From: Ureibacillus massiliensis 4400831 = CIP 108448 = CCUG 49529
GTDB taxonomy: Bacteria; Bacillota; Bacilli; Bacillales_A; Planococcaceae
Direction: 5' to 3'
Assembly (NCBI RefSeq): GCF_000772965.1
Contig: NZ_JPVQ01000016.1
Location: 1 to 64,000 of the forward strand
DNA: 64,000 bases
Shown here: positions 1 to 64,000 of the stretch, one piece after another
Layout of the letters: each line of letters opens with the position of its first letter
Numbering within the stretch: position 1 is the first letter of the stretch
The notes under the pieces: generated by a model
Seen by the model: only the letters and a program-made list of their open reading frames with translations
What the model was told of the DNA's origin: nothing
The model's database searches: none
Position numbers and translations under genes: made by a program

Positions 1-43
1 TGAGATAGTGTCGATGGTAGTTGGGAGACGCCCTGTGAGAAAT
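1..43 (+). rRNA. 5S rRNA-like 3' fragment (truncated or divergent)
   Basis: The segment GTCGATGGTAGTTGGGA (10-26) followed by CCCTGTGAGA (31-40) resembles the 3' third of Bacillales 5S rRNA. The expected closing strand of helix I (GTAGGACGTTGCC-like) does not follow; a hairpin begins instead. This may be a truncated 5S gene, a divergent copy or a 5S-derived spacer. The 5' part lies outside the window. A tRNA gene and terminators downstream fit the end of an rRNA operon. Confidence 0.4.
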
Positions 44-67
44 ACACCACTGATTTTTCAGTGGTGT
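44..67 (+). repeat. Small hairpin after the 5S-like fragment
   Basis: The arms ACACCACTGA (44-53) and TCAGTGGTGT (58-67) are perfectly complementary around a TTTT loop. The hairpin directly abuts the larger inverted repeat that starts at 68. There is no run of T after it, so a processing or structural role is more likely than termination. Confidence 0.6.
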
Positions 68-127
68 CAGAGTGTTGACAAAATACCTCGAGAGTTGCAT
101 CTCTCGAGGTATTTTGTCAACACTCTG
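68..127 (+). repeat. Perfect 27-bp inverted repeat
   Basis: Positions 68-94 and 101-127 are exact reverse complements around the 6-nt loop TTGCAT. The transcript would form a 27-bp uninterrupted hairpin. A separate hairpin with a T-run follows at once (128-156). The perfect arms and the position after a 5S-like sequence suggest an rRNA-precursor processing stem or a palindromic mobile repeat. No open reading frame lies in it. Confidence 0.8.
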
Positions 128-156
128 AAATTGCCACGTTTAGTGGCAATTTTTTA
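128..156 (+). terminator. Rho-independent terminator of the rRNA unit
   Basis: Arms AAATTGCCAC and GTGGCAATTT (128-137, 143-152) are followed by a run of T. It lies about 70 nt before the tRNA-Asp gene, so the tRNA is either read through or has its own promoter. Confidence 0.75.
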
Positions 157-223
157 TTAAAATTATATTGTATTATGAAACTATTACTGCTATAATTTTA
201 CTTATCGCTAAGGAATACTATTT

Positions 224-299
224 GGTCCCGTGGTGTAGCGGTTAACATGCCTGCCTGTCACGCAGGAGATCGCCGGTTCGATCCCGGTCGGGACCGCCA
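224..299 (+). tRNA. tRNA-Asp (GTC)
   Basis: A complete cloverleaf is visible. The acceptor strands GGTCCCG and CGGGACC pair, the discriminator G is followed by an encoded CCA, and the T arm contains GGTTCGATCC. The anticodon stem CCTGC/GCAGG encloses the loop CTGTCAC with anticodon GTC at 257-259, which reads Asp codons. It stands alone between two terminators. Confidence 0.97.
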
Positions 300-314
300 T
301 AATACATAAAATAC

Positions 315-353
315 AATCCTTTACAGTCAGGAGACTTGTAAAGGATTTTTTTT
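315..353 (+). terminator. Terminator after tRNA-Asp
   Basis: Arms AATCCTTTACA (315-325) and TGTAAAGGATT (338-348) are perfect complements followed by a long T-run. Confidence 0.85.
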
Positions 354-519
354 GTCTAAATATTTATTTCATGTAAGGTGGTACAAATAATACTTTAACA
401 GAAACTATTCATTAAATTATGTAAAATATTGTCTAATTATTAGTTTTAAATTTCACTCATGATGGCAACCATGAATAAATATATTGGTATTACCAAGTTT
501 TACATCGGGGTGAAAAAAT

Positions 520-870
520 TTGAATAATCATAAACTTCGACAAAAATTAAAGGTATTATATTTTATTATAATAGCAAATTTGTTACTGTTTGTAATTAAT
601 TATAATTATGAGACTAATAAATTCTATACTATCGAAGAAATGAATCAATTTAGATGGCAAAAGTTTATGAGCGAAGAGGAATACAATCAATTAGAAAATG
701 GAATGTCCTATATGGAGGTAGTTAAGATTGTAAAAGGTAGAGGGGATCAGTTAACGGAAAATACCTTTGTTTGGAAAGATGAAATTCTATTGACACAGTC
801 TTATCTGATTACTTTTGAAGATAACGGATTAGTAAGTAAACAAATTTATAACCAAAAAAAGCAATACTAA
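520..870 (+). CDS. Small membrane-anchored protein, DUF3862/BLIP-like
   Basis: The 116-residue product has a short basic N-terminus, one hydrophobic segment at about residues 12-28, and an extracytoplasmic domain. The stretch 'YNQLENGMSYMEVVKIVKG', a Trp and a closing beta-like region resemble the DUF3862/beta-lactamase-inhibitor-like fold of small Bacillus lipoproteins. It has no lipobox Cys, so it would stay anchored by the helix. The start is TTG at 520 with CGGGGTG upstream; an upstream GTG in the same stretch runs into a stop. The function is unknown and the family assignment rests on weak similarity. Confidence 0.6.
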   Translation: MNNHKLRQKLKVLYFIIIANLLLFVINYNYETNKFYTIEEMNQFRWQKFMSEEEYNQLENGMSYMEVVKIVKGRGDQLTENTFVWKDEILLTQSYLITFEDNGLVSKQIYNQKKQY

Positions 871-887
871 AATAAATCATTTATAAT

Positions 888-915
888 AGGTGTGCATGAA
901 TCCAATTGCACACCT
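888..915 (+). terminator. Hairpin after the small protein gene
   Basis: Arms AGGTGTGCA (888-896) and TGCACACCT (907-915) are perfect, but no T-run follows. It may be a weak terminator or an mRNA end-protecting stem before tsaE. Confidence 0.35.
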
Positions 916-1004
916 TCAATTGTTGTATAGTGTATTGCTTTTGAACAAACTACAATCATTAGGTAAACTATAGTTAACGTAGTTAATGAAAGAGGATACG
1001 AAAA

Positions 1005-1457
1005 ATGGAATATGAAATAATGATTAAGTCTCTTGAAGAAACAAATAACCTCGCAAGTAAGTTGGCAAATTTGCTGAAAGCACAAGATACGATCACACTA
1101 GAAGGTGATCTAGGTGCTGGAAAGACAACTTTTACAAAAGTTTTGGCAAAAGGGTTAGGTATAAACAGAACTGTTAATAGTCCTACTTTTACTATCATGA
1201 AGCAATATGAAGGAAGAGTAACTTTAAATCACCTTGACGTTTATCGTTTAGCTGATAGTGATGAAGATTTAGGTTGGGATGAAATATTTTATGGAGATAG
1301 CGTTACAGTTGTAGAATGGGCGCATTTAATCGAGGATTACTTACCTGAAGAACGTTTGAAAATTGAAATAAGCCGAATTAATGAAAATGAAAGAAAAATA
1401 CGATTAATACCTATTGGCAAACGGTATGAAGAGTTGTGTGAGGAGTTATTAAAATGA
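1005..1457 (+). CDS. tsaE: tRNA threonylcarbamoyladenosine biosynthesis ATPase TsaE
   Basis: The 150-residue cytoplasmic P-loop ATPase is of the TsaE/YdiB family. It works with TsaB and TsaD to transfer threonylcarbamoyl to A37 of ANN-decoding tRNAs. The Walker A motif GDLGAGKTT is at residues 34-42, SPTFTI is the family switch region and HLDVYRL follows. Length is typical. The ATG at 1005 has an AGAGGA site upstream. The gene overlaps tsaB by 4 nt (ATGA), showing translational coupling. It begins the tsaE-tsaB-rimI-tsaD operon in the order known from B. subtilis ydiBCDE. Confidence 0.95.
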   Translation: MEYEIMIKSLEETNNLASKLANLLKAQDTITLEGDLGAGKTTFTKVLAKGLGINRTVNSPTFTIMKQYEGRVTLNHLDVYRLADSDEDLGWDEIFYGDSVTVVEWAHLIEDYLPEERLKIEISRINENERKIRLIPIGKRYEELCEELLK

Positions 1458-2161
1458 TATGGCTAGGAATTGAAACATCCAATTCACCTCTATCCATTGC
1501 GATAGTGAAGGATGGACAAGTATTAACTGAAGTTGTACAAAATATAAAACTGACCCATTCAGTAACGGTAATGCCAACAATTGAAGAGTTGTTTTCAAAA
1601 GTGAATCTTAAACCAAATGAGATAGATGCCATTGCAGTATCAGAAGGTCCTGGATCATATACGGGTTTAAGAATCGGTGTAACGATTGCAAAAACCTTAG
1701 CTTGGACATTGCAAAAGCCGTTAGTTGGCGTATCGAGTTTAAGCGTATTAGCTTCCAATGCAAATCTTTTCAATGGACTTATCTGTGCAATGTTTGACGC
1801 AAGAAGAAAAAATGTTTATGCAGGTGTATATAAAGGACAGGAGTTAAATGCAGTAATTGATGATCACCATACGCATATCGATTATTTATTAGAACGACTG
1901 AAGGAATTAAACATGCCTATATTGTTTATAGGAAGCGATATCGTTTATTTTAAAGATCAAATTGCTGAACAACTAGGGGAGCTTGCCTCCTTTGCATCAT
2001 CATCAATTAATTTACCAAGAGCATCTAAATTAATCGAACTTGCTGCCAAAAAAACGTTGCCTTCTCAAGATGAGATACATACATTTGTTCCAAAATATCA
2101 TCGACTCGCTCAGGCAGAGGCTGAATGGATAAAAGAACAAAAGAGGGAGCAGCAAAGCTAA
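1454..2161 (+). CDS. tsaB: tRNA threonylcarbamoyladenosine biosynthesis protein TsaB
   Basis: The 235-residue protein is a TsaD paralogue that acts as its dimerisation partner in the t6A complex. It opens with 'IWLGIETSNSPLSIAI', an ASKHA-type phosphate-binding loop, and contains 'EGPGSYTGLRIGVTIAKTLA' at about residues 64-83, the family signature. It lacks the His pair that binds metal in TsaD, as expected. It overlaps tsaE upstream by 4 nt and rimI downstream by 1 nt. Confidence 0.95.
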   Translation: MIWLGIETSNSPLSIAIVKDGQVLTEVVQNIKLTHSVTVMPTIEELFSKVNLKPNEIDAIAVSEGPGSYTGLRIGVTIAKTLAWTLQKPLVGVSSLSVLASNANLFNGLICAMFDARRKNVYAGVYKGQELNAVIDDHHTHIDYLLERLKELNMPILFIGSDIVYFKDQIAEQLGELASFASSSINLPRASKLIELAAKKTLPSQDEIHTFVPKYHRLAQAEAEWIKEQKREQQS

Positions 2162-2604
2162 TGGTCATTTATCGAAAAATGACAGAAAAAGATGTGCAAG
2201 CAGTACATGCAATTGAAGTTGCCTCTTTTCCGACACCTTGGACATTAGATTCTTTTTATTATGAAATGACGGAAAATAACTTTGCCTACTATATTGTAGC
2301 GGAAGACGAGAATAGTAATATTGTTGGATTTTGTGGAATGTGTATTGTAATTGATTCTGCTCAAATTACGAATGTTGCCGTTGTTCAAAATGTTCGTGGG
2401 CAAGGAATTGGTGAAGGACTAATGCGAGAGGCAATGCGTATAGCACGCGAGCATGAAATAGATGTAATGAGTTTAGAGGTGCGTATTTCAAATACTGTTG
2501 CTCAAAATCTATATCGGAAATTAGGATTCCAGGATGGCGGCATAAGAAAAGGATATTATACAGATAATCAAGAAGATGCTCTTGTAATGTGGGTGAATAT
2601 ATAA
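2161..2604 (+). CDS. rimI: Ribosomal protein bS18-alanine N-acetyltransferase RimI
   Basis: This 147-residue GNAT acetyltransferase has the acetyl-CoA loop '[11 protein letters not shown]' and the C-terminal '[13 protein letters not shown]' typical of RimI. Family members acetylate the N-terminal Ala of S18. I chose the ATG at 2161, which overlaps the tsaB stop (TAATG) and has GGGAG upstream, over an in-frame ATG at 2125 inside tsaB. It overlaps tsaD by 1 nt. Its place between tsaB and tsaD is conserved in Bacillales. Confidence 0.93.
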
Positions 2605-3623
2605 TGGAAAATCAAATGATTTTAGCGATTGAAACGAGCTGTGATGAAACAGCAGCAGCTATTATTAGAAATGGAACGGAAATTGTTTCAAACGTAGTTG
2701 CTTCACAAATTGAAAGTCAAAAACGATTCGGTGGTGTAGTACCGGAAATTGCATCACGGCATCATGTTGAAAAAATAACACTAGTTATAGAAAAGGCTTT
2801 AAAGGATGCAGAAATCGAGCCAAAAGATTTAGATGGTGTTGCTGTTACAGAGGGACCTGGGTTAGTAGGTGCATTATTGATCGGAATTAATGCTGCAAAG
2901 GCTTTTGCCTTCGCCCATGGACTACCTATTATCGGTGTACACCATATCGCAGGCCATATTTATGCAAATGCACTTGTACAAAAAATGGAGTTTCCATTAC
3001 TAGCACTAGTCGTTTCAGGTGGTCATACAGAATTAGTTTTAATGAAAGAGCATGGTCATTTTGAAGTGATTGGAGAGACACGCGATGATGCGGCAGGCGA
3101 AGCATATGATAAAGTCGCACGTGTATTAAACATGCCTTATCCAGGAGGGCCACATATCGATCGTCTAGCACATGAGGCAGAAATTGGAGTTGAATTTCCT
3201 CGGGCATGGTTAGAAGATAGCTATGATTTTAGTTTTAGTGGACTAAAATCAGCAGTAATTAATTACAAACATAATATGGACCAACGTGGAGAAGAAATAA
3301 TACCCGAACAGGTAGCTAAAGGTTTCCAAGATAGTGTTGTTGAAGTATTAACAACGAAAACTGTTCGTGCTGCAAGAGAATTTCATGTAAAGCAAGTGAT
3401 TGCAGCAGGTGGCGTTTCAGCAAATAAAGGGTTGCGCTCTAGTTTGGAACAAGCATTTTCTAAGGAAGGCATTCCTTTTTATGTACCACCTTTAAAATTA
3501 TGTACAGATAATGCAGCGATGATTGGTGCAGCGGGTTCATTTATGTTTAAATCAGGTGTTCGTAGTAATTTAAGTATGAATGGATTACCTGGAATGGAAT
3601 TGAAAAGTTGGTCATTAGCTTAA
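2604..3623 (+). CDS. tsaD: tRNA N6-adenosine threonylcarbamoyltransferase TsaD
   Basis: The 339-residue catalytic subunit of t6A synthesis was formerly called Gcp. The metal-binding HHIAGH is at residues 113-118, 'ETSCDETA' is near the N-terminus and the nucleotide loop '[10 protein letters not shown]' comes later. I chose the ATG at 2604, which overlaps the rimI stop; an in-frame GTG at 2589 is the alternative. A terminator follows at 3685. In B. subtilis the next gene is ydiF; here an accessory module of about 6.3 kb intervenes. Confidence 0.96.
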
Positions 3624-3684
3624 TTTATTCTGATCTACAATTTTACTATGACTTAAGAGCTTTGTTAGGACTGTTTAGAAAGTG

Positions 3685-3737
3685 AAATGCATCTCGATTG
3701 TAAGACAAACATCTTACAATTGAGATGCATTTTTTTC
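3685..3737 (+). terminator. Terminator of the tsaEB-rimI-tsaD operon
   Basis: Two 21-nt arms (3685-3705 and 3712-3732) pair with a single G.T wobble and are followed by a T-run. Confidence 0.85.
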
Positions 3738-3771
3738 TATTTCTTTTGAAAGATAAAATGTAGTATATTCT

Positions 3772-3903
3772 AAATAATATAATATTTAAATAAAATAATA
3801 TAATATTTACAACGGTTATTAAGAAAAAATGGTCGTTTTAGAGAAAAAGTGTTGTTTTTTTATAATATATATTATAAAATCTGAATAAATAATATAATAT
3901 ATA
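3772..3903 (+). promoter_or_regulatory. Three-copy AT-rich motif upstream of the GntR gene, likely operator
   Basis: The 17-mer AAATAATATAATATTTA occurs exactly at 3772-3788 and 3793-3809, and with two changes at 3887-3903. The first two copies start 21 bp apart, two helical turns. Between copies two and three lies the perfect 16-bp palindrome TATAATATATATTATA (3861-3876). The block occupies the promoter region of the regulator gene. FCD-type GntR proteins commonly bind palindromes near their own promoters, so an autoregulatory operator array is inferred. Confidence 0.45.
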
Positions 3904-3913
3904 CAAGAAAGTA

Positions 3914-4582
3914 GTGCTGTGGTTAGATATGGAAAAGGAATATGGAGAAAAATCTGATTACGCGTATAACTTAATCAAGGAAAAAATATTTAGTTGGGAA
4001 TATGGGCCAGGGCAGAGGTTAAATGTAAGCAAGATGTCTAAGGAAATGGAATTAAGCGCTATTCCTTTGAGGGAGGCATTATCAAGATTACAGTCATCTA
4101 AGCTTGTTGTTTTAATCCCTAACAAAGGATATCAAGTAACTGATATTCTAGATGAAATCTCAATGAAAAAAATGTCTGAATTTAGATTAATGTTAGAATC
4201 TGAGTCCTTAAAAACTATCATCCGTAGCAATAAATCGGAGTGTTTGTCGAATCTAGAAAAGATTAATGAAAAAATAAGACAAATACAAATTAATAACTAT
4301 AAAGATATTCTTGAGTTTAATAATCTTGATTATATGTTCCATTCAGAATTGATTAAAAATTCAGAAAATAAATACTTGATTGAGAGTTTTGAAAGTTTGT
4401 TTTGTCATTTGCACATAGCTAGATTTTATTATAGACGAGGTTCAGTTGATCAAAATGAAACAATAATTGAACACGAGAAAATTATAAAAAGCATTCAAAT
4501 GAGAGATTTGGAGTATGGACTGGAATTTATTAAAGATCATATTTTAGGTGCGTCAAGTAGATTGCTAGAAAAAAGATCTTAA
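3914..4582 (+). CDS. GntR-family transcriptional regulator, FCD subfamily
   Basis: The 222-residue protein has an N-terminal winged helix-turn-helix ('YNLIKEKIFSWEYGPGQRLN', then 'IPLREALSRLQ' at about residues 50-60) and an all-helical C-terminal FCD ligand-binding domain. FCD sensors typically bind small organic acids. It precedes and is co-oriented with the aldehyde dehydrogenase, TRAP and alcohol dehydrogenase genes, so it is their probable substrate-responsive regulator. The start is uncertain: GTG 3914 or ATG 3929, neither with a strong ribosome-binding site. Confidence 0.85.
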   Translation: MLWLDMEKEYGEKSDYAYNLIKEKIFSWEYGPGQRLNVSKMSKEMELSAIPLREALSRLQSSKLVVLIPNKGYQVTDILDEISMKKMSEFRLMLESESLKTIIRSNKSECLSNLEKINEKIRQIQINNYKDILEFNNLDYMFHSELIKNSENKYLIESFESLFCHLHIARFYYRRGSVDQNETIIEHEKIIKSIQMRDLEYGLEFIKDHILGASSRLLEKRS

Positions 4583-4628
4583 TAAGCACTTTAAAAATAA
4601 AACTATAAATGTAAGGGGAGTAGTAATT

Positions 4629-6047
4629 GTGGAGAAATATGGACACTTTGTTGATGGGAAATGGATAGAGGCTGGTGAAATTATTCCTGTAACGAACAAA
4701 TATACAGGTGATACCTATGGTGAAATTTATGAAGCAGATGAATCAATAGTTAATAAGGCTGTTCAAAACGCCTATGAATCATTTGAGAAGAATGAACTAT
4801 CTGCTGAGGATCGTTTTACCATTTTAAATAAAGCGGTTACATTAATTGATGAAAGAAAACTTGAGTTAGCAGAATTGCTCATTTACGAAGCAGGAAAAAC
4901 TAGAAAAGATGCTGTTACAGAAATTGAAAGGGGTATTTCAACACTTAGAGCATCGGCAGAAGAAGCAAAAAGAATAACGGGGCAAGGAGTAGCTTTGCCA
5001 AATAGTGCTGATAAAGGAAAACTTGCTTTTACAGTTCGAGTACCAGTTGGAGTGGTTGTTGCTATTACACCATTTAACTTTCCATTTAATTTAACAGTTC
5101 ATAAGATTGGACCAGCATTAGCAGCAGGAAATGCAGTCGTTTTAAAGCCTGCTGAAATGACACCTTTAATTGCATGTAAACTGGTTGAAATATTTAAAGA
5201 GGCAGGTTTACCGGACGGATTATTTAATTTGGTAAATGGTAGAGGTACACAGACAGGTGAATATTTATTAAAAAATAATTTAGTTGATATGTACACATTT
5301 ACAGGTAGCCCAAAAGTGGGTCAGTTAATTAAAAGTAAAACCGGTATTAGAAAAGTTGCCCTTGAATTAGGAAATAACTCACCGAATATTGTCCATAAAG
5401 ATGTAGACGATTTAAAAAGAGCTGCAGAGCTTTGTGTATCAAGAGGGTTTTCTAATGCTGGACAAGCATGTATCTCTGTTCAAAGAATTTACGTTCATGA
5501 AGAAGTCTATGATCAATTTTTAAAGTATGCTACCGAATTTACGAAATCGTTAGTTCTTTGTAGTGAAGATAATCCTGATGGAGACGTTGGACCTGTTATT
5601 TCAGAGAGAGAAGCTACTCGGATAGAATCATGGATCGAAGAAGCTGTTCAACAAGGGGCAAAAATTATTGTCGGTGGGCAAAGAAAGCGTTCACAATTTG
5701 AACCAACTATTTTGGCTGATGTGTCGCAATCGATGAAAGTAGTTTGTGAAGAAATTTTTGGACCTGTTATTACGATTCAAAAATATCAAGATATTGATGA
5801 TGTACTTCATAAAGCGAATGACTCAACAATGGGACTACAAGTGGGAATTTTTACATCAAATATTCAGATTGTTATGAAATCTATTAAAAAATTAAAGTTT
5901 GGAGGCGTTATTGTAAATAATGTCTCTACTTATAGAGAAGATGTTATGCCATATGGGGGAGTGAAGAATAGCGGTATCGGTAAAGAAGGTCCGAAGTATG
6001 CAATATTAGAAATGACAGAAGAAAAATTAATTGTTTTAGATGCGTAA
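4629..6047 (+). CDS. NAD(P)-dependent aldehyde dehydrogenase
   Basis: The 472-residue cytoplasmic ALDH-superfamily enzyme oxidises an aldehyde to the acid. The cofactor region 'ITPFNFPFN' is near residues 146-154, the general base Glu246 is in 'LELGNNSPNIV', and nucleophile Cys281 is in 'FSNAGQACISVQR'. The sequence around Cys281 resembles the lactaldehyde/sulfolactaldehyde or GapN-like branch more than the betaine-aldehyde branch. The substrate cannot be read from sequence. Neighbouring TRAP and alcohol dehydrogenase genes suggest an imported hydroxy-acid or sulfonate alcohol oxidised in two steps. Start codon GTG at 4629 has AAGGGGAG upstream. Confidence 0.88.
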   Translation: MEKYGHFVDGKWIEAGEIIPVTNKYTGDTYGEIYEADESIVNKAVQNAYESFEKNELSAEDRFTILNKAVTLIDERKLELAELLIYEAGKTRKDAVTEIERGISTLRASAEEAKRITGQGVALPNSADKGKLAFTVRVPVGVVVAITPFNFPFNLTVHKIGPALAAGNAVVLKPAEMTPLIACKLVEIFKEAGLPDGLFNLVNGRGTQTGEYLLKNNLVDMYTFTGSPKVGQLIKSKTGIRKVALELGNNSPNIVHKDVDDLKRAAELCVSRGFSNAGQACISVQRIYVHEEVYDQFLKYATEFTKSLVLCSEDNPDGDVGPVISEREATRIESWIEEAVQQGAKIIVGGQRKRSQFEPTILADVSQSMKVVCEEIFGPVITIQKYQDIDDVLHKANDSTMGLQVGIFTSNIQIVMKSIKKLKFGGVIVNNVSTYREDVMPYGGVKNSGIGKEGPKYAILEMTEEKLIVLDA

Positions 6048-6092
6048 TTTATAAATTAATTGGGGTTATTTAAAAAACAGGGGGCAAAAAAA

Positions 6093-7130
6093 ATGAGAAA
6101 AGAATGGAAATTAAGTTTAATTGTTTTAACTATATGTTTAATGATTTTATCTGCATGTAGTGGGGGTAACGAAGGGGCATCATCAGATTCAGGAGATGTG
6201 ATAAAGCTTAGATTAGGACATATCTTCCCAGCAGACAGTGTCAAAGACCAAGCTGCAAAATTATTTGCAGAACGAATAGAAGAAGAAACAAATGGAGCAA
6301 TTCAAATTTCAGTTTTCCCTTCAACACAATTAGGTGGGGATGAGGTAATGGCTCAAGATATTTCGCGAGGAACTTTAGATATGTCATTTATTAACCAAGG
6401 TTCTTTATCTGGATTAGATCCGCTATTGGATTTCCATTACTTACCGTATATCGTAACATCTTATGAACAAGCTGATAAAATTTTCTATGGTGATGGCGTT
6501 ATTCCAAAATTAATGACAGAAACATTGGCAAAACATAATATGACAACATTAGGTTTCTTTGAAAATGAATTCCGTGGTGTTTCAAACTCTATTAAAAAAA
6601 TTGAAAAAGTAGAAGATTTAAAGGGATTAAAATTACGAGTTCCAGGCTCACAAGCGATTAAAGGATTCTTTGAAGAGGCAGGCTCACAAGCGTTAGTAAT
6701 GCCATTTAATGAATTATATTTAGCGCTACAACAGGGAACAGTTGATGGGCAAGATAACGGATTATTATTTACTGTTGATAGTAAATTCCAAGAAGTTAAT
6801 AAATTTTACACACAGTTAAATCATGTATATGCTTCAGGTTCAATTGTCATTAACACAGATAAATTTAATTCATTAACTAAAGAGCAACAGGAAATTTTTA
6901 AATCAGTTGGAGCAGAGATACAAGCATGGCAAATTGAAGAAAATCGCAAGGCAACTGAGGAGTACATTCAAAAAATTAAAGATGTAGGTGTAGAAGTAAC
7001 GGAATTAACAGAAGAACAAATTAAGGCATTCCAAGAGTTTGGATTAAGTCAATGGGATAACTATGAGTCAACGTATGGTGCAGAATTAATTCAATCTCTA
7101 AAAGAAGAATTAGCTGAAATCAGCGAATAA
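6093..7130 (+). CDS. TRAP transporter substrate-binding lipoprotein (DctP family)
   Basis: The 345-residue protein captures an organic anion outside the membrane and delivers it to DctQM. It has a lipoprotein signal with lipobox 'ILSAC' at about residues 16-20, followed by a Gly/Ser linker. The mature part starts 'IKLRLGHIFPADSVKDQAA' and contains 'LKLRVPGS', which carries the conserved Arg that salt-bridges the substrate carboxylate in DctP proteins, then 'LALQQGTVDGQDNG'. I chose ATG 6093 with CAGGGGG upstream; an upstream in-frame TTG at 6060 would bury the signal peptide. A hairpin follows the gene. Confidence 0.92.
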   Translation: MRKEWKLSLIVLTICLMILSACSGGNEGASSDSGDVIKLRLGHIFPADSVKDQAAKLFAERIEEETNGAIQISVFPSTQLGGDEVMAQDISRGTLDMSFINQGSLSGLDPLLDFHYLPYIVTSYEQADKIFYGDGVIPKLMTETLAKHNMTTLGFFENEFRGVSNSIKKIEKVEDLKGLKLRVPGSQAIKGFFEEAGSQALVMPFNELYLALQQGTVDGQDNGLLFTVDSKFQEVNKFYTQLNHVYASGSIVINTDKFNSLTKEQQEIFKSVGAEIQAWQIEENRKATEEYIQKIKDVGVEVTELTEEQIKAFQEFGLSQWDNYESTYGAELIQSLKEELAEISE

Positions 7131-7141
7131 TTATTAGTTAT

Positions 7142-7167
7142 GATGGGACAGAAATATCTGTCCCATC
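7142..7167 (+). terminator. Intercistronic hairpin between dctP-like and dctQ-like genes
   Basis: Arms GATGGGACAGA and TCTGTCCCATC are perfectly complementary with an AATA loop, and no T-run follows. Such stems after binding-protein genes usually stabilise the upstream message or reduce downstream transcription. It would give more binding protein than membrane subunits. Confidence 0.55.
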
Positions 7168-7189
7168 TATTAAATAAGGAGTGAATACA

Positions 7190-7678
7190 ATGTGGCATAA
7201 GATAGAAAAAGGTTTATATAAGACTCAAGAATTCTTAATTGCCATTGCACTAATAGTTATTATGATTGCTGTAATACTCCAAATTGTTGGCCGTTTACTT
7301 GGATGGCATTCTCTAGGGATGCCAGAATATGCAGCTATTGGAATGACAACTATTACGTTTTTAGGTGCTAGTGCAATTACTTATAGCAGGGAATATATAT
7401 CAATAGAATTGAGCCAAGTTATAAAGATCAAAAATATCCAAACTATTATGAATCTGATAGTTGACGTTCTACTTGTAATTTTTGTTGTAGTATTTTTCAA
7501 TATTGTATTTTCATTCTTTCAATTTGTAAGCGAAAGCGGAGAAAGAACATTAGAAGCGGGCATTCCTTTATCAATTACATATGGAATTATTGTTATATCC
7601 GTTGTTGTAATGGGATTACACAGTTTAAGTAATATCTTTAAAGGTATTCAAATGCTACGAAAAGGAGGGGCTGCGTAA
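7190..7678 (+). CDS. TRAP transporter small permease (DctQ family)
   Basis: The 162-residue protein has four hydrophobic segments (about residues 15-37, 45-65, 85-112 and 127-147), the DctQ plan. It forms the membrane unit with DctM, driven by a sodium or proton gradient. The start is ATG 7190 with AGGAG eight nucleotides upstream; a GTG at 7181 lies inside that ribosome-binding site and is rejected. It overlaps the large permease gene by 1 nt. Confidence 0.9.
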   Translation: MWHKIEKGLYKTQEFLIAIALIVIMIAVILQIVGRLLGWHSLGMPEYAAIGMTTITFLGASAITYSREYISIELSQVIKIKNIQTIMNLIVDVLLVIFVVVFFNIVFSFFQFVSESGERTLEAGIPLSITYGIIVISVVVMGLHSLSNIFKGIQMLRKGGAA

Positions 7679-8964
7679 TGTTACTAATTGTTATAGTACT
7701 AATTGCTATTTTAATGATAGGTGTACCGATTGGTGTATCTTTTGCAATTAGTGCATTACTGGGAGGGGAAATATTAGATATCCCAGCAGCTTCATTTGCA
7801 ACATTATCGAATCAAGCTGTTTCTTCCTTTTCATTGTTAGCAATTCCTTTGTTTATACTAGCTGGACAAATTATGAGCCAGGGTAGTATTATTTCGCAAT
7901 TAATTCAGTTATCAGAGAAGTTGTTAAAAAAGATTCATGGAAGTTTAGGTTATGTAACGGTATTAGCAAGTGCATTTTTAGGAGCAATAACAGGTTCCTC
8001 TGTTGCAACAGTGTCTGCTATTGGAAGTTCAATTGGTCAAAAAATGGTCGAGAAAGGTTATGAACGTGGCTATACGGCTTCACTAATTGCGGCGGCTGGT
8101 TTATTAGGTGTATTTATCCCACCTTCAATTCCGTTGATTCTTTATGGAGCAACTGTAGGTACTTCAATATCTGATTTATTTATTGCATCCATTGTACCGG
8201 GAATATGCTTTATCATTGCATACCTTTTACTACACCGCATTTTATTGAAAAAAGTGTATAATCCAAAACTATCATCTGTTTCAGAAGAAACGAACCAACT
8301 AGAAAACAAAGCTGCTAATGAAACGTTAGGCAAAACGTTTCTAAAATCTATTCCGGCTTTGATTATGCCAATCATTGTATTAGGCGGAATTTATAGTGGA
8401 ATATTTACACCGACTGAAGCAGCAGCTGTTGCTTGTATATATGGTTTGATTTTGGCGATTGTTACAAAAAAAATCAAATTCAGCGGACTATTTTCGCCAT
8501 TTAAATTAGCTGCACTTTCATCTGCAGCGATTCTGGGTATTATTGCATTTAGTAATCTATTCAATTACATGATTACTTTGGAACAAATCCCGCAAATGGT
8601 ATCAGAGGCGGCTATTAATTTAACAGATAATAAGTATGTATTTTTACTTTTATTACTTCTTATTTTGTTTGTTGTTGGGATGTTTATGGAGACAAATGCA
8701 GCGGTATTATTGATGGCAGTTTTACTAGCACCTGCTGCACAAACATTTGAAATTAATCCTATTCACTTTGGGATTATATTAGTTACTACTATTGAAATAG
8801 GACTACTTACACCCCCTCTAGCTGCAAACGTATTCGTTTCTGCGAAGGTGAATAAAAGTTCAGTGCTAGAAATGATGCCACATACAATAAAGTTTTTATT
8901 AGTGTCAATAATCGTGTTGTTAATTGTCACATTTGTACCGTTTTTAACAACATGGTTCTTATAA
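7678..8964 (+). CDS. TRAP transporter large permease (DctM family)
   Basis: The 428-residue protein has about 12 membrane segments. 'FGAITGSSVATVSAIGS' type sequence, 'GLLGVFIPPSIPLILYG' and 'FTPTEAAAVACIYGL' are signatures of DctM/IT-superfamily transporters. The central loop at about residues 190-225 is polar. ATG 7678 overlaps the DctQ stop, so the two subunits are translationally coupled. Confidence 0.94.
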   Translation: MLLIVIVLIAILMIGVPIGVSFAISALLGGEILDIPAASFATLSNQAVSSFSLLAIPLFILAGQIMSQGSIISQLIQLSEKLLKKIHGSLGYVTVLASAFLGAITGSSVATVSAIGSSIGQKMVEKGYERGYTASLIAAAGLLGVFIPPSIPLILYGATVGTSISDLFIASIVPGICFIIAYLLLHRILLKKVYNPKLSSVSEETNQLENKAANETLGKTFLKSIPALIMPIIVLGGIYSGIFTPTEAAAVACIYGLILAIVTKKIKFSGLFSPFKLAALSSAAILGIIAFSNLFNYMITLEQIPQMVSEAAINLTDNKYVFLLLLLLILFVVGMFMETNAAVLLMAVLLAPAAQTFEINPIHFGIILVTTIEIGLLTPPLAANVFVSAKVNKSSVLEMMPHTIKFLLVSIIVLLIVTFVPFLTTWFL

Positions 8965-8993
8965 ATTTAAAGTTGATTGGGTAGGTGGAAGTA

Positions 8994-10190
8994 TTGAAAA
9001 CATATTGGCAATATAACTTTCCTGGTAATATTTATTTTGGAGAAAATTCTTTAGACGAATTAAAAAATATTTATGCAACAATGAACAATCAAAAGACTTT
9101 GGTAATTACAGATAATGGGATAAAAAACAGTGGGATTCTTGATGTGCTTAAAGAGAAATTAGATACATTTGAAATTCCTTATGAAATTTTTGATCAGGCG
9201 AAGCCAGAGCCTACTGTAAAAGATGTAGAAGAAGTACTAAATGTTTATCGAAATAAGGATATAGATATATTAATAGGTCTTGGCGGAGGAAGCTGTATAG
9301 ATTTAGCAAAAATGATTGCTTTTATGCTGAAAACGGATCATCCTATAAGCTATTTCTATGAAAATAAAATTGATTTTAAAGCTGCTACTATTATTGCAAT
9401 ACCAACTACTGCAGGTACGGGATCAGAAGTAACGGGTGTTGCAGTAGTGAATGATGAAGAACGTAATCTGAAAGTAGGTATCTCAAGCAATTATTTAAAA
9501 CCAAATTTTGCAATTCTAGATCCGCAGTTAACGGTAGGTATGCCGCCAAGGGTTACAGCATGCTCAGGTATTGATGCACTTGTACATGCAGTAGAAGCAT
9601 TTACATCTAAAAATTACAATGAATTTGAAAAAGACTACCAAGCAGATTTTAGAGGATCTACAGTGTTATCTAATTTATTTGCAGAAGAGGCAATCAAGCT
9701 TATTACATCAAGTCTAGTTGCTGCTTTCAAAGACGGAAAAGATATTAAGGCTAGATCAAACATGCTTTTAGGCAGTTTATTAGCGGGACTAGCATTTTCG
9801 AATTCAGGTACATCTATTTCACATGCAATGGCATATGCGATTGGTGGAAGAGTACATTCTCCACACGGAGAGATTACGGGTTTAATGCTACCATATACAG
9901 TCAAGTATAATTATCAATCTAATTTAGAAAAATTTAATAAATTATATGATATGTGTTTACCAAATGATAATTCAACGAGTGTCGAAGAAAAAGAAAATAA
10001 ACTTTTTGAATACTTTATTCAACTTCTTAACTCTATCAATTTACCAACAAAACTATCAGAAATTAAAGTTCAAGAAACAGATTTAAAACCAATGACACTT
10101 GAAACTTTGGGTATAGCACGATTAATGAATATGAACCCTAGAAAAGCAACAGAAGAAACTTTATATGAAGTATTTAAAGAAGCTTACTAA
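8994..10190 (+). CDS. Iron-containing alcohol dehydrogenase
   Basis: The group III (Fe-ADH) enzyme, 398 residues from TTG 8994, interconverts an alcohol and aldehyde with NAD(P). 'GLGGGSCIDLAK' at about residues 95-106 binds the cofactor. Asp194 and His198 in 'GIDALVHAVEAF' and His277 and His291 in 'SISHAMAYAIGG...HSPHGE' are the expected metal ligands. TTG 8994 follows AGGTGG by 5 nt; GTG 8985 lies inside that site. As the last gene of the TRAP module it probably oxidises the imported alcohol to the aldehyde used by the dehydrogenase at 4629, or removes excess aldehyde. Confidence 0.9.
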   Translation: MKTYWQYNFPGNIYFGENSLDELKNIYATMNNQKTLVITDNGIKNSGILDVLKEKLDTFEIPYEIFDQAKPEPTVKDVEEVLNVYRNKDIDILIGLGGGSCIDLAKMIAFMLKTDHPISYFYENKIDFKAATIIAIPTTAGTGSEVTGVAVVNDEERNLKVGISSNYLKPNFAILDPQLTVGMPPRVTACSGIDALVHAVEAFTSKNYNEFEKDYQADFRGSTVLSNLFAEEAIKLITSSLVAAFKDGKDIKARSNMLLGSLLAGLAFSNSGTSISHAMAYAIGGRVHSPHGEITGLMLPYTVKYNYQSNLEKFNKLYDMCLPNDNSTSVEEKENKLFEYFIQLLNSINLPTKLSEIKVQETDLKPMTLETLGIARLMNMNPRKATEETLYEVFKEAY

Positions 10191-10220
10191 AAATAAAACA
10201 ATCCTAATATGAAAATAAAA

Positions 10221-10268
10221 TATCTAAGTAGTAAAATTCTAATAAATTTGCTACTTAGATAAAAAAGT
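10221..10268 (+). terminator. Terminator after the alcohol dehydrogenase
   Basis: TATCTAAGTAG (10221-10231) pairs with CTACTTAGATA (10251-10261), and A/T-rich inner arms extend the stem. The downstream tail is A-rich on + and T-rich on the opposite strand, so direction is not certain. Confidence 0.5.
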
Positions 10269-10293
10269 TCTTTAAGGAAGAATAAAAAAATCC

Positions 10294-10326
10294 AGCTATA
10301 AAAAACACTTTTTTATAGCTTTTTTG
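10294..10326 (+). terminator. Second terminator of the TRAP module
   Basis: AGCTATAAAAA (10294-10304) pairs with TTTTTATAGCT (10310-10320), followed by TTTTT. It insulates the module from the minus-strand remnant and DnaA-box region. Confidence 0.7.
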
Positions 10327-10364
10327 AATTTCAAAGATTTACTCATACATAACTTTTAAATACT

Positions 10365-10579
10365 TTAAAGCGCTATTTGATTAAAAATATCTCCAAGAGT
10401 AATAATTGTTCCACCTAACAAAGATAAAGATCGACCAATTTACCTCTGTTTCTCCAATAAAATATACATTCCCACAATTTATATGCACCAAAAATAATTG
10501 TATTTGCTAAACCTAAAATTAAATAGAAGGTATTCCTTTGATAATAAAACAGCGACTCTATGATGAAAGTTTTAACAAA
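10365..10579 (-). pseudogene. Remnant of a small membrane protein gene, frameshifted and startless
   Basis: On the minus strand one frame reads 'YLILGLANTIIFGAYKLWE' then 'FYWRNRGK', and a second frame continues 'RSLSLLGGTIITLGDIF' and 'NQIAL' to a TAA at 10365-10367. Restoring one A in the AAA run near 10437-10441 (GGTAAATTGG) would join them as ...RNRGKIGRSLSLLGG.... No usable start codon precedes the first part, and a stop lies at 10580-10582. The product looks like a two-helix membrane protein that I do not recognise. It is called a pseudogene unless the frameshift is a sequencing error. Confidence 0.5.
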
Positions 10580-10606
10580 TCATATTCGTTGAATTTTTCT
10601 GAAAAA

Positions 10607-10818
10607 TTATCCACAGGTTTGCAATAAAAATATAAAAATGTCAATACGAACACTCGTACTTATGCACAAACTGTGGATAACTTGTGTATAACATGTGGTA
10701 AAACTATATATTGTGTTTAGATTTACACACAGCTTTGTGGATAAAATTAATTAAAAATGTGAATAGTGTGGGAAACTTTGTTGATATGTTGTTATTACTG
10801 AATTTGTTCTGTGCATAA
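10607..10818. promoter_or_regulatory. DnaA-box cluster between tsaD (gcp) and ydiF
   Basis: Six exact matches to TTATNCACA lie within 212 bp: 10607-10615 and 10660-10668 on +, and 10672-10680, 10683-10691, 10736-10744 and 10810-10818 on -. Near matches occur at about 10695 and 10822. B. subtilis has DnaA-box clusters outside oriC, one in the gcp-ydiF intergenic region, that bind DnaA stably and moderate replication initiation. This cluster is next to ydiF, so it is the positional equivalent. No dnaA or dnaN is nearby, so it is not oriC. Confidence 0.88.
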
Positions 10819-10886
10819 AACTGTGGAATATATTTTGCGAATTTTGTCTATTGACCAAGATATATGCATTATACTGTCGGATAACA

Positions 10887-10916
10887 AAAACCATGTGGAA
10901 TAAGCCACATGGTTTT
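10887..10916 (-). terminator. Terminator of ydiF
   Basis: AAAACCATGTGG (10887-10898) and CCACATGGTTTT (10905-10916) form a strong stem. On the minus strand the stem is followed by T-rich sequence. It overlaps the last bases of ydiF. Confidence 0.85.
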
Positions 10917-12855
10917 ATAAAATAATGTTTTCAAGCTCTTCATTTAAATCGAGCCAGTGTAGTTCAAGATTCTCGTATTCTGATTTGAAATTGTCTAGTT
11001 GAGTTTGTAATTCTAAAACTTTCTCATGATTTTGGAAAATATCAGGCTTACATAATTCTTCTTCAATCTTTGAGATTTCCTCATTTATCTCTGCCATTTC
11101 TATCTCAAGCTGTTCTATGGAACGTCGTAATTGGCGTTCACGTTTTTTTGCTTCTTTATCAATCTTAGAAGTGGTTTGTTTTACAACAATTGCTTCAGCT
11201 TTTTGAGATTCATTTACTTTCATTTGAGCAAGTTCCTCAAGCTCTTGCTTTTTTTCGATATAGTAATCGTAATCTCCTAAATATTCAAAGGCGCCGTTTG
11301 AAGAAAGTTCAACAACTTTTGTAGCAATACGATTAATGAAATAGCGGTCATGAGAAACGAAAAGCAATGTACCGGGATAATCGATTAATGCATTTTCTAA
11401 AATCTCCTTACTATCTAAGTCAAGATGGTTTGTTGGTTCGTCTAATATTAATAAATTTGCTTTTTGCATCATTAACTTTGCTAATGCAAGCCTTGCTTTT
11501 TCTCCACCAGATAAAGAATTAACGGTCTTAGTAACATCATCCCCACTAAATAGGAAGCTCCCAAGAATTGTTCGTATATCTTTTTCATTCATTAATGGCC
11601 ATTCATCCCATAATTCTTTGAGCACAGATTTATTGCTGCTTAACTTTGCTTGCTCTTGGTCATAATAACCAATTTTTACATTTGTACCATAACGGATATT
11701 ACCGTTCTTGATAGGTAAATCCTGTACAATTGTTTTTAAAAGCGTAGATTTCCCTACACCATTTGGCCCAACTAATGCAATACGATCTTCACGAAAAGCT
11801 CGAATTGAAATATTTTTAGAGATCGCTTGATCAGCATAACCAATTGTAAGATCATCAATAGAAAGTACGTCATTTCCACTTTGTTTTTCAATGGTAAAAC
11901 CAAAGTTTGCGGTTCTTTCATCCCCCTCCGGAGAGTCCATCCACTCGGTACGTTCTAACATTTTCCGTCTACTTTGAGCCATTTTTGTTGTAGAAGCGCG
12001 GGCAATGTTTTTTTGAATAAAAGCCTCTAGTTTGGCTTTTTCAGATTGCTCTCGTTCAAACATTTTTAGATCACGTTCATAATTTTTTGCCTTTTCTTCC
12101 AAATAACCGCTGTAATTTCCAACATATTTTGTTACATGTGTTCTTGAAACTTCATAAACAATTGTAACTAATTGGTCAAGGAAATAGCGGTCGTGGGAAA
12201 CAATTAAAATGGCACCTTCATAGCTTTTTAAATAATTTTCTAGCCATGTAAGTGTCTCAATATCTAAATGATTTGTGGGTTCATCTAAAATTAATAAATC
12301 AGGTTTACTTAATAACAATTTTGCGAGTGCTAATCGAGTTTTTTGTCCACCTGATAACGAAGAGATTGGTTTATCATAATCTTCAGGGAAATACTGCATA
12401 CCATGCAATACAGAACGAGTTTCTGCTTCATACTGATAACCACCAGCTTCTTTAAAATCATGTTGTAATTGATCATATTCGGCAGTTATTCGCTCATACA
12501 GATTTTTATTTTCATAAACCTCAGGATTCGCCATTTTTTGTTCAAGCTCACGAAGTTTTTTCTCCTGTACTTTAATATCTGTGAAAATGGTCATCATTTC
12601 TTCCCAAATGTTTAAAGTAGAATCAATTCCTGAATGTTGTTCTAAATAACCGACTTTAATACCCTTCGGAATAATGATATCTCCTGAGTCGTACGACATT
12701 TGACCAGCGATAATTTTTAATAAAGTAGATTTACCTGCGCCGTTGCGCCCTACCAATGCTACTCGATCACGATGCTGCACTTCTAATTTCACACCGCTTA
12801 ATATTTCATCAGTCCCGAAGGATTTATATATTTGATTTACTTGTAAAACTATCAT
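10915..12855 (-). CDS. ydiF: ABC-F family ATPase YdiF
   Basis: The 646-residue soluble protein has two ABC ATPase domains and no membrane segment, so it is a ribosome-associated ABC-F factor rather than a transporter. Domain 1 has 'GRNGAGKST' at about residues 36-44 and 'LSGGQKTRLALAKL' with 'ILDEPTNHLD'. Domain 2 has 'GPNGVGKST' near residue 360 and 'LSGGEKARLALAKL' with the same Walker B. The ABC-F linker lies between, and a charged coiled coil occupies about residues 550-640. Its exact role is not settled. ATG at 12855 has AGGTG upstream. Synteny with rex and tatAC supports YdiF. Confidence 0.93.
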   Translation of the reverse strand: MIVLQVNQIYKSFGTDEILSGVKLEVQHRDRVALVGRNGAGKSTLLKIIAGQMSYDSGDIIIPKGIKVGYLEQHSGIDSTLNIWEEMMTIFTDIKVQEKKLRELEQKMANPEVYENKNLYERITAEYDQLQHDFKEAGGYQYEAETRSVLHGMQYFPEDYDKPISSLSGGQKTRLALAKLLLSKPDLLILDEPTNHLDIETLTWLENYLKSYEGAILIVSHDRYFLDQLVTIVYEVSRTHVTKYVGNYSGYLEEKAKNYERDLKMFEREQSEKAKLEAFIQKNIARASTTKMAQSRRKMLERTEWMDSPEGDERTANFGFTIEKQSGNDVLSIDDLTIGYADQAISKNISIRAFREDRIALVGPNGVGKSTLLKTIVQDLPIKNGNIRYGTNVKIGYYDQEQAKLSSNKSVLKELWDEWPLMNEKDIRTILGSFLFSGDDVTKTVNSLSGGEKARLALAKLMMQKANLLILDEPTNHLDLDSKEILENALIDYPGTLLFVSHDRYFINRIATKVVELSSNGAFEYLGDYDYYIEKKQELEELAQMKVNESQKAEAIVVKQTTSKIDKEAKKRERQLRRSIEQLEIEMAEINEEISKIEEELCKPDIFQNHEKVLELQTQLDNFKSEYENLELHWLDLNEELENIIL

Positions 12856-13064
12856 TGTTACACCTCAGTTCACTATTATTAGTGTAAAGTATAGACTGGG
12901 TACCATGCAATCGAATGCTTTACTTATTTTCATTTGTTTAGTAAGATGTATACATTTCCGATGATTGTTATTTTTTAATCTTTGATAATATCATAATATA
13001 GTTAATAAAGTATAAATCGACGATGTTTTATTCGCAGGGGAATATTTGAATGGGGGATAGATGC

Positions 13065-13694
13065 GTGAAACCAGAGCTTAAAATTCCACAAGCAACGACA
13101 AAAAGATTACCACTTTACTATCGTTTTTTACAAAATCTAGCTAATGAGGGGAAAAGGCGGATTTCATCACAGGAATTAAGTGAGGCTATGAAAATTGATT
13201 CGGCGACGATAAGACGTGATTTCTCCTATTTTGGAGCATTAGGAAAAAAAGGGTATGGGTATGATGTTTTGTATTTGCTTGAATTTTTCCGCCGTACGCT
13301 TGATCAAGATGAGGGAGCAAATGTTGCACTTATTGGGGTAGGGAACTTAGGAAATGCATTTCTAAAGTATAACTTTCAAAAAAATCATAATACACGTATT
13401 GTAGTTGCATTTGACTCAAAGGCGCCGATGGAAGGAAATGAAATTAATAATATCCCTGTATATCATCCAGATCGATTAGAAGAAATGTATGAGAAGTATA
13501 ATGCAGAAATGGCAATTTTAACAGTTCCATCCCGTTCTGCTCAAGAAATAACAGATAGACTTATTGCGGTTAATGCAAAAGGAATACTTAATTTTACGCC
13601 GGTTAGACTAAATGTACCTGATTCGATGAAAGTCATGAATATTGATTTATCCGTTGAATTAGAGGCATTAATCTATTTAATACGCAATGCTTAA
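13065..13694 (+). CDS. rex: Redox-sensing transcriptional repressor Rex
   Basis: The 209-residue NADH-sensing repressor has an N-terminal winged helix ('[20 protein letters not shown]', '[22 protein letters not shown]') and a Rossmann domain ('[12 protein letters not shown]') with a C-terminal swapped helix. Family members repress fermentation and respiratory genes until NADH rises. GTG 13065 follows GGGGGA and aligns with known Rex N-termini; ATG 13050, five codons earlier with AGGGGA upstream, is also possible. It is divergent from ydiF and lies upstream of tatA. Confidence 0.95.
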
Positions 13695-13778
13695 GACGAA
13701 AAGATTTCACATTAATATAATAGCAATAACATTTAAAGTAAGTTAAAATGGTACATATAATAGAGGAGGTTAGCAACA

Positions 13779-14036
13779 ATGGTAGTGCATTTAAACGCAA
13801 TTGGACCAACAGCAATAATTATTATTGCAGTGGCAGCATTACTGATCTTTGGACCAAAAAAATTGCCTGAATTAGGTAGAGCAGTTGGGACTACTCTTCG
13901 TGAATTTAAAAAAGGCACTAAAGGTTTAATTGATGATGAAGATGATGATTCAAAGAAAAGCGTCATTGAACATAAAAATACAACAATTCAACAAGCAGAA
14001 GTAAAAGAACCAAACAAAGACCAAAATGTTAAGTAA
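13779..14036 (+). CDS. tatA: Sec-independent translocase subunit TatA
   Basis: The 85-residue TatA protein has one N-terminal helix (about residues 9-23), the hinge '[14 protein letters not shown]' and an amphipathic helix, then an acidic tail (DDEDDD). It assembles the pore for folded Tat substrates with TatC. GAGG precedes the ATG. The rex-tatA-tatC order equals ydiH-tatAy-tatCy in B. subtilis. Confidence 0.95.
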
Positions 14037-14054
14037 GTCAAGGATGTCAAGTCT

Positions 14055-14885
14055 ATGAATCCAAAAGAACAAACAGTCGTTGAGCATATACAGGAATTGA
14101 GAAACCGGCTAGTAGTATGCGCGGTAGTTTTTATGATTTCTTTATTTGCTGGCTTCTATATAGCAGAGCCCGTCATAAAATATATTCAGCATAGTAAGGA
14201 AGCTGAACAATTAACATTAAATGCTTTTAATGTTACTGACCCACTTGCTGTTTATTTACAAGTGACTTTTCTAGTAGCTTTAGTGATTACATCGCCGATT
14301 ATTTTATATCAATTATGGGCATTTATTACACCAGGCTTATTAGAATCAGAACGTAAAGCAACGTTGAAATATATTCCCTACGCCTTTTTCTTATTTGTAG
14401 GTGGACTAGCTTTTGCATATTTCGTCTTATTCCCAAATGTCCTTGATTTTATGATGAATCTGTCAAACCGACTTGAAATTGAGCAGACTATTGGGATAAA
14501 TGAATACTTTTCCTTTTTATTTAAATTAGTTGTACCTTTTGGATTTATATTCCAGTTACCAGTAGTAACATTATTTTTAGCACGACTGGGAATATTGGAT
14601 CCAAAGTTAATGGTGAAGTTCCGTAAATATTCATACTTCGTCTTATTTGTTATAGCTGTTTTATTAGCGCCACCGGATCTTGTTTCATATTTAATTATTT
14701 CAATTCCATTATTTGCGTTATATGAAATAAGCATTATCATTGCTCGTATCGGCTATAGGAAGTTTATGAAAGCGGAAGAACAAAGACAACGTGAAGAACA
14801 AGAAGAGAGTCAAAGACAACAAGTAGAAGCACTACTTGCTGAGCAACGACGCCAAATCGAACAAATGAGCAATCAACAACCATAA
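14055..14885 (+). CDS. tatC: Sec-independent translocase subunit TatC
   Basis: The 276-residue protein has six membrane helices and binds twin-arginine signal peptides. 'EHIQELRNRL' near the N-terminus and 'FAYFVLFPNVLDFM' and 'FGFIFQLPVV' are TatC signatures. The C-terminal tail from about residue 230 is unusually rich in Gln, Glu and Arg (QRQREEQEES-like) and predicted helical. It is 18 nt after tatA and ends at a bidirectional terminator. Confidence 0.95.
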   Translation: MNPKEQTVVEHIQELRNRLVVCAVVFMISLFAGFYIAEPVIKYIQHSKEAEQLTLNAFNVTDPLAVYLQVTFLVALVITSPIILYQLWAFITPGLLESERKATLKYIPYAFFLFVGGLAFAYFVLFPNVLDFMMNLSNRLEIEQTIGINEYFSFLFKLVVPFGFIFQLPVVTLFLARLGILDPKLMVKFRKYSYFVLFVIAVLLAPPDLVSYLIISIPLFALYEISIIIARIGYRKFMKAEEQRQREEQEESQRQQVEALLAEQRRQIEQMSNQQP

Positions 14886-14929
14886 AAAAGTGTAGGTAAA
14901 ATCCAATGTGATTTCACCTACACTTTTTC
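14885..14929 (+). terminator. Bidirectional terminator between tatC and ydiL
   Basis: AAAAGTGTAGGTAAAAT (14886-14902) pairs with ATTTCACCTACACTTTT (14911-14927) with one mismatch. Flanking A and T runs allow termination in both directions. Confidence 0.85.
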
Positions 14930-15678
14930 TATTGTATAAAAATAAAGAACTGGAGCGCGTTTTGCATTTCTTTAAGTGTTTCGTAATTTAGTTGAGTGAT
15001 GACAACAAAACCATTAAGCATGGTATGGGCAATAATTGAAGTAAGTAAACGCTTAGTTTTGTAATAAAGAAAAGCGAAAATAAAGCCACTAATCGTATAA
15101 AGAATAATATGTGTAAAGTCTAAGTGAATTGCTCCAAAAACAATGGAGCTTATGATTCCGGCAATCCAGAAATTTTGTGTCTGTACTAAAGAACCAAATA
15201 CAACTCTTCGGAAAATAAGTTCTTCTAAGAATGGGCCCAATAACACCGTCGATAAAATCATAATAGGAGCAATTTCAGTAACTCTTAAAAGAGTCTCGGT
15301 ATTTTCAGAACCATAATCAATCCCGATAGCAACCTCAATATTTGCACCAACCATTTGACCAAATAATACTAAGAAAAAACCTAAAATACCCCAAAGGATT
15401 GCGCCACCAACAGAAGCCTTTTCACCTTTAAATATATTCCAGAAATTCTTATTTTTTAGAATTAAAATGATAGAAATGACAAATGCGATAGCAAAGGCAA
15501 TTGTAGACCACCAAGCAGTTAAAGAATAGATTGCTACGGTATCATTTCCTATATAATTTAGGAATAAATCTCTCACGGTTGGAATAAGTAAAAGAAGGCT
15601 AGAAAGTTGACAAGCAATATAAACAAGCAATATATAAAATGCAGTTTTTTGTGTTTTACCATTATTTTTATGACTCAA
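14929..15678 (-). CDS. ydiL: CPBP-family intramembrane metalloprotease (YdiL type)
   Basis: The 249-residue multi-span protein belongs to the CAAX-protease/bacteriocin-processing (CPBP, Abi) family. Motif 1 is EELIFRR at about residues 150-156. The following motifs are 'FGAIHLDFTH' and 'IIAHTMLNG', whose His residues complete the active site. Substrates are unknown. It lies between tatC and groES as in B. subtilis. Confidence 0.88.
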   Translation of the reverse strand: MSHKNNGKTQKTAFYILLVYIACQLSSLLLLIPTVRDLFLNYIGNDTVAIYSLTAWWSTIAFAIAFVISIILILKNKNFWNIFKGEKASVGGAILWGILGFFLVLFGQMVGANIEVAIGIDYGSENTETLLRVTEIAPIMILSTVLLGPFLEELIFRRVVFGSLVQTQNFWIAGIISSIVFGAIHLDFTHIILYTISGFIFAFLYYKTKRLLTSIIAHTMLNGFVVITQLNYETLKEMQNALQFFIFIQ

Positions 15679-15820
15679 TATTTAAATCCCTCTTTCTAAA
15701 AGATGTAGTTTAAAAAATAATGGAAATACCTAGAATAGTACAGTTGGGCTCTAAATATAACCAATCTTACTCTATTGTAGATGATGATGAAAATAATTCA
15801 AATTTTTTTGTGCTTCATAC

Positions 15821-15849
15821 TTGCAAATGGAAATTGAATTCATTATTAT
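15821..15849 (+). promoter_or_regulatory. Probable sigma-A promoter of groESL
   Basis: TTGCAA (15821-15826) and TATTAT (15844-15849) are 17 bp apart, just upstream of the CIRCE operator. TATAAT at 15847-15852 is an alternative -10 with longer spacing. Confidence 0.5.
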
Positions 15850-15859
15850 AATAATTGTA

Positions 15860-15886
15860 TTAGCACTCGTTAGAGTAGAGTGCTAA
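15860..15886 (+). promoter_or_regulatory. CIRCE operator (HrcA binding site)
   Basis: TTAGCACTC (15860-15868), a 9-bp spacer and GAGTGCTAA (15878-15886) match the consensus exactly. It lies 47 bp before groES. HrcA bound here represses groESL until heat or folding stress. No hrcA is in the window. Confidence 0.97.
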
Positions 15887-15933
15887 TAAAAATGAAATAT
15901 TAAAACTAATAATATTCTAGGAGGTTGTTTCAC

Positions 15934-16218
15934 TTGTTAAGACCATTAGGTGATCGTATCATTATCGAACTAGTTGAGGTGGAAGAAAAAACTGCATCAG
16001 GACTTGTTCTTCCAGATTCAGCAAAGGAAAAACCGCAACAAGGTAAAGTGGTAGCAGTAGGAACTGGTCGTGTACTAGATAACGGCACACGTGTCGAGCT
16101 TGAAGTGAAAGAAGGAGATACAATTATCTTCTCTAAATATTCAGGCACAGAAGTGAAATATGAAGGTAACGAATATTTAATTTTACGCGAAAGCGACATT
16201 TTAGCTGTAATTGGCTAA
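15934..16218 (+). CDS. groES: Co-chaperonin GroES
   Basis: This 94-residue heptameric lid of the GroEL chamber has '[14 protein letters not shown]' at the N-terminus, the mobile loop around '[20 protein letters not shown]', and '[32 protein letters not shown]'. The start is TTG 15934, nine nucleotides after AGGAGG; a TTG at 15925 touches that site and is rejected. Length equals B. subtilis GroES. Confidence 0.97.
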
Positions 16219-16282
16219 AAATGATATGAAACTAGGAAAAATAGCGATTTAGTAGATGCTTTTAATATGAATATTGAGTTAA

Positions 16283-17926
<1,644 letters not shown>

Positions 17927-17963
17927 TACACCCGGAAATACTGGGAAATTAGGCTTTGTTATA

Positions 17964-18009
17964 GAGGCTTCTCATTAGTTTTTTAAACTTTTGAGAAGCT
18001 TCTTTTTTT
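17964..18009 (+). terminator. groESL terminator
   Basis: GAGGCTTCTCA (17964-17974) pairs with TGAGAAGCTTC (17992-18002), with one G.T, and TTTTTTT follows. Confidence 0.8.
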
Positions 18010-18056
18010 ATAAAAATGTATATCGAAAACCAAAAATAAGATGTATATCTAAACAT

Positions 18057-18097
18057 AAAAATGACACTTAAAGAATGTACTTCAAGTGTCGTTTTTA
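18057..18097 (+). terminator. Second hairpin terminator downstream of groEL
   Basis: AAAATGACACTT and AAGTGTCGTTTT arms are followed by T-rich sequence. It sits in the 380-bp gap between groEL and the next gene. No gene was seen in the rest of that gap. Confidence 0.6.
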
Positions 18098-18308
18098 TTA
18101 TGGAGAATAATAATAAGTTTAATATTTCCCGATAGGAGACTCCTACTTCAAACAGCTTGTAAGAGAATTAAGTGGAAGTAGTTCAAAAAGCCTTATACAT
18201 CTTTCACGCAATTTTTGAAAAGGAATTAATACCTCTTTACTTCTTAAATGTATGAAGAATTAGTAATGGGAAAATCTAATTATGAGTTTAAGAAAGGAGA
18301 GATGTTTA

Positions 18309-18749
18309 GTGAATTATACAAAAGCGTTTTTTATTAAACTCGTTATGACAGTAGCTGTTTTATGGATTGTTTTAGGACTGTTTTTTGGCGTATCTTTTGG
18401 AGATATACTTATTATAAGTGCACTACTAACTGTAATTGCATTTGTTGGAGATATATTCATTTTACCGTTAACTGGAAATATAGGTGCTGCTGTTGGGGAT
18501 TTTATTCTTGCCTTTTTAGGAGTTTGGGTTTTAGGCTCATTTTTGTTTAATAATAACGTAGCTGTATTGTCTGCTGCATTTTTATCGGCTTTGTTTATCG
18601 CGGCTGGGGAACTATATTTCCATAGATATTTAAGAGATCATGTTTTTGAAGATGTAGATCGGCCAAATAATTATAATCGTGTCAATAATCTTCAAACAGA
18701 ATTTTCGGAGGATTTTGATACCGATTTGGATAAGGAAAAGGAAACTTAG
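18309..18749 (+). CDS. DUF2512 (YndM-like) membrane protein
   Basis: The 146-residue protein has four hydrophobic segments (about residues 8-28, 32-52, 58-78 and 83-103) followed by a polar acidic tail ending in EKET. 'GDIFILPLTGNIGAAVGDFILAFLGVWVLG' resembles the YndM/DUF2512 family of Bacillales. No function is established. The GTG at 18309 follows AAGGAGA by 8 nt; a more upstream start at 18282 would precede the ribosome-binding site. Confidence 0.8.
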   Translation: MNYTKAFFIKLVMTVAVLWIVLGLFFGVSFGDILIISALLTVIAFVGDIFILPLTGNIGAAVGDFILAFLGVWVLGSFLFNNNVAVLSAAFLSALFIAAGELYFHRYLRDHVFEDVDRPNNYNRVNNLQTEFSEDFDTDLDKEKET

Positions 18750-18798
18750 GACTTAAGTTTGAAAATATGTGGAAGATTATTAATTCAATATATAGAAT

Positions 18799-18842
18799 AA
18801 AGGGAAGTACGCCTATGATAAGAAAGGTGTTCTTCCTTTTTT
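18799..18842 (+). terminator. Terminator after the DUF2512 gene
   Basis: AAGGGAAGTACGCCT-type left arm pairs imperfectly with AGGTGTTCTTCCTTT, followed by TTTT. Confidence 0.55.
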
Positions 18843-18857
18843 GTATGTTGTAATAAG

Positions 18858-18898
18858 AAACAAACCTTTAAAAGTTCAGCAACTTTTGTAGGTTTGTT
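18858..18898. repeat. Imperfect inverted repeat
   Basis: AACAAACCTTTAAAAGTT and AACTTTTGTAGGTTTGTT are complementary at 16 of 18 positions around a short loop. There is no T-run on +. It may be a second, weaker terminator or a regulatory stem before the SLH gene. Confidence 0.5.
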
Positions 18899-19075
18899 CA
18901 ATCTCTTAAGTTATAAAGAGAAAAATAAACTTAATTAGTCATATTGTCATCCAAAATAAGTAAAAAGTTCTAAATTTGCTTTTATTGAGGATATCGTTAA
19001 AATCCAATGGAAATCTATGTTACAATTTATATATTGTTAGATATTTTAAATAATTTAACAGAAAGGGAGATTGAG

Positions 19076-20680
19076 ATGAAGAAAAATAGAATTGCCTCAT
19101 TTTTACTCGCTTTACTTTTAATCCTTGCTTTACCAATTCAACAAGCGCATGCAGCAGGTTCTTTTAAAGATGTTGCAGAGAATTATTGGGCTAAGGATAT
19201 TATCAACGAATTTGTTGAGGCGGGTATTATAAAAGGTTATGAAGATCAAACTTTCCGTCCAAATCAAAAGGTTACTCGTGGACAAGCTGCAATTATGCTA
19301 ACAAATGCATTAGAATTGGATACTGAGAATGTAAGTACTATCCAATATAAAGATATTAAAGCAGACCATCCTTACGTTAAAGAAATAGCTGCGGTTACAA
19401 ATGCAGGTATTATGTCAGGGAGTAATAATAAGTTTGAACCTAACAAGCCACTTACGCGAGCTCAAATGGCTACAATCTTAACAAACGCATTTGACTTAAA
19501 AGGAAATAAAACTTCAACTTTCAAAGATGTAAAGAAAGATTATTATGCATATGCAGCAATTGATGCACTATATGCAAATAACATTACAGCTGGATATGAA
19601 GATAAAACATTTAAACCTTCTGTACCAACAACACGTGCTCATTTTGTAGCTTTCCTGTCGAAAGCTCTAGATCCTAATGAGGAAAATACAGGTGTTGTAG
19701 ATTTATTGAAAGAAGTTTATACAAATGAACTAAACCTAAATACTTACGAGTTTGAAGCAAATATGGATTTAGGTCTTATTTTACCTGAGATTGATGAGGA
19801 AACACCAGAAGTTGCAGCATGGTTTGAAGTATTAAAAGATGTTCAAATTGATATCACAGGTGCATACCAAAAAGACCCTATGCAATTTGAAGCGGATATT
19901 AACGTTTCATTAAAAGGTGACATTCAATCAACATTCACTATACCAATGGTCATGACAGAAGAAAAAATGTGGATCAAACTTCCAGATTCTCCACTATTAC
20001 CATTACCAGAAGCGCTTAAAGGGAAATTTATTGAATTTGATCTTATAGAACTAGCTGAGTTATCTGGACAGCCTGCTTCAACATTTGATATGGAGTTACA
20101 AACGAAACTAAATGCAGACATTATTAACCTATTCGTTGATTTACTAGGAAAAGATTTCTATAAAGAAATCGATTTAAGTACTGTAACAGTTCCAGAAGGT
20201 GTAGATGCTAGTAAAGTAATTAAATTTGAATTAACGAATGAAACATTAAAACCATTTTTAGATAAAGTCGTTAATGAATTATTACCTCAATTATTAGAGG
20301 TATTAGATAATCCTGAATACATTAAAGCTTTAGGACTAACAGATGAAGATCTTGCATTAGCGAAAGAATTATTCGCTACTGAAGAAATTAATATTGATGA
20401 AGTAGCTTCAGAGATTAATAAATATTTAAAAATTAATCAATTAGATGAAATCATAGTAATTAGTGAGGACAATTATATTAGCTATGATGAAAGTACAATT
20501 GATATTACGATTACAGCTGAAGGTGAAGCATTTAGCTTTAAACTTTCATTAGATCAATCAAAATCAAACGTTAATGAAAAAATCGAATTTTCACATGGTA
20601 TTCCTTCTGGTGACGATGTTCTTCCATTTGAAGAACTAATTAAACTAGAGGAAGAAGCATTACTAAATGATATAAATTAA
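19076..20680 (+). CDS. Secreted S-layer homology (SLH) domain protein
   Basis: The 534-residue exported protein has a signal peptide (about residues 1-26, cleavage after 'QQAHA'). Three SLH repeats follow: 'FKDVAENYWAKDIINEFVEAG', 'YKDIKADHPYVKEIAAVTNAG' and 'FKDVKKDYYAYAAIDALYANN', each ending in a '(T/P)RA' segment. SLH domains bind pyruvylated secondary cell-wall polymer. The remaining roughly 320 residues are acidic, beta-rich and resemble the LppX/DUF6612-type lipid or hydrophobic ligand-binding fold; that is inference. ATG 19076 after AAAGGGAG is chosen because an upstream in-frame ATG at 19007 would bury the signal peptide. Confidence 0.9.
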   Translation: MKKNRIASFLLALLLILALPIQQAHAAGSFKDVAENYWAKDIINEFVEAGIIKGYEDQTFRPNQKVTRGQAAIMLTNALELDTENVSTIQYKDIKADHPYVKEIAAVTNAGIMSGSNNKFEPNKPLTRAQMATILTNAFDLKGNKTSTFKDVKKDYYAYAAIDALYANNITAGYEDKTFKPSVPTTRAHFVAFLSKALDPNEENTGVVDLLKEVYTNELNLNTYEFEANMDLGLILPEIDEETPEVAAWFEVLKDVQIDITGAYQKDPMQFEADINVSLKGDIQSTFTIPMVMTEEKMWIKLPDSPLLPLPEALKGKFIEFDLIELAELSGQPASTFDMELQTKLNADIINLFVDLLGKDFYKEIDLSTVTVPEGVDASKVIKFELTNETLKPFLDKVVNELLPQLLEVLDNPEYIKALGLTDEDLALAKELFATEEINIDEVASEINKYLKINQLDEIIVISEDNYISYDESTIDITITAEGEAFSFKLSLDQSKSNVNEKIEFSHGIPSGDDVLPFEELIKLEEEALLNDIN

Positions 20681-20703
20681 CGTATCGTAAGTGAACATAA
20701 CCA

Positions 20704-20737
20704 AAAGGCCTTGTAGTGATACTACAAGGCTTTTTTA
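20704..20737 (+). terminator. Terminator after the SLH gene
   Basis: AAAGGCCTTGTAGT pairs with ACTACAAGGCTTTT (stem 20705-20732), with T-run. Confidence 0.9.
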
Positions 20738-20767
20738 ATGGAATATGGAAATATAGTTATAAATTTT

Positions 20768-22177
20768 GGTTCTTTGTCAAATGTGGTGGTGTTTAATCCA
20801 CCAAAAAAATCCAAAATACCCACTCTTCGAAGTGAGTGTACCTTTTATACACTCACTTCTCTTACAATTTGACGCCATAATATTTTCTTTCTTAATCTTG
20901 CGAAAGACTTAATTCCGTAAGACTTGCGTTTTATAACCTTAGTTGTATTGTTTACTCCCTCAATATAGCCATTACTATATAGATAGACAAACGAGTTTAA
21001 AATCTCTGTTTTCCATCGTTTAAATGTTCCAACAACTGAATGAAATGCCTCTATATTTGAATTCTCTGCTAATTCACACCAGCGTTCAAGACCTGCTTTA
21101 GCCGTATTGCTATTGCTTGTTTTAAACCATTCATCTAATTTATTTTTTAATACATACGCTTCTTGCAATCTTGGCTTATCTTTTAACAATTCTTTGACTC
21201 TACTTTTTTGATCATCTGTTAGTTTAAACGGTGATTTCCATAAAAGTTCTTTACTTCTTTTACAGAGAATACGATCTTCTTTTCGAAGTTCATTTTGTAC
21301 TTCTCTTCTCACCTTATCAAACCCCCAATAAACCTGTCTCATATAGTGAAATCGATCCGCAACGATTAAAGGGTTTCCAAGGGCTTTTCGAACCGCATCT
21401 TTAAAACGTTTGGATAAATCCATAACGACCACTTTTACTTCACTTGTGTCACATTTTCGGAAATAGTTTTCTATGGTTTTACTTAGACGATCTGGGAGAA
21501 CATCAATGATTTTTTTATTTTGCACATCTACAATAATCGTCTGAAACTTTTCTTTATCGGCATCTCCTTTAAATTCGTCAATGGCAATTATAGCTGGGAG
21601 TATACGTTGCACCTTGATTCGACGCTGATCAAATAGGCGCATCACTAGATTTGTGCTTACCCCGGCCATTTTCCCAACATCCTTAAAAGAGTTCTCTCCC
21701 ACATACGTTAATACCTGTTGTTCAAGGGATGTAGTATGACGTTGATAACGTTTGATAAATCCCACTTTTTCATAAAAAGTCTTCTTACAAGCTGTACATA
21801 AATATCGTCTTTTTCGTAGATGAATTTTTACAGGTCGATCTTCTATCAGACGTCCTTTAATTTTTTGAGTACGATAACTATGAACTCGTTTTGTTTTAGT
21901 ACCACAATTAGGACAAGTTTGTTTCCTTTGTTTTGTTTGAAGCCAGAAGTGAAATTCCCGGTTTTCTTCTTTCATGTCCCATAGTTCAACGTGTTTATCT
22001 TTAATTCCTAGTAGTTCCATGATAAAATGTTCTTGCATCCTTACTAACTCCATTCCTTTTTTGCGCCACATTAAAGGTATCAAAAAGAGTGAGTAGGATG
22101 TTATTTTTTTTGCTTTTTTTAGAAAGTTGTCAAACTCTTGATTGTACTGACCACACCACCACATTCAGTATAGAGCC
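20768..22177 (-). mobile_element. Complete ISL3-family insertion sequence
   Basis: The element is 1410 bp. Its 25-bp terminal inverted repeats (20768-20792 and 22153-22177) share 19 positions, with the inner 13 identical (AATGTGGTGGTGT). It is flanked by a perfect 8-bp duplication TAAATTTT at 20760-20767 and 22178-22185, the target-site length typical of ISL3. It carries one intact transposase gene. Intact ends and target duplication indicate a recent insertion just after the SLH gene terminator. Confidence 0.93.
20845..22038 (-). CDS. ISL3-family transposase
   Basis: This DDE-type transposase is 397 residues from the ATG at 22038. An N-terminal zinc finger ('CPNCGTKTKRVHSYR' with a second pair 'CTAC') is followed by a helix-turn-helix ('MAGVSTNLVMRLFDQ'). 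Catalytic acidic residues are visible in 'IIAIDEFKGD', 'VVVMDLSKRF' and 'NGYIEGVNN'. Readable frame continues upstream to an ATG in the terminal repeat (22164), but the GGAG site places the likely start at 22038. No frameshift is seen, so it is probably functional. Confidence 0.92.
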   Translation of the reverse strand: MQEHFIMELLGIKDKHVELWDMKEENREFHFWLQTKQRKQTCPNCGTKTKRVHSYRTQKIKGRLIEDRPVKIHLRKRRYLCTACKKTFYEKVGFIKRYQRHTTSLEQQVLTYVGENSFKDVGKMAGVSTNLVMRLFDQRRIKVQRILPAIIAIDEFKGDADKEKFQTIIVDVQNKKIIDVLPDRLSKTIENYFRKCDTSEVKVVVMDLSKRFKDAVRKALGNPLIVADRFHYMRQVYWGFDKVRREVQNELRKEDRILCKRSKELLWKSPFKLTDDQKSRVKELLKDKPRLQEAYVLKNKLDEWFKTSNSNTAKAGLERWCELAENSNIEAFHSVVGTFKRWKTEILNSFVYLYSNGYIEGVNNTTKVIKRKSYGIKSFARLRKKILWRQIVREVSV

Positions 22178-22245
22178 TAAATTTTTTACTAGCTACCTTA
22201 AAAGCTACATTGATCGGTAATTGTGATTATCAACAAAGGAATAAG

Positions 22246-22271
22246 AAAAACACACACCCAAATGGATGTGT
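22246..22271 (-). terminator. Terminator of the 22312 gene
   Basis: ACACACCCA (22252-22260) and TGGATGTGT (22263-22271) pair with one wobble. On the minus strand TTTTTC follows. Confidence 0.6.
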
Positions 22272-22311
22272 AATAGTTATACAAGGTTCTTTAGATTTAC
22301 TACTTTTAATA

Positions 22312-22947
22312 CTAACGGAAATTTTCTAAAATTTTTGAACGGCTCTCATTCATTTTGTTAATAAATTGAGTCATTGTATTGAAAGTTTCATTGCGTTTAT
22401 TTGACAATGATTGAAGACGTAGCATATCCATCTGCTGTGAATTGCTTATACTGTCAAGGTAGGTTTTCACTTTAGTCAATTCAATTTCAACTTTCGACTT
22501 TAAATTAACTAAATGTTCCTTTTGAGTTGAGTCAAAGTTTAAATCTAATTTATCCATCCCGATGCTTTGATAAATTGCATTCAACTCAGTTAGATGATCA
22601 CTTAATGTGGACGTATCGATGCTTTGTTGAGAATTCAATAAAATTAAACCTAGCTCATCATTCATTGCTTTTAAAATAAGGTGTACATTATTCATTTGGC
22701 TAGCCTGTTCATTCCTCTTTTGAACCTCTAATATTTGTTGGTTAAGCTGTTCATCAAGTAATTTCGTTCTTTGTTGCTGAACCATAAGCAGAGCACTTTC
22801 AATATCCATACCTTCTAAATTTATCTGACTGATGTTACTAGTACCGATATTTTCTAAATTACTTTGTGCTGCTTTAGCAGACGGTGGTCCAACAGTAACA
22901 AGTACAAAGCTAGCTGTTAATGCTGCACCAATTAATAACTTTTTCAT
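22312..22947 (-). CDS. Secreted helical protein of unknown function
   Basis: The 211-residue protein has an N-terminal signal peptide (MKK..., hydrophobic residues 4-20, 'PSAKAAQ' cleavage region). The mature part is almost entirely helical, rich in Gln, Asn, Leu and Ser, with heptad-like stretches that suggest a coiled coil. I see no catalytic motif and do not recognise the family. It lies between the IS element and the TetR gene on the same strand, with a terminator downstream. Confidence 0.65.
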   Translation of the reverse strand: MKKLLIGAALTASFVLVTVGPPSAKAAQSNLENIGTSNISQINLEGMDIESALLMVQQQRTKLLDEQLNQQILEVQKRNEQASQMNNVHLILKAMNDELGLILLNSQQSIDTSTLSDHLTELNAIYQSIGMDKLDLNFDSTQKEHLVNLKSKVEIELTKVKTYLDSISNSQQMDMLRLQSLSNKRNETFNTMTQFINKMNESRSKILENFR

Positions 22948-23105
22948 AATATTTACACCACCAACTCCGTTTTTTTAGAGACAATGAAATTTTGTATTAC
23001 TTCAAAAAATCCCTAGGTTAAATTGTAAGAGTTAAAGGTTAAATCTAGGTTAATTTCAAAAAAACTATTCACATTTACTCTATAGAAGAGGGATAAAAGT
23101 ATGGC

Positions 23106-24002
23106 TTACAAAAGTTCTGCCTTCTTTTTGTGCATATAACGCCATAGGTGAACAGATATCTCATGTGCTTCAGCTTCATGTCGTGAGTTTCTAAAGGATT
23201 TATTAAAAGCAGCAACAACTACCTCGAGAATAGAATAATTACCTTTGGATGAATTTAATTCACATAATATAAATTCAGCATATTCTTTCCCTTTTTCTGA
23301 ATCTAACTCGGTTAAATTTTCAATAAATCCTTGCAGTTGTTTTACTAAGTCTTCTTTTTTAATAACTTTTTCTTCGATTTTACTTCGTAATGCTTGAACA
23401 ATATCCGGTGTAATGATTAGATCACTCGACGAGACAAGATGTGGAAGCATACTTTCTATACGTTTTAAAATGGGAAAAATTATATTTTCAGGGGATTTAT
23501 TTTGTTTTGTTGTAATAGAAATTGTTCGAAGTGTTTGGAACAATATTCCAAATAAGGAAATAGCGCAATCGTAGGAAACACTTCTTATTTCCTCTCCGAA
23601 AACATCAACAAGTCGATTGGCTAACCAATTTAATTCTTGAATCGTATGCTTTTCTAATACCTCTTTAAGCTCAGCATCTTTAAAACCTGATATGGACTCA
23701 AATATTTCTAACAAATTGTGCTCTCGGTTTACATGAAGCAATAGTGATATTTGTTTGACGAGAACATTGAAATCGGTAGGATCTTCATTCATGGCAACTT
23801 CAAATCGTCTATTAACTGTTACTTCTCTACTTTCCTCTAAAATAGCAATTAAACATTCATTTTTCGAAGTAAAGTGATTATAAAAAGTCCCCTTTGATAC
23901 ATTTGCTGAAGCAATAATGTCCATAATAGATGTATCGTTAAAACCCTTTTCTATAAATAATTTACGAGCTGCATTAATAATTTGGCGTTTTCGATTATTC
24001 AT
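23106..24002 (-). CDS. TetR/AcrR-family transcriptional repressor
   Basis: The 298-residue protein has an N-terminal TetR helix-turn-helix: 'IINAARKLFIEKGFNDTSIMDIIASANVSKGTFYNHFTSK' at about residues 8-47. The C-terminal part is helical and about 100 residues longer than the usual 190-200-residue TetR protein, so it carries an added helical domain. It is divergent from an MFS drug-efflux gene 162 bp away, the standard arrangement of a local repressor and its pump. Confidence 0.88.
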   Translation of the reverse strand: MNNRKRQIINAARKLFIEKGFNDTSIMDIIASANVSKGTFYNHFTSKNECLIAILEESREVTVNRRFEVAMNEDPTDFNVLVKQISLLLHVNREHNLLEIFESISGFKDAELKEVLEKHTIQELNWLANRLVDVFGEEIRSVSYDCAISLFGILFQTLRTISITTKQNKSPENIIFPILKRIESMLPHLVSSSDLIITPDIVQALRSKIEEKVIKKEDLVKQLQGFIENLTELDSEKGKEYAEFILCELNSSKGNYSILEVVVAAFNKSFRNSRHEAEAHEISVHLWRYMHKKKAELL

Positions 24003-24042
24003 TTGATCACCCTATTTGCACTTTATTACTTAAAATTATACC

Positions 24043-24057
24043 ACAAGTATACTTTGT
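24043..24057. promoter_or_regulatory. Candidate TetR operator in the divergent intergenic region
   Basis: ACAAGTATACTTTGT contains the perfect 10-bp palindrome AAGTATACTT and lies 41 bp upstream of the tetR-like gene start, next to TATAAT-like sequence on the minus strand. TetR dimers bind such short palindromes. The assignment is by position only. Confidence 0.45.
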
Positions 24058-24164
24058 AAACACTTACAATTCAGCGGATTTAAAAAAATAAATTTATTTC
24101 TTGTAAAAAATAGACTACGGGTATAAAATGTATTTCAGCTATATGAAATGAAAGAAAAGAGAGA

Positions 24165-25640
24165 GTGAATATAATACTTATGAATACACATACAGAACAA
24201 ACTCCTCAAAAGCCCCCGTATTTAATGATTGCCATTTTATTTGTGGGTGCTTTTGTTGCTTTTTTAAATAATACACTATTGGCTGTTGCGCTACCAACGA
24301 TAACAAGTGATTTAGGAGTAAGCTATGCAACAGGACAATGGTTAGCAACAGGGTATATGTTAGTTAGTGGGGTACTTATTCCTGCATCTGCATATTTTAT
24401 TACCCGATATAAAACAAGACCTTTATTTATTGTAGCAATGATTATTTTTGCACTAGGTACACTTCTTGCTGCAATCGCTCCAACATTCGCAGTGCTACTT
24501 GCTGGGCGAATAATTCAGGCAGTAGGGTCTTCATTTATGGCGCCATTATTAATGAATGTTATGCTAATCAGTTTCCCCGTTGAAAAGCGCGGTGCTGCGA
24601 TGGGGATGTTCGGATTAGTTATGATTGCTGCACCTGCAATTGGGCCTACATTATCTGGATATATTGTTGAACACTTCAATTGGCGAGTATTATTTGAAAT
24701 GATTTTACCATTCGCTATATTGAGTCTATTATTTAGCTTTTGGAAGCTCGAAAATGTGTTACCAAATAAAAAAGTTACATTAGATTATTTTTCCATAGTT
24801 CTTTCAACGATAGGTTTTGGTGGACTACTTTACGGTTTCAGTACTGCAGGTAATGATGGCTGGACTGATCCTATTGTAATTACTACACTTATTATTGGAA
24901 TTATTGGCGTTACTTGGTTTGTAATCAGACAGCTAAAATTGGAAACACCAGTATTAGATATGGGGATTTTTAAATCACCAATGTATGCTCTCGCAGCAAT
25001 TATTAGTGCTGTTTTATCAATGTCAATGATGGGTGGTATGATTTTAACACCTGCATATGTTCAACAAGTTCGTGGAATTGAGCCAATGGAATCAGGTTTA
25101 ATGATGCTTCCAGGTGCTATAGTGATGGCAATTATGTCGCCGATTACAGGTAGATTATTCGATAAAATTGGCCCGAAACCATTAGCAATTACAGGTTTAA
25201 TTATTACAGGAATCTCAACATATCTATTAGCAAAGCTTCAAATTGATTCAAGTTATTTCTACATTATTTTTGTATACACAATCCGTATGTTTGGGATCTC
25301 TCTTGTTATGATGCCGATTATGACAAATGGATTAAATTCACTAACAGCAAAACTTTATCCACATGGTACAGCTGCAAACAATACGATTCAACAAGTTGCA
25401 GGTTCAATTGGTACGGCAATACTTGTTGCAGTTATGGGTGAACGAGCAGCTTCAGCTGGGGCTGATATTGCAAAAGAAGCAATGGCTAGTGGTACTATGA
25501 TTACAGAAGAAGCGTTAACACAACAAGCATTGCTTGAGGGAATTCATCTGTCGTTTTTAGTAGCGACTTTATTCACAGTAATTGCATTAGTACTTTCATT
25601 CTTCTTAAAACGTGTAACAAATTCAAAAAAAGCACATTAA
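24165..25640 (+). CDS. MFS multidrug efflux transporter, DHA2 (14-TM) family
   Basis: The 491-residue proton-driven exporter has about 14 membrane segments. 'NNTLLAVALPTITSDLGVSYATGQWLATGYML' is the DHA2 (EmrB/QacA/LmrB) opening. 'GRIIQAVGSSFMAPLLMNVM' and 'PAIGPTLSGYIVEHFNWRVLFEMILP' are motif C-like regions. Start is GTG 24165 or ATG 24180 (MNTHTEQTPQ); neither has an ideal ribosome-binding site. The adjacent TetR gene predicts drug-induced expression. Substrate is unknown. Confidence 0.9.
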   Translation: MNIILMNTHTEQTPQKPPYLMIAILFVGAFVAFLNNTLLAVALPTITSDLGVSYATGQWLATGYMLVSGVLIPASAYFITRYKTRPLFIVAMIIFALGTLLAAIAPTFAVLLAGRIIQAVGSSFMAPLLMNVMLISFPVEKRGAAMGMFGLVMIAAPAIGPTLSGYIVEHFNWRVLFEMILPFAILSLLFSFWKLENVLPNKKVTLDYFSIVLSTIGFGGLLYGFSTAGNDGWTDPIVITTLIIGIIGVTWFVIRQLKLETPVLDMGIFKSPMYALAAIISAVLSMSMMGGMILTPAYVQQVRGIEPMESGLMMLPGAIVMAIMSPITGRLFDKIGPKPLAITGLIITGISTYLLAKLQIDSSYFYIIFVYTIRMFGISLVMMPIMTNGLNSLTAKLYPHGTAANNTIQQVAGSIGTAILVAVMGERAASAGADIAKEAMASGTMITEEALTQQALLEGIHLSFLVATLFTVIALVLSFFLKRVTNSKKAH

Positions 25641-25659
25641 ACAATATAAAATGACAATC

Positions 25660-25695
25660 AAAACCACTTCTCAGCTTTTGAGAGGTGGTTTTTTC
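25660..25695 (+). terminator. Terminator after the MFS gene
   Basis: AAAACCACTTCTCA pairs with TTGAGAGGTGGTTTT, followed by TTT. Confidence 0.85.
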
Positions 25696-25921
25696 TAAAA
25701 AGCGATTACTAATCAGTGCTTTTATTGTTGATGAAATCATAATTAATCATATGATTGGCTTAAATAGGCATTTTCCCTTATATTAAAAATGAATAAAATG
25801 ATGTATATTTATAAATTATTATTCAAAAAAATTCATACACGCAACTTTTTGTAATATATGATTTCGTGTATAATTAATTTAATAGCTTTGCCAGTGAAAT
25901 TTGTGTGTGGGGGTTTGAAGG

Positions 25922-27127
25922 ATGAATGTTCTCGATATTTTAGATAGATTAGACGATATAGAAATAGAGTTTGAACCAATTTATAGTGCGGATGAGCATG
26001 TTCTAGTTGCTTATGAAGTAATAGGTCAAATTGCAAACGAAGGTAAAAGCTACAAAATTGTTGATTATACTTACGATGAATCGATTCCGGCGGATTTACG
26101 TATAGAAATAGAGCATTATGTTGTGGAAAAAGCGATTAAGCTTGCAACAGATCAATTGCGAGAAGTGAATTTATTATTGCCATGTAATCCGAATTTATTA
26201 ATGGAGGATTTCGGAGATTCTTATTTTCAAATCTTAAAAAATTTAGTTGAAGAGTCCCTATTACCTCATATTTATTTAGTAATTCCAGAGCATAAATATA
26301 AAGGGGAATTTGAGCAATTGCAACATCCGATACGATATATTAAAACGTATGGGGTAAAGATTGCTTTAGATAATATCGGTTCTGAAAGTAAATTGGACCA
26401 AATATTAATGCTTGAACCAGCAATATTGAAAATCAATGTTACTCAATTGAATTATAATAATTGGGGGGCACAAAACCATGTGTTTAAAACGATTCAATCA
26501 CTAGCTGTTAAAATTGGTGCAACACTCATGTTTGATCATATACAGACTGACTATCAGCTTCATCATGCTTGGAAAAATGGTGCGCGATATTTTAAAGGTC
26601 CTTATTTGCAAAAGCCCACTAAAGAGTATATCCCACGTGACACGTTGAAGGAAAAATTTCGAAGTGAATGTCAGCATTTTATATCTGCTGAGAAAAAGCA
26701 ACTTGAAATAAAATATGAGGAAATGAAAAAGCTGCAGAAAATGATAGCAACCATAGTGGAGATGATTAAACCATCAAGCTGTGATGTGGAAAATTTACTA
26801 CAATTAGCTAAAAAGTTAGAGGCATATGCATTTCGTTTTTATATTTGTAATGAAGAAGGGTTTCAAACTTCACCGAACATCATGTTTAAAAATGGTGTAT
26901 GGAATGTACAAGAAAGTGCAATTGGTAAGAACTGGAGCTGGCGTCCTTACTTCCTTTTCAACATCATCAAAATGCGAAATGACGAAAAAGGTGAATTATC
27001 TGCAATCTATAGTGATATCGAGACAGGTGAGTTAACACGTACATATTCAATGGCAATAAGTGATAAGGAGTATTTATTTGTTGACATTACCTACGATTAT
27101 CTATATGAGCATAATCTAGTGAATTAA
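25922..27127 (+). CDS. ykuI: EAL-domain protein of the YkuI type, degenerate active site
   Basis: The 401-residue cytoplasmic protein has an EAL domain (about residues 15-245) and a C-terminal PAS-like sensor domain (about 290-400), the plan of B. subtilis YkuI. 'NWSWRPYFLFNIIKMRN' and 'IYSDIETGELTRTYS' match that C-terminal domain closely. In the EAL domain, Glu32 is kept (YEVIGQ), as are the Asn in 'PCNPN', Glu in 'IPEHK', Asp in 'ALDNIGS' and Lys in 'ILKIN'. The late 'EDIE/EGVE' acidic motif is replaced by 'FDHIQTD', and the second Asp of loop 6 is Asn. It probably binds c-di-GMP with little or no hydrolysis. Confidence 0.88.
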   Translation: MNVLDILDRLDDIEIEFEPIYSADEHVLVAYEVIGQIANEGKSYKIVDYTYDESIPADLRIEIEHYVVEKAIKLATDQLREVNLLLPCNPNLLMEDFGDSYFQILKNLVEESLLPHIYLVIPEHKYKGEFEQLQHPIRYIKTYGVKIALDNIGSESKLDQILMLEPAILKINVTQLNYNNWGAQNHVFKTIQSLAVKIGATLMFDHIQTDYQLHHAWKNGARYFKGPYLQKPTKEYIPRDTLKEKFRSECQHFISAEKKQLEIKYEEMKKLQKMIATIVEMIKPSSCDVENLLQLAKKLEAYAFRFYICNEEGFQTSPNIMFKNGVWNVQESAIGKNWSWRPYFLFNIIKMRNDEKGELSAIYSDIETGELTRTYSMAISDKEYLFVDITYDYLYEHNLVN

Positions 27128-27144
27128 TGCTAGCTGTAATGAGG

Positions 27145-27193
27145 AATACCCGTAAAAGTTTGAAAATGATCAAACTTTTACGGGTATTTTTAT
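27145..27193 (+). terminator. Terminator after the ykuI-like gene
   Basis: A perfect 19-bp stem (27145-27163 with 27170-27188) with a 6-nt loop is followed by TTTTT. Confidence 0.93.
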
Positions 27194-27301
27194 AGTTGTG
27201 ATTTGTTATGTATTTTGATATTGAATCATAAAATTAATTGATATGGACAAAAGCGACCTACAGCGTCCATTTAGTGAAAAAGTGATAGAAGGAGTGTTAT
27301 C

Positions 27302-28591
27302 ATCCAAATTCATGTTGTACGGCAAGGTGAGTCGGTATGGGGGATATCACAAGCATATGGTATAAACTATCAAAATATTTTACAAGCAAATCAATTAGCA
27401 GAAACAGATCAACTAGTCGTGGGGCAAGCGCTTGTGATTCCGATTGTAGGCAGTTTTTATTGGGTTCAACAAGGTGATTCTTTGTACTCGGTAGCACAGC
27501 GATTTGGCCTTAATCCAAATAATCTTGCTCAAATCAATGGGCTTAACCCCAATCAACAATTGTGGGTGGGGTTAAGACTTTATATTCCACCAATGGAAAA
27601 AACAGATGCCGAAGTGAATATTTATATTGAGCCGACGGGAGAAACTGTTAGTCAGGCGTTATTGGATGACGCAAGAAGTGTCGGTCAATACTTAACGTAT
27701 TTAGCACCTTTTAGCTATGAAGCAAGAAGAGATGGAAGTATAGAATTAATGCCAATTGAGGGAATACCAGAAGTCGCAAGAGAAACCGGCGCTTCTTTAA
27801 TGATGGTTGTGACCAACTTAGAGGAAGGCCAATTTAGCGGCGATTTAGGAAGAGCAATTTTGCAGAGTGAAGCAGTACAGGAAGTTCTTCTCGAAAACAT
27901 TGTGGAAGAAGCTCAAAGAATTGGAAGTGTGTCGGACATTCATTTTGATTTCGAATTTTTACCAGGAGATCAAAGGGAAGCTTACAATAACTTTTTAAGA
28001 AGAGCAGCGGAATACTTACATGGTGAAGGGTTCTTAATTTCCACTGCGTTAGCACCAAAAACAAGCGCTGAACAGGCTGGACAGTGGTATGAAGCTCATG
28101 ATTATAGAGCACATGGAGAAATCGTTGACTTTGTTGTTTTAATGACATATGAGTGGGGATATTCTGGTGGGCCGCCAATGGCTGTTTCGCCAATTGGTCC
28201 AGTTGAAGATGTCATACAATATGCCTTAACTGAAATGCCCGCAAACAAAATTATGATGGGTCAAAACCTTTATGGATACGATTGGCAACTTCCATTCGTT
28301 GAAGGTGGGGAGTATGCTCGAGCGGTTAGTCCACAAAGAGCGCTGGAAATTGCAAGAGAAAACAATGCGGTAATTCAATACGACTATGAAGCGCAAGCAC
28401 CAAATTTTAATTATGTTGATAATGAAGGGAATGCCCATAAAGTTTGGTTTGAAGATGCAAGATCGATCCAAGCGAAATTTAATTTAATGAAGCGTTTAGG
28501 AGTCCGCGGAATTAGTTATTGGAAACTAGGCTTCCCATTCCCACAAAATTGGCTCTTAATAAATGAAAATTTCAACGTTGTGAAAAGATAA
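27302..28591 (+). CDS. sleL: Spore cortex-lytic N-acetylglucosaminidase SleL/YaaH, apparent ATC start
   Basis: The 429-residue protein has two N-terminal LysM modules ('HVVRQGESVWGISQAYG', 'YWVQQGDSLYSVAQRFG') and a GH18 domain with the catalytic 'DIHFDFE' motif. It matches YaaH of B. subtilis closely ('APKTSAEQAGQWYEAHDYRAHGEIV' region). SleL cleaves cortex muralyl fragments during germination. No ATG, GTG or TTG lies in frame before 27419, which would delete most of LysM 1. AAGGAG at 27289-27294 is 7 nt before ATC 27302, giving the expected MQIHVVRQG start. This is either a rare ATC start or a point mutation. Confidence 0.9.
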   Translation: MQIHVVRQGESVWGISQAYGINYQNILQANQLAETDQLVVGQALVIPIVGSFYWVQQGDSLYSVAQRFGLNPNNLAQINGLNPNQQLWVGLRLYIPPMEKTDAEVNIYIEPTGETVSQALLDDARSVGQYLTYLAPFSYEARRDGSIELMPIEGIPEVARETGASLMMVVTNLEEGQFSGDLGRAILQSEAVQEVLLENIVEEAQRIGSVSDIHFDFEFLPGDQREAYNNFLRRAAEYLHGEGFLISTALAPKTSAEQAGQWYEAHDYRAHGEIVDFVVLMTYEWGYSGGPPMAVSPIGPVEDVIQYALTEMPANKIMMGQNLYGYDWQLPFVEGGEYARAVSPQRALEIARENNAVIQYDYEAQAPNFNYVDNEGNAHKVWFEDARSIQAKFNLMKRLGVRGISYWKLGFPFPQNWLLINENFNVVKR

Positions 28592-28600
28592 AACTTGAGG

Positions 28601-28628
28601 AGATGGCTATGAAAATAGCCATCTTTTT
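28601..28628 (+). terminator. sleL terminator
   Basis: AGATGGCTAT and ATAGCCATCT with a GAAA loop, followed by TTTTT. Confidence 0.93.
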
Positions 28629-28717
28629 TTACATTTTCATCCCACTCATTTTAAATTGGTCATATTTGGGTAAAACTAAAATTTATGGATAACAAAAAAT
28701 GAATGAGGATGAATAAT

Positions 28718-29194
28718 TTGAGAACGAATAAACGTACAATTGATTCAATGAACTTTTGGTCAGGTATTTTATTTGGCTTAGGAGCAGTAGCATTTTTGGA
28801 TGAAGCAATTTTTCACCAATTATTACATTGGCATCATTTTTATGACTTATCAACGACAAGTGTTGGTCTAATTTCCGATGGATTATTTCATGCGTTTAGC
28901 TGGTTTGCAACGGTTGGTAGCCTTTTTATGGTAGCGTATTTACGTAAACAGAAAGCTTGGAAGAAAAGGCGATGGTTTGGTTCGTATATGCTTGGAGCAG
29001 GGGTGTTCAATCTATATGATGGTATTATTCAACATAAAATTATGAGAATTCATCAGATACGCTATAATGTAGAAACATTTTATTATGATTTGATATGGAA
29101 TGTTTTAGCTGCAGCACTCATCATTATTGGACTTGTTGTCATTCGAAAGGCTAAAAAAGCAGAGAGAGTGAGTGAGGGACAAGTTGCAACATGA
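28718..29194 (+). CDS. DUF2243 membrane protein
   Basis: The protein is 158 residues from TTG 28718, with four membrane segments and many conserved His ('DEAIFHQLLHWHHFY', 'SDGLFHAFSWF', 'YDGIIQHKIMRIHQIRYN'). These are the DUF2243 signature and could bind a metal or heme, though no function is established. It overlaps the CtaG-like gene downstream, and such pairs are common in Bacillales. TTG 28718 lies 8 nt after AGGA; ATG 28703 is the in-frame alternative without a clear site. Confidence 0.82.
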   Translation: MRTNKRTIDSMNFWSGILFGLGAVAFLDEAIFHQLLHWHHFYDLSTTSVGLISDGLFHAFSWFATVGSLFMVAYLRKQKAWKKRRWFGSYMLGAGVFNLYDGIIQHKIMRIHQIRYNVETFYYDLIWNVLAAALIIIGLVVIRKAKKAERVSEGQVAT

Positions 29195-29984
29195 ACATAC
29201 GAATCATGTTACATATAATCTGTTTGAAATGTTCCTATGGAGTATCCCATTTCAACTATTGATTGTATTGTATCTATATGCAGTTGTATCGACGAAAAAA
29301 AATTATAGAGCTTGGCCAATTTATCGGATTGTTAGCTTTAGTCTCGGTATAATATGTATTGCAACTGCCCTGATCGGCCCAATTGCAATGCTTTCCCATA
29401 CGAATTTTACAGCTCACATGGTTGGACATCTTTTGCTAGGGATGCTTGGCCCATTACTCATTGTAATATCTGCACCGATCACCTTATTACTTAGGATATT
29501 AAAAGTAAACCATGCAAGGAAAGTAAGTATGGTGTTAAGGAGTAGGTATGTTCAAATTATTAGTCATCCTTTAGTGGCGAGTGTGCTGAATATTGGAGGT
29601 CTATGGATTTTATACACAACTGATCTTTTTGAAGCGATGCATCAGTCTGTGCTTCTTTATATACTAGTTCATGTACATGTTTTTTTAGCAGGGTATGTTT
29701 TTACAGCTTCTATGATTTATATAGATCCTACTCCACATCGTACGACTTTTCGATTCAGAACACTCGTATTCATTTGTGCGTTGGCGGGACATAATATTTT
29801 ATCAAAGTGGATTTATGCAAATCCTCCCTCAGGTGTATCAAAGGCTGATGCTGAATTAGGAGCAATGACGATGTATTATGGGGGCGACTTGATTGATGTA
29901 TGGATTATTATCATAATGTGTTATCAAGTATATAAGTTAAGAGTTCTACATTTAAATGAAATACCAAGTCTAATCAATAAATAA
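29184..29984 (+). CDS. Cytochrome c oxidase assembly factor CtaG-like membrane protein
   Basis: The 266-residue protein has about seven membrane segments. 'HMVGHLLLGMLGPLLIVISAPITLLLR' and 'HVHVFLAGYVFTASMIYIDPTPHR' identify the caa3_CtaG family, implicated in copper delivery to or assembly of caa3 oxidase. TTG 29184, after GAGGG, is preferred to GTG 29172. It overlaps the DUF2243 gene by 11 nt. No oxidase subunit gene is nearby, so a role in copper or membrane homeostasis is also possible. Confidence 0.85.
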   Translation: MQHEHTNHVTYNLFEMFLWSIPFQLLIVLYLYAVVSTKKNYRAWPIYRIVSFSLGIICIATALIGPIAMLSHTNFTAHMVGHLLLGMLGPLLIVISAPITLLLRILKVNHARKVSMVLRSRYVQIISHPLVASVLNIGGLWILYTTDLFEAMHQSVLLYILVHVHVFLAGYVFTASMIYIDPTPHRTTFRFRTLVFICALAGHNILSKWIYANPPSGVSKADAELGAMTMYYGGDLIDVWIIIIMCYQVYKLRVLHLNEIPSLINK

Positions 29985-30024
29985 AACCTTCCTAGAAAAA
30001 GTTCTAATGAAGGTCTTATTTTCC
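29982..30024. terminator. Bidirectional terminator between ctaG-like and ligD
   Basis: ATAAAACCTTC...TAGAA and TTCTA...GAAGGTCTTAT form an imperfect stem across the convergent stop codons, with A- and T-rich flanks. Confidence 0.6.
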
Positions 30025-31872
30025 CTTACGCTCTTCTACTAATTGTTTTAAATTCTGAAGTACCTTACTAAAATTTTGTTTTTCTCCGACTTCTCTAAAT
30101 TCTCGGAATGGGTCCCCGTTAATTCTCAATCTCTCAATTACCTGTGGTAGAGAAAATAAAGCTGGTGTAAGGTTTTCATTTATTTCCTCCCAGTTCAGTG
30201 GTGTGGCAATTAAGCCTTGTTCATTCCCTCTTGGTGAATAAGGGGCTATAATTGTTTTCCCATAGGCATGTTGAATGAAATCAAGATAAAGCTTTTGACC
30301 GCGATTCTTTTTCAAGCGCTCCATTGTAAACCAATTAGGCTCTTGTTCACATAAAAATGTACATACAAATTCCGTGAAAATACGAGTATCCTCGTAGGTA
30401 AAGGCATTTTTAGGCAAAGGGATATACACCTGCAATCCTTTTCCGCCTGATGTTTTTACAAAGGAAACTAATCCAAATTGGTCAAAAATTGACTTCATCA
30501 TTACTGCTGCTTCGATAGCTAAAGAAAATTCATTCACTGATGGTGGATCTAGGTCGAAAACAATTTCAGTTGGATAATGTGTATCCACGGTTTGAAAAGG
30601 GATATGAAATTCGATAACAACCTGATTTCCTAACCATAGTAACGTCTCAATATTATTACACAAAATGTAATTTATATCTTCCTCCATTTTTGTAGCAATA
30701 AATGAGGGTTTGTAATCAGGTGCATTTTTTTGATAAAAGCTTTCACCAGGAATACCGTGGGGATAACGGATTGCTGTTAAATAACGATTTTTAAGAAAAG
30801 GTAAAAAATATGGTGACACATGTTGTAAATAATACAAATAATCGTCCTTATCAATATTTAACTTTGGCCAAATCGGTTTATCAGGATGTGTAACTTGTAC
30901 CTTTTCAGGTATTGGATTTAATTGTCTAATCATTGTTTTCCAATTAACGAATTCTGGTTGCAAATCAAATCGAAATTTTGAAAAACGAGGTTCTCTCAAC
31001 TTTTTACCGTCAAAATCAATACATGCAATGTCTACACAAATGGAAGGGTCCATTTCCCAAGTTTCAGATGTTACTTGTCGACCATTTCTTTTAAAAAAAG
31101 TAACAAGTGTTTGAAATTCTTGTTCTGAAAATCCATGCTTAAAAACGGTGATTTCAATTAGTTGATCTTCTCTATAAATAGATCCGTGGAAATAGCCATT
31201 TTCTTGATCATATTTGGTCAAAATGACAGTTACATAAAACCAATTTTTCACTTTTAACCATTGAGTTGTTCGTACACTACTGTCCCACGTACTAGATTGA
31301 TGCTTTGCAACTACTCCTTCTCCACCATGAATTTTTACTGTATCAATTGCTATTTGATCTTTTTGAAATACATCTATTAATTGAATATGGCCTTTTTTTA
31401 CGTAATCAATTGTTGTCGAAAAACCAATTGCTTCAAAAAGAGATTTTAACAATGCCTTTCGCTCATTTAGGACATAATCAGATATATCTAATCCTTTATA
31501 TCGGATAAGGTCGAATACGATAAGATTACAAGGAAATTTGTTTGCACTATTTAGAATCACATCTTCATTTCGCATTCTTCCACGAGTTTGAACAACTGAA
31601 AAATTACTTTTATAGTTATTTATAAGGTAGCAAATTTCCCCATCTAACGTTAAAGGAAGGAAAGGATAAATTTTGTCCTTTGCCTTTTCAGAAAATGTTA
31701 CGATCTCGGGATAGAAATTTGTTAATTCTTTTTCATTTCGACTCATTATTTGAATCCCAGTTTTATCCCAGTGAATGATGCAACGAAACCCATCATATTT
31801 CACTTCATATAGCCAATCTTTTGTTGAAGGTAATTCTTCTGATGCGGTTAAAAGCATTGGTTTCATTATCAT
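30016..31872 (-). CDS. ligD: Non-homologous end-joining DNA ligase LigD (ligase + polymerase)
   Basis: The 618-residue protein matches B. subtilis YkoU (LigD) in domain order. An N-terminal ATP-dependent ligase has the nucleotidyl-lysine K25 in 'EVKYDGFR' and 'LDGEICYL', 'GGEGVVAKH' and 'QWLKVKNWFY' motifs. A C-terminal archaeo-eukaryotic primase-type polymerase begins at 'THPDKPIWPKLNIDKDDYL' (about residue 330), with catalytic 'VFDLDPP'. There is no 3'-phosphoesterase domain. It repairs double-strand breaks with Ku, especially in spores. It is divergent from ku, 94 bp away. Confidence 0.94.
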   Translation of the reverse strand: MIMKPMLLTASEELPSTKDWLYEVKYDGFRCIIHWDKTGIQIMSRNEKELTNFYPEIVTFSEKAKDKIYPFLPLTLDGEICYLINNYKSNFSVVQTRGRMRNEDVILNSANKFPCNLIVFDLIRYKGLDISDYVLNERKALLKSLFEAIGFSTTIDYVKKGHIQLIDVFQKDQIAIDTVKIHGGEGVVAKHQSSTWDSSVRTTQWLKVKNWFYVTVILTKYDQENGYFHGSIYREDQLIEITVFKHGFSEQEFQTLVTFFKRNGRQVTSETWEMDPSICVDIACIDFDGKKLREPRFSKFRFDLQPEFVNWKTMIRQLNPIPEKVQVTHPDKPIWPKLNIDKDDYLYYLQHVSPYFLPFLKNRYLTAIRYPHGIPGESFYQKNAPDYKPSFIATKMEEDINYILCNNIETLLWLGNQVVIEFHIPFQTVDTHYPTEIVFDLDPPSVNEFSLAIEAAVMMKSIFDQFGLVSFVKTSGGKGLQVYIPLPKNAFTYEDTRIFTEFVCTFLCEQEPNWFTMERLKKNRGQKLYLDFIQHAYGKTIIAPYSPRGNEQGLIATPLNWEEINENLTPALFSLPQVIERLRINGDPFREFREVGEKQNFSKVLQNLKQLVEERKGK

Positions 31873-31966
31873 AAACCTCTTTTTTCTTTAGTTTTAGGAT
31901 AAATGTAGTAGTTATACATAGAACAATGCAGAGAACAACATAATAAGAAAAAAGGCGGTGATGAAG

Positions 31967-32791
31967 GTGCATACAGTTTGGAAAGGTAGTATTAGTTTTG
32001 GTCTTGTGAATATTCCGGTGAAATTACATACTGCAACGGAAAATAAAGATATTAAATTGCGCCAATTGCATAAAGAATGTAATAGTCCGATCAACTATAA
32101 AAAAGTATGTCCTGTATGTGATAAGGAAGTAGGAAATGAAGATATCGTAAAGGCTTATGAATATTCTAAAAATAAATTCGTTGTACTTGATGACGAAGAG
32201 TTAGAAAACTTGAAGAAAGAAAGTGAAGATAAAGCAGTCGAAATTATTGAATTTGTTCAATTAGATGAAATTGATCCAATATATTTCGAACGTAGTTACT
32301 TTCTAGCACCAGATAGTGGTGGTGGTAAAGCATATGCATTACTAAGAAGTGCATTAAAAGAATCTGGAAAAATTGGTGTTGCCAAAATTACAATTCGTTC
32401 AAAGGAACAGCTAGCAATCGTTCGAGTTTATGGTGACACATTGTTAATGGAGACAATTCATTTTCCAGATGAAGTAAGAAAGGCTGATGAAGTTCCTAAT
32501 ATACCGAGTGAAGATAAGATAGCTGATAAAGAACTGGATACAGCTTTAATGTTAATTGAACAATTAACAGAAAAATTTGATCCTGAAAAGTATAACGATG
32601 ATTATCGAACAGCGCTACTTGAACTTATCGAGAAGAAAAAATCTGGTGAGGTTGTCGTAACAGCGACTGAGAAGGAAACGAAAGTACCTTCAGATATGAC
32701 AGATTTAATGGCGGCTTTACAAGCATCACTAGACAAAACAAAGAAACCTACAGTACGAAAACGAAAAACACCAGCAAAGAAAAAAGCGTAA
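31967..32791 (+). CDS. ku: NHEJ DNA-end-binding protein Ku
   Basis: The 274-residue bacterial Ku opens 'HTVWKGSISFGLVNIPVKLHTATE' and has 'LHKECNSPINYKKVCPVCDKEV' and the dimerisation core. The Lys-rich C-terminus ('RKRKTPAKKKA') fits DNA or LigD contact. It encircles DNA ends and recruits LigD. GTG 31967 lies just after GGCGGTGAT, a strong anti-SD match, and gives the MHTVWKG start of the family; ATG 31961 and GTG 31958 are alternatives. Confidence 0.95.
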   Translation: MHTVWKGSISFGLVNIPVKLHTATENKDIKLRQLHKECNSPINYKKVCPVCDKEVGNEDIVKAYEYSKNKFVVLDDEELENLKKESEDKAVEIIEFVQLDEIDPIYFERSYFLAPDSGGGKAYALLRSALKESGKIGVAKITIRSKEQLAIVRVYGDTLLMETIHFPDEVRKADEVPNIPSEDKIADKELDTALMLIEQLTEKFDPEKYNDDYRTALLELIEKKKSGEVVVTATEKETKVPSDMTDLMAALQASLDKTKKPTVRKRKTPAKKKA

Positions 32792-32799
32792 TGAATTTA

Positions 32800-32833
32800 G
32801 ACCACAAATACTCAGTATTTGTGGTTTTATTTT
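32800..32833 (+). terminator. ku terminator
   Basis: ACCACAAATACT and AGTATTTGTGGT (32800-32811, 32813-32824) with T-rich tail. Confidence 0.88.
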
Positions 32834-33092
32834 TCGACATCACATGACATGGAATGATACTTAGTTAATCAGTCAAATTCGAATAGTATTGCCGTAAAAA
32901 CAGGAGTTATCAATGGATTCTAAAAGCGTCAACTACTTATCTGAAATTTTATAATATTATAACAATCTTAACATTAGATTAATATCATCTCTTTTTGGCA
33001 TTGAAATTGTTAGATAATTGAGAATAAAATAAAAACAATAAAGATTTCAAAATTTGAACTCTTGATTTCACAAAATGAAATTATTAAATGGT

Positions 33093-33121
33093 GTATGTAA
33101 TGTGTATTGAAATCTACATAC
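33093..33121 (+). promoter_or_regulatory. Candidate operator upstream of the peptide/pyroglutamate operon
   Basis: GTATGTA (33093-33099) and TACATAC (33115-33121) form an inverted repeat with a 15-bp spacer in the 385-bp region before oppD. TTGAAA at 33107-33112 could be a -35 element, though no good -10 follows at ideal spacing. The rest of the region is AT-rich with no gene visible. The IclR protein encoded at 35167 is a plausible binder. Confidence 0.3.
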
Positions 33122-33176
33122 TCAAAATATTTTTTCACAGTATTAGGTTAAAAAACTAAAAAGGGAGTGAATTCCA

Positions 33177-34142
33177 TTGGCCGAAAGCGTATTAGAAGTA
33201 AAGGATTTAAAACTTGGAATCCGGGACGGGAAACGGCAAATTCCAATTGTAAACGGAGTAACCTTCGATTTGAAAAAGGGCGAAACGTTGGGGATTGTTG
33301 GTGAGTCTGGCTGCGGAAAAAGTTTGACGTCATTATCGTTGATGGGTTTACTGCCACCAGGTATCGAGTATCAAAATGGAAACATTGAAATAAGAAATCA
33401 AAACATGGTGGGTGTCAAAGATAAGGTTTGGAGATCTGTTCGAGGTAAGAAGGTATCAATGATTTTCCAAGAACCGATGACCTCCTTAAATCCCGTTTTT
33501 ACAATCGGGGATCAAATTGTCGAAATGATTCTAAGCCATAACAAGATGAAAAAAGCAGAAGCAAAAAGTCATGCAATACATATGTTGAAAACCCTTGGAA
33601 TTCCGAGAGCTGAGGAAGTGTTTAATGAATATCCTCACCAATTATCAGGAGGTATGAGACAAAGGGTTATGATTGCAATTGCACTATCCTGCAACCCCGA
33701 AATTTTAATAGCAGACGAGCCTACAACTGCATTAGACGTAACAATTCAAGCGCAAATACTTGAACTAATGAAAAAGCTTCAGAAGCAAATGGATATGTCG
33801 ATTGTACTTATTACTCACGATTTAGGCGTTGTAGCTGAAATGTGCGACAGAGTCATTGTAATGTATGCTGGTGAAGTTGTAGAGGAATCAACAGTAGTAG
33901 AGTTATTTGATAATCCGAAACACCCATATACGAAAGGGTTACTTGCTTCACTACCAAAAATAGAAGAACAAAAAGAGTTTTTATCATCTATCAAAGGAGT
34001 TGTACCAACTGCTGCAAATATGCCATCTGGCTGCCGATTTGCACCACGTTGTCAATTTAGAACAGAAAAATGTGATGAAAAACCATTGCTAAAAATGATT
34101 AATGATCAGTCTCAAGTGCAGTGCTGGCTTTACTCTGATTAA
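33177..34142 (+). CDS. oppD: Oligopeptide ABC transporter ATPase (OppD/DppD type)
   Basis: The 321-residue ATPase has Walker A 'GESGCGKS', the signature '[15 protein letters not shown]', Walker B '[12 protein letters not shown]' and switch His ('[10 protein letters not shown]'). The OppD/DppD C-terminal motif with Cys residues ('[20 protein letters not shown]') is present. TTG 33177 follows AAGGGAGTGA. It starts an 11-gene same-strand unit through pxpA at 45370, and pairs with the OppF-type ATPase next to it. Confidence 0.92.
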
Positions 34143-34158
34143 AGATGGAGGTGATCTT

Positions 34159-35151
34159 GTGGAGGCAGTAGCAGTAAAAGAAAAAGAAACATTATTGAAG
34201 GTTGAAAATCTCTCAAAACATTTTATCGTCAAAAAGGGATTTGGAAAAAACAACGTTCAAAGAATTAAAGCAGTCGATAACGTATCCTTTGAAGTGAAAA
34301 AAGGCGAAATTTTCGGGATAGTTGGAGAATCAGGGTGTGGTAAAAGTACTACTGGGCGTACTATTCTTCGATTATTAGAACCTACCTCAGGAAAGATAGA
34401 GTTTGAGGGTAAAGATATTTCAACTCTTAGCGGCAAAGAGATGCGCCAAGCAAGAAGAGATATGCAAATCGTCTTCCAAGACCCATTTGCCTCATTAAAT
34501 CCGCGGATGAAGATTTTTAACGTAATCGAAGAACCTTTAATCAACTTCGGAGTAAAGGATGCTAACGAAAGAAAAAAGAGAGTATATGAAGTTGCCGAAC
34601 AAGTTGGACTTACAATAGCACAGTTAGAACGTTTGCCACACGAATTTTCAGGTGGACAGAGACAAAGAATTGGCATTGCGAGAGCGCTTGTTTCACGTCC
34701 AAAGTTAATTATTGCAGATGAACCAGTATCGGCACTTGATGTTTCCATTCAATCACAAGTATTGAATCTAATGAGAAAACTGCAAAAAGAAATGGACCTA
34801 ACATACATTTTTATCTCACATGACTTAAATGTTGTGCATCATTTCTGCGATCGAATTGGTGTAATGTATTTGGGGAAAATGGTTGAAATAGCTGATAAGG
34901 ATGAACTATTTAAAAATCCATTACATCCTTATTCAAAAGCTTTATTCTCTGCTTTACCAAAATCACACCCTTTAGAGAAGAAAGAGAGAATTGTGCTCCA
35001 AGGGGATGTACCTAGTCCAGGTAATCCTCCAAGTGGTTGTATGTTCCACACGAGATGCTTTGCTTGTATGGAACAATGTAAGACCGAAATTCCAGTTTTG
35101 ACAGCTAGAAATTCTCAACATAAAGTATCTTGTCATCTTTATCCTGAATGA
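34159..35151 (+). CDS. oppF: Oligopeptide ABC transporter ATPase (OppF/DppF type)
   Basis: The 330-residue ATPase has Walker A 'GESGCGKST', 'FQDPFASLNPRMK', signature 'FSGGQRQRIGIARAL', Walker B 'LIIADEPVSALD' and the C-terminal 'SGCMFHTRCFACMEQCKTEIP' Cys region. The GTG at 34159 lies 7 nt after a perfect GGAGG within GGAGGTGATC. The readable frame extends back into oppD, but that extension is not expected to be translated. Confidence 0.92.
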   Translation: MEAVAVKEKETLLKVENLSKHFIVKKGFGKNNVQRIKAVDNVSFEVKKGEIFGIVGESGCGKSTTGRTILRLLEPTSGKIEFEGKDISTLSGKEMRQARRDMQIVFQDPFASLNPRMKIFNVIEEPLINFGVKDANERKKRVYEVAEQVGLTIAQLERLPHEFSGGQRQRIGIARALVSRPKLIIADEPVSALDVSIQSQVLNLMRKLQKEMDLTYIFISHDLNVVHHFCDRIGVMYLGKMVEIADKDELFKNPLHPYSKALFSALPKSHPLEKKERIVLQGDVPSPGNPPSGCMFHTRCFACMEQCKTEIPVLTARNSQHKVSCHLYPE

Positions 35152-35166
35152 GAAAAGAGGTAACCG

Positions 35167-35949
35167 ATGAGTAAGACGTTAGAAAAGGGAATTCAGTTAT
35201 TTGAGCTTTTTACGAGTGATAAACCTATTTGGTCTATGGATGAAATTTCGGAGTATACAAAAATACCAAAACCTACAGTTTATAGACTATTAAAAATATT
35301 CGTAGATAATGAGTTTTTACAAAAAACTACCGCCGAAAATGGTGAAGGATACCGTTTTTCCTTAGGATTGAAGTTTTTAGAACTGGGAAGTGTTGTTCTT
35401 TCGACATTCGACATTCGAAAAATTGCTTTACCACCTATGAGAGAATTACAACAAAAGTTTAATGAGGCAGTACAGCTTTCTTATAAAGATGGTGAAGAGG
35501 GACTATATATCGAAAAAGTCGAAAGTACAAAGCCAGTTCGATTATACACACGTGTTGGAAGAAAGGCGCCTCTCTATGCTGGGGCATGTATGAGAACAAT
35601 TTTAGCATTCCAGCCACAAGAGGAAATTGACTATATTATTTCTAAAAATTTAAATCAAATCGCAAGTGGAACTCCACAATCGAAAGACAATGTATTACAG
35701 TTGCTTGTTCAATGTAGAACAGAAGGTTATTCATATAGTATTTCTGAATTAGAAGAAGGAACCTTTTCTATTGCAGTTCCAATTTTTAATCATGAGGGAC
35801 AAGTAAAATACTCTTTAAGTATTGCAGGAATCGCTACTTCATTTTCTCAACAGCAAATAAAAGAATTTGTTACTGAGCTTTGGAATGTTGCAGCAGAAAT
35901 TTCAGTAGGTATCGGTTATAAAGAACCATATCCTTATGGGCTTTTATAA
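35167..35949 (+). CDS. IclR-family transcriptional regulator (KipR-like)
   Basis: The 260-residue protein has an N-terminal winged helix ('KGIQLFELFTSDKPIWSMDEISEYTKIPKPTVYRLLKIFVD') and a GAF-like effector domain ('SYKDGEEGLYIEKVES...RVGRKAPLYAGACMRTILAF'). It is embedded in the operon between oppF and the binding-protein gene. In B. subtilis the 5-oxoprolinase genes (kip operon) are controlled by the IclR-type KipR, so the same regulator family accompanies pxp genes here. Pyroglutamate or a peptide is a possible effector, by inference. Confidence 0.87.
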   Translation: MSKTLEKGIQLFELFTSDKPIWSMDEISEYTKIPKPTVYRLLKIFVDNEFLQKTTAENGEGYRFSLGLKFLELGSVVLSTFDIRKIALPPMRELQQKFNEAVQLSYKDGEEGLYIEKVESTKPVRLYTRVGRKAPLYAGACMRTILAFQPQEEIDYIISKNLNQIASGTPQSKDNVLQLLVQCRTEGYSYSISELEEGTFSIAVPIFNHEGQVKYSLSIAGIATSFSQQQIKEFVTELWNVAAEISVGIGYKEPYPYGLL

Positions 35950-35982
35950 ATAACAACAGATAAAACAGTAGGGGGATATAAA

Positions 35983-37560
35983 ATGAAAAAGATGAAGCAT
36001 TGGCTATTACTTTGTGTTGTATCAGTAGTGTTAGTATTAACTGCATGCTCTGGCGGTGATTCAAGTTCACAAGACGAAAGTGCAGAAGCAAACAAAGAAA
36101 ACCCGGCAGCAAATAGAGGAAACGAAATCGTTATTGGTATTCCTAGTGAACCACAAAACTGGGACCCAATTGATACATTTTTATTAGATTGGAGTACTGT
36201 AGCTACTTCTGTTTTTGAAGGCTTAATTGATCGAGATGTTGACTTAGAGTTACAACCAGGATTAGCAGAATCTTGGGAGTACCTTGATGACAAAACACTT
36301 CAGTTCAAACTTCGTCAAGGTGTAACTTTCCATAACGGTGAGCCGTTCAATGCTGACGCTGTTAAATTTACATTTGACCGTTTATTAGGTGAACAAGGAC
36401 AAGCCGGTCCACAGTATTCGAATTACAATTCAATTGATTCAGTTGAAGTTAATGATGAGTATACTGTTACTTTCCACTTAAACACTGTAGATCCAGTATT
36501 ATTAACAAAATTAGCTAGTTATGGTGCGGTAATCGTTCCACCTCAATATATTCAAGAAAATGGTGAGGAACATTTTGATAATAACCCTGTAGGTACAGGT
36601 CCTTTCAAAATGACTGGTTATAAAAGAGATCAAGAAATCGTGTTAGAGAAAAACGAGGACTATTGGAAAGAAGGATTACCGAAATTAGACAAGGTTACGT
36701 TTAAAGTAATCCCAGAAGCATCAACTCGTTTAGCTGAACTACAAACAGGTACGATCGACATTATGAAAAGAGTTGAAGTAGCTCAAGTAGAAACAGTTAA
36801 TTCAACTAATTATTTAAACTTATTGGAAGTACCAACACCCACTGCGTTTGCCTTACGTTTTGATACTGCAGTTAAACCTTTAGATGATGTAAGAGTGCGT
36901 CAAGCAATTAACTATGCAATTGACCGTGACGCTTTAATCGAAGAAATTTTAAGTGGTTATGGAGTTCCGATTGCAACGTTCCAAAGTGAATTATCATTTG
37001 GGTATAATCCAGATCTAAAACCATATCCATATGATCCAGAAAAAGCAAAACAATTACTTGAAGAAGCGGGTGTGGAAGAAGGTACAACAATTGATGTAGT
37101 CATTCCTGGTAATGATGGTAACTTCAAAGAAATTACACAAGCTGTTGCCTTTTACTTAGAACAAGTCGGTATTAAATTAAATATCCAAACAGCAGATAGT
37201 ACAACATTAAACTCAGATTTAATTCCAAATGGTAATGCTGGTGGAATGTATCGTCAAGGTTGGGGTGGATGGACTTTAGACTTTGATAACACAGCTTACT
37301 TAATGTACCATTCAGGAGAATTCTGGAACCCATCATTTATGGATGAAGATGTAGAACGTTTGTTAGAAGAACAAAGAAATTCAGTTGACCAAGAAGAGCG
37401 TGCAGCGATCTTTACAGAATTAACGGAAAAACTATATGAATTAGCTCCAGAGGTTAACTTATACGCGGCTGTGGATTTATATGCTGCAAATGAACGTGTT
37501 GTGGATTTCCAACCACCACATGATGACCGTCTACGTTTAGAAGAGGTTAGTGTGCAATAA
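35983..37560 (+). CDS. Peptide-binding lipoprotein (SBP_bac_5, DppA/OppA type)
   Basis: The 525-residue lipoprotein has a signal with lipobox 'LVLTAC' and a Ser-rich linker. The mature chain has 'LQPGLAESWEYLDDKTLQFKLRQGVTFHNGEPFNADAVKFTFDRLL', the hallmark of family 5 solute-binding proteins, and 'VRQAINYAIDRDALI'. It captures oligopeptides for OppBC-DF. It is probably specific for pyroglutamyl or similar small peptides judging by the downstream enzymes, which is inference. A hairpin follows the stop codon. Confidence 0.92.
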   Translation: MKKMKHWLLLCVVSVVLVLTACSGGDSSSQDESAEANKENPAANRGNEIVIGIPSEPQNWDPIDTFLLDWSTVATSVFEGLIDRDVDLELQPGLAESWEYLDDKTLQFKLRQGVTFHNGEPFNADAVKFTFDRLLGEQGQAGPQYSNYNSIDSVEVNDEYTVTFHLNTVDPVLLTKLASYGAVIVPPQYIQENGEEHFDNNPVGTGPFKMTGYKRDQEIVLEKNEDYWKEGLPKLDKVTFKVIPEASTRLAELQTGTIDIMKRVEVAQVETVNSTNYLNLLEVPTPTAFALRFDTAVKPLDDVRVRQAINYAIDRDALIEEILSGYGVPIATFQSELSFGYNPDLKPYPYDPEKAKQLLEEAGVEEGTTIDVVIPGNDGNFKEITQAVAFYLEQVGIKLNIQTADSTTLNSDLIPNGNAGGMYRQGWGGWTLDFDNTAYLMYHSGEFWNPSFMDEDVERLLEEQRNSVDQEERAAIFTELTEKLYELAPEVNLYAAVDLYAANERVVDFQPPHDDRLRLEEVSVQ

Positions 37561-37576
37561 AGTTTAGTAAAAACTG

Positions 37577-37609
37577 GAGATAGTATGGTTTTCCATACTA
37601 TCTCTTTTA
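37577..37609 (+). terminator. Intercistronic attenuating hairpin after the binding-protein gene
   Basis: GAGATAGTATGG and CCATACTATCTC are perfect arms with a TTTT loop, followed by TTTTAT. Because oppB continues 27 nt on without another obvious promoter, it is likely a partial terminator that sets high binding protein against low permease levels. Confidence 0.7.
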
Positions 37610-37635
37610 TTCCATAAAGTAAGGATGTGAAAAGC

Positions 37636-38565
37636 TTGTTATCTTACATAATTAGAAGAATTTTTCATGCCGTGTTAGTAGTTTTCGCTATTTCAATTAT
37701 AGTTTTCTTTTCCATTCGCTTAACTGGGGATCCAGTAGCAGTCATGTTCTCAGCGGGTGAACCAACGCAGGAAGCAATCGATCAATTAACAGAAGAACTA
37801 GGATTAGATAAGCCGTTATATGTTCAATATGGTGTATTTATGAAAGGCCTTTTAACATTTGATTTAGGTGAATCATTTAGAAGTGGTATTCCCGTTATGA
37901 CACTTATATTAGAAAGGGCATGGCCGACATTTGTCTTAGCTTTAGGTGGTATCTTTGTTGCATTATTAATTGCATTCCCTGTTGGAATTATCTCAGCAGT
38001 AAAAAGAGATACATTTTTAGACTTTGGTGGAAGAGTATTTTCTTTAATAGGAATTTCATTTCCGAACTTCTGGCTAGGTTTTATGCTTATTCTTATCTTC
38101 GCAGTTAATCTGCAATGGTTACCTGCATCTGGTTTCGAAGGCTTTTCATATCTGATTCTACCTTCTATCACACTAGGTTTAATCCTATCAGGTGTATTAG
38201 CTAGATTAGTAAGATCCTCCATGTTAGAAGTATTAAATCAGCAATATATTCGAACGGCTAAATCTAAGGGAATTAGTAAATGGAAGGTTATTTTAAAGCA
38301 TGCATTTAGAAATGCTTTATTACCGACAGTAACATTTATTGGTTTGCAATTCGGAGCGCTTTTAGGTGGTACGGTTATAGTAGAGCAAGTATTTTCTTGG
38401 CCAGGTATTGGTCGATTAATCATCGATGCAATTAATCAACGTGACTATCCAGTTGTTCAAGGTGGAATTGTATTTTTAGCACTTGTCATGGTAGTCGTGA
38501 ACTTATTAGTCGATTTAAGTTATTCACTAATTGACCCTCGTATTAAAGCAGGAAAGGGGAAATAG
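37636..38565 (+). CDS. oppB: Peptide ABC transporter permease (DppB/OppB type)
   Basis: The 309-residue permease has six membrane segments. It starts 'LSYIIRRIFHAVLVVFAISIIVF' and has 'GLDKPLYVQYGVFMKGLLTFDLGESFRSG', and the EAA loop 'RTAKSKGISKWKVILKHAFRNALLP' that contacts the ATPases. TTG 37636 is about 10 nt after AAGGA; GTG 37627 is too close to it. Confidence 0.92.
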   Translation: MLSYIIRRIFHAVLVVFAISIIVFFSIRLTGDPVAVMFSAGEPTQEAIDQLTEELGLDKPLYVQYGVFMKGLLTFDLGESFRSGIPVMTLILERAWPTFVLALGGIFVALLIAFPVGIISAVKRDTFLDFGGRVFSLIGISFPNFWLGFMLILIFAVNLQWLPASGFEGFSYLILPSITLGLILSGVLARLVRSSMLEVLNQQYIRTAKSKGISKWKVILKHAFRNALLPTVTFIGLQFGALLGGTVIVEQVFSWPGIGRLIIDAINQRDYPVVQGGIVFLALVMVVVNLLVDLSYSLIDPRIKAGKGK

Positions 38566-38568
38566 TAA

Positions 38569-39468
38569 ATGGAACAAACAGTAAAGGTTACAAATGCACC
38601 AAAGAAAGCTTCATTTGTTTCAAGGTTCTTTAAGTTCATAAGAACAAATCCAATTGGAGTATTTGGAATGTTGTTAGTTGCGTTAAGCGTTATTTGTGCT
38701 GTTTTCGCTCCATGGATTGCACCATATGACCCAACAGAAGCGAGTTTAACAAATCGACTAGACGCACCATCATTTTTAGATGCTACTGGGGAATCTACCT
38801 ATCTTTTAGGTGGCGACCAACTAGGTAGGGATCTATTAAGCAGAATTATATACGGAGCCCAAATTTCTTTAATAGTAGGGATTGCTGGTGTATTCATTTC
38901 ATTAGTCATTGGAACAATTATGGGATTAATTTCAGGATATTTTGGTAAATGGTTAGATGATTTAATCATGCGAGTTGCCGATATCCAGTTGGCATTCCCA
39001 TTTATCTTATTCGCTATTGTTATTATGAGTGTTCTTGGTACTGGTATATGGAAAATTGTTATTATTTTAGGACTCACATATTGGGTTGGATTTGCGAGAT
39101 TAATAAGGGGACAAGTGATTTCCCTTAAAGAACAAGAATTTGTTCAGGCTGCTAAAGCAATAGGCGGATCCCATAGAAGAATTATTTTTAAACATATATT
39201 ACCGAACGTACTATCATCAATATTAGTTTTAAGTACAACGTATATTGCGGAATTTATTTTACTTGAAGCTTCACTTACATTCCTTGGTTTAGGGGTAGAT
39301 CCTACAATTCCATCATGGGGTGGTATGTTAGCAGATAGTCGAAACTACATTACAACAGCTTGGTGGACGACTGTATTCCCAGGGTTTGCAATTATGCTAA
39401 CAGTATTAGGATTTAATTTATTAGGAGATTGGCTAAGAGATCGATTTGATCCAAACTTAAAAGCGTAG
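38569..39468 (+). CDS. oppC: Peptide ABC transporter permease (DppC/OppC type)
   Basis: The 299-residue permease has six membrane segments, the N-terminal OppC domain 'RFFKFIRTNPIGVFGMLLVA', 'GGDQLGRDLLSRIIYGAQISL' and the EAA loop 'QAAKAIGGSHRRIIFKHILPN'. It starts 3 nt after oppB and completes the OppBC heterodimer. Confidence 0.93.
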   Translation: MEQTVKVTNAPKKASFVSRFFKFIRTNPIGVFGMLLVALSVICAVFAPWIAPYDPTEASLTNRLDAPSFLDATGESTYLLGGDQLGRDLLSRIIYGAQISLIVGIAGVFISLVIGTIMGLISGYFGKWLDDLIMRVADIQLAFPFILFAIVIMSVLGTGIWKIVIILGLTYWVGFARLIRGQVISLKEQEFVQAAKAIGGSHRRIIFKHILPNVLSSILVLSTTYIAEFILLEASLTFLGLGVDPTIPSWGGMLADSRNYITTAWWTTVFPGFAIMLTVLGFNLLGDWLRDRFDPNLKA

Positions 39469-39479
39469 GTGATAAAGTG

Positions 39480-42299
39480 ATGGAAGATTTATGGACTTTG
39501 GATGGATTATTAGTAGACAAAAATGATGATGGTATACCAGATGGCGTTTCGTTATATATTGACCTCCCAGAAAATCTTTATCCTATAGGGCTTTTTGATT
39601 TTCTAGCTAGGGCGGGCTTAGAAACAACAGCTTTATCTTTTAATTTTTTTGAGAAGCACAATCAAAAGGTCACGTTAACATTCGAAAAAAGTAATCATTC
39701 TGAAATAACTTTTGAATCAGAAATTCTATCGATTTATTACCAATCTGAAGAAGATTTGTCGAATCAACTGCGTCATATTAGTCAGCTAGGCTTAAAAATG
39801 AGTGATTCAGAAGAATCAAAAGAAAGACCAATGATTAGGGGAGTAAGTGATATTTGGACTCTAGCAGGTTTTGGTCAATATCAAGAAGCAAGTCCAATAC
39901 ATCCCTTAAGTGTGAATATTGACAGCAAACTGGATTGGAACAAATCGTTATTTCTAGCGGTATGTCAGTTGGTTGCCCGGTTAGGATTAGTGAGTACAAC
40001 GATAAAGTTCCCACTAACTAATAATGAAATGGCAGATATTCAATTTGTCATAGAAGAAAATGGTCAGAGCTCTATTAAAGTACTAGAAGAAAATATTATA
40101 AAAGTTAATGGTTCTAAAGAAGAATGTGCACAGCTAATAGATTGGTTATCAAATGAAAAGGCCTGGAAGGAAGATGGGGTTTTAGGTAGCTGGGAAAGAC
40201 CATTCCTTTATGCACATTTAACAAATGAAAATGTCATTTTAATCGAAGAAAATTGGCAAGATCAGTCGGAAGTCGATATTGCGGAAGAACATATTAAAAT
40301 GCTTTCAGAAGAAGAAAAAGAAAACGTTGTTATTTATTTATCAGAGCCATTATCTAATAGAACCTGTCTAAAAGAAAAATGGGAAAAGAACTATGGAATT
40401 CAAAATTTAGTGGTTCGGTCTTCATTTAAGCCTGCCTTCCATTGGTTAAAAGAAGAAATCATTGAAAAAATACCTCAAAATACGAAGCAAGTTGTTATTA
40501 AAGTAAAAGAACATGACGTTGAAGGAAGTCTAGAATTACCAATTCGATGGATTCAAGAAATCTATCCCATTGATTTAATTATTGAAAAAGCAACATCTAT
40601 ACATTCGGATAATGTCATTTTTGAACTAAATAAAGACCAGCAACATACATATGAAGTATTTGCTGTACTAAATAATGAAGAATGTGTGTTTATTGATTAT
40701 TTAGATGTTGTATATAGCAAAGTTCCATATGTAGATGGTGAAAAATTTGCAACGCCAACAACCAGCTGTATCGTTTGTGGCGAAGAGCAAAATAAAGTGA
40801 TTACAATACCAACAGATAGAGAGAGATTTTATAACTATTATTTAGAAGCTTTTTTACCAAAATTAGTAGAAACTATTGGTGATATTAAGGATGGAATGGG
40901 TTATACGGAACCATTATTTAGTGGACTCCAAGTAGAAGTTTGGATGAGTGAAGAAGAAGAAAAGCTGGGTGTAGATGAAGAAAGAACATCATCACTAGAA
41001 GCACTTTATGAAGATATATACTTTAATACGTTAGATTATTTTGACCATCTCGGTAATAAGCAAGCGGGTAAACCATATACAGCACTTGGTGCAGTAATAC
41101 CTGTCATGCATGTTGAGCAAGGAACTAAACCTAGAGCAAACGTAAAAGTAACCAAATGGAATAACCATCGTAAGAAGGAAGTTCAAACAAAAGAGCTATT
41201 CTTTAATGATGGTAAACCATCAAAAGTACAGATTGCAGTCAACAACGAAACATCTATGTATGATGTTGATGAGTTACAGCTAGAGTGGGAAAAGATAAAA
41301 AAAGCCGAGAGTAATATTGGAGAAAATTTATTTATCGATTATTCGTTTAGAGGATTACCGATTGATTCTATTGAAAAATATTTACCTACAGGTGAGCAAT
41401 TTGAGTCACCTATAAAAATGACATTATTTAAACCAACAGTGTTAATCGAAGCAATGCATCATCCAAATGAAGTATCAAGCAATCCAGCAGTTCTTAAATT
41501 ATTGGAGGAGCTTGATTCAAACACGAATTTACTAAAACAGTTGAATGTTGTAACAATCCCGATGGCAAATCCAGATGGATATAGTCTATTAATGCGACTA
41601 ACGAAGGAACATCCAGAATGGAAACATCACGCTGCAAGATACAATTCTCTTGGTTTTGAGTATGCACATACAAGATATTTAGATACTATTTTTGGCGAAT
41701 CAAATGTCTTACCAGAATTAATGAAGCGCTGGGCACCAGATGTTGTCGTTGATAACCATGGTATACCGGGACATGAATGGATTCAACCATTTGCAGGTTA
41801 TAATAGTCCTCCTAGATTCCCAGTTTCATATTTTATCCCAAGTGCAAAAATTTACGGACTCGGAAGATATTCCTTCGATACACAGACGGAACTAGCTCGA
41901 AATAATCTAGATAAAATTGTAAGTGATATGAATGAAATATATCGTTCTACGAATATACCGAAACAAAATGAGTATTGGAGAAATCGTTTTACAAAATATG
42001 GCCATCAATGGTTACCGAATGTGTTTCCTTTGGAAGTTCACGGCAATATAAACTTCTATAAATCTATAGAAGTTACACCTACATATTCATCTGTTAGTAT
42101 ATTACGTTATCCTAATTGGGTAGCCGCCGATATTATCTCGGAAGCAGCAGATGAAGTAGTATATGGTGATGTGCTAGAAGAATGTATTGATGCGCAATAT
42201 TTATTTAATTTGTCAATTATTCAAACGGTTGCCAAAACAAAGGTCAAAGTGAACAGAAACGGAAATACGATTTATAGAGAAAGACCATTAAGAATATAG
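39480..42299 (+). CDS. Large M14-type metallopeptidase with duplicated N-terminal module
   Basis: The 939-residue protein has no signal peptide, so it is probably cytoplasmic. The zinc site of M14 carboxypeptidases is recognisable: H661-P-N-E664, 'ANPDGY' at 696-701 and H760 in 'DNHGIPGHEW'. The N-terminus has two copies of one module, opening at DLWTLDGL (3-10) and DIWTLAGF (124-131). A Ca-loop-like 'DKNDDGIPDG' occurs near residues 14-23, and a CIVC pair at 430-433. The middle region is unassigned. It lies between oppC and pcp, so it probably trims imported peptides. ATG 39480 is 6 nt after AGGTGAT. Confidence 0.75.
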   Translation: MEDLWTLDGLLVDKNDDGIPDGVSLYIDLPENLYPIGLFDFLARAGLETTALSFNFFEKHNQKVTLTFEKSNHSEITFESEILSIYYQSEEDLSNQLRHISQLGLKMSDSEESKERPMIRGVSDIWTLAGFGQYQEASPIHPLSVNIDSKLDWNKSLFLAVCQLVARLGLVSTTIKFPLTNNEMADIQFVIEENGQSSIKVLEENIIKVNGSKEECAQLIDWLSNEKAWKEDGVLGSWERPFLYAHLTNENVILIEENWQDQSEVDIAEEHIKMLSEEEKENVVIYLSEPLSNRTCLKEKWEKNYGIQNLVVRSSFKPAFHWLKEEIIEKIPQNTKQVVIKVKEHDVEGSLELPIRWIQEIYPIDLIIEKATSIHSDNVIFELNKDQQHTYEVFAVLNNEECVFIDYLDVVYSKVPYVDGEKFATPTTSCIVCGEEQNKVITIPTDRERFYNYYLEAFLPKLVETIGDIKDGMGYTEPLFSGLQVEVWMSEEEEKLGVDEERTSSLEALYEDIYFNTLDYFDHLGNKQAGKPYTALGAVIPVMHVEQGTKPRANVKVTKWNNHRKKEVQTKELFFNDGKPSKVQIAVNNETSMYDVDELQLEWEKIKKAESNIGENLFIDYSFRGLPIDSIEKYLPTGEQFESPIKMTLFKPTVLIEAMHHPNEVSSNPAVLKLLEELDSNTNLLKQLNVVTIPMANPDGYSLLMRLTKEHPEWKHHAARYNSLGFEYAHTRYLDTIFGESNVLPELMKRWAPDVVVDNHGIPGHEWIQPFAGYNSPPRFPVSYFIPSAKIYGLGRYSFDTQTELARNNLDKIVSDMNEIYRSTNIPKQNEYWRNRFTKYGHQWLPNVFPLEVHGNINFYKSIEVTPTYSSVSILRYPNWVAADIISEAADEVVYGDVLEECIDAQYLFNLSIIQTVAKTKVKVNRNGNTIYRERPLRI

Positions 42300-42317
42300 C
42301 CTAAAGAGGTGAACAAG

Positions 42318-42932
42318 ATGAAAAAAATATTGTTAACTGGCTTTGAACCATTTTTAGATTATAAAGTAAATCCAACGATGAAAATTGTAGAAGAATTAAA
42401 TGGAAATAGCATAAATGGTCATGAAATTGTAGGCTGGATACTACCTGTGGATTTTGAACAGTCAGCAAAACTTTTACTAGAGAAGATAGATGAAGTAAAC
42501 CCAGATGTTGTTGTTTCATTGGGGCTTGCTGGTGGAAGATATAAAATCACACCTGAAAGAATCGCTGTAAATGTAAAAGATGGCGATGCAGATAACAACA
42601 ACCATGCACCGCAAGATGAATTCATTGAAGAAGCTGGGGATACAGCTTATATTCCTACGATTCCTGTTCGCAAAATAACAAATCGCTTAATTGAAGAAGG
42701 TTACCCTGCTGAAATTTCTAACACAGCTGGTACTTATTTATGTAACAATGTCATGTATAGTGCACTTCATCATGCAAAGGTAAATAAATTAAGTTATAAA
42801 TCTGGTTTTATCCATATTCCAGCATCACACGAATTAGCTATTCAACACGGGAAAATACCTAGCTGGTCCCATTCAGATTTGATGCGTGCTGTTGAAATTA
42901 GTCTTGAAGTGATTACTGATGAGGTGAACTAG
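42318..42932 (+). CDS. pcp: Pyroglutamyl-peptidase I (pyrrolidone-carboxylate peptidase)
   Basis: The 204-residue C15 cysteine peptidase removes N-terminal pyroglutamate from peptides. The triad is visible: Glu80 in 'PERIAVNV', Cys142 in 'NTAGTYLCNNVMY' and His166 in 'FIHIPASHE'. The N-terminus 'ILLTGFEPFLDYKVNP' is diagnostic. ATG 42318 follows AGAGGTGA; GTG 42309 is inside the site. Its product is the substrate of the PxpABC enzyme encoded next. Confidence 0.96.
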   Translation: MKKILLTGFEPFLDYKVNPTMKIVEELNGNSINGHEIVGWILPVDFEQSAKLLLEKIDEVNPDVVVSLGLAGGRYKITPERIAVNVKDGDADNNNHAPQDEFIEEAGDTAYIPTIPVRKITNRLIEEGYPAEISNTAGTYLCNNVMYSALHHAKVNKLSYKSGFIHIPASHELAIQHGKIPSWSHSDLMRAVEISLEVITDEVN

Positions 42933-42933
42933 T

Positions 42934-43665
42934 TTGTTCCCATCCGTTATTATTCAAGACAAGAAAATCGCTTCATTTATTTTTGGACAAGAGATAGATG
43001 AAGAAACTTTTCAGCATGTAGAAGCTTTTGATCAGTTTATAAATATTAAATATAAAAAACTTATAGTGGAAACCGTTCCTACTTATCATATGGTAACGGT
43101 TTTCTTTAACAAAGAAATCGCTCAAGATCAATCATTACTTACAGACATTATTTACAAATGGAAGAAATTTGAAATTCAGTTGCAATCGTCTAAAAGTAGA
43201 AGGGTAACAATACCTGTATGCTATGATGCACTATTTGCTTTAGACCTCGAAAGAGTAGCGGAAGAATTGAATCTAACGACTGAACAAGTTATTAAAAAGC
43301 ATAGTGAACCAACATATAAAGTCTATTTAATCGGGTTTTTACCGGGTTTTCCGTACTTAGGTGGTTTAAATAAAGAACTATTTGTTCCTAGATTAGATAA
43401 ACCGAGGAAATCCGTTGAAAAAGGAAGTGTGGGAATTGGCGGAAGACAGACAGGTATTTACCCCGTAACGTCACCAGGTGGTTGGAACATTATCGGAAAA
43501 ACCCCTATCGACCTATTTGATGTGAATCGAAACCCTGCTTTTTTACTCCAACCAGGAGATCAAATTACATTTAAAAGTATATCAATCGATGATTTCTATA
43601 ATGTTAAAGAAAATGTTGAAAAAAACCCTCAATATATATTGAATTTGATAGATACAAAAATTTAG
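42934..43665 (+). CDS. pxpB: 5-oxoprolinase subunit PxpB (KipI family)
   Basis: The 243-residue protein matches the KipI/PxpB family: 'YLIGFLPGFPYLGGL', 'PRKSVEKGSVGIGGRQTGIYPVTSPGGWNIIGKTP' and 'LQPGDQITF'. With PxpC and PxpA it hydrolyses pyroglutamate to glutamate using ATP. B. subtilis KipI was first described as a KinA inhibitor, but the pxpABC linkage supports the enzyme role. TTG 42934 is preceded by GAGGTGA at 42921-42927 and follows the pcp stop by 1 nt. Confidence 0.93.
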   Translation: MFPSVIIQDKKIASFIFGQEIDEETFQHVEAFDQFINIKYKKLIVETVPTYHMVTVFFNKEIAQDQSLLTDIIYKWKKFEIQLQSSKSRRVTIPVCYDALFALDLERVAEELNLTTEQVIKKHSEPTYKVYLIGFLPGFPYLGGLNKELFVPRLDKPRKSVEKGSVGIGGRQTGIYPVTSPGGWNIIGKTPIDLFDVNRNPAFLLQPGDQITFKSISIDDFYNVKENVEKNPQYILNLIDTKI

Positions 43666-43695
43666 CAAATGGTTGGCTAGAAAGTGGAGATAAAC

Positions 43696-44604
43696 ATGAA
43701 ACAATTGCTTAAAGTGGTCAAGAAAGGAGTTTTTAGTTCACTTCAGGATAATGGTCGATATCGATATAGAAGATTTGGAATCCCAACAGCAGGCCCTATG
43801 GATCAATTATCTTTCGAGTTGGGTAAAAAAATTTTAGGTAATAAGGAAAATTCTACAGCTTTAGAGATTTTTTACGGTGGAGTAAGTTTTTTGTCCTTAG
43901 CAAAACACGAATATGTATTAGTTGGAGCGGACATGAAGGCAACGGTAAACGGAAAGCCAGTTGAACCTTGGAAAACCTTCATTTTGAATGTTGACGACCT
44001 TTTAGAATTAAATGTGTCTACTGAAGGATCAATCGCGTATCTAATGGCGCTTGGAGGTTTTAATACAAACTCTGTTCTAAATAGTACCTCAACATATTTG
44101 AAAGCAAATTTAGGTACAGTTATTAAAAAGGATACGATTCTCTATGGAAAAAGTGACCTACCAGATGTTTTAAAATATAGAACAGGTTTATATAAATCAT
44201 TTATTCCTAATATATCAGATTGCGTAAAAGTAAGAGTTACCCCTAGTTATCATCTCTCGTATTTTATAGAAGAAGATGTAGACCATTTCTTTCAAAGTGA
44301 ATATCAGTTAACGAATGGAGACCGTATGGGGTACTACCTTCAAGGACCTTTAATGAGGATGAAAGTAAAAAAAGAATTACTGTCTGAACCAACAATGTTT
44401 GGCACAATTCAAATACCACCCAATGGACAACCAATTATTTTAATGGCTGATGCTCAAACGGTAGGAGGATATCCAACTGTCGGAAAAGTGGTAGAAGAGG
44501 ATTTATGGAAAGTGGCACAATTGCGTTACGGTAATCGAATTTCATTTGAATACCAGCCTATAAGAAATACTACTGATTCAGTAAGATTCGAAAAGGATGA
44601 ATAA
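43696..44604 (+). CDS. pxpC: 5-oxoprolinase subunit PxpC (KipA family)
   Basis: The 302-residue biotin-dependent-carboxyltransferase-like protein starts 'KVVKKGVFSSLQDNGRYRYRRFGIPTAGPMDQ', the KipA/YbgK signature, and later has 'NPP-like NGQPIILMADAQTVGGYPTVGKV'. It forms the PxpBC part of 5-oxoprolinase. ATG 43696 lies 6 nt after GTGGAGA. It overlaps none of pxpB but nearly abuts pxpA. Confidence 0.93.
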   Translation: MKQLLKVVKKGVFSSLQDNGRYRYRRFGIPTAGPMDQLSFELGKKILGNKENSTALEIFYGGVSFLSLAKHEYVLVGADMKATVNGKPVEPWKTFILNVDDLLELNVSTEGSIAYLMALGGFNTNSVLNSTSTYLKANLGTVIKKDTILYGKSDLPDVLKYRTGLYKSFIPNISDCVKVRVTPSYHLSYFIEEDVDHFFQSEYQLTNGDRMGYYLQGPLMRMKVKKELLSEPTMFGTIQIPPNGQPIILMADAQTVGGYPTVGKVVEEDLWKVAQLRYGNRISFEYQPIRNTTDSVRFEKDE

Positions 44605-44605
44605 A

Positions 44606-45370
44606 ATGGAAAATCAATTATATATTGACTTAAATAGTGATTTAGGTGAAAGTTTCGGTCATTACAAAATCGGTAATGATGAAGAAATCATGAAATATGT
44701 TTCATCTGTAAATATTGCGTGTGGATTTCATGCTGGTGATCCAACTACTATAAAAAACACTGTAAATAAAGCATTAGAAGCTGGTGTTGCCATTGGTGCT
44801 CACCCAGGATTTCCCGATTTACAAGGATTCGGTAGAAGAAATATGCATATTAATCCAGAGGAAATATACGATTTAACTTTATATCAAATAGGTGCATTGA
44901 ATGCTTTTGTTAAAGCGAGTGGAGGAAAGCTTCACCACGTTAAGCCACATGGAGCGCTTTATAACATGGCAGCAAAAGATGAACAATATTCAAAAGCAAT
45001 TGTTGAAGCTGTTTTAAATATAGATGAAGATTTAATTCTTTACGGCTTGTCAGGAAGTCAACTAACAGCAGTTGCAAAACGATATGGTTTAAGATGCGCA
45101 AATGAGGCGTTTGTTGATCGTACATATAATCGAAGTGGACAATTAACACCGAGGACGGAACTAAATTCATTAATTAAGACTGAAGAAGAGGCATTAAATC
45201 AGGTTTTAAAAATGATTCATGAGAAAAAAGTTATTGCCACAACTGGAGAAGAGGTATCGATAGAAGTCGATACATTATGTATTCACGGTGACGGCATAAA
45301 AGCAGTAGAATTTGCGCAAAAAGTAAATAATACATTAAAACAAAACAATATTATCATACAGGCATTATAA
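44606..45370 (+). CDS. pxpA: 5-oxoprolinase subunit PxpA (LamB/YcsF family)
   Basis: The 254-residue protein has the family opening 'IDLNSDLGESFGHYKIGNDEEIMKYVSSVNIACGFHAGDP' and 'GAHPGFPDLQGFGRR', 'HVKPHGALYNMA' and 'CIHGD'. PxpA provides the ring-opening step in concert with PxpBC, yielding glutamate. ATG 44606 lies 8 nt after AAAGGA. It is the last gene of the unit; a hairpin follows. Confidence 0.95.
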   Translation: MENQLYIDLNSDLGESFGHYKIGNDEEIMKYVSSVNIACGFHAGDPTTIKNTVNKALEAGVAIGAHPGFPDLQGFGRRNMHINPEEIYDLTLYQIGALNAFVKASGGKLHHVKPHGALYNMAAKDEQYSKAIVEAVLNIDEDLILYGLSGSQLTAVAKRYGLRCANEAFVDRTYNRSGQLTPRTELNSLIKTEEEALNQVLKMIHEKKVIATTGEEVSIEVDTLCIHGDGIKAVEFAQKVNNTLKQNNIIIQAL

Positions 45371-45389
45371 AAATATTTTATACGAGAAT

Positions 45390-45423
45390 AACCCTTGCAA
45401 ATATAATGCAAGGGTTTAGTTTT
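45390..45423 (+). terminator. Terminator of the opp-pcp-pxp operon
   Basis: AACCCTTGCA (45390-45399) pairs with TGCAAGGGTT (45407-45416), followed by a modest T-rich tail. Confidence 0.7.
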
Positions 45424-45452
45424 AGCCTATACTTCTTTGCTCTGGAGGAGTT

Positions 45453-45596
45453 AAGTGCTCATATGAATTAAGTAAGTGCCCCAAATAGTTACCTATGTGA
45501 TCAAAATAAATTTATGTGATTCAAAGCATGTTACTCCGCTCAAAAGGGCTAATAAGTGCCTAAACAATCTACTAAGTGCCCCAAACAAGTACCTTT
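45453..45596 (+). repeat. Degenerate AAGTGCC repeat cluster
   Basis: AAGTGCC or AAGTGCT occurs at 45453, 45474, 45554 and 45574. Two copies extend to AAGTGCCCCAAA followed by a loose TAGTTACCT or CAAGTACCT. This fills much of the 324-bp gap between pxpA and the convergent EIIC gene. It resembles dispersed intergenic repeats of Bacillales genomes; no gene is evident here. Confidence 0.5.
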
Positions 45597-45628
45597 ATTC
45601 CCAAATCATAAATTATTCTATTAAAATA

Positions 45629-45672
45629 GAAAAACCTTCTAACAGTAATCCTTGTGATACTGTTAGAAGGTT
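45629..45672 (-). terminator. Terminator of the EIIC-like gene
   Basis: AACCTTCTAACAGTA (45633-45647) and TACTGTTAGAAGGTT (45658-45672) are perfect arms. On the minus strand TTTTTCTATTTT follows. Confidence 0.92.
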
Positions 45673-45694
45673 ATCCTTCGTCTCTATCATTCTT

Positions 45695-46732
45695 CTAATC
45701 AAAGTCTAATTTATAATCCTCATCCTTAATCATTTTCAACTTCTTCTTGAATATATAAATGAAGAACAAGTTAAGAATAAGAGGTAGAATAAGGAACATG
45801 CTCAACATGATGGCTATATTTTGTGCAGTCCATCCACCTTCAGCTAGATTGATATAATTTAGTGGCCCTACAAGACCAGATAAACCAAAACCAGCACTGT
45901 ATGGAGTTCCTTGTACATTTAATAACCCTGCTAGAGCACCAAGTATAGCTGCCGAAATAAGCATTGGAAAGGCCATTTTAGGCTTCATAAAGAAGTTGCG
46001 CATTTGAATTTTTGGTGACCCTAACACATGAGCTAAAGCTGTTCCAAGAGCATTTGCTTTCATGCTAGCTAAGAATAGCCCCATACCAACGGCAACAATT
46101 CCAATATTTGCAGCACCTGAACCAATTCCAGATAACATAATAACAGTTGCAACCCCCACAGTTGATAGAGGAGACATAATTAATATGCCGAATATAACCG
46201 CTAGTAAAGCGCCCATTAATAATGGCTGTAAAGTTGTTAAGAAAGCAACTCCATCACCAATATAATTTGCTCCATTTTTTACATACGGTAAAATGGTATA
46301 ACCAATCATACCTGGAATTAATACTGAAAGCATTGGAATAAGTAAAATGGAGTAAGCTTTTAAACCTTCCCCTACAAGCTTTACAAACAATACAGCTAAG
46401 GCAGCTGTAATACCTGCATTTAAAGTTACACCGATGCCGTTCAATGTAAAAGCTCCTTCAGCCGTTTTAAGAATTGCACCACTACCAACGACAGTGGCAA
46501 TTCCAACACTAGCTGTTTGGATAGGTGTTAATTTAAACTGCATTCCAACTAACACCCCAGTTAAAACTGGTAACATACTCATGACAATAACAGTTGCATC
46601 AAGCAATCCTTGGAATACAGGTGCATGTGGAATAATCAATTTTAATATTTCACCAAGTAATGCATTCGGAATAAGTGCAACTACAATAGCAATACTCATA
46701 CCGTTTAATAGTTTACTAAAAAAGTCCTTCAT
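45695..46732 (-). CDS. PTS EIIC-like membrane protein (PTS_EIIC_2 family)
   Basis: The 345-residue protein has about ten membrane segments. 'MLPVLTGVLVGMQFKLTPIQTASVGIATVVGSGAI' and 'GDGVAFLTTLQPLLMGALLAVIFGILIMSPLSTVGVATVIMLSGIGSGAANIGI' resemble the PF13303 EIIC group. No EIIA or EIIB partner is nearby, so it is an orphan and the substrate and coupling are unknown. It is convergent with pxpA. Confidence 0.82.
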   Translation of the reverse strand: MKDFFSKLLNGMSIAIVVALIPNALLGEILKLIIPHAPVFQGLLDATVIVMSMLPVLTGVLVGMQFKLTPIQTASVGIATVVGSGAILKTAEGAFTLNGIGVTLNAGITAALAVLFVKLVGEGLKAYSILLIPMLSVLIPGMIGYTILPYVKNGANYIGDGVAFLTTLQPLLMGALLAVIFGILIMSPLSTVGVATVIMLSGIGSGAANIGIVAVGMGLFLASMKANALGTALAHVLGSPKIQMRNFFMKPKMAFPMLISAAILGALAGLLNVQGTPYSAGFGLSGLVGPLNYINLAEGGWTAQNIAIMLSMFLILPLILNLFFIYIFKKKLKMIKDEDYKLDFD

Positions 46733-46989
46733 TTCTATTTCCTCAAATCTATTGTTGTATTTTATTAACTTAGTAAAGTAATTATAAAGTGATTTATTTT
46801 CAGAATCAACAAAAAATTTAATGATTCAACGCGTTAAATCGACGAATGATGCTATTGTCGTATATTATTTCAAGTAATTTTATTTTTTTTAGGAAATTTG
46901 TACTTTTCATTAAAAAACATTTAAAAGGATAAAATTTAAACTTATGGGGAAAATATGAGAGATTAACATGTATTAAAGGAGTGGCTAAA

Positions 46990-47538
46990 ATGAAGAAATT
47001 TAAGTTAATACTCTCAGTACCGTTTTTGTGTATTTTACTGTTGGGGTGCAATACGGAAGAACAAGAGACAAATACGACGATAAATACTGAGCCTAATGTA
47101 GCTGATGATGAGGAAACTGGTAATAGAGCTTTAGAGGATCAAGATAATCAAGATGAAGATAATACAAATCAAGCTCAAGGGAATACAAATGCAAATAATG
47201 GAGGTGGAGAAGGGGATAAGCCCTATCTTTTTACTGATTTTGATTTAGACGTTGATTATGCAAATGATATTTCCTATGAAGCTGACTATGAGATAAATCA
47301 AAATGAGGTTAAAGCAGAAATTGAGGATGAAATAAATAACATAGTACAAACTGGTGAAGAAGCAAAAACGACTTTAGAGGAGTATTTTGAGCAGTTAAGT
47401 TTCAATGAGCATTCCAAAGACGAAGAAGTTGCTGGTCAGGTGATTGCAGCCTTCAGATTACCGGAGGACTACGTTTCTGTAGAGTTAGAAGTACGCTATG
47501 ATTCAGGAACTGTGAAGGAATATAAATTTACAAAATAA
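46990..47538 (+). CDS. YusW-like lipoprotein
   Basis: The 182-residue lipoprotein has lipobox 'LLLGC' near residue 20 and a long, low-complexity Asn/Asp/Glu/Gln/Thr linker (about residues 25-80). The C-terminal YusW-like domain contains 'YLFTDFDLDVDYAND', 'EVKAEIEDEI' and 'DYVSVELEVRYDSGTVKEYKFTK'. Function is unknown. ATG 46990 lies 7 nt after AAAGGAG; GTG 46981 overlaps the site. Confidence 0.82.
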   Translation: MKKFKLILSVPFLCILLLGCNTEEQETNTTINTEPNVADDEETGNRALEDQDNQDEDNTNQAQGNTNANNGGGEGDKPYLFTDFDLDVDYANDISYEADYEINQNEVKAEIEDEINNIVQTGEEAKTTLEEYFEQLSFNEHSKDEEVAGQVIAAFRLPEDYVSVELEVRYDSGTVKEYKFTK

Positions 47539-47542
47539 AGTG

Positions 47543-47588
47543 AAAAATGTCCCCAAATAGTCTGCACTATTGGGACATTTCTTTTTTA
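47543..47588. terminator. Bidirectional terminator between the YusW-like gene and guaD
   Basis: AAATGTCCCCAAATAGT and ACTATTGGGACATTT form the stem with a short loop, flanked by T-rich sequence on + and A-rich on -. It lies between convergent stop codons. Confidence 0.8.
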
Positions 47589-48947
47589 ATTACGTTTATG
47601 AACTAAGTTTCCTTGTACCCAAACCTCACGAATATTTTCAGGTCTAGAGAGATACATAATTTTTTCAAACACTTCATCTAATCGCTCATTAAATAGTGGG
47701 AGCTTTGCAGAAGGGATTAATGTATCGATGATTTGAACATCCCATGCGAAGTTTTCTTCAATTTTCCCAATAGGAAGGCTTAGAGCATCCCCACCTCCCG
47801 CTGTTGCTAGATAGAAGGCTTCATTCATCGTGATTCTGGAAGAAGGAACTCCTCTAGTTTCTTTAGGAAGCTTTGGATCAACTCCTTCTTCTAACATTCT
47901 AGAAGAAATGACGGCTTGCCTTGCATTATCAAAAAGACTTGGAGAAAAACCGCCTGAAATATCTGTTCCAAGCCCTATATCCACACCTTTTGAATGCAGG
48001 TGAGCCACAGGTAACACACCGTTAGAAAAGAAGACATTAGATATCGGACAATGACTAATAGCTGTTCCGGTTTCAGCAAATAGTTCAGCATCGTCATCAG
48101 CAAGGAATGTACAATGAGCCATGATGGATTTATCTTGTAATAGACCAAAATCATTTAATGCAAAGGCATCATGTTTATTAAATCTGTCAATAACATACTC
48201 GTGCTCCCAATCACTTTCACTGCAATGAGATTGAATATGTGTATCATATTTTGCTGCTAATCTCCCTAATCCTTCTAAAGCTTCGTCTGTACAGCTTGGA
48301 ATAAAGCGAGGAGTAACAACTGGGTAAACTCCTTGTTTTGTTGATTTGGCTAAATCCTTCACAGCTATAATAAATTCTTCTGTTTCTTTTAAAGCAGTTT
48401 CAGTATCTTTATCTCGATAATCAGGAGGGCATTGGTCCACGTTATCCATCACAACTTTACCGACAAGCCCTCTTTGACCTTGTTTAGCACATATTTCAGC
48501 TAATAAAATACTTGCTTCTTTATGTACTGTCGCAAAATATAAAACAGTTGTCGTTCCATTAGCAAGTAATGTTCGAACTAAATCATCATAAACCTTTTCT
48601 GCGAATTCGATGTCTGAAAACTTGGACTCAATCGGGAAGGTATACGTATTTAACCAATCATAAAGCGGAAGGTCAAGCGCGGTTCCTGATTGAGCCCATT
48701 GAGGAGCATGTACGTGTAAGTCGACAAAACCAGGCAATAAATATTGTCCTTTTTCTAATCGATGGAAGCTATCCTTAAACTCATATTGTTTTATAATTTC
48801 TTCATATTCAGCACTTTCAGGTGATACTAATTTTTCTATCATTCCATCTTCATTAATACAGAATAGATAATCTTTTAAAATTTCTATTTCTTTTGTTGAT
48901 CTACTTGTGAAAGCAGTTCCTTGAAAAACTAATGCAAACTCCTTCAT
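47586..48947 (-). CDS. guaD: Guanine deaminase
   Basis: The 453-residue amidohydrolase converts guanine to xanthine and ammonia. 'LPGFVDLHVHAPQW' supplies the zinc HxH, 'NGTTTVLYFATVH' is a guanine-deaminase signature, 'IQSHCSES' supplies the next His, and 'GLGTDISGG' the catalytic Asp. The start at 48947 lies 9 nt after AAAGG; an ATG three codons upstream is too close to the site. No purine riboswitch is seen upstream in the 371-bp gap that follows. Confidence 0.93.
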   Translation of the reverse strand: MKEFALVFQGTAFTSRSTKEIEILKDYLFCINEDGMIEKLVSPESAEYEEIIKQYEFKDSFHRLEKGQYLLPGFVDLHVHAPQWAQSGTALDLPLYDWLNTYTFPIESKFSDIEFAEKVYDDLVRTLLANGTTTVLYFATVHKEASILLAEICAKQGQRGLVGKVVMDNVDQCPPDYRDKDTETALKETEEFIIAVKDLAKSTKQGVYPVVTPRFIPSCTDEALEGLGRLAAKYDTHIQSHCSESDWEHEYVIDRFNKHDAFALNDFGLLQDKSIMAHCTFLADDDAELFAETGTAISHCPISNVFFSNGVLPVAHLHSKGVDIGLGTDISGGFSPSLFDNARQAVISSRMLEEGVDPKLPKETRGVPSSRITMNEAFYLATAGGGDALSLPIGKIEENFAWDVQIIDTLIPSAKLPLFNERLDEVFEKIMYLSRPENIREVWVQGNLVHKRN

Positions 48948-49318
48948 AGCGTTCATCCTTTTCTATATGAATTTTTAAGACTACACATGATAAGTAAAAA
49001 AATGATTCATTGCAATTGAAGACTATATTAAGATGAGGTGTGATAACTACTGGTATAAATCATTTATACATAAAATGGTCATCTTTTCATTGGATTGTGT
49101 AAAGAGACCTGACAAGGAAGTTTAGTCTTTACCAAAATAAAGGCGAATGTGTTAAATCTTCTATTCAATAAGTATATAATATTTATTTGATTATTTCGTT
49201 TTTTGTGCATCTGGGGTTAAATTTAAACGGTGTTTAAGCTATAAATGAAAAAAAGTGATGTTTTAGGGTACTTTAATTTATATTGCGTTTTACTAAATGA
49301 AGGGCGTGACAAATCAAC
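48948..49318. other. AT-rich divergent intergenic region
   Basis: The region separates divergent guaD and the endonuclease Q-like gene. It is AT-rich. A 30-codon frame from ATG 49033 lacks a ribosome-binding site and is not called. I see no hairpin, riboswitch or repeat of note. Confidence 0.5.
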
Positions 49319-50485
49319 ATGAAGCAATATTTCGCTGATTTACATATTCATATCGGTCGGACTGAAACTGGAAAGCCAGTCAAAATTACAGGAAGTAGAA
49401 ATCTTACATTAAAGAATATTTTAGAGACAGCAAGCTCAAGAAAAGGGCTTGATATGATAGGGATTATCGATTGCCATTCACCGGAAGTCATTGAAGAGAT
49501 GGAAGCTTTGATTGATAAGGGGGAAATGCAGGAGCTGGACGATGGCGGATTACAGTTTAAAACAACTACGTTAATTCCTGGTTCAGAAATTGAAATTTAT
49601 GATTCAAATTGCCATGGTCCTATTCATGTGCTTGCCTATTTTCCGACTCTTTCTATCATGGCTGAGTTTTCGAAATGGATGGGGTCCAACTTAAAAAATA
49701 TTCAGTTGAGTTCCCAAAGAATTTATTGTGATGGCGTTACATTGCAACGAAAAGTAAAAGAACTCGGAGGTATTTTTATTCCTGCCCACGTTTTCACACC
49801 ATTCAAAAGCTTATATGGAAAAGGTGTAATTAGTAGCTTAACGGAAGTGTTTGATCCATCAATGATTGATGCAATTGAGCTTGGGCTAAGTTCGGATACA
49901 GAAATGGTAAACAGAATTAGAGAGTTAGAGCCATTTACATTCGTGACAAATTCAGATGCACATTCCCTTGGTAAGTTGGCAAGAGAATATCAAAAGATTC
50001 AATTAGAAAAACCAAGCTTTGAAGAGCTAAAGCTTGCATTATACGAAAATGAAGGACGAATTATTATTGAAAACTATGGGCTAAATCCACTACTTGGTAA
50101 ATATCATTCAACAGCATGTGCACATTGTGGTGAACCGATTACAAAAGAAATGACCATATGTCCAACTTGTGGAAGTAGTCAGTTTGTAAAGGGCGTTTCG
50201 TCACGAATTCAAGAGCTTTCTGATTTATCATATAAAGGGAAAAAACGCCCTAACTATATACATCAGGTACCTCTAGATTTCATCCCTGGTGTTGGACCAA
50301 AAACAATCGAACGGTTGTTACACGCTTTTGGAACGGAAATGAATATTCTCCATAATACGTCACTTACTGACCTAGAAGGAATAGTACCTAAAAAAATTGC
50401 TCAAACAATTGATCAGGCTAGAAAAGGAGAATTATTTATTGAAGTTGGTGGAGGTGGAGTTTATGGAAGGATAAAACAAAAATAA
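49319..50485 (+). CDS. Endonuclease Q (EndoQ)-type DNA repair nuclease
   Basis: The 388-residue protein has an N-terminal PHP metal-dependent phosphoesterase domain ('FADLHIHIGR', 'IGIIDCHSPEVIEEME', 'NSDAHSLGKL'). A four-Cys zinc ribbon follows ('ACAHCGEPITKEMTICPTCGSS', about residues 263-284), and then a helix-hairpin-helix region ('DFIPGVGPKTIERLLHAFG'). This order is that of EndoQ, which nicks DNA 5' to deaminated bases such as uracil, hypoxanthine and xanthine. EndoQ is known from some archaea and certain Bacillus. It is divergent from guaD. Confidence 0.87.
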   Translation: MKQYFADLHIHIGRTETGKPVKITGSRNLTLKNILETASSRKGLDMIGIIDCHSPEVIEEMEALIDKGEMQELDDGGLQFKTTTLIPGSEIEIYDSNCHGPIHVLAYFPTLSIMAEFSKWMGSNLKNIQLSSQRIYCDGVTLQRKVKELGGIFIPAHVFTPFKSLYGKGVISSLTEVFDPSMIDAIELGLSSDTEMVNRIRELEPFTFVTNSDAHSLGKLAREYQKIQLEKPSFEELKLALYENEGRIIIENYGLNPLLGKYHSTACAHCGEPITKEMTICPTCGSSQFVKGVSSRIQELSDLSYKGKKRPNYIHQVPLDFIPGVGPKTIERLLHAFGTEMNILHNTSLTDLEGIVPKKIAQTIDQARKGELFIEVGGGGVYGRIKQK

Positions 50486-50531
50486 AACAAGCTACTGTTT
50501 AAGACGGGGAATCTTAAACGTAGCTTGTTTA
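50484..50531 (+). terminator. Long hairpin after the EndoQ-like gene
   Basis: AAACAAGCTAC (50485-50495) pairs with GTAGCTTGTTT (50520-50530), extended by TGTTTAAGA/TCTTAAACG. The T-run is weak. Confidence 0.7.
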
Positions 50532-50657
50532 TAGGGATGTAATGCCACAAAGGACATTTATTTTATAGCAAATTGGGGAATTTGCTAGGGGATACAATAG
50601 TAATATGGCCAAATTTTTTAAATTTTATTATTAATTATTTAAAAAATTTATGAAAAA

Positions 50658-51404
50658 TTACTCATTCCATTTTAAACTTTCGAAGAAACGATACACTTCT
50701 TCAAAAACATACTCTTTTTCTTGATCAAGAGTTAAAATGTGGCCAGAATTAATAAAGCTTTTAACTGATTTAATTCGAGATTTTACAGAGTTATATATTA
50801 AATCTGCACTTTCGCAGTAATATTCATCATCACGTAGTCCACGTAAAATATGAACGGGTGTCTGAATTGTATCCAATTTTGAACTAGTATCATTGATGAT
50901 ACCTTGTAAATATTCAAGAGATGGCATTTGAACATACTGGGCAACCTTGTCTGGATTGTCATTTTGTTCATCATATGTGCCAGATAATTTTTTATATTTT
51001 ATCGTATAATCGATGATACGACTTTGTAGGCTATCTACACTTTTAGCTAGTGCAGGTGCACTCATTGCAACGATTGCTTTTGTTGGGCGCTCTTCGCCAA
51101 GTCTTAACGAGAAAATTCCTCCAAGAGATACGCCAGCTACAGCAATCTCATCATAACCACGTTGTTTTAGTTCATCATAACCTTCTAAAACACTGTTCCA
51201 CCACTCAATTGGATCCGTTTTGATAAGTGTTTCAGGATCACCACCATGTCCTTTGTATAATGGTGCATGAACTGTGTAATTACGTTCTGATAAATAACGA
51301 CCTAATCTTTTAACATCGTTTGTGTTGCCAGTAAAACCATGAAGTAATAGAACAGCGCGATTTCCTGATTCTATTGTAAACGGTTTTGGCGGGATGATTT
51401 TCAT
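50658..51404 (-). CDS. est: Carboxylesterase (Est30/YvaK type)
   Basis: The 248-residue alpha/beta hydrolase closely resembles Geobacillus Est30 ('PPKPF...AVLLLHGFTGN', 'APLYKGHG', 'EWWNSVLEGYDELK'). The nucleophile Ser93 is in 'GVSLGG', and 'LRGLRDDE' and 'NSGHILTLDQEK' supply the acid and His. It hydrolyses short carboxylic esters. The start at 51404 lies after AAGGAG; a 12-codon upstream extension to 51440 precedes that site and is rejected. Confidence 0.92.
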   Translation of the reverse strand: MKIIPPKPFTIESGNRAVLLLHGFTGNTNDVKRLGRYLSERNYTVHAPLYKGHGGDPETLIKTDPIEWWNSVLEGYDELKQRGYDEIAVAGVSLGGIFSLRLGEERPTKAIVAMSAPALAKSVDSLQSRIIDYTIKYKKLSGTYDEQNDNPDKVAQYVQMPSLEYLQGIINDTSSKLDTIQTPVHILRGLRDDEYYCESADLIYNSVKSRIKSVKSFINSGHILTLDQEKEYVFEEVYRFFESLKWNE

Positions 51405-51600
51405 TTTTATAAGACTCCTTTTAATTCCTAGATGTGACAAAGAAATGAACTATTTGTAAAAGTAGTTGTTTTTTATTTTGAAATTTGATATGCAAACTTG
51501 ATGTTTAAGCTTATTATAGAGGTAACAATACATAAGTACAATTTATTGTTTTTATTAATATGATTCCAAAAAGTTATTAATCGAAAGAGGTATAAATTTC

Positions 51601-52494
51601 ATGGAAATTCAACAGCTAGAATATTTTAAAGTCGTTGCAGAAATGCAACATATGACACATGCTGCAGAAAGATTGAATATCTCACAGCCAGCCTTGAGTA
51701 AGTCAATTTCAAATATAGAGCAAGAGATTGGTGTGCCTCTTTTTGATCGTCAAGGTAGATCAATTAGTTTAAATCGTTATGGAAAGCTTTTTTTAGAAAG
51801 TGTGGACAGTATTTTAAATGAGTTTCAAAAAGCAAAAGAAGAAATTGGAGGACTTGTTAAACCGGGATATGGTGTAGTGGCATTAGGCTTTATACATTCA
51901 TTAGGTATGGAAGTAGTGCCGGAATTATTAGCGCATATACCAGAGAAGTATCCAAATATGAAGTTCACTTTAACGCAAGCTTCCTCCTACAATTTATTAA
52001 AATGGCTAGAAGAAGGAAATATTGATTTATGTTTATCTCAAAGAATTCAGTCAAAAATAATTGATATACAATGGGAAGAACTTTGGAATGAAGAATTGTA
52101 TGTCATAGTTCCGAAAAACCATCGATTTGCCAATCGCGAATCCATTCGTCTTGAGGAAATAAAAGATGAACGATTCATATCCATTAAACCTGGAAATGCT
52201 TTAAGAAAAATTGTTGACTATTTTCTCGAACAAGCAGGAGTGACAACAAACACGACATTTGCTGGGGAAGAAATGCATACTGTAGCAGGATTTGTTGGCG
52301 CAGGGTTAGGCGTATCATTAATACCTGATATTAAGGGATTAAAGGAATACAATGTGAAAAAAATCCGAGTTAGTGAACCAATTTGCGAAAGAAAGATTGG
52401 GATAGCTTGGGTAGGTGGAAGATATTTGTCGCCTGCTGCTACGCAATTTAAAAATTATTTATTGGAATACTTTACTGATCCAACGCAAAAATAG
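51601..52494 (+). CDS. LysR-family transcriptional regulator
   Basis: The 297-residue regulator has an N-terminal winged helix ('QQLEYFKVVAEMQHMTHAAERLNISQPALSKSISNIEQEIGVPLFDRQGR') and a two-lobe effector domain ('FTLTQASSYNLLKWLEEGNIDLCLSQ...VPKNHRFANRESIRLEEIKDERFISIK'). It resembles CysL/GltC-type regulators, but the target is unknown. The divergent esterase upstream is the obvious candidate, since LysR proteins often regulate the divergent neighbour. Confidence 0.88.
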   Translation: MEIQQLEYFKVVAEMQHMTHAAERLNISQPALSKSISNIEQEIGVPLFDRQGRSISLNRYGKLFLESVDSILNEFQKAKEEIGGLVKPGYGVVALGFIHSLGMEVVPELLAHIPEKYPNMKFTLTQASSYNLLKWLEEGNIDLCLSQRIQSKIIDIQWEELWNEELYVIVPKNHRFANRESIRLEEIKDERFISIKPGNALRKIVDYFLEQAGVTTNTTFAGEEMHTVAGFVGAGLGVSLIPDIKGLKEYNVKKIRVSEPICERKIGIAWVGGRYLSPAATQFKNYLLEYFTDPTQK

Positions 52495-52549
52495 AAATAA
52501 CCTTTTCAAACCGGATAGATAATTACAGCTTAGTGAAGGTGTGTAGTAC

Positions 52550-53425
52550 TTGTACGCAAATAAGGACGTAATTTTACAACTAATAAAAGATTCTTCGATA
52601 CAAGTTGATCAACAAGATATAAACGAAATATTAGAACAGCTCGAAATCGCTAATACTGGAGATGTAGAGGCGATGGTCAATATAGCAAAGGCCTATAAAA
52701 AATTTAAAAAATATGACGGTTATCTATTTTGGCTACAAAGCGCATCCTCAAAAGGATATCCTGATGCACAATATCTGCTTGCTAATTGCTATATTGATGG
52801 GGAGATTATGGAAGAGGACTATGATGAAGCCTTTAAGCTTTATAAAAAAGCAGCCGAAGCAGGACATCCCGATGCAGCTAATAATTTAGCTGATATGTAT
52901 ATGAATGGCGAAGGTATTGAAGTGAATGAAAAAGAAGCGCTTAAGTGGTTTACATTTGCAGCAGAAAAAAATATTCCAGAGGCGATGTTTACGCTAGGTA
53001 TTTTATATGAGCAAGGAATCGGAGTAGAAATAAATGAACAGCTTGCCTTCGAATATTATTTGCAGTCAGCTGAAAATGGATATGATGAAGCTCAATATCG
53101 AATTGGTTCCATTTATTTTGAAGGAATACTTGGAGTTGAAAGAAATATGGCTGTGGCAATCCAGTGGTTTGAAAAAGCAGCCAATCAATATCAAGTGGAT
53201 GCCTTATTTAATTTAGGGTATATATATGAAAATGGTATAAGTGTAAAGCAAAATGGGAAAAGAGCGATTCAATATTACAATCAAGCAGCACTACTTGGTG
53301 ATTTCCAATCAATGATTAATATCGCCCATATATATGAACATGGAATTGATGTAAAAAAGGATTTGGAAAAAGCTAAAAAATGGCGCTTAAGGGCAGAAAA
53401 ACAAATGATTGAGATTGAAAAATAG
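52550..53425 (+). CDS. Sel1-repeat (TPR-like) protein
   Basis: The 291-residue soluble protein has a short N-terminal segment followed by about seven Sel1-like repeats of 36 residues. Examples are 'GYPDAQYLLANCYIDGE', 'GHPDAANNLADMYMNGEGIEVNEKEALKWFTFAAEK' and 'PEAMFTLGILYEQGIGVEINEQLAFEYYLQSAE'. Such solenoids mediate protein-protein contacts. There is no signal peptide, so it is cytoplasmic, unlike many secreted Sel1 proteins. TTG 52550 follows GAAGGTG. Confidence 0.88.
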   Translation: MYANKDVILQLIKDSSIQVDQQDINEILEQLEIANTGDVEAMVNIAKAYKKFKKYDGYLFWLQSASSKGYPDAQYLLANCYIDGEIMEEDYDEAFKLYKKAAEAGHPDAANNLADMYMNGEGIEVNEKEALKWFTFAAEKNIPEAMFTLGILYEQGIGVEINEQLAFEYYLQSAENGYDEAQYRIGSIYFEGILGVERNMAVAIQWFEKAANQYQVDALFNLGYIYENGISVKQNGKRAIQYYNQAALLGDFQSMINIAHIYEHGIDVKKDLEKAKKWRLRAEKQMIEIEK

Positions 53426-53439
53426 GGTTGTCCCAGAAG

Positions 53440-53476
53440 AGAAGTACATTCCATTAATTTTGGAATGTACTTTTTA
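53440..53476 (+). terminator. Terminator after the Sel1-repeat gene
   Basis: AAGTACATTCCA (53442-53453) pairs with TGGAATGTACTT (53461-53472), followed by a T-run. Confidence 0.85.
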
Positions 53477-53668
53477 TATAGTAATGCTCGTTTTTGATGG
53501 AGGCTTCGTGTTTCGCGGGCGACCGTCATACATTGGGAAATGATTATTTCAATTTTTTAACTTAACAATTAACAACATGTTACGAATTTTGTAAAAGAAC
53601 AAACAATTATTATTATAGAAAAAGTTTATACTAGAGGTACAAGCGACTGACGCGAAGGAGTTGTGTAT

Positions 53669-55057
53669 ATGAAAACGGTGGTTGTTGTTGGCGGAGGTAT
53701 TACAGGGCTATGTACAATGCACTACTTAACAAAAAAATTGAAAGAAAACAATGAGGAAGCCCGTCTAGTATTGATTGAAAAGAATTCATATCTAGGAGGC
53801 AAGATGCATTCCGTTTATGAAAAGGATTACATAATGGAAACAGGTGCTGATTCAATCGTGGCGCGACATCCCGGGGTTCTTGAGCTTATTCAGGAACTTC
53901 ATTACGAATCAGAGGTTGTATATAACGAAACGGGTATCTCCTATATTCATACAAATAATAAATTACATGCCATCCCAGTAGGTTCTATTTTTGGTATACC
54001 GATGGATGAAGCGTCATTAATGGCAAGTACATTAATATCCCCAGAAGGAAAAAAACGTGTATTACAGGATGCTGAAATTCCAAATACAAAGTTCACTAAA
54101 GAAAGTTCAATTGGAGAATTTCTAGAGTATTTTTTAGGAGAAGAAATTGTTAGGAAGCAAATAGCACCAGTGCTTGCGGGTGTTTATTCTGGGAACCTTT
54201 ATGAATTATCGCTTAATTCCACATTACCTTATTTAGTAGATTATAAAAATAATTATGGTAGCATCATGAAAGGTTTTGAAGCAAATCGAGAAAAATATGA
54301 AAGAGATGCAAATAGAAAATTTATTTCATTTAAAAAAGGTTTATCGGGATTTATCAATCAACTTGAGGACTCTTTACCTGAAGTAGAATTCATGAAAAAT
54401 ACTGTGACAGAACGTGTTACAAAGAATGGCAATGGATATGAGTTATCTTTTGAAAATGGGGAAAAAATTCAAGCAGATGTAGTAGTTTTAGCATGTCCAA
54501 ATCAAGTCGTGCGTCAAGTAGTGGCTGATAGTGAAATTAATGAATTATTAAATCAATTTACAGATGCTTCTGCAATTACGATGTACTTAGGATTTGACTT
54601 ACCTGACTCTATATTACCAGCAGATGGTACGGGATTTATCGTGTCCCACAATAGTGATTTAATATGTAATGCTTCTACTTGGACAAGTAGAAAATGGAAA
54701 CATACATCTTCAAACGGTAACCTACTCGTGCGACTTTTTTATAAAAGTAGTAACCCAAAATATGAAGAGTTAAAAGGAATGTCTGACGAGGAGTTAACGG
54801 AAGTTGCGCTACAAGATATTAAGCTTAGCTTAAACATAGAAGAAACACCAGCTGTAGTGAATATCCGAAAATGGATTGATGCAATGCCAAAATATGATCT
54901 TGCCCATAACGAGGCATTACAAAAAGTGCTCACTCAATTCGACGAGAAATTCCCAAACTTATTTATTGCAGGATGCTCTTATTTTGGAGTTGGAATCGGT
55001 GCATGTATTGAAAATGGCAAAAAAACAGCTGATAAAATATTCCAAGTAATTAAATAA
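53669..55057 (+). CDS. hemY: Coproporphyrinogen III oxidase / protoporphyrinogen oxidase (HemY/CgoX)
   Basis: The 462-residue flavoprotein of the HemY family is FAD-dependent. Its N-terminal 'VVVVGGGITGLCTMHYL' dinucleotide fold is followed by 'LIEKNSYLGGKMHSVYEKDYIMETGADSIVARHPGVLELIQELHYESEVVYNETGISYIHTNNKLHAIP', 'FGVGIGACIENGKKTAD' and other family blocks. In Firmicutes this enzyme oxidises coproporphyrinogen III to coproporphyrin III. The start ATG 53669 lies 8 nt after AAGGAG; GTG 53663 is too close. No other heme genes flank it. Confidence 0.93.
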   Translation: MKTVVVVGGGITGLCTMHYLTKKLKENNEEARLVLIEKNSYLGGKMHSVYEKDYIMETGADSIVARHPGVLELIQELHYESEVVYNETGISYIHTNNKLHAIPVGSIFGIPMDEASLMASTLISPEGKKRVLQDAEIPNTKFTKESSIGEFLEYFLGEEIVRKQIAPVLAGVYSGNLYELSLNSTLPYLVDYKNNYGSIMKGFEANREKYERDANRKFISFKKGLSGFINQLEDSLPEVEFMKNTVTERVTKNGNGYELSFENGEKIQADVVVLACPNQVVRQVVADSEINELLNQFTDASAITMYLGFDLPDSILPADGTGFIVSHNSDLICNASTWTSRKWKHTSSNGNLLVRLFYKSSNPKYEELKGMSDEELTEVALQDIKLSLNIEETPAVVNIRKWIDAMPKYDLAHNEALQKVLTQFDEKFPNLFIAGCSYFGVGIGACIENGKKTADKIFQVIK

Positions 55058-55135
55058 GAAAAGTCTAAAAAATTTGAATTAACTATTGAAGATTTTTTCA
55101 TTTTAAGATATGATTCAAACTAATCAAATAAAAAA

Positions 55136-55287
55136 TTCTTATCAAGAGAAGCAGAGGGAACTGGCCCGATGACGCTTCAGCAACCAACAGTTATGTATGG
55201 TGCTAAATCCAGCGGTTATCCGGAAGATAAGAAGGAATTCATATAGCTATGTTAAGCCTTCTTTCTATAAGAAGGCTTTTATTTTTA
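55136..55287 (+). promoter_or_regulatory. SAM-I riboswitch (S box) with terminator
   Basis: P1 strands TTCTTATC (55136-55143) and GATAAGAA (55226-55233) close the aptamer, which contains AAGAGAAGCAGAGGGAACTG, GCCCGATGACGCTTCAGCAACC and GGTGCTAAATCC. The terminator AAGCCTTCTT/AAGAAGGCTT (55254-55278) with T-run follows. Its 5' arm CCTTCTT can instead pair with AAGAAGG at the end of P1, the expected antiterminator. High SAM should stop transcription of the YitJ-type gene and metH. Confidence 0.97.
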
Positions 55288-55309
55288 TATAAGGGGAAGG
55301 GATTGGAAT

Positions 55310-57154
55310 ATGGGATTACGTGAAGCGCTACAAACAAAAGTACTGACAGCAGATGGGGCAATGGGGACTCTTTTATATTCTTATGGACTGGATTATTGTC
55401 ATGAAGAAATGAATCTTACTAGACCTGAGTTAATTGAAAAGATTCATAGTGAATATATAGCAGCGGGTGCAGATGTTATTCAGACAAATACTTATGGTGC
55501 AAATGCGATAAAGCTAGCGCGCTATGGATTAGAATCTCAAGTCAAAGAAATTAATGAAGCAGCGATAAAGATAGCGAAAAAAGCAGTTCAATCAGGTGAT
55601 CAATTTATTATTGGATCAATTGGAGGAATTCTAGGTGTTCGTAAAAGTGATACAACGTTAAACGAAATCTTAACTACTGTCCGAGAACAAGCTGAAATAC
55701 TAATAGATGGTCAAATTGATGGTATTTTACTTGAAACCTACTATGATTTTGAAGAGTTAACAGAAACACTTAAACTTCTTCGAACGATGACGGACATACC
55801 AATCATCGCGCAAGTATCAATGTCAGAGCCTGGAGTATTATTAAATGGAATTAAATTAAATGATGCACTTTTGGAACTTGAAAATATCGGTGCAGATATT
55901 GTAGGAGTAAATTGCCGACTGGGCCCTTATCATACAATACAAGCATTAGAAACAGTTGAATTACCAAAAAAGGCTTATTTGTCAGCATACCCAAATGCAT
56001 CATTGTTAGATATTGAGGAGGGTCGCGTAATTTATGAATCTGAAGTAGATTATTTTGCACGAGCGGCACTTGAACTGCGCAACCAAGGTGTTCGATTAAT
56101 CGGTGGGTGCTGTGGAACAACTCCAAAACATATTGAAGCGGTAAAAAAACAATTAAGTAATCTTAAACCAATCGAACAAAAACGAACGAAGCCCGAGAAA
56201 GAAGTACTTATTCGAGAGCCAGAGCCAAGAAATACAGAACCCCTTCATGAAAAAGTTAAACGAGAACGTTCTGTTATTATCGAGCTCGATACACCACGTC
56301 ATTTAGAAGTGGATGCTTTTGTAGAAGGTGCGAAGGTTTTATACAAAGAAGGCGCGGATATTATTATGATGGCGGATAATTCATTAGCATCTCCAAGAGT
56401 AAGTAATATTGCAATGGGTGCAATTTTAAAGCAACACGGTATTCGTTCGATGCCACACATAACATGTCGCGACCGAAATTTAATCGGATTGCAATCGCAT
56501 CTAATGGGCTTAAATGCATTAGAACTCCACGATATTTTAGCTGTTACAGGAGATCCAACGAAAGTAGGAGACTTCCCAGGTGCAACAAGTGTGTACGATG
56601 TTTCTTCAATGGAATTAATTACACTAATTAAGCAGCTAAATGAGGGGATTTCCTTTTCTGGTAAAGCTCTTCGTAAAAAAGCTAATTTTTCAGTGGCGGC
56701 AGCATTTAATCCGAATGTCCGTGTATTAGATAGAGCGGTAAGTAGATTAGAGAAAAAAATAGAGCATGGAGCAGATTATTTTATTTCCCAGCCGGTATAT
56801 TCCAAGGAAAAAATAGTAGAAATCTATGAAGCGACGAGAGAATTGGAGGCACCTATTTATATAGGGATTATGCCGCTGACAAGCTTTAGAAGTGCGGAGT
56901 TTTTACATCATGAAGTACCAGGAATCAAGCTTTCTGATGAAGTGCTAGAAAGAATGAAAGCATGTGATGGCGATAAAGATCGCGAAGCAGAAGAAGGAAT
57001 AGCAATAGCGAAAGAATTACTCGATACGGCGACACAATATTTTAATGGTATCTATTTAATCACACCATTTTTACGATACGATTTTACTTTACAATTGATG
57101 CAATATATTAAACAACTCGACGAAGAGACAAAAGGGGTAAAAGTAAATGGTTAA
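55310..57154 (+). CDS. yitJ: Bifunctional homocysteine S-methyltransferase / methylene-THF reductase (YitJ type)
   Basis: The 614-residue fusion has an N-terminal homocysteine-binding methyltransferase domain (about residues 1-300) with zinc-type 'GVNCRLGP' and 'RLIGGCCGTTPKHI' near residues 263-276. The C-terminal half is a MetF-type FAD-dependent 5,10-methylene-THF reductase (about 320-614; 'MPHITCRDRNLIGLQSHL', 'HDILAVTGDPTKVGDFPGATSVYD', 'FSVAAAFNPN'). It supplies 5-methyl-THF and methylates homocysteine. It is directly downstream of the SAM riboswitch and overlaps metH by 8 nt. Confidence 0.95.
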   Translation: MGLREALQTKVLTADGAMGTLLYSYGLDYCHEEMNLTRPELIEKIHSEYIAAGADVIQTNTYGANAIKLARYGLESQVKEINEAAIKIAKKAVQSGDQFIIGSIGGILGVRKSDTTLNEILTTVREQAEILIDGQIDGILLETYYDFEELTETLKLLRTMTDIPIIAQVSMSEPGVLLNGIKLNDALLELENIGADIVGVNCRLGPYHTIQALETVELPKKAYLSAYPNASLLDIEEGRVIYESEVDYFARAALELRNQGVRLIGGCCGTTPKHIEAVKKQLSNLKPIEQKRTKPEKEVLIREPEPRNTEPLHEKVKRERSVIIELDTPRHLEVDAFVEGAKVLYKEGADIIMMADNSLASPRVSNIAMGAILKQHGIRSMPHITCRDRNLIGLQSHLMGLNALELHDILAVTGDPTKVGDFPGATSVYDVSSMELITLIKQLNEGISFSGKALRKKANFSVAAAFNPNVRVLDRAVSRLEKKIEHGADYFISQPVYSKEKIVEIYEATRELEAPIYIGIMPLTSFRSAEFLHHEVPGIKLSDEVLERMKACDGDKDREAEEGIAIAKELLDTATQYFNGIYLITPFLRYDFTLQLMQYIKQLDEETKGVKVNG

Positions 57155-60100
57155 CCATCTGATAGAAGAACAATTAAAAAAGCGCATATTAATTATCGAT
57201 GGTGCAATGGGTACGATGTTGCAACGTGAGAATCTAACAGCGGAGGATTTCGGTGGAGAAGCACTAGAGGGGTGTAATGAAAATTTAGTCCTGACTCGAC
57301 CAGATGTCTTAACAAATATCCATCGAGCGTATTTAGAATCAGGTGCGGACATTATTTGTACAAATACTTTTGGTGGAACTCCCCTCGTATTAAACGAATA
57401 TGGATTAGGCTATAAAGCAGAGGAAATAAATAAACGAGCAGTTCAGTTAGCGAAGCAGGCAGTTCTGGAATTTTCCACTGATGAATGGCCTCGATTTGTA
57501 GCAGGCGCCATAGGTCCTACGACAAAGACTCTTTCTGTTACAGGGGGGATTTCCTTCGATGAGTTATTAGACAATTTTTATGTTCAAGCAAAGGCTTTAG
57601 TAGAAGCAGGAGCAGACCTTTTATTACTGGAAACAAGTCAAGATATGCTGAATGTCAAAGCGGCTACTCTAGGTGTGAAGCGTGCATTTGAGGAGACAGG
57701 AAAGACATTGCCAATCATGGTCTCTGCGACAATAGAACCAATGGGAACAACATTAGCTGGGCAAACAATCGAAGCCTTTTATATTTCGATAGAACATATT
57801 AAGCCCCTTTCCATTGGACTAAACTGTGCAACGGGTCCTGAATTTATGACAGATCATATCCGTTCATTATCAGAGCTAGCAACGAGTTATGTTAGCTGTT
57901 ATCCGAATGCCGGATTACCAGATGAAGAAGGTTGTTATCATGAGACGCCTGATTCGTTATCAAAAAAATTGAGAGGGTTTGCTGAAAAAGGGTGGTTGAA
58001 TATTGTCGGTGGCTGCTGTGGTACAACCCCTGATCATATACAAGCAATTCGTGAAGCAGTGAGTGGATATTCACCGCGAAAATTACAAAGCAAAACCCAT
58101 GGACATGTTGTTTCTGGAATTGATCCACTTCAGTATGATGATTCAATGAGACCGTTATTTATTGGGGAACGTACGAATGTTATTGGTTCCCGGAAATTCA
58201 AACAATTAATCATTGATGGGAAATTTGAGGAAGCGGCTGAAATTGCTAGAGCACAAGTGAAAAATGGTGCACATGTAATTGATATTTGTCTTGCGAATCC
58301 TGATCGCGATGAGCTAGATGACATGAAAAACTTCATGCAAGAAGTGGTGAAAAAAGTAAAAGTACCATTAGTGATTGACTCGACAGATGAAAAAGTGATT
58401 GAGGAAGCATTGAAGTACTGCCAAGGGAAGGCCATTATCAACTCGATTAACTTAGAAGATGGAGAAGAACGATTTGATGCAGTAATGCCGATTGTGAAGA
58501 AATACGGTGCATCAGTTGTTGTAGGAACAATTGATGAACAAGGTATGGCTGTTACAAGAGACCGTAAATTAGAGGTAGCAGAACGTTCGTATCAGTTGTT
58601 AACAGAAAAGTGGGAACTAGCTCCTGAGGATATCATCTTTGACCCTCTTGTGTTCCCAGTTGGTACAGGCGACGAGCAATATATTGGAGCGGCTGAAGAG
58701 ACAATCGAAGGAATTCGTATGATAAAGGAAAAATTACCGAACACGTTAACAGTATTAGGAGTAAGTAATGTTTCCTTTGGATTACCACCTGTTGGGCGTG
58801 AAATATTGAATGCAGTATTCTTATACCATTGCACACAAGCTGGATTAGATTATGCAATTGTCAATACAGAGAAATTAGAGCGATATGCATCTATTCCTGA
58901 AGAAGAAATCAAATTAGCAAACGACTTAATTTTTAATACAAATGATGAAACGCTAGCGATATTTACAGATTTTTATAGAGGTAAAAAGAAAGAACAAAAG
59001 GTTATAACACTCCCGGATACAGTTGAAGAACGTTTAGCCTATTACATCGTGGAAGGAACAAAGGAAGGGCTTATTCCAGATTTAGAAAAAGCGATGGATC
59101 TATTTGATACACCACTAGATATCATTAATGGCCCGTTAATGCAAGGCATGGCAGAGGTCGGTCGCCTCTTTAACGATAATCAGTTAATTGTTGCTGAAGT
59201 ATTGCAAAGTGCAGGGGTTATGAAAGCAGCTGTAGCGCATTTAGAACAATATATGGAGAAATCCGAAGACAGTTCAGGGAAAGGGAAGGTCCTCCTTGCA
59301 ACAGTAAAAGGCGATGTTCATGATATTGGAAAGAACCTTGTAGATATTATTTTAAGTAACAATGGCTTTAAGGTGGTTGATTTAGGCATTAAAGTAACAC
59401 CATCTGAGCTGATAGAAGCAATCAGGAAAGAGAAGCCTGATATTGTAGGACTTTCAGGGCTACTAGTTAAATCTGCACAGCAAATGGTAACGACAGCACA
59501 GGATTTTAAGGATGCAGGTATAGAATTACCTATTTTAGTTGGTGGTGCAGCGTTATCAAAACGATTTACAGAAACAAAAATTGCTGCAGAATATAATGGA
59601 CCGGTTGTCTATTCAAAGGATGCAATGCAAGGGTTAGACCATGCGAACCGTTTAATGAGCGAATCGGAACGTGAATTATTAATAAAAGAGCTTAGAGACT
59701 CACAAGAAAAAAGATTAATTGCTGATGCAAAGCGTGCTGAACGGCCTGAAAAAATAGTCACTGAAAAAATAGCTAGAACTGTTCAGGATGCACAGGTGTT
59801 CAAACCAAAAGATTTAGTTCAACATGTGACGAAAAACTATTCAGTTGCTCACCTTCATCCATATGTAAATATGAGAACATTAATTGGACATCACTTAGGG
59901 TATAAAGGGAATGTTGAAAAGGCATTAATCGAAAAAGAGGATCGAGCGCTTCAATTATATGATTTAGTTAATAGCTATTTAAATGCGGATTTATTAAAAC
60001 CGTCTGGCATGTATCAATTTTTCCCAGCTCAAGCTGATGGAGATGACGTTGTTATTTATAGCCCAGAGGATTGCAAAACGGAAATAGAAAGATTCTGCTT

Positions 60101-60578
60101 CCCACGTCAAAAAAGTGCACCATTTTTATGTTTATCCGATTTCTTAAAACCAGTGGAGAGTGGGGAAATGGATTATGTTGCATTAATGGTCGTAACAGCA
60201 GGACATGGTGTTCGACAAGTAGCTGACGAATTAAAAGAACAAGGTAAGTTTTTAGAGAGCCATGCGTTACATGCGACAGCCTTAGAACTTGCAGAAGGCT
60301 TTGCAGAACGTTTACATCAAGAAATTCGTGATGCATGGGGGTTCCCAGATGCGGTAGACTTTACGATGCGTGATCGTTTTGCAGCGAAATATCAGGGTCA
60401 ACGTTTTTCGTTTGGATATCCAGCTTGCCCGAATTTAGAGGATCAAGAAAAGTTATTTAAACTACTAAAACCCGAACAAATAGGAGTTCACTTAACTGAT
60501 GGATTTATGATGGAACCTGAAGCAAGTGTGTCGGCAATTGTGTTCGCTCATCCGGATGCTCGATATTTCAATGTTTAA
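57147..60578 (+). CDS. metH: Cobalamin-dependent methionine synthase MetH
   Basis: The 1143-residue enzyme methylates homocysteine using 5-methyl-THF. Domain order is: homocysteine domain (1-320; zinc Cys in 'GLNCATGP' and 'VGGCCGTTPDHI'), pterin domain (about 345-610; 'FIGERTNVIGSRKFKQLI', 'VIDSTD'), B12 cap, and B12 domain with cobalt ligand His725 in 'GDVHDIGKN'. The C-terminal SAM-dependent reactivation domain carries 'MRDRFAAKYQGQRFSFGYPACPNLEDQ'. It is full-length. ATG 57147 overlaps the YitJ gene, so the two are coupled. Confidence 0.96.
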   Translation: MVNHLIEEQLKKRILIIDGAMGTMLQRENLTAEDFGGEALEGCNENLVLTRPDVLTNIHRAYLESGADIICTNTFGGTPLVLNEYGLGYKAEEINKRAVQLAKQAVLEFSTDEWPRFVAGAIGPTTKTLSVTGGISFDELLDNFYVQAKALVEAGADLLLLETSQDMLNVKAATLGVKRAFEETGKTLPIMVSATIEPMGTTLAGQTIEAFYISIEHIKPLSIGLNCATGPEFMTDHIRSLSELATSYVSCYPNAGLPDEEGCYHETPDSLSKKLRGFAEKGWLNIVGGCCGTTPDHIQAIREAVSGYSPRKLQSKTHGHVVSGIDPLQYDDSMRPLFIGERTNVIGSRKFKQLIIDGKFEEAAEIARAQVKNGAHVIDICLANPDRDELDDMKNFMQEVVKKVKVPLVIDSTDEKVIEEALKYCQGKAIINSINLEDGEERFDAVMPIVKKYGASVVVGTIDEQGMAVTRDRKLEVAERSYQLLTEKWELAPEDIIFDPLVFPVGTGDEQYIGAAEETIEGIRMIKEKLPNTLTVLGVSNVSFGLPPVGREILNAVFLYHCTQAGLDYAIVNTEKLERYASIPEEEIKLANDLIFNTNDETLAIFTDFYRGKKKEQKVITLPDTVEERLAYYIVEGTKEGLIPDLEKAMDLFDTPLDIINGPLMQGMAEVGRLFNDNQLIVAEVLQSAGVMKAAVAHLEQYMEKSEDSSGKGKVLLATVKGDVHDIGKNLVDIILSNNGFKVVDLGIKVTPSELIEAIRKEKPDIVGLSGLLVKSAQQMVTTAQDFKDAGIELPILVGGAALSKRFTETKIAAEYNGPVVYSKDAMQGLDHANRLMSESERELLIKELRDSQEKRLIADAKRAERPEKIVTEKIARTVQDAQVFKPKDLVQHVTKNYSVAHLHPYVNMRTLIGHHLGYKGNVEKALIEKEDRALQLYDLVNSYLNADLLKPSGMYQFFPAQADGDDVVIYSPEDCKTEIERFCFPRQKSAPFLCLSDFLKPVESGEMDYVALMVVTAGHGVRQVADELKEQGKFLESHALHATALELAEGFAERLHQEIRDAWGFPDAVDFTMRDRFAAKYQGQRFSFGYPACPNLEDQEKLFKLLKPEQIGVHLTDGFMMEPEASVSAIVFAHPDARYFNV

Positions 60579-60639
60579 AAACAATAAATTAGAAAATACC
60601 GTTAGAGCTGATAACAAAGATTTTTAATTATAGGTAAAT

Positions 60640-60674
60640 GAGACGTCTTTCTGGAATGAGGACGTCTCTTTTTT
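60640..60674 (+). terminator. metH terminator
   Basis: GAGACGTC (60640-60647) and GACGTCTC (60661-60668) form the stem, followed by TTTTTT. The next 245 bp before the second oppD holds nothing else that I can recognise. Confidence 0.85.
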
Positions 60675-60920
60675 CATTGTCCAAAAATACTTGTTAATAA
60701 AATCACTTGTAAGAACATTATGTCATAATTGGTCTCTTCCTTATTTCCTTAGTACTGAAAAAGTGAATATGAACTAGAGTAAGATACCCATTTTCTTGTC
60801 GTTATTTGGTGTTTAAATCTATACATAAAATGAAAATTTACAAGAATATATTAAGTAAACATCATAGACGTTGAGAATTGAATACTTTTTCGCTATGCGA
60901 ACTATTAAAGGAGGGAGCAT

Positions 60921-61913
60921 ATGAGTGTATTGGATGTAGTTTTAAAGGTAGACGAATTGCATACTTCTTTTAAAACAACCTCGGGATATGTTCCATCGGT
61001 AAACGGTGTATCCCTTCAGGTGAAAAAGGGTGAAACATTAGCTGTTGTAGGGGAATCGGGTTCCGGAAAAAGTGTCACCGCTCTTTCAATAATGGGATTA
61101 ATCGAAAAAACAGGTGTAATCGAAAAGGGTAGCATCCAATTGGAGGATAAGGAATTAACCAAAATAAAAGAAAAAGAGTATCGAAAAATAAGAGGAAACG
61201 AGATTGCGATGATCTTCCAGGAGCCTCTTACTTCTCTTAATCCTTTATTTACAATTGGCAATCAAATCGGGGAATCTATCCGATTACATCAGGGGCTCGA
61301 TAAAAATGAAACAAAACAAAAGGTGATTGAGTTATTAAATCATGTTGGTATTCCGAGAGCTGAAAAAATTTATTATAGCTATCCTCATACATTGAGCGGT
61401 GGTATGCGTCAGCGTGTCATGATTGCGATGGCTTTATCCTGTAAACCAAAATTGCTAATCGCAGATGAGCCAACTACAGCATTAGACGTTACGATTCAAG
61501 CTCAAATTTTAGAGCTAATGAAAAATCTGAAAAAAGAAAACCAGACTGCGATTTTGTTAATCACCCATGATTTAGGAGTTGTTGCTGAGATGGCTGATCA
61601 TGTGGCGGTAATGTATGCAGGTCAAATCGTAGAATATACAAATGTATTCAGTTTATTTAAGAGTCCAAAACATCCATATACGAAAGGTTTACTGAATAGT
61701 ACACCTAAACTATATGAAAAGCATGAGCAGCTAGAATCGATTAAAGGAACTGTACCATCGCCGACTGCCATGCCAAAGGGATGTAGATTTAATCCGCGTT
61801 GCCCATTTGCGATGGAGAAATGCTATGAAGAAAATCCACCGTTAATCCAATTTGAACCTCAGCATTTTACACGTTGTTGGTTAGTGGATGAAGGAGGCGA
61901 GCTAAATGAATGA
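60921..61913 (+). CDS. Second oligopeptide ABC transporter ATPase (OppD/DppD type)
   Basis: The 330-residue ATPase has Walker A 'GESGSGKS', 'MIFQEPLTSLNPLFTIGNQIGE', signature '[15 protein letters not shown]', Walker B '[12 protein letters not shown]' and the C-terminal Cys motif 'KGCRFNPRCPFAMEKCYEE'. Similar to the ATPase at 33177 but clearly a separate gene. It overlaps the second OppF by 8 nt. The binding protein and permeases are not present upstream and may be downstream outside the window. Confidence 0.92.
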   Translation: MSVLDVVLKVDELHTSFKTTSGYVPSVNGVSLQVKKGETLAVVGESGSGKSVTALSIMGLIEKTGVIEKGSIQLEDKELTKIKEKEYRKIRGNEIAMIFQEPLTSLNPLFTIGNQIGESIRLHQGLDKNETKQKVIELLNHVGIPRAEKIYYSYPHTLSGGMRQRVMIAMALSCKPKLLIADEPTTALDVTIQAQILELMKNLKKENQTAILLITHDLGVVAEMADHVAVMYAGQIVEYTNVFSLFKSPKHPYTKGLLNSTPKLYEKHEQLESIKGTVPSPTAMPKGCRFNPRCPFAMEKCYEENPPLIQFEPQHFTRCWLVDEGGELNE

Positions 61914-62910
61914 TCAAAACATTCTATTAGAAGTAAAAGGGCTTGCTAAATATTTTGAAACAAAAGAGGGATTTACTTCAAAAAAATATTTAAAAGCAGT
62001 AGATGACATTAGTTTTCAAGTTTATGAGGGAGAAACTCTTGGCATTGTTGGAGAGTCAGGCTGTGGGAAATCAACCACGGGGAACTTACTCATCCATTTG
62101 CTCGAAAAAACGAAGGGCACCATTATCTTTAATGGAAAAAATTTTGACGACCTAACAAAGGAAGAACTAAGAAATTTACGATCAGATATACAAATGGTAT
62201 TTCAAGATCCGTTTTCTTCTCTAAATCCAAGAATGCGAGTGAAGGACATAATTGCAGAACCTATTCGAACGCATACGAAAAAATCAAAAAAAGAAATTAA
62301 TCAAGAAGTGACTGAGTTAATGAAGGCGGTAGGATTAGACGTATCCTATCTTAATCGATATCCCCATGAGTTTAGTGGAGGGCAACGTCAAAGAATTGGA
62401 ATTGCGAGAGCTATTGCATTAAGACCAAAACTAATTATTTGTGATGAACCGGTTTCTGCTTTAGATGTATCCATACAAGCGCAAATATTAAATTTATTAA
62501 TCAGGCTTCAAAAGGATTATAACTTAACATTTATTTTTATTGCCCATGGTATACCAGCAGTAAAATATATTAGCGATCGGATTGCTGTCATGTATCTTGG
62601 GAAAATCGTTGAGATTACAACAAAAGATCAGCTGTTTGAAAAGCCGCTACACCCATATACGGTTAGCTTGGTTTCTGCTGTTCCACTACCTGATCCAACA
62701 GTACGTGATCAGCGAGAAAGAATGATATTAGAAGGTGATGTACCTTCGAATGTGGACATTCCTACTGGCTGTAGATTTCATACAAGATGTCCTTTTGCAA
62801 CAGAGTTATGTAAAAAGGAAGAGCCTGAATTAGTAGAATTTGAAACAGGTCACGAGGTAGCGTGCTTTTATCCATTGGACGGAAGAAAGACAGAAATAGT
62901 TTTTCAGTGA
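61906..62910 (+). CDS. Second oligopeptide ABC transporter ATPase (OppF/DppF type)
   Basis: The 334-residue ATPase has Walker A 'GESGCGKST', 'FQDPFSSLNPRMR', signature 'FSGGQRQRIGIARAIA', Walker B 'LIICDEPVSALD' and a C-terminal 'TGCRFHTRCPFATELCKKE' Cys motif. The switch loop reads 'FIAHGIPAVKYI', where His is kept but the usual following Asp is Gly (normally HD). This substitution is worth noting, as the His itself is retained. Confidence 0.9.
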   Translation: MNDQNILLEVKGLAKYFETKEGFTSKKYLKAVDDISFQVYEGETLGIVGESGCGKSTTGNLLIHLLEKTKGTIIFNGKNFDDLTKEELRNLRSDIQMVFQDPFSSLNPRMRVKDIIAEPIRTHTKKSKKEINQEVTELMKAVGLDVSYLNRYPHEFSGGQRQRIGIARAIALRPKLIICDEPVSALDVSIQAQILNLLIRLQKDYNLTFIFIAHGIPAVKYISDRIAVMYLGKIVEITTKDQLFEKPLHPYTVSLVSAVPLPDPTVRDQRERMILEGDVPSNVDIPTGCRFHTRCPFATELCKKEEPELVEFETGHEVACFYPLDGRKTEIVFQ

Positions 62911-62932
62911 GGGTTTTCATAATCCTCACTGA
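62904..62932 (+). repeat. Hairpin between the second OppF gene and the M20 peptidase gene
   Basis: TCAGTGAGG (62904-62912) and CCTCACTGA (62924-62932) pair across the oppF stop codon. No T-run follows, so read-through into the peptidase gene is expected. Confidence 0.45.
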
Positions 62933-62986
62933 TTCACATATGACTAATACTAACTAGATTAGCAAAAATGGAAAGGAAATGATGGA

Positions 62987-64000
62987 TTGTTATCGTATTT
63001 AAAGTCTAAGGAACAAGAGATATTACTGATGCTTGAGCGGCTCGTAAATAAAGATTCCGGAAGCCATTATAAAAAAGGTGTAGATGCGGTTGGAAAATTA
63101 ATTAGTAATGAGTATAAACAATTAAACTTTACCATCGATACAGTACATCAAACCGAGGTTGGGAATCATCTTTTCTTACGACATAAAGAAGCGAAAAATC
63201 CAAAAATTATTATTCTAGGTCACCTTGATACAGTATTTAAAGAGGGTACTGTGAAAGAACGTCCATTTATGATTCGCGGATCTAGAGCGTACGGTCCTGG
63301 AGTAATCGATATGAAAGGAAGTCACGTCACACTTCTATATGCATTAAAGGCGTTAATTAAAAATGGAGAAGAAGAAGCTGTAAAAAATGTACATCTTTTT
63401 TTCAATAGTGATGAAGAAATTGGTTCAACTACTTCTCATGTATTAATAGAAAATGTATCATTAGGTAAACAATATGCCCTTGTTATGGAACCGGCACGTC
63501 CCGATGGTTCATTAGTTAGTTCACGTAGAGGTGGAGGGCATTATATTTTAAAGGTTTATGGTAAAGCTTCTCATGCAGGAATTGCACCGGAAGAAGGAAT
63601 CAGTGCGATTGAAGAATTATCTTATAAAGTTGTTAGACTTCAAAAACTCAATAAAGATTCTGAAGGAATCAATGTTAATGTTGGTATGATACGGGGTGGA
63701 GAATCAGCAAATGTAATCTGCCCATATGCTGAGGCGATAATCGATATAAGAATTGACAAGGCCGAACAAGGTATTTGGATAGATCAAGAAATTAGGAAAA
63801 TCTGTTCCGTTCCTGACGTCCCCGGAGCCATTCTTGAATTAGAAGGTGGTATTCATCGTTCGCCAATGGTAAAAAACGAAGGAACCAATCGTCTTCTTGA
63901 AATAGTTCAAGAGGTTGGAGAAGAGATGGGTGTTGAACTAAAGGATGTATCTACAGGGGGAAATTCGGATGCTTCTTTTACTTCTAATGTGGGCGTACCA
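62987..64000 (+). CDS. M20-family metallopeptidase, partial (runs off the window)
   Basis: The reading frame from TTG 62987 (9 nt after AAAGGA) encodes 338 residues without a stop to the window end. Metal-binding motifs are visible: 'LGHLDTVF' (His and Asp), 'GPGVIDMKG' (bridging Asp), 'SDEEIGSTTSH' (catalytic and metal Glu), and 'VMEPARPDG' (Glu). These match the carboxypeptidase G2/ArgE/DapE type M20 enzymes. 'GKASHAGIAPEEGISAIEELS' is the dimerisation domain. It probably degrades the peptides imported by the adjacent OppDF system. Confidence 0.88.
   Translation, partial: MLSYLKSKEQEILLMLERLVNKDSGSHYKKGVDAVGKLISNEYKQLNFTIDTVHQTEVGNHLFLRHKEAKNPKIIILGHLDTVFKEGTVKERPFMIRGSRAYGPGVIDMKGSHVTLLYALKALIKNGEEEAVKNVHLFFNSDEEIGSTTSHVLIENVSLGKQYALVMEPARPDGSLVSSRRGGGHYILKVYGKASHAGIAPEEGISAIEELSYKVVRLQKLNKDSEGINVNVGMIRGGESANVICPYAEAIIDIRIDKAEQGIWIDQEIRKICSVPDVPGAILELEGGIHRSPMVKNEGTNRLLEIVQEVGEEMGVELKDVSTGGNSDASFTSNVGVP

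Follow-up and report, generated by a model that had tools for sequence, protein, structure and literature searches.

Do the 11 genes at positions 33177-45370 of the window (the whole 64,000-nucleotide stretch of Ureibacillus massiliensis DNA analysed here) form one unit for scavenging N-terminally blocked peptides, or does a peptide importer with an M14-like protein serve some other substrate beside a pyroglutamate pathway? Pyroglutamyl peptides form spontaneously and are blocked to aminopeptidases, and a unit of importer, unexplained zinc peptidase, Pcp, and 5-oxoprolinase would offer a testable route for such peptides. The initial annotation had read the genes as a dedicated scavenging operon with an IclR-family regulator inside, and we recovered all 11 open reading frames on the forward strand, with the same ends and the expected families (Table 1). 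The order is oppD-oppF-iclR-SBP-oppB-oppC-M14-pcp-pxpB-pxpC-pxpA, where SBP is the binding lipoprotein, and intergenic distances range from -41 to +66 nt. We put the probability at roughly 55% that this is an IclR-regulated operon through which N-terminally pyroglutamylated peptides are imported and turned into glutamate.

Table 1. Predicted features of the operon and its flanks (positions in the window).
Feature	Positions	Strand	Basis
Second operator-like palindrome copy, one mismatch, TTTCA-N5-TGAAC	33045-33059		Palindrome scan of operon heads
Operator-like palindrome ATTTCA-N5-TGAAAT, predicted IclR site, upstream of oppD	33065-33081		Palindrome scan
oppD-like ABC ATPase, TTG start	33177-34142	+	ORF, family matches
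oppF-like ABC ATPase; listed start overlaps oppD, later start possible	34102-35151	+	ORF, family matches
IclR-family regulator	35167-35949	+	ORF, family match
Binding lipoprotein (SBP_bac_5), family motif WGGWTLDFDNTA	35983-37560	+	ORF, family match, SBP alignments
Hairpin with T-rich tail in SBP/oppB gap; possible partial terminator or mRNA stabiliser	37576-37605	+	Terminator-pattern scan
oppB-like permease	37627-38565	+	ORF, family matches
oppC-like permease	38569-39468	+	ORF, NCBIfam matches under cut-offs
M14-like protein, 940 aa	39477-42299	+	ORF, Pfam, alignments
pcp, pyroglutamyl-peptidase I (C15), predicted	42309-42932	+	Family matches, alignment with solved enzymes
pxpB, 5-oxoprolinase subunit	42934-43665	+	Family matches
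pxpC, 5-oxoprolinase subunit	43684-44604	+	Family matches
pxpA, 5-oxoprolinase subunit	44597-45370	+	Family matches
Terminator-like hairpin 3' of pxpA	45390-45416	+	Terminator-pattern scan

Gene products and the predicted route to glutamate

The pcp product is predicted to be a pyroglutamyl-peptidase I; it matched PF01470 (Peptidase_C15) at 205.8 bits over residues 5-203 of 207 and TIGR00504 at 203.3 (cut-off, 201.75), and it aligned over almost its full length with solved Pcp enzymes. Alignment with 1iof matched the Glu, Cys, and His that we take to be the catalytic triad of this enzyme. Three PxpABC subunits are encoded together, with Pfam matches to CT_C_D (PxpB), CT_A_B (PxpC), and LamB_YcsF (PxpA). 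The NCBIfam model for PxpB and two models for PxpA subfamilies scored above their cut-offs; the identity of PxpC is based on Pfam and gene position, because its NCBIfam models scored below theirs (equivalog model, 189.6 vs 500 bits; TIGR00724, 227.7 vs 230.2). Pcp-family enzymes release pyroglutamate, and PxpABC converts it to glutamate using ATP; with both families identified, the encoded steps would take an imported peptide through to glutamate, as initially annotated. Because the pcp and pxpA genes of the operon are the only ones detected in this genome, a housekeeping or detoxification role, the second role first proposed for the locus, is likely for pxp as well, and PxpABC would then also remove pyroglutamate arising inside the cell.

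Upstream of these genes, the parts of a peptide/Opp ABC importer are complete: an SBP_bac_5 lipoprotein with a lipobox-like LTAC read from the sequence, two permeases, and two ATPases. Pfam identified the OppD/OppF ATPases, SBP_bac_5, the OppB permease, and the IclR regulator, and the OppC assignment is based on NCBIfam matches that all fall under their cut-offs. Across the six transporter and regulator genes, the single NCBIfam match above cut-off was that of OppB with Opp2B (365.7 vs 350), labelled by NCBI as “nickel ABC transporter permease”; no NCBIfam model matched the lipoprotein above cut-off. Among solved proteins, 5u4o was its best match, and GsiB, HbpA, DppA, and AgaA scored similarly; this comparison therefore points to no single ligand.

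The core of the lipoprotein motif was kept in all 46 close SBPs, some of them from other phyla. In the DppA register, all 46 also carry Trp430 at the position of DppA Asp408, which we take to be the residue holding the peptide alpha-amine. A reading of Trp430 as a firm loss of the amine-binding Asp was withdrawn, as alignment with E. coli DppA and OppA gave a second possible register; in that register, suggested by OppA, Asp433 keeps the amine-binding role, which would be a poor fit for a blocked peptide. We regard the evidence from the binding pocket as ambiguous, and the pockets of both the lipoprotein and the M14-like protein were judged from sequence alone.

The M14-like protein has no visible signal peptide and consists of two related N-terminal repeats, an uncharacterised middle, and a C-terminal zinc peptidase domain. 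Pfam matched Peptidase_M14 weakly, although above cut-off, and just over residues 609-707 (E = 5.6e-8); the sole relative matched in a PDB sequence search, also weakly, was carboxypeptidase B. The zinc ligands H-x2-E...H (His662, Glu665, and His761) were present in all 39 aligned rows. M14 carboxypeptidases bind the C-terminal carboxylate through an Asn-Arg pair; at the corresponding columns (730/731), none of the 39 rows of relatives has Asn-Arg, the commonest pair being Ala-His (11 rows), and hhalign to the M14 proteins of loci L028-L031 placed EYAHT opposite the canonical DLNRD. Judging by these residues, the protein is not a canonical M14 carboxypeptidase.

In the mechanism that we propose, the lipoprotein and OppBCDF would import a pyroglutamylated peptide, and the M14-like protein, putatively cytoplasmic, would open it at a bond beyond the reach of ordinary aminopeptidases; as the canonical C-terminal-carboxylate anchor is missing, this bond is probably internal or modified. 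Pcp would next free pyroglutamate, which PxpABC would open with ATP to yield glutamate. What the sequences show directly is the gene content and order, their conservation, the operator-like site, and the patterns of catalytic residues.

Palindromes and hairpins

The operon supplies a candidate operator and regulator; the IclR protein may bind TTTCA-N5-TGAAA at the operon head. Of 43 operon heads, 23 carry an exact copy of this palindrome or its mirror, and 34 carry a copy with at most one mismatch. Exact copies occurred in 0.6% of random 200-bp windows and 0.2% of shuffled heads, and copies within one mismatch in 6.4% and 4.8%, respectively. Like the window, L032 and L033/L061 also have a one-mismatch copy. 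Allowing one mismatch, we found no TTTCA-N5-TGAAA upstream of iclR in nine loci with iclR first or upstream of M14 in 11 DUF-type loci; TTCCG-like palindromes are present instead in 4 of these 11. The occurrence of TTTCA-N5-TGAAA at operon heads points to a single regulated unit. We ruled out that the 17-base operator pattern is a common sequence genome-wide: in a count confined to the exact pattern, there are five sites, and the four besides the oppD one sit inside ORFs.

The terminator-pattern scan returned two fitting hairpins, one internal and one after the operon (Table 1). The region contains nine pattern sites compared with 7.4 in shuffles, so the pattern by itself proves little. Much of the transcription might stop at the internal hairpin, beyond SBP, which counts against the single-operon explanation. 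A promoter scan was set aside as uninformative because its 35 matches fell below the shuffle mean of 58.2.

Conservation and alternative explanations

Conservation of the gene set, a check proposed in the initial annotation, was evident within 261 genomes of the window's order. Full-length M14 occurs in 25 genomes; 24 of these, and no others, have SBP orthologues (E at most 1e-120; Fisher 4.6e-33, with occurrences in 7 of 19 genera, so that the genomes are not independent). At these 25 loci, window included, pcp adjoins M14 in 23 and all three pxp genes accompany it in 19; the exceptions are four loci with pcp without adjacent pxp, one with M14 alone, and one with no pcp nearby. The pcp gene is present in 196 of the 261 genomes regardless. 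Matching gene order recurs in other genera, and the arrangement is therefore far beyond chance; chance assembly of the block is ruled out by this conservation.

We classed 77 GTDB loci by our own thresholds, with 44 assigned to an Opp type (pcp nearby in 41, the match in L101 being just a 109-residue frame) and 9 to a DUF969/979 type (pcp nearby in 7). All 53 sampled loci with M14 and either transporter had a pcp match (48 nearby, 5 elsewhere in the genome), whereas among the remaining loci 23 could be assessed and 6 had one; the 53/53 co-occurrence is partly kinship, because the transporter loci are nearly all Bacillota, where pcp is common. No pcp was found in 17 of the 27 searched genomes with M14 relatives, many of which are MAGs, or on Deinococcus and Ensifer plasmids, where the search covered the plasmids only. 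L124 (labelled Chloroflexota) has an M14 relative beside an SBP with a near-copy of the motif, and no pcp was found in its genome. We chose 20 pcp loci from genomes that lack full-length M14: 5 contain a free-standing pcp-pxpBCA block, and the remaining 15 have no pxp within about 6 kb. M14 also occurs in DUF969/DUF979 clusters, those of Enterococcus, Tissierella, Brevibacillus, and Fictibacillus among them, and the DUF969/979 label requires two or more changes on the tree. The unit is modular, with free pcp-pxpBCA in relatives and M14 plus pcp joined to DUF969/DUF979 elsewhere. In L121 and L128, M14 is grouped with genes for AnmK, beta-lactamase-fold, GNAT, and OCD proteins, reminiscent of wall recycling.

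The Opp importer and M14-like protein might instead import and open another modified peptide (e.g., C-terminally blocked, cross-linked, or cell-wall derived), pcp-pxp being a separate housekeeping unit that was joined to them because the products contain much glutamine or glutamate. This explanation is favoured by the pcp genes that stand alone or with pxpBCA in the 20 chosen loci, the absence of detected pcp in L124 and on the searched plasmids, and the M14 neighbourhoods of L121 and L128, but we consider it rather unlikely: every M14 locus with a transporter has a pcp match nearby or elsewhere in the genome, compared with 6 of 23 others, kinship accounting for part of this, and the M14-pcp pairing persists with DUF969/979, an unrelated transporter. 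The importer could also be an ordinary one with a broad oligopeptide range, or be directed to a different ligand (e.g., a nickel chelate), and be combined with a general cytoplasmic peptidase, Pcp and Pxp finishing peptides that cyclise. Such an arrangement would suit the common families of every transporter part and the NCBIfam scores of the SBP and OppB; it is improbable given the missing Asn-Arg pair, the restriction of SBP orthologues to M14 genomes within the order, and the motif core kept across phyla.

An importer for free 5-oxoproline, which we regard as very improbable here, would require neither M14 nor Pcp, and the ligands of Opp-type binding proteins are mostly larger. In its favour, a search of this genome detected no DUF979, the one Nramp-family match lies on a different contig from pxpA, and the alternative partner of M14, DUF969/979, is reported to be needed for 5-oxoproline use in Campylobacter jejuni (PMC12795558).

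The initial reading as a pyroglutamyl-peptide scavenging operon is thus partly supported: it holds for the conserved unit and the encoded route, whereas pyroglutamyl peptides are a predicted substrate of the importer and the M14-like protein, with some evidence against strict specificity. Distant relatives of M14, including that of L124, come from genomes in which pcp was not detected, so the substrate range of the importer and M14-like protein may be broader or of another kind. We regard the block as a real variant of peptide/5-oxoproline scavenging, conserved in related bacteria; it has the look of a dedicated unit with a predicted substrate. A more tentative and on balance doubtful proposal is that it combines a non-carboxypeptidase M14 subfamily for N-terminally blocked peptides, a lipoprotein class (Trp430) for amine-less peptides, and a transporter-independent M14-Pcp cassette served by an ABC importer or DUF969/979.

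Comparison with known systems

Literature searches, judged by titles and abstract openings, returned no description of an importer-M14-pcp-pxp unit, and the uptake reports, in their available parts, concern free pyroglutamate (PMC13274462, PMC12795558). Corynebacterium glutamicum pxpTABC/PxpR comprises PxpABC, a linked uptake gene, and a dedicated GntR-type regulator, and the pxp clusters of C. glutamicum, B. subtilis, and C. difficile are reported to rely on one NRAMP-like carrier for free 5-oxoproline (PMC13274462, available part). Based on this text, the operon resembles all three clusters in linking PxpABC to uptake and C. glutamicum only in linking a dedicated regulator to pxp; it differs from these clusters in its ABC peptide importer, M14-like protein, Pcp, and IclR-family gene. 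As in clusters of pcp with DUF969/DUF979, a reported 5-oxoproline transporter (PMC12795558, available part), transporter genes adjoin pcp, whereas the transporters are unrelated. The five-gene ABC importer shares its families with Opp/Dpp peptide importers; however, its SBP motif is distinct, and its SBP orthologues (at the above threshold) occur only in M14 genomes within the order. The M14-like protein shares the His-x2-Glu...His zinc ligands and an NPDG segment with M14 zinc carboxypeptidases, whereas the Asn-Arg pair is replaced and ~600 extra N-terminal residues carry a tandem repeat; the operon offers a way to find the substrate of this M14 group, whose chemistry is not readable from known members.

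Layout of the operon and its surroundings

The initial annotation had claimed a block of eleven same-strand genes, and all of them are present in the window, in the order oppD, oppF, iclR, SBP (a binding lipoprotein, SBP_bac_5), oppB, oppC, M14 (a 940-residue M14-like protein), pcp (pyroglutamyl-peptidase I), pxpB, pxpC and pxpA (5-oxoprolinase subunits); neighbors overlap or are separated by ≤66 nt. Its gene labels agree with family scans, with cautions on three: the M14 family match is weak and spans residues 609-707 only, PxpC falls below NCBIfam cut-offs, and the sole NCBIfam match above cut-off for OppB is Opp2B, a model named nickel permease. The genome of the window has one pcp hit and one pxpA hit, both inside the operon. 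The hairpin 3' of pxpA may be the end of the operon, and the hairpin between SBP and oppB may serve excess lipoprotein production or else weaker read-through.

Features of the operon and its surroundings in the window
Feature	Position	Strand or placement	Source
Gene pair ligD/ku for non-homologous end joining	30016-32791	divergent, immediately 5' of operon	
ligD		upstream of operon, strand opposite to operon	gene/family scan
ku		directly upstream of operon	gene/family scan
Operator-like palindrome	33065-33081	upstream of oppD	
Operon (11 genes)	33177-45370	plus	
Hairpin	37576-37605	between SBP and oppB	
Hairpin	45390-45416	3' of pxpA	
Next non-overlapping listed ORF downstream	45695-46732	opposite strand	
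Guanine deaminase gene	47586-48956	minus	family scan

Conservation within the order

The operon is real and conserved. A full-length M14 relative was identified in 25 of 261 genomes of the order, the window counted; one further genome has a fragment, and eight have short peptidase-domain matches alone. We used TBLASTN to read the gene neighborhoods of the 24 other full-length loci and the fragment locus. Counting the window, pcp adjoins M14 in 23/25 loci and all three pxp genes lie downstream in 19/25 (order B-C-A, or B-A-C in five). Four of the 25 loci have opp-M14-pcp without pxp; locus L039 has M14 and no operon, and locus L044 has opp-M14 with no pcp nearby, pxpA just upstream and pxpBC divergent. 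Because pcp is common in the order (196/261 genomes), finding it in M14 genomes says little; its location beside M14 counts for more.

SBP matches at E ≤1e-120, a threshold of our own choice, occur in 24/261 genomes, every one among the 25 M14 genomes; the 25th is the one with a lone M14. Fisher's test gives 4.6e-33 for this co-occurrence, with the caveat that just 7 of 19 genera are represented among the genomes.

At the fragment locus (L056, genus group g8), the last 86 residues of M14 remain, followed by pcp-pxpB-pxpC-pxpA, which looks like a deletion of the importer half. In two relatives (L035/L063 and L048/L078), the SBP gene appears interrupted by an in-frame stop or split, which could be decay or sequencing error, and the remaining operon matches.

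Putative substrates of the importer and the M14-like protein

Our best reading is that the operon serves uptake of blocked peptides, the putative substrates of the importer and M14, and their breakdown to glutamate; pxp would additionally handle internal pyroglutamate. No title or abstract opening found in the open-access papers searched describes the unit. Alternatively, the importer and M14 may act on a substrate different from, or wider than, blocked peptides. A motif core is common to 46/46 close SBPs, the window counted, including those of Deinococcus, Ensifer and Alicyclobacillus. In E. coli DppA, Asp408 is the amine-binding residue; in the DppA register that position is Trp430 in SBP, and in the OppA register Asp433 is available instead and could take the amine-binding role.

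The zinc ligands His662, Glu665 and His761 of the M14-like protein are kept in 39/39 aligned rows. In M14 carboxypeptidases, an Asn-Arg pair holds the C-terminal carboxylate. Aligning its profile with that of four M14 proteins of shorter length, all from relatives (97.7%, E 1.8e-12), places their DLNRD opposite EYAHT, and Asn-Arg occurs at those two columns in 0/39 rows; unlike the carboxypeptidases, the M14-like protein thus lacks the pair. A pair of related repeats makes up part of its N-terminal region (hhalign 97%, E 1e-10). By eye, its sequence shows no signal peptide, so the protein is probably cytoplasmic.

Scanning a wider genome collection with alignment A1 gave 361 M14 relatives among the candidates, and the best 77 were analyzed as loci, typed by phmmer annotation and our own score thresholds. 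Forty-four are of the Opp type, with a pcp match nearby in 41; in one, L101 (Tepidibacillus decaturensis, 13563-13892), the match is a 109-residue open frame only, so pcp there may be truncated or interrupted. Nine loci have DUF969/DUF979 as the neighboring transporter, with pcp nearby in seven. Since the remaining three Opp and two DUF loci have pcp elsewhere in the genome, a pcp match accompanies 53/53 loci with M14 and a transporter. The other 24 have neither transporter; pcp is nearby in one (L088) and elsewhere in five more (in pieces only in L107), and it was not found in the genomes of 17, many of them MAGs, with L127 left out (its record shares an isolate name with L125, whose genome has pcp). 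The chief argument that the substrate is a different or wider one comes from these distant relatives, in whose genomes pcp was not detected; with many MAGs among the 17 and transporter loci nearly all from Bacillota, the pcp contrast partly reflects kinship.

Around the M14 relatives of L121 (Caldilineaceae MAG) and L128 (bacterium MAG), OCD, GNAT, beta-lactamase-fold and AnmK genes resemble cell-wall recycling; L121 genes were family-scanned, and L128 was judged by the same gene clusters. In L095, L096 and L103 (Geomicrobium and a relative), M14 adjoins an SBP of a different type, and pcp was not found in these genomes.

M14 relatives of the DUF type have greater length (open frames of 1,086-1,186 residues in 8/9 loci; the ninth, L133, is at a contig end). 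Two Enterococcus plasmids (L057, L060) have the order proB-like kinase, M14, DUF969, DUF979, pcp, the leading gene being annotated as glutamate 5-kinase. Based on a quick-method tree of 82 M14 proteins, the DUF label changed, by gain or loss, at least twice on well-supported branches. PMC12795558 reports a connection between DUF969/979 and the use of 5-oxoproline by C. jejuni.

Predicted operator and separable modules

We searched 200 nt before oppD for TTTCA-N5-TGAAA or its mirror in 43 heads; one genome is represented twice among them (L033, L061), and L032 nearly duplicates the window. The palindrome is exact in 23/43 heads and has ≤1 mismatch in 34/43, against 0.6% and 6.4% in random windows of the same loci and 0.2% and 4.8% in shuffled heads. 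As iclR precedes oppD in 8/9 heads without it, the true head there lies elsewhere; a search at that place did not find the palindrome either. Many loci have paired overlapping sites with a common half. The extended form ATTTCA-N5-TGAAAT has five exact copies in the window's genome, one being the palindrome upstream of oppD and the other four lying within ORFs. We infer that the IclR protein binds this predicted operator. Upstream of M14 in four DUF969-type heads (L109, L115, L116, L119) are TTCCG-N5-CGGAA-type palindromes, which match the Opp-type operator in architecture.

Among 20 pcp loci hand-picked from the matches listed in genomes without full-length M14, five have the four-gene block pcp, pxpB, pxpC, pxpA; in the other 15, pxp was not found within about 6 kb of pcp, and SBP and oppBC had no matches near pcp in any of the 20. 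DUF979, part of another transporter, occurs in 3/261 genomes, adjoining pcp each time. All 12 M14 genomes tested have pxpA, which lies apart from the M14 locus in five (G104, G103, G077, G074, G112). In G077 and G104 it adjoins an Nramp-family gene, the same pairing as in known pxpA-transporter clusters.
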